Assembly: GCA_022768375.1 (NCBI GenBank)
Contig: JALEMG010000031.1
Span: 1-40,095 of the forward strand
Source: Lentisphaeria bacterium
GTDB lineage: Bacteria > Verrucomicrobiota > Lentisphaeria > Victivallales > Victivallaceae
Direction of reading: 5' to 3'
DNA length: 40,095 bases
Part shown: positions 1-40,095 of the stretch, one piece after another
Numbering within the stretch: position 1 is the stretch's first letter
Layout: each line of letters begins with the position of its first letter
Program-made: the position numbers and the translations under genes
The notes under the pieces: generated by a model
Database searches by the model: none
Seen by the model: only the letters and a program-made list of their open reading frames with translations
Told to the model about the DNA's origin: nothing

Positions 1-160
1 TGTCGGCTTTTTCAGTCGAGGATCCTTGAAGAAGAGAAGTCAAAGCGTTAACGTAAAACACAGAAAAATCTCATTCGGAGATTTTCAAACAGAAACAATC
101 GGAATTTCTGTCAAAAAGATATTGATAGAGGTTCCCTTTACTTTGTGATATATTATTGGA

Positions 161-177
161 GTGCGGAACATCCGCAC
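161..177. terminator. Hairpin downstream of the methyltransferase gene
   Basis: A perfect 7-bp stem (GTGCGGA / TCCGCAC) with a 3-nt loop lies 23 bases past the stop codon of the minus-strand methyltransferase gene. On that strand it is followed by an AT-rich stretch but not by a clean run of T, so a terminator role is possible rather than clear. The rest of positions 1-199 contains no gene that I can support. Confidence 0.35.
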
Positions 178-199
178 CCCTCCATAACTTGGAAAGCCG

Positions 200-1459
200 T
201 CAGTCTTGATCGCCGTTCAACGGTTCTGCCGGATTTCCGGTTGTGTTATTATTTATTGCGATGGCAGGGGTCAAACTCTGCCAGTCGCACCCTTCGCCAT
301 ATTTGAATTCTGCCCACCGCCTGCGGATCACATCGGCGTATTTCGGGTCAAGTTCCATGGTGCGGCACACTCTGCCGGTCTGTTCACAGGCAATAAGTGT
401 ACTTCCGGAACCGCCAAAAGTATCTATAACAATATTTCCGCGTTCAGAAGAATTCTTCAGAAGGTAAATGAGCATCTCCACCGGCTTCATTGTGGGGTGA
501 ACATCGTTCCGCTTGGGTTTGTCGAACTCAATGACGGTCGTCTGACTGCGGTCAGTGTACCAGTTGTGGGCAGCACCATCTTTCCAACCGTACAAACAGG
601 GTTCGTGTATCCACTGATAATCCTGGCGTCCCAGCACCAGTGAGTTCTTTTTCCACACAAGGCACTGCCGAACTTTCAGCCCGATATCGTGGCAAGCCCC
701 ACGGAAGTTGTACCCCTCGGAATCGGCGTGGAAGATGTAAAAAGATGCTCCCGGCTTCATGTGTTCATGCACATTATCAAACGCCTGTCGCAGGAATTCC
801 CGGAAGTTACTGTCGGACATATTGTCATTTTCAATGGTGAGACCGTTGCTTCCCTCATACGCTACATTATATGGAGGATCTGAAAGCCAGAGGTCAGCTT
901 CCGTTTCTCCCATCAATGCAGCAACATCATCGGGATTTGTGGCGTCTCCACACATAAGGAGATGGTCGCCCAACTGGTAAATTTCACCGGCACGGCTTGA
1001 CGGAATTTCCGGAACTTCCGGGACGGCATCGGGTTCAGTCTCACCCTCGGTGATTTCCTCCGCTTCGCCGTTCAGGAGTTTATCCAGCTCGTCCGCATCG
1101 AAGCCAAGGAGTGATAAGTCAAAGTTGGCCTCCTGCAATTCCTGAAGTTCAAGGGGCAAGAGGGAATAGTCCCATTCGGCGATTTCCCCGGTCTTATTGT
1201 CTGCGATGCGGTAGGCTTGCACCTGTTCCGGAGTGAGATTGTCGGCGACATGGACCGGAACAACATCAAGACCGAGTTTCTTTGCAGCGAGCAACCGGGT
1301 GTGACCGCAGATGATGACCATCTCCTTGTCGACCACAATCGGCGCACGCCACCCGAACTCTTTGATACTGGCGGCAACAGCATCCACCGCCCCTTCATTG
1401 AGGCGTGGATTCTTTTCATACGGACGGATGTCCGATACTTTCATATTGGAAATATTCAT
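200..1459 (-). CDS. ParB-like nuclease domain fused to beta-class DNA methyltransferase
   Basis: A 419-residue protein. Residues about 5-100 resemble the ParB/Sulfiredoxin-type domain, including CGHTRLLAA near 51-59. Residues about 160-385 form an N4-cytosine/N6-adenine DNA methyltransferase. The catalytic DPPY motif is at 194-197 and the SAM-binding FGGSGST motif at 348-354, with HPTMKP at 321-326. The catalytic motif before the SAM motif is the beta-class order. The start is supported by AAAGGAAAT just upstream of the ATG. Proteins of this architecture are common in prophages and other mobile elements, usually as solitary methyltransferases; no restriction endonuclease is visible here. It is divergent from the AAA ATPase gene. 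Base composition is more AT-rich than in the right 34 kb. The methylated sequence cannot be predicted from what is seen. Confidence 0.9.
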   Translation of the reverse strand: MNISNMKVSDIRPYEKNPRLNEGAVDAVAASIKEFGWRAPIVVDKEMVIICGHTRLLAAKKLGLDVVPVHVADNLTPEQVQAYRIADNKTGEIAEWDYSLLPLELQELQEANFDLSLLGFDADELDKLLNGEAEEITEGETEPDAVPEVPEIPSSRAGEIYQLGDHLLMCGDATNPDDVAALMGETEADLWLSDPPYNVAYEGSNGLTIENDNMSDSNFREFLRQAFDNVHEHMKPGASFYIFHADSEGYNFRGACHDIGLKVRQCLVWKKNSLVLGRQDYQWIHEPCLYGWKDGAAHNWYTDRSQTTVIEFDKPKRNDVHPTMKPVEMLIYLLKNSSERGNIVIDTFGGSGSTLIACEQTGRVCRTMELDPKYADVIRRRWAEFKYGEGCDWQSLTPAIAINNNTTGNPAEPLNGDQD

Positions 1460-1543
1460 AGATTTCCTTTCGTTTGATTTTTACTATATTCCATAAAAAC
1501 TTAAGTTCTTTGCGGTTTTTACTCCTAAAATCCTTTGCTTTTC

Positions 1544-1571
1544 TTGAAAAACACAAAAAATGTGTTATATT
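1544..1571 (+). promoter_or_regulatory. Sigma70-type promoter for the AAA ATPase gene
   Basis: A TTGAAA hexamer (1544-1549) and a TATATT hexamer (1566-1571) are separated by 16 bases. The spacer contains ACACA-AAAAA-TGTGT, an inverted repeat that could be a regulator site. The SD-preceded ATG follows at 1621. Confidence 0.45.
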
Positions 1572-1620
1572 GTGGAGTGAGATTCAAGAAAACTTATATA
1601 AAAATGGAATAGGAGGCAAT

Positions 1621-2763
1621 ATGACTTATATTTCCCGATATTTAGAGCCGGACATCAAAAGCCGTATGTTTACCGGAAAAGCTATTATCGTTTATGGTCC
1701 GCGTCAGTGTGGCAAAACTACAATGATTCGTCATATTACAAATGAATGGACTAACGATGTCCTTTGGTTGAATGGAGACAGTCCGGATGTTCGGGCTGAA
1801 CTTGATCGCATTACCGTTGCACGTTGGAAATTGATTCTTGGCAAGAAAAAAATCCTTGTACTTGATGAGGCTCAGCGTGTCCCCAATGTCGGTCTTGCTT
1901 TAAAGCTCATAACCGATGAGATTCCTGACGTTCAAATTATTGCATCGGGATCTTCCTCCTTTGAATTGGCTGACAAAACATCCGAACCATTGACAGGGCG
2001 TAAATTCGAATATCGTCTTTTACCGTTATCATTTTCTGAAATGGTTGCTCAAAATGGTCTTTTGGCAGAAAAACAGTGTCTGGAGCAGCGACTTCTTTTT
2101 GGCGCATATCCGGATATTGTAACACATCCGGAAGACTCCGCACGACTTTTGAGTGAGTTAGTCGGAAGTTATCTTTTTAAAGACATCTATGCCCTTGATG
2201 GTCTCAAGAAAACAAAAATTCTTGATAACCTCGTGAAAGCTCTTGCCATGCAGGTCGGTTCTGAAGTAAGTTTGAATGAACTTGCTTCTTTAACCGGAGC
2301 AGACCGTAAAACCGTAGAAAACTATATTGATCTGTTGGAAAAGACCTATGTCGTATTTTCCCTGCCAGCATACAGTGGAAACTTGCGCAATGAGATCAAA
2401 AAAGGTAAAAAAATATATTTCTATGATTTAGGTATCCGCAATGCTGTTATGGGTAATTTTAGCCGCATAGAGTCCAGAACCGATAAAGGCGGATTATGGG
2501 AAAATTACCTTATTCTGGAACGCTTGAAAAATACGCTGAACCAACCATTTCCTCCACAACGATTCTTTTGGAGAACAACCGCTCCGCAAAGCAAAGAGAT
2601 TGATTATCTCGAAAAAACTGCAGAAACACTGTACGCTTGGGAAATGAAAGCGAATCCAGCATCCAAAGCCAAGATACCGTTAGCATTCCGCAATGCATAT
2701 CCAGACGCTCAAACAGAAATTTTGACACCGGAGAACTACGACACATTTTTATTGCCGGAATAA
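1621..2763 (+). CDS. AAA ATPase with DUF4143 C-terminal domain
   Basis: A 380-residue ATP-binding protein of the AAA_14/DUF4143 type. The Walker A motif GPRQCGKTT is near residues 26-34 and the Walker B region ILVLDEAQ near 78-85. A winged-helix-like middle part (LNELASLTGADRKTVENYIDLLEKT) follows. The C-terminal part ends in a PD-(D/E)xK-like strand pattern (EIDYLEK...YAWEMKA) usual for DUF4143. The start at 1621 is chosen because TAGGAGG stands immediately before it; an in-frame ATG at 1474 has no ribosome site and would add 49 untypical residues. The family is widespread, often multi-copy and frequently found near mobile genes; its biological role is not established. It is transcribed away from the methyltransferase. 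Confidence 0.9.
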   Translation: MTYISRYLEPDIKSRMFTGKAIIVYGPRQCGKTTMIRHITNEWTNDVLWLNGDSPDVRAELDRITVARWKLILGKKKILVLDEAQRVPNVGLALKLITDEIPDVQIIASGSSSFELADKTSEPLTGRKFEYRLLPLSFSEMVAQNGLLAEKQCLEQRLLFGAYPDIVTHPEDSARLLSELVGSYLFKDIYALDGLKKTKILDNLVKALAMQVGSEVSLNELASLTGADRKTVENYIDLLEKTYVVFSLPAYSGNLRNEIKKGKKIYFYDLGIRNAVMGNFSRIESRTDKGGLWENYLILERLKNTLNQPFPPQRFFWRTTAPQSKEIDYLEKTAETLYAWEMKANPASKAKIPLAFRNAYPDAQTEILTPENYDTFLLPE

Positions 2764-2851
2764 CCCAAAACAGCCCCGCTGGCGGCAGTTGCGAGCAATC
2801 TGTCAAGCGTTATGCCGCATTGGTATCATCCGCTGACAAGGGGGCAAAATT

Positions 2852-4042
2852 ATGTTGACTTTGGATAAAGTTTACCGGGCGCACCATCTGCTTAAAAGTG
2901 TGGCACGTTACACCGATATGATAGAAAGCAATGGCTTAACAGATGATTGCGACTTCCGTTTGAAAGCGGAAAATTTACAGCTGACCGGATCTTTCAAACT
3001 GCGCGGTGCTTTTTTCAAAATAGCCTCTTTACCGCAGGATGACCGGGAAATTATCGCCTGTTCAGCGGGGAACCACTCGCAGGGAGTCTCTCTTGCCGCT
3101 GGAAAACTCAACCGAAAAGCGGTCATCTTTATGCCCAGCATCGCCCCCATTTCCAAAGTGGAAGCAACCCGTAAACTCGGAGCAGAAGTTCATCTGGTTG
3201 ACGGTGTTTATGATGATGCTTACCTTGCAGCGGACGAGTATTGCAAAAAAACAGGTGGTATCTTCGTTCATCCTTTTGATGATGAAGATGTCATTGCCGG
3301 ACAGGGAACGATAGCACTTGAAATATTAGAACAGTTCCATGATGTGGATACCGTACTGGTTCCAGTCGGCGGAGGCGGTTTGTGTTCCGGTGTGGCATTT
3401 ACCCTGAAGCAACTGAAGCCGAATGTAAAAGTTTACGGCGTTCAGGCAGATGGTGCATCAGGAATGTGTAAGGCTTTCACTGAAAAGCAAAGCGTTACAC
3501 TGGATAAAGTTTCCACTTTTGCTGACGGCATCGCCGTGAAACGACCGGGGGATCTGACCCGCGAGTTGTGCTGTAAATATGTGGATGGTATGCTTACGGT
3601 AAGTGATGATGAAATAGCAAGTGCCATATTGACTTTGATGGAAAAGCAAAAACTGGTCGCCGAAGGAGCCGGTGCAGTCGGCGTGGCAGCAGTATTGGCA
3701 AAGAAACTTGAACTCTCTGGAAAAAAAGTCTGTGCAGTAGTTTCAGGGGGAAATATTGATGTCAATATCCTCTCCCGAGTCATCAACCGTGGATTGCTTT
3801 CAAGCGGAAGAGTGGCAGAATTGAAAATCGCCATGCTGGATAAGCCCGGTCAGTTGCGGGAAGTATCTGCAATCATTGCCGATTGCGGCGCAAATGTCAT
3901 CCAAGTCCGGCACGATCCGGGTGGTGAACATGCGGACATTATTGGTTGTTTCCTTCACATCAAAATGGAGACAAGGAACAGAGAACAGCTTATGCAGATT
4001 CGGCAGGCAATATCCAATGCCGGATATCAGATATTGAATTAG
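2852..4042 (+). CDS. ilvA: Threonine ammonia-lyase (PLP-dependent, with ACT domain)
   Basis: A 396-residue enzyme that deaminates threonine to 2-oxobutanoate, and serine to pyruvate. The PLP lysine is K49 in SFKLRG, SAGNHSQG follows at 71-78, and the phosphate-binding glycine loop GGGGL is at 173-177. The last ~75 residues (AELKIAMLDKPGQLREVSAII...) form one ACT-type regulatory domain. This short ACT form is often annotated as ilvA or tdcB, so the choice between a biosynthetic and a catabolic role is open. AGGGGGC precedes the ATG. The next gene begins 11 bases after the stop and encodes RidA, which removes the reactive enamine/imine intermediates this enzyme releases, so the two form a functional operon. 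Confidence 0.93.
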   Translation: MLTLDKVYRAHHLLKSVARYTDMIESNGLTDDCDFRLKAENLQLTGSFKLRGAFFKIASLPQDDREIIACSAGNHSQGVSLAAGKLNRKAVIFMPSIAPISKVEATRKLGAEVHLVDGVYDDAYLAADEYCKKTGGIFVHPFDDEDVIAGQGTIALEILEQFHDVDTVLVPVGGGGLCSGVAFTLKQLKPNVKVYGVQADGASGMCKAFTEKQSVTLDKVSTFADGIAVKRPGDLTRELCCKYVDGMLTVSDDEIASAILTLMEKQKLVAEGAGAVGVAAVLAKKLELSGKKVCAVVSGGNIDVNILSRVINRGLLSSGRVAELKIAMLDKPGQLREVSAIIADCGANVIQVRHDPGGEHADIIGCFLHIKMETRNREQLMQIRQAISNAGYQILN

Positions 4043-4053
4043 GAGAGATTTTT

Positions 4054-4428
4054 ATGAAAGAAATCATCACAACAAAAAATGCTCCGGCAGCAGTCGGAGC
4101 ATACTCGCAGGCAGTAAAATCAGGAAACTTGCTTTTTTGTTCCGGACAGATCGCACTTGATCCGGCAAGCGGAAACCTTGTCGGAAATGATATCAAAACG
4201 CAAACTGAACAAGTAATGCACAATATTTCAGCTGTGCTTTCTGCTTCAGGAGCAACTTTTGAAGATGTTGTAAAAACGACCTGTTTTCTTGCCGACATCA
4301 ATGACTTTACCGAGTTTAACACTGTATATGCAAAATACTTCACAGGCAAACCAGCCCGCAGTTGTGTTGCTGTATCTGCTTTGCCGAAAGGCGCATTGGT
4401 TGAAGTGGAGGTCCTTGCTGTTGTTTAA
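4054..4428 (+). CDS. ridA: RidA family enamine/imine deaminase
   Basis: A 124-residue protein, full length for the RidA/YjgF family, which hydrolyses 2-aminoacrylate and 2-iminobutanoate to ammonia and the keto acid. Family landmarks visible are AVGAYSQAV near residues 13-21, the LLFCSGQIALDP segment, and PARSCVAVSALPKGALVEVE, which contains the conserved substrate-binding arginine. The start at 4054 is fixed by AGGAGA beginning at the threonine ammonia-lyase stop codon; an upstream in-frame ATG at 3946 lies inside that gene and is rejected. It is co-transcribed with the deaminase and followed by a strong terminator. Confidence 0.95.
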   Translation: MKEIITTKNAPAAVGAYSQAVKSGNLLFCSGQIALDPASGNLVGNDIKTQTEQVMHNISAVLSASGATFEDVVKTTCFLADINDFTEFNTVYAKYFTGKPARSCVAVSALPKGALVEVEVLAVV

Positions 4429-4440
4429 AAATTCAGCATA

Positions 4441-4490
4441 CACAACTTTGCATGGATTTGTAATTTATATCCTGCAAAGTTGTGCTTTTT
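4441..4490 (+). terminator. Rho-independent terminator after ridA
   Basis: A perfect 12-bp inverted repeat (CACAACTTTGCA / TGCAAAGTTGTG, 4441-4452 and 4473-4484) with a 20-nt loop is followed by CTTTTTATGTTTT. It sits 12 bases after the ridA stop. Confidence 0.85.
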
Positions 4491-4625
4491 ATGTTTTGGT
4501 AAAACTGGAATATAAAGACAAGCGCAAAAAAACAACATAGCTTATTTTTTTTGATTGTATGTCAATGACAATTGCCATAGCGAATGATAAACACATAAAT
4601 AATGACAAAAAAAATCATTTTAGCA

Positions 4626-4659
4626 TTGAAAAATAGATTTGCATGTGATAGATTATAAT
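4626..4659 (+). promoter_or_regulatory. Likely promoter of the truncated symporter
   Basis: A consensus TATAAT lies at 4654-4659, in a very AT-rich stretch. A TTGAAA at 4626-4631 pairs at 17 bases with an overlapping TAGATT (4649-4654) rather than with TATAAT. The ATG with AAAGGAG follows at 4696. Confidence 0.35.
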
Positions 4660-7600
4660 GGGTTAGTGTATTTATTGCAACGAAAGGAGCCTATCATGTT
4701 TGCAATTACTATTATTTCATTTCTTTTCTTTACAGTCTTGGTCGCATTTGGAACTTGGCTCATTGTGCGAAAACGGGAAACTGCGTCGCAAGATGGTTTT
4801 TTCCTTGCTGGTAGAAGTTTGACATACCCGGTAATCGCCGGATCTTTGTTGTTAACAAATCTTTCAACTGAACAGATGGTTGGGTTGAATGGGTCTGCAT
4901 TTAAAGAAGGTATGACATCTGCATCAAAGCTTTTAAGCTGCTCAAGACCTTTGTGTGCCAACTGGATGGTCGGGTCGGGGGTAACATCGCTGAAAACGTG
5001 GGTGGCGATGCCCATATCGGTCAGTGTCTGCAGCATCGGGGCCAGCAAGCCGGTGGAATAGAGGAACTTATCAGTGACAATGAAGGCGCGTTTCTTTCCG
5101 GCGAGATCTTTGATCGCAGTGCAGAGACAGCCGTATTTGAAGTAGATTTTAGAAGGTATCTGGAACCAAAGCATATTTTCTCTCCGTTTCGCAATGGATT
5201 TGATGTTCAGAAGGTTCATGGGACCAACGTTTTCAGAAACATAGTTTCCGCCCCAGCTGCCACATCCGAGAGTAAGCGACGGATTCAAGGCAAAGTTGTA
5301 AAGGTCACCGATTGCACCATGAGATGCAGGAGAGTTGATAATGACTCGGCTTGCCAACATCATATGACCAAACTCACGAATGCGTTCTTCATTCTGGGTG
5401 TTAGTGTAAAGCACCGCAGTGTGACCAAGTCCGCCATATTCCAACAAAGCTTTTGCATTGTCAATGGCCTGTTCGTAGGTATCAACCTTATAGAGGGCCA
5501 GTGTGGGAGAAAGTTTTTCTCTGGAGAACGGGACATCAATACCGACACCGTTGACTTCTGCAATCAGAGCTTTTGTATTAGCCGGAACCTCACCACCGGC
5601 GATGACATCCCAATCGCCGTCCAGGTCGCCGTCCAGCACGAAATTTACGGCCATACCGGAAATGGTTTCGGCGAGAAACCTCGTCCGCACCGTCAGCAGA
5701 CTGCCCTCTTTGATATTGACCTCGTCAACATAGTCGAGATAATCCACCGTCAGGTCGGTTTCCAGATTGAGCACGGAAGTTCCCAGCATGCGGTCGCCGG
5801 AACCGTTGCCATTGCGCCCGGAAATGCGGATCATCTCCTTCATTTCGCCGGAAACGGTCAGCACCGCGTCGCCTTCGACCCAGCACTGACGGTTTTTGCC
5901 CGCGAGGAAAACGAAATCCGCACCGGCATCGCCGCCGACGCTGACGGCGACACCGCCGGTGATCCGGGTCGTACCGTTGGCGGAACTGCCGCCGCCGGCG
6001 TAGATGGACCCGACGCGGCCGCCGGAGATGTCGATAACGGCGTCGACGACAATGCTGACGGAGTCTTTCTCCGCCCAGCCGCCGCCGTAAATACTGCCGT
6101 ATTCCCCGGAGGTCACCGCGATCTCCGCAACGGACACGACGGCCGTCCCGTTCCGGCGGGTGTGGGCGCCGCCGTAGATGTCACCGCCGATGACGACATC
6201 GGACAGGAACAGACAGGACGACGCAACGCTCAGTTCCGGCGATGTGCCGCGATCACGGTCCTCCATCCCGTAGGCGTACCCCGCGGCGTAGAGTTTGTCC
6301 CCGAGGAAACTGCCGCCGGAAATCTCCAGCGTCACCTTTCCCATCGCCAGAGGCTGTTCGTTCTGGCGCACCAGACCGCCGCCGATGACCGGCTTCATGA
6401 ATGTGCCGCCGGTGATGACGGAGCGCACATCTCCGGTGTTGCGGGGACCCGTGCCGATGAAGCAGCCGCCGATCACGCCGCCGGTGACGAGATTGACGGT
6501 CCCGCCGGTGACGTAGTTGTCGGTGGCGTCGCCGACTTTGGACAGCGACTTGACCAGATACAACTCCCGGTCCAGCAGCATGAGCCCGTACTGTTCGGTC
6601 CCGCCGATGATGGTGAAATCACCCACGGCGGTGACGCCGGAAGCGATGACGACGGCGCCCGCCTGACAGATCGAACCGTCCACGGTCAGCGCGATGTCCG
6701 AGAGGTCCCGCGGGGTTTCAAACACCAATCCGGCCGCGGAGAGAATGACGAGACGATCCACCGTCCCGGCGTCGAAACCGCCGATCACCGAAGATCGTTC
6801 GTGCGCGGCGACGGTCACGGTCAGCGGGCCGGTGTTTCCGCCGATGCAACTCACGGTCGATCCGGCCAGTTCCAGCACCGCGTTCCCGACCGCCGCCGAC
6901 ACGGTGACGCCGCCGCCGATCACGGCGCTGTCCGCCAGACGGAGGAAAAAACCGCCGCCGATGTTCGTTGCGGATTCCGTTGCTCCGAAGTGCAGTCCGC
7001 CGCGGAAAACGGAATCCGCGACGGAGACGGCAACTTCCCCCGCGATCTCCGCGAGATCGGTTCCCGAGGCGGTCAACCTGACCGCGCCGCCGAAATCCGC
7101 GTTTCGGACCGCGAGGTCCAGATCGCCGTCGATACGGCAACTTCCCCCGCCCAGCAGCGCGATGCCGCTGCCGGTCGAACCGCCGGAGAGCGCCAGGCGG
7201 AGATCGCCGCCGATGACGCCGATGTCGGCCAGGATCCGTTCGTCGCCGGAAACAAAGTCTTCGTAAGTTATGCGGCAGTTTCCGGCCACCGACCGCCCGT
7301 GCACGGCGACCGGCGGAGTGCCGTACTGGAAACTCACGTCCACCGCGCGCAGATCGGTGAATTCCAGCCCGTCCGGGCAAATGGCGCATCCGGTCAGGAT
7401 GGTAACAATGTCGTCCAACTCGAATGCGGCGGAGGTCCGGCCCGCCACCACCAGCGTCCCCCCGGAGTTGAGCGCCGCTTTGCCGGAAGCGCAGTCGGAG
7501 AAAACGGGCTGCCCCGACAACGCCACGGTATTGCCGTCGACCACGACCGAAGCGGTCCCGTCCGGCGCCACAAAGACCATGTCGTACCCCGATGTGCGGG

Positions 7601-9554
7601 AGAGGGTCAGTTCCCCGTTCCGGTACGAAGTCGTGTAGTCGATGCCGCCGACGGTAAAACTGTCGTTCAAGCCGACGGAACGGTCTTCCACGGTGATCCG
7701 CAGGTCCTCGTCCAGATGGAGACCGGACGCCACGACGAGGGAATCGGCCGCGGGCAATCCGGCGGTGGTCACGGTGACGCACGGCTGGAACAAGGTCAGG
7801 TCCAGCCCGCCGAAATCGACGGTGTAACGGCCGCTGAACGTCAGCCCGACAGTGCCGCCGACAGTGAATGGAGAAAGCGCGATCCTGCCCGAATTGATGA
7901 AAACAAGTTCGGCGTCCCGGACCAGAAACGTGCCGTAACTCGTGATGTCGGCGCCGATGAGGTTGCGCCCGGAAAAACCGATCGTGCCGCTGCTGACGAT
8001 CACATCGCCGAGCCCGGAAAACGTGCTTCCGCTCACGGACACTCTGCCGTAATTCACCAGCGCGCCCCCGTAAGCGGCGGTGTTGCCGGAAAAAAGCGTG
8101 TCGCTCACCGTCATGGCGCATCCGCCCAGATTGTTGATCGCCACGCCGCGATTGTCGGCGAACACGCATGCGCGGAAGGTCAGCGATCCCTGCGGCGTTT
8201 CGATGTATATGACTCCCCCGCCGCCGACATTGCCGCGGAACGTGGCGCCGGTAAGTTCATTCACGTCGGTATTGTAGACGGTGCTCAGGCAGATCGCCGA
8301 ACCGTAGGCCCCGGTGTTGCCGGAAAACACGCTGTCGGTCACGGTAAGTTGTCCGCTGACGCACATCGCCCCGCCGCGGGAAGTCGCGGTGCTGCCGGAA
8401 AACGTGACCCCGCGCAGGGAGAGTTGACCGCTGGCCAGACCGACCGCCGCGCCGTCCCGGGCGCAATTCCCGGAAAACCGCGAATTTTCGATATGCACCG
8501 CGCCGGTAATGGAGTACACCCCGCCGCCCTGCCCGGCGGCGGTGTTGCCGGAGAATGTCGATTCGCCGATGCGCATGCTCCCGGAAGTGTTGTAGATCGC
8601 GCCGCCCTCGCTGCGGGACACATTGCCGTCGAATCCGGAATCGAGAAACGCGATCCCGCCGACCGAGGGACCGATGTAGACCACTCCGGCGGCGGCGGAA
8701 ACATTTCCCTGAAAAAACGACCCGCTGACCGTGACCGCCGTTCCGCCGTGGAGCATCATCGCCCCGCCGTTGCTCGTGGAGGCGTTCATCATGAAAAGCG
8801 AGTCGATCACCACCGCCGCGACATTGGTGTAAAACGCGCCGCCGTCGCAGGAAGCGGTGTTGCCGGCGAAAAAGCAGCCGATGACGTCCACGCCGCCGAG
8901 AGCGGTGTTCTCCAGAAAGACCGCGCCGCCGTTGCCGGCGGAATTGGCGATGAATTGGCTGTTTTCCACGGTGATCCGCCGGAGGGAACGCCCGATGTAG
9001 ACGCCGCCGCCGCTGTTGGAGGCGAGGTTGCCGTTGAAAAAACAGCCGCGGATCATGGTGTTGCTCGCGGAAGCGGAATTGACGGAAACGCCGCCGCCGT
9101 ACATGGCGCGGTTGCGTTCGAAACCGGAACCGGCCAGCAGGGGAATGCCCTCGACGCTGTAGATCGCCCCGCCGCTGTAAAAAGCGGAGTTGTCGACAAA
9201 TGTCGCCCCCGAGACCCGAAGCGTTTCCTTATTCTGAAAGAGCGCCCCGCCGCTGCCGGCGGTGGCCGCATTCAGAACGAACATCACCCCGTTGAGCGAA
9301 CCGGCCCGATCCGCGTAGACCAGACCGCCATTCCCGGCGGCATTGCCGCAGACGGTCCCGCCCTGAATATCCCATGCCAGACTCCCTCCGGGTTGATATT
9401 CCCGTTCGTAAACGTCCGTGAACCCGCCCAAAACGTCGCCGCCGGACTGCATGATCCGGATTTCGGCGGCGGCGGAAGCCAACTGGAGCGCCTCCGGCAG
9501 TGTGGCGCAAATCCGAGTCCCGTCATTCTGAATCAAAGTGATTTCGGTCGCCAT
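4653..9554 (-). CDS. Pmp-like beta-helix surface protein 1, C-terminus replaced by AdhE fragment (chimeric ORF)
   Basis: One open frame of 1633 codons made of unlike parts. From the ATG at 9554, behind GGGAGGGAG, residues 1-~1320 are a repeat protein. About 14 FxxN motifs (FVDN, FNGN, FAGN, FSGN) each precede GGA(I/V/M) or GGGV, the pattern of chlamydial polymorphic membrane proteins folded as a right-handed beta-helix (residues ~75-505). A less regular beta region follows, then a glycine-rich part (ITGG, YGGAH, YGGGWAE, YAGGGSS). The latter matches the same region of the protein at 35353. No N-terminal signal peptide is seen (it begins MATEITLIQNDGTRI). At about 5592 the frame passes into AdhE sequence, and below ~4916 into antisense symporter DNA. 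The natural C-terminus, which would show the anchoring or secretion signal, is missing. I take the repeat part as a real gene and the last ~310 residues as artefact or rearrangement. Confidence 0.75.
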   Translation of the reverse strand: MATEITLIQNDGTRICATLPEALQLASAAAEIRIMQSGGDVLGGFTDVYEREYQPGGSLAWDIQGGTVCGNAAGNGGLVYADRAGSLNGVMFVLNAATAGSGGALFQNKETLRVSGATFVDNSAFYSGGAIYSVEGIPLLAGSGFERNRAMYGGGVSVNSASASNTMIRGCFFNGNLASNSGGGVYIGRSLRRITVENSQFIANSAGNGGAVFLENTALGGVDVIGCFFAGNTASCDGGAFYTNVAAVVIDSLFMMNASTSNGGAMMLHGGTAVTVSGSFFQGNVSAAAGVVYIGPSVGGIAFLDSGFDGNVSRSEGGAIYNTSGSMRIGESTFSGNTAAGQGGGVYSITGAVHIENSRFSGNCARDGAAVGLASGQLSLRGVTFSGSTATSRGGAMCVSGQLTVTDSVFSGNTGAYGSAICLSTVYNTDVNELTGATFRGNVGGGGVIYIETPQGSLTFRACVFADNRGVAINNLGGCAMTVSDTLFSGNTAAYGGALVNYGRVSVSGSTFSGLGDVIVSSGTIGFSGRNLIGADITSYGTFLVRDAELVFINSGRIALSPFTVGGTVGLTFSGRYTVDFGGLDLTLFQPCVTVTTAGLPAADSLVVASGLHLDEDLRITVEDRSVGLNDSFTVGGIDYTTSYRNGELTLSRTSGYDMVFVAPDGTASVVVDGNTVALSGQPVFSDCASGKAALNSGGTLVVAGRTSAAFELDDIVTILTGCAICPDGLEFTDLRAVDVSFQYGTPPVAVHGRSVAGNCRITYEDFVSGDERILADIGVIGGDLRLALSGGSTGSGIALLGGGSCRIDGDLDLAVRNADFGGAVRLTASGTDLAEIAGEVAVSVADSVFRGGLHFGATESATNIGGGFFLRLADSAVIGGGVTVSAAVGNAVLELAGSTVSCIGGNTGPLTVTVAAHERSSVIGGFDAGTVDRLVILSAAGLVFETPRDLSDIALTVDGSICQAGAVVIASGVTAVGDFTIIGGTEQYGLMLLDRELYLVKSLSKVGDATDNYVTGGTVNLVTGGVIGGCFIGTGPRNTGDVRSVITGGTFMKPVIGGGLVRQNEQPLAMGKVTLEISGGSFLGDKLYAAGYAYGMEDRDRGTSPELSVASSCLFLSDVVIGGDIYGGAHTRRNGTAVVSVAEIAVTSGEYGSIYGGGWAEKDSVSIVVDAVIDISGGRVGSIYAGGGSSANGTTRITGGVAVSVGGDAGADFVFLAGKNRQCWVEGDAVLTVSGEMKEMIRISGRNGNGSGDRMLGTSVLNLETDLTVDYLDYVDEVNIKEGSLLTVRTRFLAETISGMAVNFVLDGDLDGDWDVIAGGEVPANTKALIAEVNGVGIDVPFSREKLSPTLALYKVDTYEQAIDNAKALLEYGGLGHTAVLYTNTQNEERIREFGHMMLASRVIINSPASHGAIGDLYNFALNPSLTLGCGSWGGNYVSENVGPMNLLNIKSIAKRRENMLWFQIPSKIYFKYGCLCTAIKDLAGKKRAFIVTDKFLYSTGLLAPMLQTLTDMGIATHVFSDVTPDPTIQLAHKGLEQLKSFDADVIPSLNADPFNPTICSVERFVNNKDPAITGYVKLLPARKKPSCDAVSRFRTMSQVPNATKTVKKRNEIIVIANMIGSFRCNKYTNPL
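4696..5061 (+). pseudogene. Sodium:solute symporter, N-terminal fragment only
   Basis: Starting at 4696 behind AAAGGAG, the first ~73 codons read as the N-terminus of an SSS-family sodium:solute symporter. TM1 is FAITIISFLFFTVLVAFGTW, followed by the family signature DGFFLAGRSL and by LLLTNLSTEQMVGLNG. After about position 4915 the frame leaves the symporter and reads out of frame through an AdhE fragment to a chance stop at 5061. A complete member has roughly 450-600 residues and 13-14 membrane spans, so this gene is decapitated by a rearrangement or an assembly join. Confidence 0.8.
4916..5592 (-). pseudogene. adhE: Internal fragment of bifunctional aldehyde/alcohol dehydrogenase AdhE
   Basis: About 225 codons align by eye with the middle of AdhE. 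They cover the end of the aldehyde dehydrogenase domain (TKALIAEVNGVG, FSREKLSPTLALY, GGLGHTAVLYT, GDLYNF, LTLGCGSWGGN, SENVGP), the linker (AKRRENMLWF) and the start of the iron-dependent alcohol dehydrogenase domain (RAFIVTDKFL, FSDVTPDPT, SFDADVI). It stops just before the expected GGGSPMD nucleotide-binding motif. There is no start or stop of its own. It is in frame with the Pmp-like protein, apparently by chance, and its base composition is clearly less GC-rich than the sequence above 5600. Confidence 0.85.
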
Positions 9555-9575
9555 GTCTCCCTCCCTGCACTGATC

Positions 9576-9608
9576 AAGTTAAAGTGATTTTTAACTTTTG
9601 CATTGCAA
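9576..9608. promoter_or_regulatory. Two adjacent palindromes in the leader of Pmp-like protein 1
   Basis: AAGTTAAA and TTTAACTT (9576-9583, 9590-9597) form a perfect 8-bp inverted repeat with a 6-nt spacer. It is followed at 9598-9608 by TTGCATTGCAA, a palindrome with 5-bp arms. Both lie 22-54 bases before the ATG at 9554, next to the SD. They may be operator sites or a leader hairpin. Confidence 0.4.
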
Positions 9609-9647
9609 TAACTTAACGCCGAGACGCGACTTGAACAAGAGTTGATA

Positions 9648-9674
9648 TGTCGCATTGTGACAACAAATGTCGCA
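9648..9674. promoter_or_regulatory. Direct repeat TGTCGCA, candidate AraC-type site
   Basis: TGTCGCA occurs at 9648-9654 and 9668-9674, 20 bases apart (about two helical turns), upstream of the Pmp-like gene. The same heptamer occurs at 12428-12434 just before the AraC-family gene. Direct half-sites at this spacing are usual for AraC regulators, but the link is an inference. Confidence 0.25.
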
Positions 9675-9707
9675 AAAATTCCGGCGGCGGGAGACAAAAG
9701 GGGCGGA

Positions 9708-12329
9708 TCACTCCGTCGACACCGGCGGCACGGGAAACGTCATGGCGAGGCGCCGCCGCAGATGTTCCGGCGGCCACAGGGGAGCGGGAGCCCATGACCC
9801 GCCGGCCAGATACGTCAGCAGCAGGTGCTTCATCCAGCGGGCGCCGGGATCGTCGATGCCGAGCCGCAGTCCGCAGACCATCAGCCGGCCGCCGCCGACG
9901 CGGAATTCGCAGAGCAGGGCCTTGCGGCAGATCAGTTTGAGCGGCGGGATCAACTCCAGGATCGGGACGTATTCCGGCATGTCGGCGTCAAAGGTCAGCG
10001 ACAGCGAGCCGGTCATCATCGGAAAAAAGTGCCACTGGGCAAATTCCGCGTGAGGGAAACGCTCCCAGACCGGATGAGGATGGATCACCGTCCCCGCGTG
10101 CCCCGGCGAACGCCCCGGAAGATGGGGGCGGTAGACTTCGACATCCATCGTCCCCGGGAATCCCGCCGTCAGCAGCACGGCTCCGCCGCCGGTCAGGAAA
10201 TCCACATCGTCATCCGTCAGAAACGAACGCAGCCGCACCGTCGGAGGCGGAACCGGTTCCGCCTCGGGAAAGCACCAGAAATCCCAAGCGTTTTTCCAGA
10301 CGTCGCGTCCGTGAAACAGGGTCGTTTCCAGCGTGAATTTCATCGCCTCCTCCGTTTCCGGCAACTGCCATTCGACCCGGGCGACGGTACGGACCGACCC
10401 GACGCTGATCTCCGGCAGTTTCATCCGGTCGGCAGCCGGTGCAGAGCCTCCGCACTTCACCCGCCACGTCAGCACCGCCCCGGTCAGGGCGCGGGGACCG
10501 TAGTGGGAAAGGACGATCTCCTCGGAAAACATCTGCCCGGCAGTTCGGTTGCGGAGTTTTCCCGCCCCGCATACCATGACGGTGTCGCCGTTGTAACTGA
10601 GCATGGATTCCGGACTTTCCCCGTATTTCTCCTCGCAGAATCCGATCCGCCGCCCGGGATCGCCGCCGTTGATGCGCCCAAGCATGTCGATGCCGCCATG
10701 GTACCCGTATCCGGCAAGAAAACCGCAACTGCGGATATCTTCCAGCAGTTGTTTGCGCATGGACGCCACCATCAGAGTGTTGATGTGAAAATTTCTGTCG
10801 ATCTCGTTCCAGATGCCGTGCCGGACAATGTCGTTCCGAAGCATGTTCAGCACGTTTTCCCCGTCTCCCTCGCCGGACGGGCGGAACAAGTCAAGACAAC
10901 CGTCCATGATCCCCGGTTCGTGAAGCAGACACGGATGGCGGTAGATGGTGAAAAGCCGCCGCATGTCCTCCGTTCCGGGAAAAAGATCGCGGTCGCGGCT
11001 GCAGTACCCCAGCGCCTCCACCGCGTACAGATCGGAGAATTCGTCCAGCGTCCGCAGCCGCCCGGGGTCGTGAGGGACCGGTTTGTCCCGCAGTTCGCGG
11101 TCCGGAGAAAGATCGCTGTCCACTCCGCGCAGGCACTGCTGCGGCAAGAAAAGCATGCCCGGAGCCAACCGGCGCAGCATCTCCGCCATCCGCCGCAGCC
11201 GGATCAGCGCGTCGTCGTCCAGCATTTTTCCGTTCCCCTCGCAGAAAATCACCGCGCAGGGATGACGGCGGATCATCCGGATGACGGCTTCCGCCTGGGC
11301 TTCCGAGTAGACCGGCGGCAGTTCGGTCTGCACCAGCATTCCCACCTCGTCGCAGGCGGCGTAGAACTGTTCCGGGGGGCACCGGGAACGGCAGCGGATG
11401 AAATTGAATCCGGCGGCCTTGAGTTCCCTCAGGTGTCCGGCATACCGCCGCCGGTCGAAGTGGAAAGAAGCCGTCCCCGTCAGGCCGCAACTGTCCATCG
11501 CGCCCCGCAGAAACACCGGCTGACCGTTGACGATGACCGCCATATCCCGGGTCCCGACGTGGACCGCGCCCCATACCCGATCGTCCGCGTCGCTGAGAAC
11601 GGAGCCTTCCCACAACTCCACCGCCAGTTCGCAGAGTTCCGGGGTACGGTCGCTCCAGCGGAGACACTCGCATGCTTCCGTAAAGAAATCCGTTTCGTCT
11701 CCGCCGCACTCCCGGCTGCCGCGAACCGGAGGACGCCCCTTGACGGAGAACCGCCATTTCAGCGTACAGCCGGCGGCGTCGGCCAACTCGAAGTGCCAGT
11801 GGGGGACCTCCGTTTCAAAGGAGACAAACCAGTCCCGGATGCGGGCATTGCCGGTGAGCCGGAGCACGGCTCCGCCGCCGATGCCGCCGCGCCGACTGCC
11901 GTAAGCCGAGATGTTTTCCCGTTCCGGGGGCGACCGGCGGACGGCGACGACAAGTTCGTTGACGGCGTCGGGGACGAGCAGTCCGCTCAGGTCGAATTCC
12001 GCGGCGGTGAGACCGCCGTACTGCGTCCCCGCCGGTTTGCCGTTGCAGAATACCGCGCCGCCCGGAAGCAGGGGGCCAATGGTCAGCGTCGCGCGGCGGA
12101 ATTGCCCGATCCCGATCTTCCGACGGTAAAAACCGGTCCCGCCTCCGGCGGCGCAGCCGCGGGGACATTGCGGCTCCTCCCAGTAACCGGGGACATCCGC
12201 GATTTTCCGGCACGCGAACTCTTTCGGGAGCCGCTCCGCGCCCGCGGCGAAAACCTCCGGGACGCGCATGTATTCCCATTCTCCGTTCAGATCGATGCGC
12301 TGGCACACTCTCCCGGGAGCGATTTTCAT
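9708..12329 (-). CDS. Glycoside hydrolase family 2-like protein
   Basis: An 873-residue protein of GH2 architecture (beta-galactosidase, beta-glucuronidase and beta-mannosidase relatives). A jelly-roll sugar-binding domain covers residues ~10-165, an Ig-like domain ~165-265, and a TIM-barrel catalytic region begins near FLRGAMDSCG (273-282). Hallmarks are AAGFNFIRCRSRCPPEQFY (305-323), CDEVGMLVQTE (326-336) and RHPCAVIFCEGNG (355-367). In typical GH2 enzymes the last motif ends in NE, the acid/base glutamate; here that position is G367. A possible nucleophile is E471 in PCLLHEPG. No signal peptide is seen. The start at 12329 is supported by AAAGGGAC upstream; the frame stays open to 13079 only through the AraC gene. 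It is transcribed divergently from the AraC regulator, which probably controls it. The substrate is unknown and activity is uncertain. Confidence 0.85.
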   Translation of the reverse strand: MKIAPGRVCQRIDLNGEWEYMRVPEVFAAGAERLPKEFACRKIADVPGYWEEPQCPRGCAAGGGTGFYRRKIGIGQFRRATLTIGPLLPGGAVFCNGKPAGTQYGGLTAAEFDLSGLLVPDAVNELVVAVRRSPPERENISAYGSRRGGIGGGAVLRLTGNARIRDWFVSFETEVPHWHFELADAAGCTLKWRFSVKGRPPVRGSRECGGDETDFFTEACECLRWSDRTPELCELAVELWEGSVLSDADDRVWGAVHVGTRDMAVIVNGQPVFLRGAMDSCGLTGTASFHFDRRRYAGHLRELKAAGFNFIRCRSRCPPEQFYAACDEVGMLVQTELPPVYSEAQAEAVIRMIRRHPCAVIFCEGNGKMLDDDALIRLRRMAEMLRRLAPGMLFLPQQCLRGVDSDLSPDRELRDKPVPHDPGRLRTLDEFSDLYAVEALGYCSRDRDLFPGTEDMRRLFTIYRHPCLLHEPGIMDGCLDLFRPSGEGDGENVLNMLRNDIVRHGIWNEIDRNFHINTLMVASMRKQLLEDIRSCGFLAGYGYHGGIDMLGRINGGDPGRRIGFCEEKYGESPESMLSYNGDTVMVCGAGKLRNRTAGQMFSEEIVLSHYGPRALTGAVLTWRVKCGGSAPAADRMKLPEISVGSVRTVARVEWQLPETEEAMKFTLETTLFHGRDVWKNAWDFWCFPEAEPVPPPTVRLRSFLTDDDVDFLTGGGAVLLTAGFPGTMDVEVYRPHLPGRSPGHAGTVIHPHPVWERFPHAEFAQWHFFPMMTGSLSLTFDADMPEYVPILELIPPLKLICRKALLCEFRVGGGRLMVCGLRLGIDDPGARWMKHLLLTYLAGGSWAPAPLWPPEHLRRRLAMTFPVPPVSTE

Positions 12330-12369
12330 GAAGTCCCTTTCAGGGGATTTTTCCGGTCCCCCTATCAAG

Positions 12370-12415
12370 AATATACTCTGACGCGCTTGACTTTGCAACC
12401 ATACGGATGTATTTT
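12370..12415. promoter_or_regulatory. Overlapping divergent promoters between GH2 and araC-type genes
   Basis: Plus strand: TTGACT (12387-12392), 17 bases, TATTTT (12410-12415), toward the AraC gene. Minus strand: TTGCAA (12398-12393), 17 bases, TATATT (12375-12370), toward the GH2 gene. The two overlap, so the two directions should compete. Just downstream on the plus side, GACAA-GAA-TTGTC (12419-12431) is a short palindrome. Confidence 0.55.
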
Positions 12416-12449
12416 TCAGACAAGAATTGTCGCAAATGGAGGAACTTTC

Positions 12450-13295
12450 ATGGCAGGGACGTACTGGCGCCACTGTGCGTTCCGCGCCGGCAGACCGAGT
12501 ACGGCGGCCGGTCTGCTCAACGTGTGTTCCGCCGGACATTCCATCACCGGCCGGGATTTTCACGACCCCGGCGGCCGCCGGAACACGCTGGATGTGATCT
12601 GGTGCAAGGGCGGCGGCGGACTGGTGCAGAATTACGGCAAGGAGATCAAAATATCGCCCGGAGACAGTTTTTTCTACCTCCCGGAAAGTTTTCGGCGGAT
12701 GTCCGGCGCAAAGGGAAAGTGGGACTACTACTGGTTCAGTTGCGACGGGGCGAATCTGGACGCGGTGATCCGGATTTTTCATTTGAAACAGGAGGTCCGG
12801 CAGGCCGGAAACTGCCCGGAGGAGTTGTTCAACACCATCATCGATTCCCTGCATAACATCGACATTTCCGGGGCGATCCGGGCTTCGGCGGCCGCCTACC
12901 AGATCCTGCTGATGGCGCTCAATCCGTCCGCGACCAAAGCGTCCTGTCTGGAACTCTCCGAAAAATACCGGGAACTGGTGACGCAAAATCTCGCCGATCC
13001 GGATTTTTCCGTGCAGGCGGCCACCAAAACGCTGGCGGTGCACCGCTCCACACTGCACCGGTGTTTCCTCGCCAGTCACGGCGTTTCACCGCAGAGTTAT
13101 CTGACCAGTTGCCGACTGCGGCAGGCTTTGGAATTTCTCAATTCCGGCATGAACGTCAAGGAGATCGCCGCGCGGTGCGGATTCAACGCGCCGCACTATT
13201 TCGCCAAGGTCTTCCGGCGCTGTTTCGGCAAAAGTCCCGTGGAATTCCGCCGCACGCTGATGACCGTGCGTCCCCCCGGAGACGACGGACGGTAA
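12450..13295 (+). CDS. AraC family transcriptional regulator
   Basis: A 281-residue regulator. Residues ~1-110 look like the cupin-type ligand-binding domain, with a strand-rich stretch KISPGDSFFYLPESFRRM. Residues ~175-275 form the AraC DNA-binding domain with two helix-turn-helix units: FSVQAATKTLAVHRSTLHRC, and VKEIAARCGFNAPHYFAKVF leading into the family ending FGKSPVEFRR. The start at 12450 has ATGGAGGAAC just before it; the frame extends far upstream only because the antisense strand of the GH2 gene lacks stops. It is divergent from the GH2 gene with overlapping promoters, the common layout for a local activator sensing a sugar. Its effector is unknown. Confidence 0.92.
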   Translation: MAGTYWRHCAFRAGRPSTAAGLLNVCSAGHSITGRDFHDPGGRRNTLDVIWCKGGGGLVQNYGKEIKISPGDSFFYLPESFRRMSGAKGKWDYYWFSCDGANLDAVIRIFHLKQEVRQAGNCPEELFNTIIDSLHNIDISGAIRASAAAYQILLMALNPSATKASCLELSEKYRELVTQNLADPDFSVQAATKTLAVHRSTLHRCFLASHGVSPQSYLTSCRLRQALEFLNSGMNVKEIAARCGFNAPHYFAKVFRRCFGKSPVEFRRTLMTVRPPGDDGR

Positions 13296-13301
13296 AAGGC
13301 G

Positions 13302-13325
13302 GGCCGCCCGCATCCGCCGGCGGCC
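13302..13325. terminator. GC-rich hairpin between convergent genes
   Basis: GGCCGCC and GGCGGCC form a perfect 7-bp stem with a 10-nt loop, between the AraC stop (13295) and the beta-helix gene stop (13362). CCCCCTTTG follows, so it could terminate from the plus side, but the T run is weak. Confidence 0.35.
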
Positions 13326-13361
13326 TCCCCCTTTGCCCCGAATTTCCCCGCTCCCGGAAGA

Positions 13362-16061
13362 TCACTCCGCCGCCTTCACCTCCGGGGTCCATCGGGGGAT
13401 GACGCCGAGGTACGGCGGCAGACCGGGCAGGGCGACATGGTATTTGGCGAAATAGCCGGAAACGGGCTTGGAGAACACCAGTTTCCACACCCCGGCCCGG
13501 CGGCGGAGCGCGGCATTCGGGGTGAACTGGACGCCTTCGCGGATGAAATCGGCGGCAAAGACCCGTTCGCCGTCGGGAGTGAAGATCTCCGCCTTGACCG
13601 CGAGCACATTGCTGCGTCCCCATATCCGCACGGCGAACGGCCCCGAGTTCTCCGGCACCCGGAAATAGACCGTGCCGGGATCGTACAGGATCGTATCGAC
13701 CGGATCGGCGAGGATCCCGGCCGGGACGTTGGACTTCCGCAGGGCGATCTTCGGGTAGGTCCCGCCGCGCGCCTCGACCCGGTGGAACCCGGAGGTTTCC
13801 GGGGTAAAGGAAAATTCCGCGCTCTTGTCCGGATATATCAAACCGAGTTTCCGCCGCGCCCCGTCCGGAGAGATCAGCGTGACCGCCGCCCCGCCGGACC
13901 GACGGCCCAGCGCCGGATAATTCAAGGTGAATTTCACCGGTTCACCGGCCCGGCAGTCCAGCCAGAGATCCGCCTTCAGCACCTGATAGACCGGAGGCAA
14001 AGTCTCCTCCGCCGGGGAGCCCGGCAGCGGGACGAACTTCCGATCCGCGGGAACCGGGGGATACTTGACCGGGGTGAAGGGGATCCCGGTCACCAGTCCG
14101 TCCGCGCCGGAAAACGAGTGGTCGGCGAAACACAGCAGCGCACGGTCCGGGACATCCTCCGCACGGAAATTGCGGAAATGCACCCGGCTCCGCGGCACCG
14201 CCGGATGCCCGGCGTCGGGCAGACAGTGCGCAATCCGGACGGCGCCGTTCCGGTTCGGCCCGCGCCGGACGGCGACGCCGTCGAAATTCACCGTCACTTT
14301 GTGCCGGACGTCGAAATCCATGTCGATGGGCCAATGGCGGGCCGTCCGGTGAACGTCATTGGAGAATACGCAGTTCCGGACGTTCACCAGCCCCTCGGTC
14401 TCCTCCTCGTAACGGGCCCAGCGGGAGCGGGTCGTGAGAAAAAAATCTCCCATTTTGTTGTTGATGCTCCGGCAGTTTTCCACGGTGACATCGAAAGGCC
14501 CGACGACCCGGCTGTCCAGACGGGTCAGGGAGATGATCAGGCCGTGACCGGCATTGTCGCGCAGTTCGCAGTTGCGGATGACGACCTTGCGAACCGGGTC
14601 GTCGGCCTTGTTGCTCTCCACGTCGATGCCGGACTCGGGATTGGTCCCGCCGGTGTTGCGGAAAACGGAATCCTCCACCAAAATATCCGTGCCGCAGATG
14701 ATGCTGAGGCCCTGCCGGTGATTGCCGTCGCAGTCGACCTTGCGGATGACGATGTGTTCGGGAAAATCCGCTTGGTGATGGGAGACGAGGATGCCGTCGC
14801 CGCCGCTCTCCGCCAGCCGGAGATTCTCGATGCGGATGTTTTTGCCGCCCTTGACGGTGATGCAGTTGCGCCATTCGGACTTGGAGTACCGTGTCGGGTC
14901 CTGATAATCCGCCTTGTGCATGCGGATGACGCCGCCGGCGCCCTCGCCGCGCACCGTCACGTCGCGGCGGCCGGTCAGCGTCAGCACCGAGTCGCCCCGG
15001 CCGTGAAAGGCGTCCCGCTTGGCGACCAGTTCGGCGCCGGAGGCGAAGACCAGTTCAAAGCCGTCCCGGTTCAGCATCAGCGGTTCGGTGATCCACGGCG
15101 AATCGGCCTTGTCGATCACCAGTTTTTTCGCCCCGCTGTCCAGCGCGTCCTGCAGTCGGGCCGTGACATCCCCATCCGGTTCGCCCCACCAGGAGAGTTG
15201 CGCCTCGGTCAGTTGCCCCGCCTTGACTTGAGCAACCAGATCGGGACGGGCGTTTTTACCGTAAGAAAGTTCCCTTTTCCGTTCCGAACTCCCGGCGGGA
15301 GAATCGGTTTTAACGGTCAGATCCCGTATCTCCACTTCACCGTCGGTCAGCACCCGCAGCCGGATGGCGGCGGTCCCGGATGCGAACTGCCCCGGCGCAA
15401 GCGCGGACGCGATCCCCTTGCGTCCGGCGTCGAAATATTGCCATGTCTCCGGCGGGTCACAGCGGATCACCGTCTCAAACGGAGCCGCCTCCCGATGACA
15501 GCGCACCACGGTCCCGGCGGGATAATCCCGGTAGACGGGGCGGGCCAGCGTCACGACCCCCTCCGGCGAGATGCTGCCGATCCGGGACGACAGGGCAAAA
15601 TTGGGCAGATCGCTTTTATCGGCTTTGGCGTTGAATGCCAGCACTTTGCCGCCATTGACGGCGAGCCACTTTTCCGCGCCTTGTATCCGCAGTTCCCGAT
15701 CGCCGTGCTTTACATCGCCGGTCAATACCCCCAGTTCCTCGGACGCGACGCGCCAGGCGGCGGGCTCAAGGACCCTCCCGTCCCTGTCCAGCATCTCCAT
15801 CACCACCCAGAGGCGGGGTTTCCCCGACGTTCCGGCGGCCCGGCGCGCCAGCACGCCGATGGTGTACCGTGCTTCGGGATCGATCTTGATCGTATCTTTG
15901 GCGTAAAATGCGGCGTTGGCGCCGAGCCGGTAGCCGCCCTCCGCCGCGACCGCGGTCGAACCTTTCCCCGGATTCATCCGCTCAGGGGCGAAGCGCCACA
16001 CTTCGGCGGCGCCGAGCACCGCCCCCGCAAGGGTGATTGAAACGATAATTCCCGCTTTCAT
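13362..16061 (-). CDS. Secreted right-handed beta-helix protein
   Basis: An 899-residue protein with a signal peptide (MKAGIIVSITLAGAVLGAAE, cleavage near A18/A19). Residues ~300-620 carry parallel beta-helix rungs with repeated short strands and turn asparagines, such as ITVKGGKNIRIENLRLAESGGDGILVSHH, IVIRKVDCDGN, ILVEDSVFRNTGG and VVIRNCELRDNAGHGLIIS. That fold is typical of pectate-lyase-like and polysaccharide lyase or epimerase families. The N-terminal ~250 residues look like a beta-sandwich, and the C-terminal ~230 residues contain further beta domains. I cannot assign a catalytic site or substrate. GGAGGAGG stands 10 bases before the ATG. The promoter is bracketed by a 12-bp inverted repeat (separate entry). 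It is probably exported to act on extracellular polysaccharide. Confidence 0.88.
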   Translation of the reverse strand: MKAGIIVSITLAGAVLGAAEVWRFAPERMNPGKGSTAVAAEGGYRLGANAAFYAKDTIKIDPEARYTIGVLARRAAGTSGKPRLWVVMEMLDRDGRVLEPAAWRVASEELGVLTGDVKHGDRELRIQGAEKWLAVNGGKVLAFNAKADKSDLPNFALSSRIGSISPEGVVTLARPVYRDYPAGTVVRCHREAAPFETVIRCDPPETWQYFDAGRKGIASALAPGQFASGTAAIRLRVLTDGEVEIRDLTVKTDSPAGSSERKRELSYGKNARPDLVAQVKAGQLTEAQLSWWGEPDGDVTARLQDALDSGAKKLVIDKADSPWITEPLMLNRDGFELVFASGAELVAKRDAFHGRGDSVLTLTGRRDVTVRGEGAGGVIRMHKADYQDPTRYSKSEWRNCITVKGGKNIRIENLRLAESGGDGILVSHHQADFPEHIVIRKVDCDGNHRQGLSIICGTDILVEDSVFRNTGGTNPESGIDVESNKADDPVRKVVIRNCELRDNAGHGLIISLTRLDSRVVGPFDVTVENCRSINNKMGDFFLTTRSRWARYEEETEGLVNVRNCVFSNDVHRTARHWPIDMDFDVRHKVTVNFDGVAVRRGPNRNGAVRIAHCLPDAGHPAVPRSRVHFRNFRAEDVPDRALLCFADHSFSGADGLVTGIPFTPVKYPPVPADRKFVPLPGSPAEETLPPVYQVLKADLWLDCRAGEPVKFTLNYPALGRRSGGAAVTLISPDGARRKLGLIYPDKSAEFSFTPETSGFHRVEARGGTYPKIALRKSNVPAGILADPVDTILYDPGTVYFRVPENSGPFAVRIWGRSNVLAVKAEIFTPDGERVFAADFIREGVQFTPNAALRRRAGVWKLVFSKPVSGYFAKYHVALPGLPPYLGVIPRWTPEVKAAE

Positions 16062-16078
16062 AATTCAGAACCTCCTCC

Positions 16079-16138
16079 ATTTTATCCGCGGTTTCATGCT
16101 TCGAAAGACAATATAGCGCGGATAAAATGATATTTCAA
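16079..16138 (-). promoter_or_regulatory. Promoter and 12-bp inverted-repeat operator of the beta-helix gene
   Basis: On the minus strand, TTGAAA (16138-16133), 17 bases, TATATT (16115-16110) is a good sigma70-type promoter. A perfect 12-bp inverted repeat, ATTTTATCCGCG (16079-16090) and CGCGGATAAAAT (16117-16128), has one arm inside the -35/-10 spacer and the other directly against the SD. The arms are 38 bases centre to centre. This suggests a repressor binding two sites. Confidence 0.55.
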
Positions 16139-16182
16139 ATCAAAAACAGATATTTTTTGATACAATACGCCAAGGAGGATTC

Positions 16183-16233
16183 ATGCTTTTTGCGTGTCGG
16201 GATCAGACAAACCGGGGCAGCGTCTCGGAGTAA
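16183..16233 (+). other. Orphan start region: strong SD plus 16-codon ORF
   Basis: AAGGAGG lies 5 bases before an ATG at 16183, with a TACAAT hexamer at 16161-16166 upstream. The frame (MLFACRDQTNRGSVSE) stops after 16 codons inside the 3' end of the esterase gene on the other strand. It may be the surviving front of a lost gene, divergent from the beta-helix gene as the AraC gene is from GH2. It may equally be a short peptide or chance. Confidence 0.3.
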
Positions 16234-18050
16234 AGCAGTTCGCTTTGCTCATCCAACGGGTCCGCCGGGTCGATGAACCGCAGACAGAACCCCCAGGAGT
16301 TCCCCGCCTTGCCGCTCAGCCCGATGATGAATTCATGCCGCCCCGCCGCCAGTTCGAGCGGGATGGAGAACTCGTCCCGGACGATGGGATTGGCCACTTC
16401 GGGGTATCCGGCGGCCTCCCGCCCGTCGCAAAACAGCCGGAACGGAGTGTCCGAACCGATCAGGGCGACGCACCGGACCGCCTGCCGACAGGAGACATGC
16501 CACCGGCAGAAACGCACATACGGCCCCTGCCCGACGACCCGCTCGGGCGAAAGATAATAATTTGTGGAGGTACAGCGGGTCATTTCGACCTTCGCCAGTT
16601 GCTCCGCGTCCGGGCACAACGACGCGAAATCGTCCCGCCCCATCAGCGGCGGAGAGACTTCCACCCGCGACAGCATCGGCGTACTGCGGAAAAGCGGCCG
16701 GAAGAACCGCGGCCCGAACGCGGGCAGCCCGCGTCCGGCCTCGTCGCGGATGTTGACGGCGGGACCGCAGCCGAAACCGTAGGCGATCTTTTCTCCGATC
16801 TCGCCCCCGACGGAAAGAACCGCGCTTTTGCCGTGCAGTTGACAGCGGAACGGCGGCACCGACGGCCGACTGTCCGCCCCGGAGTGGTGCAGAGAAAACC
16901 CCAGCGGCAGCGCCCCGCCGCTGTGCAGTTTGCCCGCCACATTGCGGAAATTCACCGTGATCCGGTACTCGCCGTACTCCTTCACCCACCGGAAACGGAT
17001 CGACCCCAGCGCGATCGGCGGCAGCGCTTCGCGGTCGCCGCGCAGATGCGCCATCGCTCCGGCCAGCCGGACTCCCAGTTGCCGCTGCCCCTCGCCGCTT
17101 AAATGGATATGATCGTCATTCTCCAGATCGATCGCCGGGACCACCGCCAAATGCGGCAGATGCTCCGGCAGTCGCCGCTGGATCTCCCGGATCCGGCTCC
17201 ACCACGCCTCCTGTTCCGGAGCGTATTCGACCATCGTCCGCCCCAACTGCACCGCCGCGATGGGCAGTTTCCGGTCCCGGAAGTCCCGCCGCATCGCCTG
17301 AAACAGTTCGATTGTTCGCCGTTCGTATTCGTCCACGCGCTCCGCGCACGCGTCGTTGCACCCCTGATACCACAGCACTCCGGCCAGTTTGCCGCCGTTG
17401 CGCAGAAAACGCCGATACATCGCGCCGTAAAGGGAGTTTTCCCCCTGATCCCGCAGCGCGGGGTCCCACTGCGTCATCGCGGTCCCGCCGTGAGCCGAAG
17501 CGATCAACCCCTGCGGCACACGGGTGCGTTTCCACATTTCCCGCGCGAAAAAGATTCCCGGCCCCACCCCCTTCACCGGTTCCGGCGCGTTGTCGAACGC
17601 GTGATGCCCACCGTTGATGACCCAATGGACCTCGGCTTCGGCCCGGCGCATGTCGTGCATGATCTCCCGGGCAACGTCCCAATGATCGTCCATATAAAAG
17701 GCGCGGACCTGACGCACCGGTTCGGGCGCGCCGTACAGATTGCCGTACCCCTGCATATTCGACTGCCCCGCCAGCATCCACACGTCGCCGACCCAGAGGT
17801 CGCGGAACTTCAACTCGCCGACGCCGTCGGTCAACGTGAGCGCGTAAGGTCCGCCGGCGCGCCAGCAACTCAACGTCCCGTGAAACGCCCCCCGCCCGTC
17901 GGCCCGGGCGGAGAAAACTTCGCGTCCCTTCCCGTCGACGCCGGTAATCTTGCTTCGCGGCGCGGCGAACCCGGCAACCGCCTGATGACAGAAGTTCCGC
18001 GCATCGCGCTGCATGACCATGTGTTCCCAGAGACCGCCGTTGATTTCCAT
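16203..18050 (-). CDS. Sialate O-acetylesterase-like SGNH hydrolase
   Basis: A 615-residue protein of the SASA/SGNH esterase family. The catalytic serine motif AGQSNMQG places S97, the middle block WYQGCND is at 227-233, and the catalytic pair is in DDHIHLS (D313 and H316, the DxxH motif). The ~90-residue N-terminal and ~280-residue C-terminal parts are beta-rich. Family members remove O-acetyl groups from sialic acids or from plant polysaccharides such as xylan. No signal peptide is visible, so it may act inside the cell. The start at 18050 has only a modest SD (GGGAGCG). A promoter lies upstream. The sialidase-like gene 3.5 kb away favours a sialic-acid role, but the substrate is inferred. 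Confidence 0.87.
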   Translation of the reverse strand: MEINGGLWEHMVMQRDARNFCHQAVAGFAAPRSKITGVDGKGREVFSARADGRGAFHGTLSCWRAGGPYALTLTDGVGELKFRDLWVGDVWMLAGQSNMQGYGNLYGAPEPVRQVRAFYMDDHWDVAREIMHDMRRAEAEVHWVINGGHHAFDNAPEPVKGVGPGIFFAREMWKRTRVPQGLIASAHGGTAMTQWDPALRDQGENSLYGAMYRRFLRNGGKLAGVLWYQGCNDACAERVDEYERRTIELFQAMRRDFRDRKLPIAAVQLGRTMVEYAPEQEAWWSRIREIQRRLPEHLPHLAVVPAIDLENDDHIHLSGEGQRQLGVRLAGAMAHLRGDREALPPIALGSIRFRWVKEYGEYRITVNFRNVAGKLHSGGALPLGFSLHHSGADSRPSVPPFRCQLHGKSAVLSVGGEIGEKIAYGFGCGPAVNIRDEAGRGLPAFGPRFFRPLFRSTPMLSRVEVSPPLMGRDDFASLCPDAEQLAKVEMTRCTSTNYYLSPERVVGQGPYVRFCRWHVSCRQAVRCVALIGSDTPFRLFCDGREAAGYPEVANPIVRDEFSIPLELAAGRHEFIIGLSGKAGNSWGFCLRFIDPADPLDEQSELLYSETLPRFV

Positions 18051-18101
18051 TTGATTACACGCTCCCGCAAGGATTGTTCGTTTTTTGAGTGCTTGAGTGT
18101 C

Positions 18102-18130
18102 AATATACCGCCGCCGCGCGCCGATAACAA
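18102..18130 (-). promoter_or_regulatory. Promoter of the esterase gene
   Basis: On the minus strand, TTGTTA (18130-18125), 17 bases, TATATT (18107-18102). Downstream, two ACTCAA repeats precede the SD and ATG at 18050. Confidence 0.45.
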
Positions 18131-18150
18131 GCCGTCCGACCGCTTTTTAC

Positions 18151-20103
18151 TCAGTCGGAGGCACTTTCGGCGTCATGAAATTTCCGCCCGTCCCGGTGGG
18201 TGAGGCCCAACTCCCGGATCTCCCGCTTCAGCGGTTCCGGGACGGGATGTTCCGGGCGGCCGTTTTCATCGAAGTTGACCCAGCAGTCCTCGGTCTCGTT
18301 GCCGCACACTCCCACCGGGCGCATGAAGTGATACGCTTCGGCGCGGCGGGGATAATGGGCGTTGGGCAGCGGCAGGGTCACGCCCCGGCGCATGGCGGAC
18401 TTCAATTCGTCCAGGTGGTGCAGATAGATGTCCCGCGGCGCGGCGTTGTGCCGGATGCAGAGCGCCGCGGCCATGCCCGCCACCTCCCCCAGCATGCCCA
18501 AAGTACGCATGACCCGGATGCAGGAAAACGCCACGTGGCTGACGCTCAAAATCCGTCCGCCGAGAAAGAGATTGTCCATATCCCGGGCGTAAAGACAGCG
18601 GTAGGGGACCGGATAGGGGGCCTTCAAACCCAGATGGTAGGCGCAGGACTGAAAGGCTTCTCCGAAAATCCGGCGGTTCTCCGGGTCGGGGTAGTGCAGA
18701 TCGATGCTCCAGGTGGCGCACCCGGTGCCGTCCGGGTAACGCACCTGCTCCTCGATGTCGTTCTGGGTCAGGATCAGATCGCCGACGACCCGGCAACTCT
18801 CCCGCTTGCCGCCGATGGCGGAGACCCATTCCAAATCCATGTCGGCCCACTTCGCCCGTTCCGGGGAACGGTTCTTCCAGAACGACCAGTTGGCGTAGCA
18901 GGTCATCAGTCCGTAGTCGCGGATGGATTCGATCTCCCGGATCTGGTCGCGGAACTGCCCGGTCTCCCAATCCCAGCAGCAGTTGAACCGGGCCAGCGCG
19001 TTGCCGGAGTGGAATTCGATTCCCCAGTCGATGTCCGGGAACGCCGTCGGATGGGCGAGTTTCCGCGTTTCCCAGAGGGTCGAGTGCCCCATGACCAGCG
19101 CCTGATCCTCCTCCGGGGCCAGCGCTTCGTGAAACCGGGCTTTGCCCTCGCATCCGTACATGATCTCACATCCGGTCCGGCGCGCCAGCAGCGCGTCTCC
19201 GGTACAGTCGGAGAAAAGTTTTCCCCGGCGGCGGGTGACGACGCCGGTCCGGACGGAAAGCGTGAGCACGGCGGCGATCCGGCGGGGATCGTCCGGCACG
19301 GTCTCCACGGCGATGGCCGCTTCGTTGAGCAGCAGTTCTCCGGGAGAAAAGGCGGCGGCCTTGCGGTGATCCTCGAAATATTCCGCTTTTTTCGGATCTC
19401 CGGGCGAACCGTACAGCGGGCTGATGGCTCCGGCGACGGCCCCGAGCCGGGGATATTCTCCCAACCGGACCATGCCGCCGGTCCAGACCCGCACTTCCGA
19501 ACTGCCGCATCCGCCGGGGACCGGCCGGTCGTGCACGACCAGCACCTTCAAACCGGAATACTTCGCCGCCAGCGCCGTGCACAGTCCGGCGTACCCGCCG
19601 CCGCAGACGACAAGATCGTATTCCGCCGGGTCGTCGACCACCCGGCGGCGCCGCGCCCGGAATTCGTCGAGCGCCGCGCCGGCCGGCGGCGTATCCGCCG
19701 GGTCGTCGCTCAGAAACACCGCGCCGCATCGACCGTCGAAACCGGTGAGGTCATGCAGGGCAAGCCGATGTTCCCCCGCGGTCAACTCCGCGTTTCCGGC
19801 GTACTGCCACGCCCACGCTTCTCCGGCGGTTCCCAGCGTCTCCGGCAGTTCCCGGGCGTCCACGGCGATGCGGAACCGCCCCGCCGGGGTCCCCCGGCCC
19901 CAGACCGCGGTCCAGTCCCGCGTGTACGCCCAAACATGCCACCGCCCCGGCCGGGGCACGGAAAATTCCGTCTCCGCGTCGGCCACGGGACGGCCGATCC
20001 CGTGAGCAAGCAGATACGCCGCGCCCAGCGTTTCCAAACTCTGGGTATCCACGGTCCAGCCGCCGATCGACCGGAATTCCGCCGCCTCAAGAAACATGTG
20101 CAT
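18151..20103 (-). CDS. FAD-dependent oxidoreductase with extra N-terminal domain
   Basis: A 650-residue protein. Residues ~160-600 are an FAD_oxidored-type flavoprotein. The dinucleotide-binding segment YDLVVCGGGYAGLCTALAA has its glycine motif at 168-173. LFSDCTGDALLARRTG and, near the C-terminus, MDNLFLGGRILSVSHVAF follow, the usual flavin-contacting regions of this family. The first ~150 residues are a separate beta-rich domain (FSVPRPGRWHVWAYTRDW, LTAGEHRLALHDL), resembling the accessory domains that accompany such oxidoreductases in carbohydrate clusters. No signal peptide is seen. It begins 19 bases after the SDR stop, so it is the second gene of that operon. An in-frame ATG two codons later is equally possible and the SD is weak. 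The substrate is unknown; sugar oxidation is a reasonable guess. Confidence 0.87.
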   Translation of the reverse strand: MHMFLEAAEFRSIGGWTVDTQSLETLGAAYLLAHGIGRPVADAETEFSVPRPGRWHVWAYTRDWTAVWGRGTPAGRFRIAVDARELPETLGTAGEAWAWQYAGNAELTAGEHRLALHDLTGFDGRCGAVFLSDDPADTPPAGAALDEFRARRRRVVDDPAEYDLVVCGGGYAGLCTALAAKYSGLKVLVVHDRPVPGGCGSSEVRVWTGGMVRLGEYPRLGAVAGAISPLYGSPGDPKKAEYFEDHRKAAAFSPGELLLNEAAIAVETVPDDPRRIAAVLTLSVRTGVVTRRRGKLFSDCTGDALLARRTGCEIMYGCEGKARFHEALAPEEDQALVMGHSTLWETRKLAHPTAFPDIDWGIEFHSGNALARFNCCWDWETGQFRDQIREIESIRDYGLMTCYANWSFWKNRSPERAKWADMDLEWVSAIGGKRESCRVVGDLILTQNDIEEQVRYPDGTGCATWSIDLHYPDPENRRIFGEAFQSCAYHLGLKAPYPVPYRCLYARDMDNLFLGGRILSVSHVAFSCIRVMRTLGMLGEVAGMAAALCIRHNAAPRDIYLHHLDELKSAMRRGVTLPLPNAHYPRRAEAYHFMRPVGVCGNETEDCWVNFDENGRPEHPVPEPLKREIRELGLTHRDGRKFHDAESASD

Positions 20104-20122
20104 AGGAGAGTTCCCGCCGCCG

Positions 20123-20842
20123 TCACATCGGGCAGATGTCCTGGATCATCGGCATGATCGTCACATCGGGAATCGCCAGATGATCCGGGGTTTCCAAAAT
20201 TTCCCGGACGAGAACGCCCAACTCCTCCGGCGAAGTGCACTGCGCCGCTTTTTCGGCGTCTTCCGAAGCACCGGCGATCCCGGCGGCCCGGTTAAATCCG
20301 GTCTGTCCCCACGACGGCGTGAGACAGGTCACCCGGACGCCGAACGGCCGCAGTTCGGTGTAAAGCCCGTGACTGAACTTCGCCAGCCCGGCCTTGGCGG
20401 CGGTGTAAACGCTCCACGCCGGCCATGCGTACAGCGCGCAGACGCTGGAGATGTTGATGATGGTGCCGCTTCTCCTCGCGGTCATGATCCTGGCGGCCCG
20501 GACGCACCCGAGAATGGCGCCGGTGAGATTGGTGTTGATCGCGGCGGCGATGTCGGCGTCGCACTGTTCCGCCACCGGCTTGAGCACTCCGCCGGCGCCG
20601 GCGTTGTTGACCAGCACGTCCAGATCCCCGATCTCCGCAAACACCCGGTCCCAGTCGGCGCCGCTGGTGACATCGGCTTCCATGGCGTGAGCCCCGATCC
20701 CGGCGGCGGCGCGATTCAGTTTTTCCGCGTTGCGGCCGGTGATCCACACCTCCGCCCCGGCGCGTTTCAGCACGGCGGAAATTCCCTGTCCGTAACCGCC
20801 GCCGCCGCCGGTGACCAGCACTTTTTTCCCTTTAAGTTCCAT
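20123..20842 (-). CDS. Short-chain dehydrogenase/reductase (SDR)
   Basis: A 239-residue classical SDR that oxidises or reduces an alcohol or ketone with NAD(P). The cofactor motif is VTGGGGGYGQG near residues 10-20, then LDVLVNNAGAG, and the catalytic set has S in INISSVCALYAW with Y and K in YTAAKAGLAKF. The start at 20842 is fixed by GGGAGG 6 bases upstream; the frame extends to 21430 only through the non-coding leader. It is the first gene of an operon with the FAD oxidoreductase and lies behind a promoter-leader cassette that is duplicated at 23090-23249. The substrate is unknown. Confidence 0.92.
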   Translation of the reverse strand: MELKGKKVLVTGGGGGYGQGISAVLKRAGAEVWITGRNAEKLNRAAAGIGAHAMEADVTSGADWDRVFAEIGDLDVLVNNAGAGGVLKPVAEQCDADIAAAINTNLTGAILGCVRAARIMTARRSGTIINISSVCALYAWPAWSVYTAAKAGLAKFSHGLYTELRPFGVRVTCLTPSWGQTGFNRAAGIAGASEDAEKAAQCTSPEELGVLVREILETPDHLAIPDVTIMPMIQDICPM

Positions 20843-20954
20843 CGTACACCTCCCTGTTCTCCATGATGCGGAACGGTTCGTTCCCGCCCGTAAATCAACA
20901 TTCGCAAAATCGAAATTCCAATCCGGGATCAAAAGGACCCCGCAACTGCGCAAC

Positions 20955-21112
20955 GATTCGCGGCCCGCGTCCGGGCCGGTCCCGAACGCGGCGTCCACAG
21001 TAACCTTACCACAGGAAATTTCGCGTTCCGCCCCCTGCTTTCCGTGAACTATGATAGCCCGGGCATATTCGGATGTCAAGCGGTCCGGGCAAAAAAGTCG
21101 GATTTTTCCGAA
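20955..21112 (-). repeat. Inverted promoter-leader cassette, copy A (drives SDR/FAD operon)
   Basis: This is the inverted copy of the segment at 23090-23249. By my alignment, 59 consecutive bases around the promoter are identical, and about 11 substitutions plus a 2-base length difference in an A run separate the whole copies. It contains an A/T-rich upstream part, a promoter and a conserved leader that can fold into at least two hairpins. The SDR ATG follows about 110 bases after the repeat ends. Confidence 0.85.
21051..21079 (-). promoter_or_regulatory. Promoter of the SDR/FAD operon
   Basis: On the minus strand, a consensus TTGACA (21079-21074), 17 bases, TATCAT (21056-21051). The spacer carries the palindrome GCCCGGGC, extendable to ATAtGCCCGGGCtAT, placed where a repressor would block polymerase. 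It is identical in the second copy. Confidence 0.7.
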
Positions 21113-21145
21113 AAAACCCCGCGGATATCTCATGGCCGGAAAAGC

Positions 21146-21163
21146 AGCCGCTTTTTTGCGGCT
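21146..21163. other. Small hairpin with T6 loop in the SDR-sialidase intergenic region
   Basis: AGCCGC-TTTTTT-GCGGCT is a perfect 6-bp stem. It lies in the 670-base gap 20843-21512, which holds copy A of the cassette, this hairpin, a 9-bp inverted repeat (GTAAAAAAG 21220-21228, CTTTTTTAC 21242-21250) and the sialidase promoter. I see no gene in the gap. Confidence 0.3.
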
Positions 21164-21424
21164 TGTCGATAACATCCTGATAATAATGGTAAAATCAACA
21201 AACAGGAAGATTTTTGGCGGTAAAAAAGTCCTGCATCTTCTCTTTTTTACGCTTTCCCGACCGCAGCGACCGCCACGACGACGGGCATCGGTTCCGCACC
21301 CGCGCGGAAAGCCGCAATATCCCGCTCGCGCGGTTCGATCGCGCCGGGGCCGGAACGGGAGCGGAGAGATCACCCGTTCCTCCCGACAGAGCCGGGAAAA
21401 TTCTCCTTTTCCGGGCAACGGACG

Positions 21425-21453
21425 TTGCATATTGCCGCGCCGCGTTCTATATT
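21425..21453 (+). promoter_or_regulatory. Promoter of the sialidase-like gene
   Basis: TTGCAT (21425-21430), 17 bases, TATATT (21448-21453), 60 bases before the ATG at 21513. It differs from the two cassette promoters that flank it. Confidence 0.5.
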
Positions 21454-21512
21454 AAGGAACGGCGTGAGCGAGGGAACGCGAGCCGATTTTCAATGATTCC
21501 GCGGAGATTTTC

Positions 21513-22964
21513 ATGTTCCAACGTTTGCTTTTCCTGATCATACTGCTGGGAGGATTTGTGATGCATGCGGGCGATGTGCCGGAAAAAACCGTCATCCTGT
21601 CTCCGGACCGGCCGTCCGGAACGACTTTGCCTTTCACCGGTCGGATCGACCGGCTTCCTCCCGGATGCGCGGGGGTGCGGGTGGAGGCGCGGCTCTCCGG
21701 CCCGGCGCAGTCGGACCAGACCGGGGAAGTGGTCCTGCAACTCCATCTGTCCCAGCGAAGCGTCCCGGAGACCTCCGGCGAAGCGGAAGGCATTCACAGC
21801 GCGCCGGTGCGTCTGCCGGCGGGCGGGGGCCGGCATCTGCTGGAATCCTTCGCTCCGGTCGATCCGGCGCTGCCCCTGTTTCTGAAACTCGAACGCCGCG
21901 CCGACGATCCGGCGGATACCGCGAAGGCCCCGGCCCGTCTCGACGCGCTTCTCGTGACGCCGCTCCCCGCGCCCGCGCCGACATGGACGGTGGCGGACGG
22001 TCCGGGGTACAATTCGTGGCCGGTCATTCAGACGCTGGGCGACAAACTGGTCTGCGTCTACAGCCGGGGGAAACGCCATCTGGTGGAGGAGGTCAACCGG
22101 GGAGTCTGCGCCCGGATCTCCGCCGACGGCGGCAGAAGTTGGAGCGAGGAGATCCTCGTCCATAACACGCCCGACTGCGGCGACGTCACCATCGGCAAGG
22201 GCTCGGATGCCGACGGGGGGCTGCTTGTCTGGGTCCGCTGCGTGGGCGAGGGCAAGTGGTATCATGAACTATACCACTGCGCCGACGGGCGGAACTTCAC
22301 CCGGATCGCCGTGCCGGAACTGGATCCGATGCCCATGCAGATCACCGATATTTTCGCCGTTCCGGGCCGGGGACTGATGGCGCTCTGGTTCTCCGGACGG
22401 TATCACGACACGCCCGACCACGCGTGGGGAACGCTGGTCAGCGCCGACAACGGGCGGACGTGGAAACAGCACACCGTCGAGGCGAATCTGGGCAAATTCT
22501 CATGGCCGACCGAACCGTCGGCAGTATATCTGGGCGACGGAAAAATTCTGGCGATCGCCCGCAGCGAGGATTGCGGAGGAACGACGGAAAACGCTCAATT
22601 TCAACTGGAATCGTCGGATTACGGGGCCACGTGGACCAAGCGCCGCACCAATATTACCGACGTTTACGCCTCCACGCCGAGTTTGATTCTCGACCCGGAA
22701 TCCGGACTGCTGCACTGTTACTATTTTCAGCGGGGACGCGGATTGCTCCAGCGGCGCACGGTCCGGCCCGAAAAGATTCTGGGCCGTCCGCTGCACTGGC
22801 CGGAACCGGAAACGATCGCTCTGGGCAGCGCCGATTTCCACCACGCCGGAAACGTCAACGCCGTCGCCGCCGGGCGACGGCATTTCGCGGCTTTTTACAC
22901 CGGTCACGAGACCGCAACATCCGTCGTCGTGGCGGTCGTTGCGGTCAGGAAAGACGAAAAATAA
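21513..22964 (+). CDS. Secreted sialidase-like BNR/Asp-box protein
   Basis: A 483-residue protein with a hydrophobic signal peptide (MFQRLLFLIILLGGFVMHAG). Residues ~165-480 look like a six-bladed sialidase propeller with Asp boxes at SADGGRSW (203-210), SADNGRTW (310-317) and SSDYGATW (367-374), plus a degenerate one near 256. Further landmarks of exo-sialidases and relatives are VCVYSRGK, WPTEPSAV (possible catalytic glutamate E334 or nearby) and STPSLIL. The first ~140 residues after the signal form a beta-sandwich-like domain. It would release terminal sialic acids from glycoconjugates outside the cell. Not every Asp-box protein is a sialidase, so the activity is probable, not proven. GGAG precedes the ATG. 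The gene sits alone between two outward-facing copies of a promoter cassette. Confidence 0.82.
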   Translation: MFQRLLFLIILLGGFVMHAGDVPEKTVILSPDRPSGTTLPFTGRIDRLPPGCAGVRVEARLSGPAQSDQTGEVVLQLHLSQRSVPETSGEAEGIHSAPVRLPAGGGRHLLESFAPVDPALPLFLKLERRADDPADTAKAPARLDALLVTPLPAPAPTWTVADGPGYNSWPVIQTLGDKLVCVYSRGKRHLVEEVNRGVCARISADGGRSWSEEILVHNTPDCGDVTIGKGSDADGGLLVWVRCVGEGKWYHELYHCADGRNFTRIAVPELDPMPMQITDIFAVPGRGLMALWFSGRYHDTPDHAWGTLVSADNGRTWKQHTVEANLGKFSWPTEPSAVYLGDGKILAIARSEDCGGTTENAQFQLESSDYGATWTKRRTNITDVYASTPSLILDPESGLLHCYYFQRGRGLLQRRTVRPEKILGRPLHWPEPETIALGSADFHHAGNVNAVAAGRRHFAAFYTGHETATSVVVAVVAVRKDEK

Positions 22965-23042
22965 ATATTTTCACCCATTTTCGCCCGCAAAAAACTGCCG
23001 TTTTTCCTCTTTTTCCGTTATTGACAATCACTTATCTGAATG

Positions 23043-23083
23043 CCGGTTCGGACGGCCCGTTTTTTCCGGGCGTTCCGATCCGG
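23043..23083 (+). terminator. Long imperfect hairpin with T-rich loop after the sialidase gene
   Basis: About 14 base pairs with three mismatched positions close a loop containing TTTTTT. The arms run 23043-23059 and 23067-23083. Just downstream, TCGGA/TCCGA followed by CTTTTTT (23091-23112) forms a short terminator-like hairpin. Together they probably end the sialidase transcript and insulate the next promoter. Confidence 0.45.
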
Positions 23084-23089
23084 CCTTTC

Positions 23090-23249
23090 TTCGGAAAAAA
23101 ATCCGACTTTTTTGCCCGGACCGCTTGACATCCGAATATGCCCGGGCTATCATAGTTCACAGAAACCAGGGGGCGGAACGCGAAATTCCCGGTGGTAAGG
23201 TCACCGCGGACGCCGCGTCCGGGACCGGCCCGGGAGCGGGCCGCGGATC
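23090..23249 (+). repeat. Promoter-leader cassette, copy B (drives the 1190-residue-protein operon)
   Basis: This is the second copy of the segment at 20955-21112, in the opposite orientation. The leader part has two hairpins that keep their pairing between copies. GGACG-CCG-CGTCC (23208-23220) differs by a C-to-T change that gives a G-U pair in copy A. CGGCCCG-GGAG-CGGGCCG (23226-23243) differs only in its loop. The 348-base gap 22965-23312 holds this element and the preceding hairpins; I see no gene in it. Confidence 0.85.
23125..23153 (+). promoter_or_regulatory. Promoter of the 1190-residue-protein operon
   Basis: Consensus TTGACA (23125-23130), 17 bases, TATCAT (23148-23153), with GCCCGGGC in the spacer. 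An A/T-rich block about 15-35 bases upstream of the -35 could act as an UP element. The transcript start would be near 23160, giving a ~150-base leader before the ATG at 23313. Confidence 0.7.
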
Positions 23250-23312
23250 ATGGGCGGAGTAATAGGATTTTTCCGGAACGGAACCGGAACGTTAACAAAG
23301 AAAGGGTGAGAG

Positions 23313-26300
23313 ATGAAAAAAGTTCTACTGTTCACGCTGAGTTTTCTCGCGCTCGCACTGAGTGCGGAAAACCTGCTCAACGCGCCGAATTTCAGCGACC
23401 GCTTCGGCGGCTTCGGCCCATGGCGGACAAAAGGCGAAAACGCGCTGACCCGGCTGAAAGGTCAGGGGCCGGACGGTGCCGACGCCGTCGCCGTCGATCT
23501 CGCAAAAACCAAATCTCTGCAACAGGGAGGACTGAGACTGGTCGCGGGAGAACGATACCTCATCGGCGGCATGGTCCGGACCAAGGGGTTCTCCGTCAGC
23601 GGAAGATCCGTCCCGACGTTCTACATCATCAACCGGAACTGGGAAAAGGAGGCCAAGGCTCCGGCGATCCCCGCCGACACCAACGGCCAGTGGGTCAAAG
23701 TCGAGCGTGAAGTGCAGGCGCCGGCCAGCAAGGACGGCCTCTACTCTTTCCTCCTCTACTGCGACGGCGGCGCCGGAGAACTGGCGCTGGCGGAAGCATA
23801 CGTCATCCCCGTCTCCGACAAGGCAAAACAGGAATCCTCCCGGGCACCGCAGTGGGATACCGACAATCTGCTGCTGAACGCGGATTTCGTCTCCAAGGAC
23901 CTCGGTCCGTGGCGGGCCGCCGGCGGCGCCGGAGTGGACATACTTGAGGGTCAGGGCATCGGAGAAGTGAACGCGCTGAGACTGGACTTTGCCGGATGCA
24001 GACAGTTCCGTCAGACCAATCTGGAACTCGTCGCCGGGGAACGTTATCTCATCGGCGGCTGGGTCCGCACCTCCAACTTCGTCTCCGGCAAGAACGCCGC
24101 TGCGTTCATCGTCTACAACACCAACTGGGAAAAGGACGTCAAGACCGCCAAGTTCCCCGCCGACACCAAAGGCAAGTGGGTGCGGATCGAGCGGGAGGTG
24201 GTGATGCCGCCAAGCAAGGACGGCAATTATGTTTTCACCATATACGGTGACGGCGCCGCCGGAAATTTTGAAGTCTGCAACCCCTACTTGGTCCCCCTCT
24301 CGAAGGAGGCAAAAAAAAAATCGCGCTCCCCGCGGGAATTCAAAAATCTGATCCGCAACGCTGAATTCATCGGCGACGACAGTCATCTGGATTTCTGGGA
24401 CAGTTACCTCTCCCGGTTCCCCGGCGCGGTGAAACTGCTGCCGGGGGCCGGACCCGACGGCCGGAACGCGATCAAAATCGACATGACCCGGTGCGTCAAT
24501 TTCAGCCAGGCCGGCTTCAAACTGGTGCAGGGAGAGAAGTACCGGGTGGGCGTCTGGATGCGGACCCGCGATTTCGTGGCGAAAAGCAGTCAGGTCGTCA
24601 TCTCCAACCACCTGTGGACCATCGGAGTGGGCACCGGGAACTTCCCCCGGGACACCAACGGCCGCTGGGTCCGCTGGGAGAGAGACGTCACCGCGCAGGA
24701 GAGTAAATCCGGCAAGTACGGCTTCAACATCTACGCGGGGAAGTGCAGCGGAGAGATCGAACTCTGCTATCCCTATCTGATCCCGCTCAGTGAAAAGGCG
24801 GCGGCGGGCGCTTCCGCCGAACCGCTGTGGCAGGAGAATCTGCCCCTGATCGTCCCCTTCCAGCCGATCCTCACCAAAATTTCGCCCGACACCGGGGAAT
24901 TCGAGTGCTGTGTGGTCTATCCCGCCGGAGGACCTTTCACCGACTACGTGTGCCGGTGCAGTTACGCCGGGACGGACGGCAAGTTCGGCGAACCGAAATC
25001 CTTCCCGTTCGACAAGGACGGCCTGAGCAAAGTCGCCATGGGGCCGCTGCCGGAGGGCCCGGGCAAATTCCGTCTGGAGATGGTCCGTAAGAGCGACGGC
25101 AAGGTCATTCTGACGAGCGACTGGTCCATGAACGCGGTCCGCAAGATCCCGATGAGCGGCAAACGGCTCAACAACTTCGTGGTGGAGATTTTCCGCGGAC
25201 CGCTGGAGAATAAGGAGTACACCTTCACCGCGTGGGAGGACGGCTGGTACCGGATCGGCTTCTCCGAACCCCAGCGCAATGCGACGGCCAAACTGGACGG
25301 CGCCGCCGAACCGGTGGTGAGTTTCGCCGAGGATGAGATTTCCGAGACGATGCGCTTCCTCAAGCGCGGCACGCACACCGTCAAGGTGGAGAATGCCGTC
25401 CCCGGCGCGGAACTGATCATCGCCAAGGTCCCGCAACTGCCGGTTTTCGCGTACACGCTCGACGAGCGGAACTACTACGACGGCAACAAGGACGGCAAGA
25501 TCGTCGTCACCGGGTTCCGGGTCGACGGCAACTTCGCCCGCAAGTACCTGTGGCACGCCTTCAACACCTACTTCTTCAACAACGTCTGGAGACCGAAAAC
25601 CGAACTGCAGAAGTGGACCGACGCCGAACTCAAACGCCGCGGCTTCGACATGCAGGCCTGCGACGGTCTGCCCATCGCCGTCTGGAGCGATTACAAGGCC
25701 ATGATCGAGAACGTGAAGAACAACGAGGCGTGGGAAACGACCGAGGGACGCATCCTCGACGAGACCCTGCCGTCGGCGGCCGCGCCGATCCAGGTGGCCA
25801 TGATCCGAATGGCGCACGCGATGCAGGACAGTGAAAAACGCATCCACGTCTGGGAAGACGTGCAGTACATGCCGTACTTCGACTGGCCCACCATCCACCG
25901 GCCGCTGATCGGAGCCTTCTCCAACGCCTCCAAAGGCCGAGGCAAACTGATGCTGGAGACCTACATCCTCTCCACGCCCGACGCCCAGAGCATGGAGGAG
26001 TACTTCGCCAAATTCGTCAAGCAGATGACGGTGGTGAAACAGTACATCAAGGACCCGCAGGAGCGGTTCATGTACTTCATCGGCAACTATCAGACCGCGG
26101 GGGTCTGGTGCGCCAACCGCTACCCGCAGACCGACATGAAGTACTTCTACGACCGGTACATGCAACTGATCGCCACCGACCCGGAATGCGTGGGGCTGGC
26201 CGGATTCGGCTGTTACAGCATCGCGTCCGGCGACGAGGAGATGCAACGCTGGATCTGCAAACTTTTCCGCCACTACTGCATTGAGGGAAAGACCGATCTG

Positions 26301-26885
26301 GTCTCCGATCAGTATGGTTTCAAACTCAATCCGGGATTCATCTCCGGCAATCTGGAGTTCGAGAACGGCTTCGACGGCTGGGACAGCCGTCCGGCGGAGG
26401 AAAATTCCATCGTGCCGCACCGAATCGCGGGGTACGCCCAGAAATACCAGTGCCGCCGGATGAACGGGCTGCCGGGCGGCGACACCTGCGCGCTCTTTAC
26501 CCGCAGCGCCAAAGGTCCCAACAAACTCTCCCGCCGGATCACCGGGCTCACTCCGGGCAAGACCTACAATCTGCTCTACATGACCGCGGACCCGGCCGAC
26601 ATCGAGGGCAAGTCCTTCGAGCGGGACAAGAAAATCGTTTTCGACGCGACATTCGACGGCGCGACGACGGTGCCCGAGTGGAGTTACGACCGGCGGGCCG
26701 GCGGGAAGCAGTTCCAGAACAATCCGGTCGAGATCCAGACCCGGAAGATCGTCTTCCGCGCCGACAAACCGGAAGTGACCGTGACGTTTTCGGACTGGCT
26801 CAGCGACACCGAACCGGGCGGGCCCATCGGCGGACGTCGGCTGCTGAACTTCGTCAGCGTCACGCCCCATTTTGAGCGGGAATGA
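23313..26885 (+). CDS. Large secreted protein with three tandem carbohydrate-binding-like modules
   Basis: A 1190-residue protein with a signal peptide (MKKVLLFTLSFLALALSA, then EN). Residues ~19-172, ~183-335 and ~344-497 are three copies of one ~150-residue module resembling CBM4/9-type jelly rolls. Each has NLLNAPNF-like starts, GERYLIGGWVRT, NxNWEK, PADTNGxWVxxEREV and a closing xAYxIPLS. A fibronectin-like region and a central domain (~650-1010; YDGNKDGKIVVTG, HVWEDVQYMPYFDWP, MYFIGNYQ) follow, possibly a TIM-barrel hydrolase, though I cannot name its family. The last ~170 residues form another jelly-roll module (GNLEFENGFDGWDSRP). AAAGGGTGAG precedes the ATG. It is the first gene of an operon with the next two; codon use matches its neighbours. 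It probably binds and processes polysaccharide outside the cell. Confidence 0.87.
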   Translation: MKKVLLFTLSFLALALSAENLLNAPNFSDRFGGFGPWRTKGENALTRLKGQGPDGADAVAVDLAKTKSLQQGGLRLVAGERYLIGGMVRTKGFSVSGRSVPTFYIINRNWEKEAKAPAIPADTNGQWVKVEREVQAPASKDGLYSFLLYCDGGAGELALAEAYVIPVSDKAKQESSRAPQWDTDNLLLNADFVSKDLGPWRAAGGAGVDILEGQGIGEVNALRLDFAGCRQFRQTNLELVAGERYLIGGWVRTSNFVSGKNAAAFIVYNTNWEKDVKTAKFPADTKGKWVRIEREVVMPPSKDGNYVFTIYGDGAAGNFEVCNPYLVPLSKEAKKKSRSPREFKNLIRNAEFIGDDSHLDFWDSYLSRFPGAVKLLPGAGPDGRNAIKIDMTRCVNFSQAGFKLVQGEKYRVGVWMRTRDFVAKSSQVVISNHLWTIGVGTGNFPRDTNGRWVRWERDVTAQESKSGKYGFNIYAGKCSGEIELCYPYLIPLSEKAAAGASAEPLWQENLPLIVPFQPILTKISPDTGEFECCVVYPAGGPFTDYVCRCSYAGTDGKFGEPKSFPFDKDGLSKVAMGPLPEGPGKFRLEMVRKSDGKVILTSDWSMNAVRKIPMSGKRLNNFVVEIFRGPLENKEYTFTAWEDGWYRIGFSEPQRNATAKLDGAAEPVVSFAEDEISETMRFLKRGTHTVKVENAVPGAELIIAKVPQLPVFAYTLDERNYYDGNKDGKIVVTGFRVDGNFARKYLWHAFNTYFFNNVWRPKTELQKWTDAELKRRGFDMQACDGLPIAVWSDYKAMIENVKNNEAWETTEGRILDETLPSAAAPIQVAMIRMAHAMQDSEKRIHVWEDVQYMPYFDWPTIHRPLIGAFSNASKGRGKLMLETYILSTPDAQSMEEYFAKFVKQMTVVKQYIKDPQERFMYFIGNYQTAGVWCANRYPQTDMKYFYDRYMQLIATDPECVGLAGFGCYSIASGDEEMQRWICKLFRHYCIEGKTDLVSDQYGFKLNPGFISGNLEFENGFDGWDSRPAEENSIVPHRIAGYAQKYQCRRMNGLPGGDTCALFTRSAKGPNKLSRRITGLTPGKTYNLLYMTADPADIEGKSFERDKKIVFDATFDGATTVPEWSYDRRAGGKQFQNNPVEIQTRKIVFRADKPEVTVTFSDWLSDTEPGGPIGGRRLLNFVSVTPHFERE

Positions 26886-26905
26886 CCCGGTCTCGACGTC
26901 CCGTT

Positions 26906-26936
26906 CCGCCCGCGGGCGATGAAGCCGCGCGGGCGG
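26906..26936 (+). other. Strong intergenic hairpin inside the operon
   Basis: CCGCCCGCGGGC pairs with the segment 26924-26936 to form 12 base pairs with a single bulged G and a 6-nt loop (gatgaa). No T run follows, so it is not a classical terminator. It may stabilise the upstream mRNA or lower expression of the downstream genes. Confidence 0.45.
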
Positions 26937-26979
26937 AGTGGGGATGCGGGAGCGTTTGGATTGCGGAGAGATAAGGAAA

Positions 26980-28641
26980 ATGGATGCGGTTTTTGAAGTC
27001 AAAGCGGTAAGTTCGCTGGAGAAAATTTTTGCGCGGCATCGGTGTGACGCCGCACCGATCACCGAATGCCGGGGCGCGGGCGGCGAATTCGCCGCATTCC
27101 AACTGGCGATGAAATCCGATCTCAACTGGTGCGTCCGCATCGAGGCGGAGTCGGAACTCAAACCCTTCATCCGTCTGCGGGAAGTGGGGCTGGTGCCGTG
27201 CGACATCCCGGCCAATGCCAAAGACGACTTCGTGCTGAGTTCGGAGCCGGGGTACTTCCCCGACCCGCTGTGCGAACTGGCCGACGGGGACACCATCCGG
27301 CTCACGCTGGACAACTGGCACGCGGTCTGGGTGACGGTGGCGATCCCGCCGGGATTCCCCGCCGGGAAGTATCCGATCCGGTTTCACTTCTCCATTCCGC
27401 CCATGCCGTGCTTCCCGTGGGAAACGCCGACGCTGGACCGGGATCTGGAAGTGGCGTTTGAAGTGCTCCCCTACGATCTGCCGCCGCAGAAACTTTTGAA
27501 CATCAACTGGTTTCACGCCGACTGCATCATGGAGTTTTATCGGACCGGCGCGTGGACGCCCCGGCACTGGGAACTGCTGGAGCGGTACATGCGCAACATG
27601 TTCGAGCACGGCGGCAATGTTTTGTACACCCCCCTCTGGCCGATCCCGCTGGATGTGGCGGTCGGGCATCGGCGGCCGGACTGCCAGTTGCTGACCGTGA
27701 CGGAGCGGGAGGGGCGATACCGTTTCGACTTCACCCGGCTGGAACAATGGCTGACGCTGGCCCGCGGCATCGGGTTCCGGCATTTCGAGATGACGCATCT
27801 GTTCTCGCAGTGGGGAGTGAAAAGCGCCCCCCGGGTGATCGTCAACGGCGAATCCCGGTTCGGCTGGGAATGCGCGGCCGACGCGCCGGAGTATGCGGCG
27901 TTTCTGCGGGCGCTGCTGCCGGAGTTGACCGCGCTTTTCGACCGGCTCGGCCTGCAGGGCAAAGTGTTCTTTCACATCTCCGACGAGCCGCCGCTCAAAT
28001 TTCTGGGCAACTATCTCCGGGCGGCGGCGCTGGTGCGCCCGCTGCTGGGAGATTACCCCGTCATCGACGCGCTTTCCGACGTGGATTTCTACCGGACCGG
28101 CGCGATCCGGGAACCGATCCCGGCAACGCCCCGATTCGCGGATTTTTCCGCTCTTTCGCTGCCCCGCCGCTGGGTCTACTACTGCGGCGACTACGAGCGG
28201 GGCGTACCCAACCGGCAACTGGGACTGCCGTCCATGCGCAACCGGGTGTTCGGCATTCTTGCCTACGCCGAAAAAATCGACGGATTTCTGCAGTGGGGAT
28301 ACAATTTCTGGTTCAGCCAGAATTCGCTGGACTGGCATCCCGATGTCTGGCGCGACCCGACTTGCGGCCGGGGCTTCAGCGGCGGCGGCGCATTCAACGT
28401 CTATCCCGGACCGGACGGACCGGTGGACTCTCTGCACTACGAGGTGTTCCGCGAGGGACTGCAAGATCTGCGGGTCTGCCAACTGCTGGAATCCCGGATC
28501 GGTCGGGACGGGGTCATGGCGCTGCTGCAAAAGGATTTGGAAAAACCGCTGGCGCTGGACTGCTATCCCCGTTCCGCCGAATGGCTGCTGGCGGTCCGGC
28601 GGAGACTGGACGACGCGCTGGCGCAAAGCGGAGGGAAGTGA
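26980..28641 (+). CDS. DUF4091/GH123-like glycoside hydrolase
   Basis: A 553-residue protein matching the DUF4091 (GH123-like) layout. An N-terminal beta-sandwich of ~165 residues includes DNWHAVWVTVAIPPGFPAGKY. A TIM-barrel follows with FFHISDEPP, where D335-E336 matches the Asp-Glu pair used by GH123 N-acetylgalactosaminidases. GFLQWGYNFW and VYPGPDGPVDSLHYEVFREGLQDLR are hallmark C-terminal motifs. No signal peptide is visible. The start at 26980 (MDAVFEVK) is chosen for GGAGAGATAAGG upstream; an in-frame ATG at 26944 would add 12 residues. It would cleave beta-linked N-acetylgalactosamine or a related sugar; the specificity is inferred. The stop overlaps the next start by one base (TGATG), so the two are translationally coupled. 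Confidence 0.85.
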   Translation: MDAVFEVKAVSSLEKIFARHRCDAAPITECRGAGGEFAAFQLAMKSDLNWCVRIEAESELKPFIRLREVGLVPCDIPANAKDDFVLSSEPGYFPDPLCELADGDTIRLTLDNWHAVWVTVAIPPGFPAGKYPIRFHFSIPPMPCFPWETPTLDRDLEVAFEVLPYDLPPQKLLNINWFHADCIMEFYRTGAWTPRHWELLERYMRNMFEHGGNVLYTPLWPIPLDVAVGHRRPDCQLLTVTEREGRYRFDFTRLEQWLTLARGIGFRHFEMTHLFSQWGVKSAPRVIVNGESRFGWECAADAPEYAAFLRALLPELTALFDRLGLQGKVFFHISDEPPLKFLGNYLRAAALVRPLLGDYPVIDALSDVDFYRTGAIREPIPATPRFADFSALSLPRRWVYYCGDYERGVPNRQLGLPSMRNRVFGILAYAEKIDGFLQWGYNFWFSQNSLDWHPDVWRDPTCGRGFSGGGAFNVYPGPDGPVDSLHYEVFREGLQDLRVCQLLESRIGRDGVMALLQKDLEKPLALDCYPRSAEWLLAVRRRLDDALAQSGGK

Positions 28642-30779
28642 TGCGCCGCCGTCTCACATCGATTCTGCTGGGCGCGGGAATGTTCGCGGGAGTGCTTTCC
28701 GCGGCGGAACTGCGTCTGGACTGCGGCGATCCGGCTCCGGTCCGGTGCGGCGAGATGAGTTGCGCCGACGGGACGGTCCCGGAGCATCCGCCCGCGTTTG
28801 AAATACAGTTGTTCCCGGAAGAACTGCGCGTCGCGGTGGAGATCCCCCACGCGCCGGACGCACCGCCGGCCGTCGCCGGAACGCGCGGCGGAAGCACGGC
28901 GATTTTCGGCGGGGAAACGGCGGAAGTGATGGTCGCCCCGGACGGGAAGGATTATTTTCACTTCGCCATGAATCCCGAGGGCAGACTCTACGCGGCCCGG
29001 GGACGCGCTCCGCTGCCCGCTCCGGCCGCCGTTACCGGCAAAGCCCGGCGGGGACCGGGGTACTGGCGGGCGGAATTCGCCATTCCCTACCAACTTCTCG
29101 GCGCGGCGCCGCCCCGACCGGGACAGCGCTGGCGTTTCAACGCGATGGCATCGACCGACCGCGGCGGAAAAAAACGGTCGTTCAGTTGGAGCGCGGCAAA
29201 GGACTTCCACGATCCGGCCCGCTTCGGGACGCTTCATTTTGCCGACACGCCGGGGATCGTCCTGCGGCGGCGGCAGGTCCGGAATGAAACGCTGGAGGTC
29301 GAACTCGTCGTCCCGGCGGCGGACGCCGTACCGCAACTTCAACTGGCGGGACACCCGGAACCGGGCCGACGCGACGGCAAACTCTGGCGCTGGCAACTGC
29401 CGATCGGCGGCGACTTCGTCGTCCCCAAATACGCGCTGCCGCTGACCGTGACGGTGAACGACGGGGAGGGGAAAACGATCTTTTCCGCCGCCGCAACGCT
29501 GATCGGGCGCGGACGGCATACGCTGGAGTTGGACAAGTTCTACTACGGCGCGGCGGACAAAACGGCGCGCTTCCGTCACGACTTTCCCCTTCCGGCGCGG
29601 CTGGTCTGCCGCCGGGCGGCAGACGAAACGGTGTGCGTTGACCGGGAGTGCGGCAGCGCCGGAACGATCGATCTGAGCGAACTTGCCCCCGGAGCCAACT
29701 CGGTGGAGATCCATTCCGGCAAACGCCGGACCAGCCGGACGATCTTCATTGCCGGACCGGAATTCATTCTGCCGCCGGCGTCGGAAACGGCGGAACTGGA
29801 GATCGTCGACGGGAAACTGCACGTGGGCGGCGTTCCGGTTTTCGCCGTGGGCGCAAGTTCCACGCCCCGGCCCCGGCCGCAGTTCACGCCCGCATTCAAT
29901 CTGGCGTCGGGGGACTACGCCGTTGCGCCCGACGCCATCGAACTCGAAGGACTGGGCGGAGTGAAACTGATCCGCCGCCCCGGGCTCACCGCGTTCCGCA
30001 TCGGGGCCGACTGGACCGGCCGGGTGGACGCCCATCTGACCCGGATCGCCGGACGGCGCCGGGCGGTGCGGCGGCTGGCCTACGAAGCGCAGTTCCCGCT
30101 GTTTCAGGAGGACGGCGCGGGCGGAGAACGCCCACTGGACCCGCTGAAATTTTATCCCGATCTGTACCGAAAACTGAAAGCCCGCCACCCCCGGCAACTG
30201 CTCTCCATCCACTCCGACGAAAGCGCGGCAATGCCGATCCTCGCCGCCGGATGCGATATTCTGGAATGCGCGTTCTACAGTTCGTCCTTCGCGGAATTCA
30301 TGATGGAACACCTGGAACGCGACGCGCGGCACGCCCGGCACAGCGCGGGCGGCCGTCCGGTCCTGCTGTGGCTGGGCGGTTCCATCCCCGACGCGGAGTG
30401 CCGGCTCGCGGAAGAACTGCGCTGCGCCGCATACTGCGCCATGCTCGAAAATCTCAACGGCGTCATGATCCACATGGGACACGGCGGCATCTCCCCCGAA
30501 AGGACCCGGCTCTGGTCGCTGATCTCCGGGATCGGCCGGGAACTTGCCGCAGTCTATCCCTTTGTCGCCGAAGGGGAAGCGCTGCCGTTCCCCGTCAAAG
30601 ACGTCCCCGACGGCATCCGCCGGGGCGCATGGCGGCGGCACGGCGACATCTGCCTGATCCTGATCAACCGCACCCCGGAGGCCCGGGAGGTGACGCTGGA
30701 TGCCCAATGCGGTCCCGTGCGTGCCCGCCTCACCCCGTGGGAGGCGCGGAGTTACTTCTGGAGAAAAACCGGGAAATGA
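28641..30779 (+). CDS. Secreted protein with CBM9-like domain and unassigned C-terminal domain
   Basis: A 712-residue protein with a signal peptide (MRRRLTSILLGAGMFAGVLSAAE). Residues ~25-205 look like a CBM9-type carbohydrate-binding domain: ETAEVMVAPDGKDYFHFAMNPEGRLY, then WRAEFAIPYQLLG, RWRFNAMASTD and ARFGTLHF. Beta-rich linkers follow to ~400. The last ~300 residues (FYPDLYRKLKARHPRQLLSIHSDESAAMPILAAGCDILECAFYSS) look like a TIM-barrel-type fold ending in a small beta domain (LILINRTPEAREVTL, common after hydrolase barrels). I do not recognise the catalytic family. It starts on TGATG overlapping the previous stop, with GAGGGA as SD, and is the last gene of the operon. Confidence 0.85.
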   Translation: MRRRLTSILLGAGMFAGVLSAAELRLDCGDPAPVRCGEMSCADGTVPEHPPAFEIQLFPEELRVAVEIPHAPDAPPAVAGTRGGSTAIFGGETAEVMVAPDGKDYFHFAMNPEGRLYAARGRAPLPAPAAVTGKARRGPGYWRAEFAIPYQLLGAAPPRPGQRWRFNAMASTDRGGKKRSFSWSAAKDFHDPARFGTLHFADTPGIVLRRRQVRNETLEVELVVPAADAVPQLQLAGHPEPGRRDGKLWRWQLPIGGDFVVPKYALPLTVTVNDGEGKTIFSAAATLIGRGRHTLELDKFYYGAADKTARFRHDFPLPARLVCRRAADETVCVDRECGSAGTIDLSELAPGANSVEIHSGKRRTSRTIFIAGPEFILPPASETAELEIVDGKLHVGGVPVFAVGASSTPRPRPQFTPAFNLASGDYAVAPDAIELEGLGGVKLIRRPGLTAFRIGADWTGRVDAHLTRIAGRRRAVRRLAYEAQFPLFQEDGAGGERPLDPLKFYPDLYRKLKARHPRQLLSIHSDESAAMPILAAGCDILECAFYSSSFAEFMMEHLERDARHARHSAGGRPVLLWLGGSIPDAECRLAEELRCAAYCAMLENLNGVMIHMGHGGISPERTRLWSLISGIGRELAAVYPFVAEGEALPFPVKDVPDGIRRGAWRRHGDICLILINRTPEAREVTLDAQCGPVRARLTPWEARSYFWRKTGK

Positions 30780-30844
30780 CGGAACTTTTGGGAAAAAAGC
30801 GGGATTCTCACGTTAAAAAAATTGCGAAATTTTTGATTCCGCTC

Positions 30845-30886
30845 TTGCTTTTTGCATTTTTATGTGGTAATATTTATATAACCACA
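30845..30886 (+). promoter_or_regulatory. Promoter and 24-bp palindromic operator of the GntR/LacI regulator
   Basis: TTGCTT (30845-30850), 17 bases, TAATAT (30868-30873). The palindrome TGTGGT-N12-ACCACA (30863-30886) covers the -10 element. A closely matching palindrome of the same length lies before the symporter at 33179-33202. The regulator therefore probably represses itself. Confidence 0.6.
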
Positions 30887-30903
30887 AGTACGGGTTTCTG
30901 TCG

Positions 30904-32145
30904 ATGATGATGAAAAAAATGAAATACGACCTTGATTACGGCAAGTTGTCCATCGACTCCGCGTCGTCCGAGCCGCTGCACATGCAGTTGAAACGGGCGC
31001 TGAAACGGGAGTTGCGCGGACTGATGCCCAACCGTCAGGTGATCCTGATGTCGGAACGAGAATTGGCGTCCATGCTCAAACTCAGCCGTCCGACCGTGCA
31101 CCGGGTCTACGACGAACTGCTGGCCGAGGGGATCGTCAGCCGCAGGCCCGACCGATCGCTGGAGGTGTGTCCGCAGGCCCGGAGCCGGATCGTCGGCAAC
31201 TACCGGGTCATCGGGGTGCTGCTGCCGACCGATTTCCCGACCTTCGTCGACCGGAACAATTCGGTGATGAATTACCTGAAAGGGATCATCGGGCGGGCGT
31301 CCGAACTGAACATCTCCTGCCTGATGCTGCAGCCGCCGACAGGCGAGATCACGGTCGCGGTGCTGGGGGCTTTCGTCGAGGCGCACTTCCCCAAACTCTG
31401 CGGGGTCATCCATCTCGGCGGACTGTACGACGATCCGGGCGAGAACGAAGCGGTCCTGACGTACCTCATGAGCCAGACGGAGATCCCGCAGGTGTGCCTG
31501 TCCGGGGTGTCGTCCTACGGCAACGTCGGCGCGGTCTACGCCGACCCCGCCGTTGGGGTGAGGGAACTATTCACATCCCTGAAATCCAGAAAGATCCACT
31601 CCATCGGCATCGTGGACAGTTACGGCGTGGTCAGAACTCCGGCGGAGGTATTCACCTACATCTCGAACATCCGGATCGAGGCGATGCTGAGAGTCGCCGC
31701 GGAGTGCGGCGTGGAGTGCCGGGTCAGCGTGGGGAAAAACGATTATCAGCAGTGGCTGCATCAGGTGATCGACCTCCTGCAGTCGCCGGACCGCCCGGAG
31801 GTGCTGATCTGCTACAACGACACGGTGGCGCGGACCGTGATGGAACTGGCCCGGCTGCAGGGCATCGCGGTGCCGGACGAGTTGTCGGTGGTCGGTTACG
31901 ACGGCGGCGACCCGGAACTGGCCAGCATCCGCACCAACCAGCAGCAGGTGGCGGAAGCGGCGGTGGAGATGATCGTCGAACACTTCGAACACGGCGTCTC
32001 CGGAAGCAACCGGATCCTGACCCTGCCCACGGAATTCGCGGACGGACGGTCTTTGAGGCGTACCGCCGGAGGCGTGGCCAAAACCCGGCCCCGGAAAAAG
32101 CCGATGAGAATGCAATACTTCAACGAAAGGAGAGATTCGGAATGA
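30904..32145 (+). CDS. GntR-type winged-helix / LacI-type sensor transcriptional regulator
   Basis: A 413-residue regulator of the AraR-like hybrid type. Residues ~20-95 are a GntR winged helix-turn-helix ([16 protein letters not shown], then [33 protein letters not shown]). Residues ~100-385 are a LacI/GalR-type periplasmic-binding-like sensor ([61 protein letters not shown]). Such proteins bind a sugar and leave the operator. The start is uncertain: three consecutive ATG codons (30904, 30907, 30910) and one at 30919 all lack a clear SD. It has its own promoter with a palindromic operator. Its stop overlaps the next ATG in ATGA. Confidence 0.92.
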
Positions 32146-32272
32146 ACATCTTTACCGATCACCGCGCGTCCGTCTCCGGACGCAACAACGCCCTTCGGGG
32201 GGGGGTGGGGGTAACTCCTTATCCATCAACAACATTGCCGCATCACCCGCGGCACATGCGCGAGGTGCGGCC

Positions 32273-32276
<4 letters not shown>
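32142..32276 (+). CDS. Small 44-residue ORF coupled to regulator and prepilin-like gene
   Basis: The ATG (32142) overlaps the regulator stop and the stop (32276) overlaps the next ATG, both as ATGA, and AAAGGAGAG lies about 8 bases before the start. The product ([20 protein letters not shown]...) matches no family I know. It contains a G9 run at 32197-32205. Adding one G would remove the stop and fuse it in frame to the prepilin-like protein. A 7-bp hairpin GCGTCCG-TCTC-CGGACGC (32166-32183) lies within it. It may be a true small protein, a coupling ORF, or the N-terminus of the next gene disrupted by slippage or a base-call error. Confidence 0.5.
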
Positions 32277-33085
<809 letters not shown>

Positions 33086-33135
33086 TTTTTTTGTCCTCGG
33101 TTTTTGGAGTTTCGGAAAGCAACGACAACGGGAGA

Positions 33136-33225
33136 CACGGAGGCACGGGGCGCGGAAGCGCCGGAGACGTTTCGCTCGCGTGGTAATCAAAATATTACCA
33201 CGTAAGCGAAAGGCGTTTCTCCGTG
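33136..33225. promoter_or_regulatory. Nested inverted repeats and operator before the symporter
   Basis: Three nested structures: outer CACGGAG (33136-33142) and CTCCGTG (33219-33225); a small hairpin GGCGC-GGAA-GCGCC (33149-33162); and a central TTTCGCTcgCGTGGTAAT with its mirror, 33170-33187 and 33194-33211. The core CGTGGTAAT-N6-ATTACCACG (33179-33202) matches the palindrome at 30863-30886 in 17 of 24 positions with the same spacing. It ends a few bases before the symporter start, so it may act as an operator on DNA, as an RNA hairpin, or be a small palindromic repeat element. Confidence 0.6.
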
Positions 33226-33240
33226 AGAATGGAACAAACG

Positions 33241-35274
33241 ATGCATTGGATTGATTGGAGTATTGTCGGGGCCCTGGTGCTGGCCCTGCTCGTGATTTTG
33301 GCGGTCTGCCAGCGTTATGTCAAAAGCACCGCGGATTTTCTGGCCGCCAACCGGTGTGCCGGACGGTATCTGCTGACCATCACCAGCAGTATCGCGGGGC
33401 TGGGGGCGATCTCGGTGATCGCAAAATTCGAGCAGTACTACGTTTCGGGCTTCGCGCTGGAGTGGTGGGGATTCATCACGACGCCGATCATGCTGATCAT
33501 TTCGATCGTCGGCTGGGTCTACTACCGGTTCCGGGAGACCCGGTGCCTGACCATGGCGCAGTTCTTCGAAGTGCGCTACAGCCGGAACTTCCGGATCTTC
33601 AGCGGATTTCTCGGCTGGCTGTCGGGGGTGCTGAACTACGGGATATTCCCGTCGGTGTCGGTGAAGTTCTTCATCTTCTTCTGCGGACTGCCGGCGACGT
33701 TCCGCATTCCGGGGATCCCGTTTGACTTCAGCACCTACGTCTGCATGCTGGCGCTGGCCATCGGGCTGGGGGTGCTGTTCGCCATCTGCGGCGGACAACT
33801 GGCGATCATGCTGACGGACTTTCTGCAGGGGACGTTCTGCAACATCGCGTTTCTGGTGCTGATGGTGTTTCTGATCCAGCGATTCGACTGGGGCACGATC
33901 TTCACCACGCTGAGCGACCATGCGGCGGCCAATCCGGGGCAGTCGCTTTTCAACCCTTACGCGGCGACGGACATCAAGGATTTCAACATCTACTACTTCC
34001 TGATCGGCATTGCGCTGACGTTCCTCAACTTCGGCACCTGGCAGGGCGGCGCGGGATACAACGCCTCGGCCAAAAGCGCGCACGAGGCGAAAATGGCCAG
34101 GTTCCTCGGCACCTGGCGGGGGATGACCGAAACGTCGCTGCTGGTTTTCATCCCCATCTGCGCCTTCGTCTTTTTCCACAGCCCGAAGTTCGCGGCGGAA
34201 GCGGCGACGGTGCAGGCGGTGCTGAACGATCTCTCCGGGCAGGACGTGTCGCAGGCCCGGGTGCCGCTTTTCCTCACGCACGTGCTGCCGGTGGGACTGG
34301 TGGGCATTTTCGCGGCGGTCATGTTCGCGGCGATGCTCAGCACGGACGACACCTACATGCACAGTTGGGGAAGCATTCTGGTGCAGGACGTGATCATGCC
34401 GTTCCGCAAAAAGCCGTTCTCGCCGCGGCAGCATCTGCGGGCGCTGCGGCTGTCGATCGTCTTCGTGGGGGTGTTCGCGTTCTGCTTCAGTTATCTTTTC
34501 AAGCAGACGGAATACATCCTGCTGTTCTTCTCGATCACGGGGGCGATCTTCACCGGCGGCGCGGGCGCGGTGCTGGTGGGCGGGCTGTACAGCCGGTGCG
34601 GGTCCACGGCGGGGGCGTGGACGGCGATGATCCTCGGATCGTTTCTGGCATTGAGCAGCATTGCGCTGCAGCAGTGCTGGAGCACGCTGGCGCCGATGCT
34701 GGCGGACAGCGGGCGCTTCTCCGAAGCATTCTCGGAATACCTGCGCGCGCACAGCGACCGTTTCCCGATCAACAGTCAGTACCTGGCCATCAGCATCACG
34801 CTGACGGGATTTGCGAGTTATTTCCTCGTGTCGATGATCGAACGCCGGATCCGCGGCGGCGGGCTTTTCAATCTGGACCGGATGCTCCACCGGGGCGAAT
34901 ACGACACCACCGGCGAACATCAGGAACGCTGGAGCGCGGGCAAGGTGTGGCGTCTGCTGGGACTGACCAACGAATTTTCCCGGTTCGACCGGGTGATCTT
35001 CTTCGCCACGTTCGGCTGGACGGTGCTGCTGCTGATCGGATTTCTGGTCGGGACGGCGGGGGAGTTCCTTTTTCACTGGGATTCCTTCCACTGGCTCACC
35101 ATGTGGAAACTTTTCGTCATGATCGGGTTCTTCATCGGCGCCGGGACGACGCTGTGGTTTCTGCTGGGCGGGATCCGCGACGTTTTCCGGCTGTTCAAGG
35201 CGCTGGGGTCGCAGCAGCGCAACATGGAGGATGACGGACGGGTGGTGGACGGCAAAAACGCCGGAGAGAATTGA
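33241..35274 (+). CDS. Sodium:solute symporter (SSS family)
   Basis: A 677-residue multi-span membrane protein (about 13-15 hydrophobic segments). SSS signatures include VKSTADFLAANRCAGRYLLTITSSIAGLGAISVIAKFEQYY near the N-terminus and GLVGIFAAVMFAAMLSTDDTYMHSWGSILVQDVI in the middle, which contains the conserved region after TM8. Members import sugars, sialic acid, amino acids or other solutes with sodium. The context favours a sugar or sialic acid released by the neighbouring enzymes. The start is uncertain: ATG 33241 gives the usual MHWIDW start, with ATG 33229 and GTG 33223 as in-frame alternatives and no strong SD at any. The palindromic operator shared with the GntR/LacI gene suggests control by that regulator. 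Confidence 0.9.
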   Translation: MHWIDWSIVGALVLALLVILAVCQRYVKSTADFLAANRCAGRYLLTITSSIAGLGAISVIAKFEQYYVSGFALEWWGFITTPIMLIISIVGWVYYRFRETRCLTMAQFFEVRYSRNFRIFSGFLGWLSGVLNYGIFPSVSVKFFIFFCGLPATFRIPGIPFDFSTYVCMLALAIGLGVLFAICGGQLAIMLTDFLQGTFCNIAFLVLMVFLIQRFDWGTIFTTLSDHAAANPGQSLFNPYAATDIKDFNIYYFLIGIALTFLNFGTWQGGAGYNASAKSAHEAKMARFLGTWRGMTETSLLVFIPICAFVFFHSPKFAAEAATVQAVLNDLSGQDVSQARVPLFLTHVLPVGLVGIFAAVMFAAMLSTDDTYMHSWGSILVQDVIMPFRKKPFSPRQHLRALRLSIVFVGVFAFCFSYLFKQTEYILLFFSITGAIFTGGAGAVLVGGLYSRCGSTAGAWTAMILGSFLALSSIALQQCWSTLAPMLADSGRFSEAFSEYLRAHSDRFPINSQYLAISITLTGFASYFLVSMIERRIRGGGLFNLDRMLHRGEYDTTGEHQERWSAGKVWRLLGLTNEFSRFDRVIFFATFGWTVLLLIGFLVGTAGEFLFHWDSFHWLTMWKLFVMIGFFIGAGTTLWFLLGGIRDVFRLFKALGSQQRNMEDDGRVVDGKNAGEN

Positions 35275-35316
35275 AACGGATACGGGCCGGAATCGCCCGT
35301 CGACAATATGAGAGCA

Positions 35317-35334
35317 TAAGGATTGACAACCTTA
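35317..35334 (+). other. Short inverted repeat before Pmp-like protein 2
   Basis: TAAGG-ATTGACAA-CCTTA stands 19 bases before the ATG at 35353, beside the SD (AAGGAG). It could form a small leader hairpin. The TTGACA inside has no -10 element at a usable distance. Confidence 0.25.
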
Positions 35335-35352
35335 AATCAAGGAGAAGAAAAA

Positions 35353-38300
35353 ATGGCTGAACTGAGCGGAAACACTTACACCAGTCGGCAGACCGGCCCC
35401 GGACCGTATGTGGAGGACCGGTTCACCGGGATCGTCACCTCGTCAAGCGGCGCGCTGGGCGCCAGCGGCACCACCACGGTCACGGACTGTCTGTTCGACG
35501 GCAACACCTCCTCCGGCGGCGCGGGTGCGATAAGCATCGGCGGCAAGGGGGATGTGACGGTCACGGGAACGACCTTCGCCGACAACCTCGGAGGCGAAGG
35601 CACTATCTACATCTACCTCGGCAATCTCACGATCTCCGGCAGCACTTTCACCGGAAACACCAGCAGCAAGAACGGGATCGTCTTCAATCAGGGCGGCACA
35701 CTGACCATCGGCAACGTGGTCTTTGACAGCAATACCACCTCCGGGGACTACAAGGGAGCCATCTACACCGCGGCGACCGGGGGAACTAATCCGGTCACGA
35801 CCATCAACGGCACGATCACGCTGATGAGCACGAGCGAGATCCTGTACTTCAGGGGCGCCGCGCCGACGATCGACACCACCGCGTTTTTCGCCGAGGAGGA
35901 GACCTGGCACGCCACGGTGATCAACGCGGCCGGATATGCGCCCGGCACCTCCACGTCCTGGATCAAAACCTACGGCGGCGGTCAATACATCGTCGATCCC
36001 GAGGGATACAACGTCATCATGGACAACACCGGATACTTCCTGGTCAAAGGGGATTACACCACCGCCGGCTTCGTCTCCGACCGCAACACCCACGCCCTCG
36101 CCGGCGCGGACGGCACCCATTACGCGGGCATCCGGTACGCAAGCGTCTCCGACGCGCTGAGCGCTCAATCCATCGTCTTCATGAACGCCGCCGTCGATAC
36201 GTTGATCTCGGTGACAAACGGCAAAACACTGACCGTTTTCGACACGGAGGTCGTCGCTTCCGGAACATTCTCCGTCGCCGGAAGCGGCACGCTCAACCTC
36301 GAAAACACCCAGTTCTCCGGCAATTCGGTCCGGGCGATCATGAACTACGGGAATATCAACATCACCGACTCGATGGTCCGGGGCTACCGCGGCGGGGAGG
36401 GAGCCTTCATCTACAGTTACGATTCCAACGGAAAGGTCGCCATTCACGGCTCCACATTCAGCGGCAATTCGAGTTCCAGCCGCGGCGGGGTGATCGAAGT
36501 TCAGAACGGTTCGCAACTGACCGTCGGCGACGCGGTCTTCGACGGCAACACGGCGGCAGGCGGCGGCGGCGCCCTCTACGTCAACGGCGGGACTTCCGGC
36601 ATTCTGATCGACGGCAAGATCACGCTGGTCACCGCCACCGATACGATCGTCACCAATGTCGGCAACATCACCATTGACGCCGCCGAGTTCTTCCCCGACG
36701 AGGGTACATGGTTCGCGCAGGTGGTCGAATCGCAGGGAACCGGGATCGGTTCGGGCAGTTCGTGGCTGAGCGGCAGCATCCAGACTCCGGACGGCTTCAA
36801 TGCGGTTCGGGACCAGAGCGGCTACTATCTGGTCAAGGGTGAATACACCGGTGCCGGGTTCGTCTCCGGGACCAATACCCATACCTACATCGACGATGAC
36901 GGCAACCGGTATGCCGGGGTCCGTTACGCCACGGCTTCCGGCGCGATGGGGTCCGAAAGTCTGGTCTTCACGGACACCGACGAAGCCGGCCAAATCACGG
37001 TCGGTTCCGGCAAGACGCTCTTCGTCCATGACGTGACGCTGACCGGGCACAGCGCCAGCAATGACGGCGGCGTATTCGTCAACAACGGAACTTTGGAAAT
37101 CAGAGATGCCGAACTCAGCGGCAACCGGGCCAAAGGCGGCGGCGCCGTCCGCAACAATGCCGCGCTGATCTTTGACCATGCCGTGATCTCCGACAACACC
37201 GCCGGGGAAGGCGGTGCGATCTACAACCCCTACGCCAGTGCGACCATCACCGCCACGAACACGGTCTTTGCCGGCAACCGCACCACCGGCAGCAGCGGCG
37301 GCGCCATCAAGATGGAAGGCGGGGGAACGCTGACGGCCAGCAACACCGTCTTCAGCGGCAACACCGCCGGCGGAGGCAACAACGGCGGCGCCATCTACAA
37401 CAACGCCAGCCGGGTGATCCTGACCGGGGTCACATTCGGCGGCAACTCCGCGAAACAGGGCGCGGCGATCGGGCTCACCGGGGCCGCGGTCACGGAGGTC
37501 AACGGCGGCACGTTCGGCGGCAACACCGCAAGCGAAGGCGCGGCGATCATCGGCGCCGGAACGACGACGCTCGCCAACGTGATTTTCGACGGCAACTCCG
37601 CAACGGAGTCGGTGATCTACATGACCGGCGGCACGTGGAGCGCGCACAACGTGACCTTCTCCAACAACAGCGTCACCAAGAACGGCGCGCTGCAGGTCGG
37701 CGGCGGCGCCATGCGCGCCGGAAACCTGACGTTCAACAACAACACGGCCGGTTCGGGCGGCAAGGCGCTCCATGTCAGCGGCAACGCCACAATGACCCTC
37801 GACGGCAAGATCACGCTGGTCACCGCGAACGACACCATCAAAAACAACGCATCCATCGTCGCCGACGCCGATGCGTTCTTCACCGACGAGACCGTCTGGT
37901 TCGCTCAGGTGATCGATGCGCAGGCCTTCGGCGTCGGCTACAGCCCCTCGTGGCTGGACAGCGGAAGCACGGGCACGATCTCCGTCGCCGGGGAATACAG
38001 CGGCACGATCATGGACAAGAGCGGGTACTATCTGGTCAAGGGCGATTACACCGCGGCCGGATTCGTCTCCGACACCGACACCCATACCTATGTCGACGCG
38101 GCGGGCGTCCGCTACGCGGGCATCCGGTACGCGAATTCTGCCGATGCGCTGGAGGCTCAATCCGTCGTCGTCATGGACAAAGCGGAGATCGGGAGGATCG
38201 GCATTCTCCTGGGCAAAACGCTCATCGTCCACGACGTGACGATCGACGGACACAGTGTCTCCGCCAACGGCGGCGCATTCGCCGCGAACGGCGAACTGCG

Positions 38301-40095
38301 GATCACGGATTCCACCCTCTCCGGCAATACGGTCACGGCCGGCGGCGGCGCGATCATGGCCTACAATTCGACGAAGATCAACACCGTGAACTTCATCGGC
38401 AACTCGGCGCGTGAAGGCGGAGCGATCTATATCTACGCGGACGACAGAACTCCCGTCGTCGAGATCGCCGATGCGGTTTTCTCCGGCAACCGGGCCACGT
38501 CCACCGCGGGCGGTGCGATCAAGAACGACAGCGGCACCCTGACGGTGACGGGAACGACGTTCACCGGCAACCGTTCCGGGGAGTTCGGCGGCGCGATCTA
38601 CAACAAGCAAACCGCCGACCTCACCCGGGTGTACTTCAGCGGCAACACCGGCTACGGCGGCGCGATCTACAACGTCGACGGAGCCGTAATGACCCTGACC
38701 GGAGCGACCTTCAACGGCAACTCCACGGCAAACTACGGCGGCGCGATCTTCAACGCCGGGACCCTCACGGTGACGGATTCGGAGTTCCTGACCGCCACGG
38801 ATTCGATCTACAACCGGGGCGCGATGACGCTGACGGGTCGGATCGGGTTCAACGCCGCCATCACCGGTCGCGGCACCATCACCCTGACCGACGGCACGGA
38901 AGTAACGTTCGGCAACGCCGGGGAGATCGAGGTCAGGTCCGGCATGACCTTCGGCAGCGGAAATACGATCAACTTCGGCGGTTCGGCGGCGGTCAACTTC
39001 ACCGTGGACGGCGGACAGGACCTGTCGGATGTGGCGATCACGGTGGACGGTTCGGTCTACACGGGAAGCGAGGTCGTCGTGGCCACCGGCGTGAGTGCCA
39101 TCGACAGTTACACCGTGACCGGCGCCGACGATCTGACGCTCTACACCGCGGGCGGGAAGATGGTTCTCGACAAGGTGTCCAACACGATGAGCGACGGTCA
39201 GACCGAAACCAACTTCGTCGGCGGCACCAGCAATCTGATCACCGGCGGTACCGTGACGGCGGCGTTTTTCGGCACGAGAAAGAATACTTCCGGCAGTGTG
39301 CGCACGGTCTTTACCGGCGGCACGGTGTCCAATTCGATGATCGCAGGCGCGCTGGTGAAAGCCGATGAGAGCGCCGCGCTTGACACGGTGTCGGTGGATA
39401 TCTACGACGGCGTTTCGCTCCTCGGCGGACCTGCCAACGGAGGCATGAACTACGTCGCCGGGTACGCCTACGGCGCAAGCAATGCGACCGGACTGCCGGG
39501 TTCGGCCAACTACACCGTGCAGTCGGCGGTGCTGAACCTCTCCGGTTCCAGCATCAACGGCAATCTCTACGCCGGGGCCCACGCCCGGAAATACGCCTAC
39601 ACCAGCGTCGGTGAAACGGTCGTCACCGTGACCGGCGGCATCGTGGAGAAGTTGTACGGCGGCGGCTGGGCTGAACGGTACGGTCAGAGCGACGTCGGCA
39701 CCGCGACGGTGGATATCTCCGGCGGTTCGGTGGGACGTCTCTACGCGGGCGGCGGCAACGCTGCCAATGCGTACACCTACACCACGACCGCGGATATCAC
39801 GATCTCCGGCGGCACGGTGGACTTCGTCTTCCTCGGCGGCAGGAACATCAACTGCTTCGTGGGCGATGCGACGCTGACCATCACCGGTGCCGCGCAGAGG
39901 TTGACCCGGATCTCCGGTCACAACGACTGCGGCTTCGACAAGACCACCGGCACCGCCGCGCTGAATGTCCAAACCAACGTGACACTGGGCTACCTCGACT
40001 ATGTGGATCAAATCACCATCGCCGAGAACTGCACGCTCAATGTCACCGATTTGGTACTTTACGACGACATTTCGCAGGAATTGTCCGTGTATCTG
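35353..40095 (+). CDS. Pmp-like beta-helix surface protein 2 (3' end outside window)
   Basis: An open frame of 1581 codons to the window edge with no stop, starting behind AAGGAGAAG. About 19 FxxN motifs are followed by GGAI/GAAI/GGAL (FDGNT, FSGNS, FGGNT, FTGNR), the chlamydial Pmp pattern that folds as a right-handed beta-helix. A ~125-residue connector occurs three times (35809-36186, 36613-36978, 37804-38178) with GYYLVKGDYT, AGFVS, THTY and RYAGIRYA. From about 39200 a glycine-rich part (ITGGTV, YAGAHARK, YGGGWAE, YAGGGNA, FLGGRN) matches the same region of the protein ending at 9554. There is no N-terminal signal peptide (MAELSGNTYTSRQTG). Surface display is expected from the fold; the export route is unknown. 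It may be transcribed with the symporter, whose stop is 78 bases upstream. Confidence 0.85.
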   Translation, partial: MAELSGNTYTSRQTGPGPYVEDRFTGIVTSSSGALGASGTTTVTDCLFDGNTSSGGAGAISIGGKGDVTVTGTTFADNLGGEGTIYIYLGNLTISGSTFTGNTSSKNGIVFNQGGTLTIGNVVFDSNTTSGDYKGAIYTAATGGTNPVTTINGTITLMSTSEILYFRGAAPTIDTTAFFAEEETWHATVINAAGYAPGTSTSWIKTYGGGQYIVDPEGYNVIMDNTGYFLVKGDYTTAGFVSDRNTHALAGADGTHYAGIRYASVSDALSAQSIVFMNAAVDTLISVTNGKTLTVFDTEVVASGTFSVAGSGTLNLENTQFSGNSVRAIMNYGNINITDSMVRGYRGGEGAFIYSYDSNGKVAIHGSTFSGNSSSSRGGVIEVQNGSQLTVGDAVFDGNTAAGGGGALYVNGGTSGILIDGKITLVTATDTIVTNVGNITIDAAEFFPDEGTWFAQVVESQGTGIGSGSSWLSGSIQTPDGFNAVRDQSGYYLVKGEYTGAGFVSGTNTHTYIDDDGNRYAGVRYATASGAMGSESLVFTDTDEAGQITVGSGKTLFVHDVTLTGHSASNDGGVFVNNGTLEIRDAELSGNRAKGGGAVRNNAALIFDHAVISDNTAGEGGAIYNPYASATITATNTVFAGNRTTGSSGGAIKMEGGGTLTASNTVFSGNTAGGGNNGGAIYNNASRVILTGVTFGGNSAKQGAAIGLTGAAVTEVNGGTFGGNTASEGAAIIGAGTTTLANVIFDGNSATESVIYMTGGTWSAHNVTFSNNSVTKNGALQVGGGAMRAGNLTFNNNTAGSGGKALHVSGNATMTLDGKITLVTANDTIKNNASIVADADAFFTDETVWFAQVIDAQAFGVGYSPSWLDSGSTGTISVAGEYSGTIMDKSGYYLVKGDYTAAGFVSDTDTHTYVDAAGVRYAGIRYANSADALEAQSVVVMDKAEIGRIGILLGKTLIVHDVTIDGHSVSANGGAFAANGELRITDSTLSGNTVTAGGGAIMAYNSTKINTVNFIGNSAREGGAIYIYADDRTPVVEIADAVFSGNRATSTAGGAIKNDSGTLTVTGTTFTGNRSGEFGGAIYNKQTADLTRVYFSGNTGYGGAIYNVDGAVMTLTGATFNGNSTANYGGAIFNAGTLTVTDSEFLTATDSIYNRGAMTLTGRIGFNAAITGRGTITLTDGTEVTFGNAGEIEVRSGMTFGSGNTINFGGSAAVNFTVDGGQDLSDVAITVDGSVYTGSEVVVATGVSAIDSYTVTGADDLTLYTAGGKMVLDKVSNTMSDGQTETNFVGGTSNLITGGTVTAAFFGTRKNTSGSVRTVFTGGTVSNSMIAGALVKADESAALDTVSVDIYDGVSLLGGPANGGMNYVAGYAYGASNATGLPGSANYTVQSAVLNLSGSSINGNLYAGAHARKYAYTSVGETVVTVTGGIVEKLYGGGWAERYGQSDVGTATVDISGGSVGRLYAGGGNAANAYTYTTTADITISGGTVDFVFLGGRNINCFVGDATLTITGAAQRLTRISGHNDCGFDKTTGTAALNVQTNVTLGYLDYVDQITIAENCTLNVTDLVLYDDISQELSVYL
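35809..38178 (+). repeat. Three dispersed copies of a ~370-bp connector module
   Basis: Copies at 35809-36186, 36613-36978 and 37804-38178 encode the same order of motifs: ITLVTA.DTI, then FF.DE..WFA.V, G.SWL, GYYLVKGDYT, AGFVSDT.THTY, RYAGIRYA and AL.AQSVV.M. They separate blocks of FxxN/GGAI repeats, so the protein is built of repeated helix-plus-connector units. Confidence 0.75.

Follow-up and report, generated by a model that had tools for sequence, protein, structure and literature searches.

Outward-facing twin promoter regions on either side of a sialidase-like gene in a Lentisphaeria bacterium are best read as the products of an inverted segmental duplication that would act as DNA, that is as promoter and operator, with the leader downstream of each promoter being an ordinary 5′ UTR; we give this reading a probability of about 0.7. 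The window (the whole stretch of 40,095 nucleotides that was analysed) is an entire contig, C7, of a 2.25 Mb genome assembly in 64 contigs that is 94.75% complete. The duplication, its extent, the gradient of identity along it and the contiguity of the genes in relatives can be read directly from the sequence.

A repeat search of the window returned the core of the pair as an inverted repeat (I1, 20955-21107 on the minus strand against 23097-23249 on the plus strand; 153 nt, 93%), and the features in and next to the core are as follows.

20955..21107, minus strand: core copy 1 (promoter and leader), reading toward the SDR/FAD operon
23097..23249, plus strand: core copy 2 (promoter and leader), reading toward the 1190-aa protein/GH123 operon
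21051..21079, minus strand: predicted sigma-70-type promoter of copy 1, TTGACA-N17-TATCAT, 11/12 consensus bases, spacer 17
23125..23153, plus strand: predicted sigma-70-type promoter of copy 2, TTGACA-N17-TATCAT, 11/12 consensus bases, spacer 17
20955..21043, minus strand: leader of copy 1, 89 nt, containing all 11 differences
23161..23249, plus strand: leader of copy 2, 89 nt
21057..21064, no strand: GCCCGGGC palindrome in the −35/−10 spacer of copy 1, candidate operator
23140..23147, no strand: GCCCGGGC palindrome in the −35/−10 spacer of copy 2, candidate operator
21098..21111, minus strand: terminator-like hairpin then CTTTTTT, upstream of the promoter of copy 1 (such sites are no commoner in the region than expected by chance)
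23091..23106, plus strand: terminator-like hairpin then CTTTTTT, upstream of the promoter of copy 2 (likewise not above chance)

The initial annotation had described an inverted, outward-facing pair around the sialidase-like gene, and the pair is real, with TTGACA-N17-TATCAT in each copy and 142 of 153 bases identical in an ungapped alignment. Its ~160-bp element (20955-21112 and 23090-23249) exists as a pair but not with those bounds, as the ungapped core is 153 nt, a two-base indel lies directly outside its inner end, and the duplication is longer. Promoter and spacer are identical as had been stated, but the unbroken run is 64 bases rather than 59 and spans both promoters (64/64). None of the 11 core differences falls before the predicted transcript start (~21044 on the minus strand in copy 1, ~23160 on the plus strand in copy 2); all are within the 89-nt leader. 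The comparison of 0/64 differences in the promoter with 11/89 in the leader gives a Fisher p of 0.0027 when the core is cut at the first difference, and 0.0029 when it is cut one base earlier, at the predicted start. Judged on these two copies, conservation of the promoter is clear and that of the leader is modest.

A shared operator had been proposed in the −35/−10 spacer, and the GCCCGGGC palindrome is indeed present there in both copies, but its count is not enriched in the window (5 against 2.72 expected). Alone it is not distinctive, because 13 of 100 shuffles reach at least that count of 5. The hairpin at 23091..23106 on the plus strand may mark the end of the sialidase-like transcript.

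Beyond the core, the alignments follow the duplication further inward, across a spacer rich in indels and on to a scar left by the 3′ end of the sialidase-like gene, an extent that had been overlooked in the initial annotation.

22870..22961, plus strand: counterpart of the scar at the 3′ end of the intact sialidase-like gene
21245..21333, minus strand: scar, a decayed copy of that 3′ end, matched at the DNA level only
21108..21244, minus strand: duplicated spacer, arm 1
22962..23096, plus strand: duplicated spacer, arm 2

A second pair of arms (I2, 21211-21284 and 22921-22994, 73%) lies at nearly equal distance inward from both cores, and a local alignment of the inner flanks (21245-21333 against 22870-22961) scores 64, compared with at most 35 in 2000 shuffles, with 70 of 88 aligned columns identical and 5 gap positions. 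Because the stretch 22870-22961 forms the sialidase-like gene's 3′ end, copy 1 bears a scar of that gene; the evidence for the scar is confined to the DNA level since tblastn with the sialidase-like protein misses it (best E 0.43). Homology extends to the spacer that separates the scar from the core: its alignment scores 33, where none of 3000 shuffles exceeds 25, and has 89 of 115 aligned columns identical and 40 internal gap positions in 16 events. This colinear homology of scar and spacer beyond the core supports a segmental inverted duplication, and the presence of the scar in copy 1 suggests that copy 2 was the donor. On the outer flanks similarity between the arms is not above that of shuffles, the homology stopping abruptly at the outer ends, and against the rest of the window these flanks give short chance words only.

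The genes around the pair were assigned to protein families as listed, and NCBIfam gives the genes of the window no better names.

21513..22964, plus strand: BNR/Asp-box (sialidase-like) gene between the copies (PF13088, PF02012)
20123..20842, minus strand: short-chain dehydrogenase (SDR), first gene after copy 1 (PF00106)
18151..20103, minus strand: FAD-dependent oxidoreductase (FAD_oxidored; PF12831)
16203..18050, minus strand: SASA-type acetylesterase (PF03629), probably of the same operon, judging by the spacing
23313..26885, plus strand: first gene downstream of copy 2, encoding a 1190-aa protein that has a carbohydrate-binding domain (PF02018)
26938..28641, plus strand: GH123 glycoside hydrolase (PF13320)
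28638..30779, plus strand: 713-aa protein, third gene, without an NCBIfam match; a relative follows GH123 in genome G003
30904..32145, plus strand: regulator with a GntR-type HTH and a LacI-type sensor domain, candidate regulator of both promoters

The frame of the SDR gene is open upstream through leader and promoter (20123-21430 on the minus strand, 435 aa). The leader was considered as a coding stretch and rejected, since by eye most of the differences between the copies would change amino acids in two frames; a start at 20842 is favoured because these differences do not look coding. Elsewhere in the window two very long frames (4653-9554, 1633 aa, and 35443-40011, 1522 aa, both on the minus strand) lie in regions with imperfect repeats of ~31-171 nt, which may belong to large repeat proteins.

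Comparison with relatives, which include Lentisphaerae MAGs, indicates that the two operons of the window consist of genes that tend to go together, because the blocks adjoin in other genomes. For example, one strand of G003 carries a 773-aa gene (transporter-like, a name that we assume from its sequence), the SDR and FAD genes, hyd2, hyd1 (G003's two relatives of the 1190-aa protein), GH123 and the relative of the 713-aa protein, and in G031 the FAD gene is directly followed by a relative of the 1190-aa protein. In G001, G004 and G020 the SDR-FAD pair is preceded by a gene that we take to be of the IclR type, the best counterpart of which in the window's own genome is a protein of only 22% identity; the best-matching relative of the 1190-aa protein lies on a different contig in both G001 and G020. 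G010 has a regulator related to the one at 30904-32145 close to its own relative of the 1190-aa protein. Phylogenies of the FAD protein (window, five relatives and two outgroups) and of the 1190-aa protein (window, four sequences of three relatives and one outgroup, leaving out the G031 fragments and more distant relatives) do not settle whether one operon is ancestral; they are compatible with an ancestral single operon without being proof of one.

The promoters of these blocks in G003 provide an independent case of sharing. A 40-nt box over the −35/−10 region is common to the promoters of the transporter-SDR-FAD block and of hyd1 (locus L085, upstream of 16288 and of 8576, both on the minus strand), a match that ends just past the −10 element and is equalled in 0 of 1000 shuffles. 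The box is unrelated in sequence to the promoter of the window, and this independent pair argues that promoter DNA can coordinate these blocks. The proposed co-regulation of the SDR/FAD and hydrolase operons is therefore supported by the 64/64 promoter identity ahead of functionally linked operons and by relatives in which the blocks are contiguous or, as in G003, have matching promoters of their own; in G001 and G020 no box is common to the upstream regions of the two blocks. As a separate observation, the region upstream of the 1190-aa protein's relative in these two genomes (L090, 5998-6100 on the minus strand, in one and L092, upstream of 6722 on the minus strand, in the other) is identical over at least 59 consecutive bases and contains an inverted repeat, TGCCCCG/CGGGGCA, with a loop of variable length; it occurs once in each of G001 and G020, was not found in the other 32 genus genomes, and the G001 copy has no Rfam match.

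The proposed origin can be laid out as a series of steps. A segment made up of the sialidase-like 3′ end, the spacer, a strong sigma-70-type promoter and its 5′ UTR would have been copied across the sialidase-like gene, so that the new copy lies inverted on its opposite side. The two copies would then drive divergent operons, SDR-FAD (probably with the acetylesterase) on one side and 1190 aa-GH123-713 aa on the other, both probably serving one glycan-handling (sugar) pathway. Acting as DNA, the copies could place both operons under the same promoter-bound regulator, for which the neighbouring GntR/LacI-type protein is a candidate that may bind the promoter block. The leader is most simply an ordinary 5′ UTR that the two operons share.

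Divergence along the arms bears on what has kept the core alike. The leader is 78/89 identical without an indel (~12% differing), the flank differs at ~20-23% of aligned columns and carries indels as well, and the promoter differs at 0/64 positions. Substitutions only give no significant difference between leader and flank (p=0.07 for the spacer, 0.16 for the scar and 0.07 for both); once indels are included, the two copies match better in the leader than in the spacer (p=0.0007, a value that rests on one gapped alignment). The freedom of the leader from indels may reflect chance, selection or gene conversion, which are inseparable from one genome. Inverted repeats ~2 kb apart can recombine, and gene conversion between the arms could have kept the core alike, with a leader that has no function of its own. 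The sharp outer edge of the homology and a core poorer in indels than the spacer are in keeping with such a history, but conversion alone would not lead one to expect a promoter with 0/64 differences beside a leader with 11/89, and it is unlikely to be the explanation.

An RNA-level function for the leader, which the initial annotation had suggested, has been weighed on several lines of evidence. Under this explanation, which we consider improbable, the leader would be a structured cis-acting RNA of an undescribed class that occurs twice here, and the 78/89 identity without indels beside an indel-rich spacer and the GC-rich hairpins that are predicted in it are what such an RNA would lead one to see. 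At the gathering score, Rfam gives 0 matches in the whole window (the initial annotation had not recognised the leader as a known riboswitch class), and a permissive Rfam search around the element returned three chance-level matches, one over the promoter of copy 1 and none on the leader. The leaders are no more stable than shuffled sequence (z of −1.04 and −0.59, with 26/200 and 56/200 shuffles folding equally well or better), and the predicted folds of the two copies agree mainly in their 3′ half. The claim that changes fall in loops or preserve pairing finds no signal: 26/30 and 25/27 predicted pairs are kept in the other copy, but random placement of the changes equals or beats these numbers in 59% and 45% of trials (300 each, with two sequences and 11 changes). 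When the two copies are folded jointly, 13% and 21% of the trials with random changes do as well, which leans weakly toward a common structure.

Further copies were sought in several sets of genomes. No third copy was found in the window's own genome (94.75% complete), in which two of the weak short matches were looked at and both lay within long frames. A DNA search of 60 genomes, the own one included, returned the two copies together with matches in G052 and G057, which were rejected as extra copies since both lie inside a 408-aa reading frame. Among the matches listed for the 34 genomes of the genus, again with the own one included (E<=1), weak short matches occur in 33/34, the best foreign one reaching 40.1 bits (E 7e-4); 17 of the 19 foreign loci examined (L006-L024) lie inside stop-to-stop frames of at least 100 codons. 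A structure model (R2) gave one weak match in the 33 other genus genomes (G018, 28.2 bits, E 0.0064 for that genome), rejected as a leader copy because it falls within a 577-aa frame that is open-ended. Across 23 loci surrounding related genes, some of which overlap and two of which are the same contigs repeated, the best other match to the structure model was 15.4 bits (E 0.51), and a sequence model found nothing beyond the two copies. The sequence model R1, run with stricter filters on 137 genomes of the order including the own one, gave five weak matches of 17-19 bits in the 136 others, each rejected as overlapped by a frame of at least 100 aa, which is no proof of a gene. Position inside a frame is a weak argument because long frames are common by chance in these GC-rich genomes, and the main argument against the weak matches is their low scores. 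Sequence shared by the core and six upstream regions of relatives was no better than in shuffles, the genus, order and related-locus searches showed no recurrence upstream of related operons, and a small literature search gave no publication relevant by its title. No convincing further copy was thus seen in the 33 other genus and 136 other order genomes, whose weak matches were examined in part. The failure to find additional copies or covariation, as far as the genomes searched and the two sequences allow these to be judged, counts against an RNA leader, as do the absence of an Rfam family and of a folding or pairing signal. A related suggestion, which we regard as quite doubtful, is that the leaders belong to a regulatory RNA specific to this lineage and known from no other copies, which was duplicated with the promoter and provides a second, RNA-level layer of shared control; if true, it would explain the kept length of the leader and its 88% identity beside an indel-rich spacer.

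The two remaining foreign loci (2/19 examined, L007 of G001 and L011 of G029) lie outside long frames and share the stretch upstream of the promoter, not the leader. Positions 1501-1525 of L007, 1501-1547 of L011 and 23094-23119 of the window have in common an A/T-tract followed by TTTTTTGCCCG; the match is limited to this tract and the GCCCG stretch ahead of the promoter, extending in L011 up to and into the −35 element, and by eye a promoter-like pair follows in both loci. There are 416 sites of TTTTTTGCCCG in the 34 genus genomes, compared with 126 for the reversed control. A promoter-like pair stands downstream of 6 of 40 sites (15 of G026, 14 of G029 and 11 of G001's 12), compared with a mean of 1.42 and a maximum of 4 in shuffles, 3 in upstream stretches and 2 on the other strand; many of the sites seem, by eye, to be coding. 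The association of TTTTTTGCCCG with promoters is a faint lead.

That the duplication was kept by chance with a functionless second copy is very improbable: it is seen in this genome only, and its leader and flank substitution rates are compatible, but the promoter has stayed at 0/64 beside the many changes of leader and flank, and the operons that follow the two copies belong to one gene set. The alternative of a recent duplication without function, as first worded, is too simple for a leader that differs by 12% and a flank that differs by ~20-23% with indels next to an unchanged promoter.

Duplicated promoter/operator regions shared by the operons of one local regulon form a general class, which the present case resembles in having two operons with a near-identical promoter and spacer palindrome and a GntR/LacI-type regulator nearby; it differs in that the block here can be traced back to an inverted duplication, of which a scar of the adjacent gene also remains. 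Like the riboswitches and cis-regulatory leaders of Rfam, it has a kept GC-rich 5′ UTR ahead of metabolic operons, but here there is no family, no fold or pairing signal and no convincing further copy. Invertible promoter segments, which underlie phase variation, likewise involve a gene flanked by inverted repeats; in contrast, both promoters here face outward, so that after an inversion each operon would still have an equivalent promoter.

On present evidence the pair adds no new class of RNA, and the twin promoters would represent a tidy and fairly ordinary form of shared control. Their value lies in being a readable example of how an inverted duplication may bring two operons under one promoter, in which the flank, having changed, gives an internal measure of what was kept.
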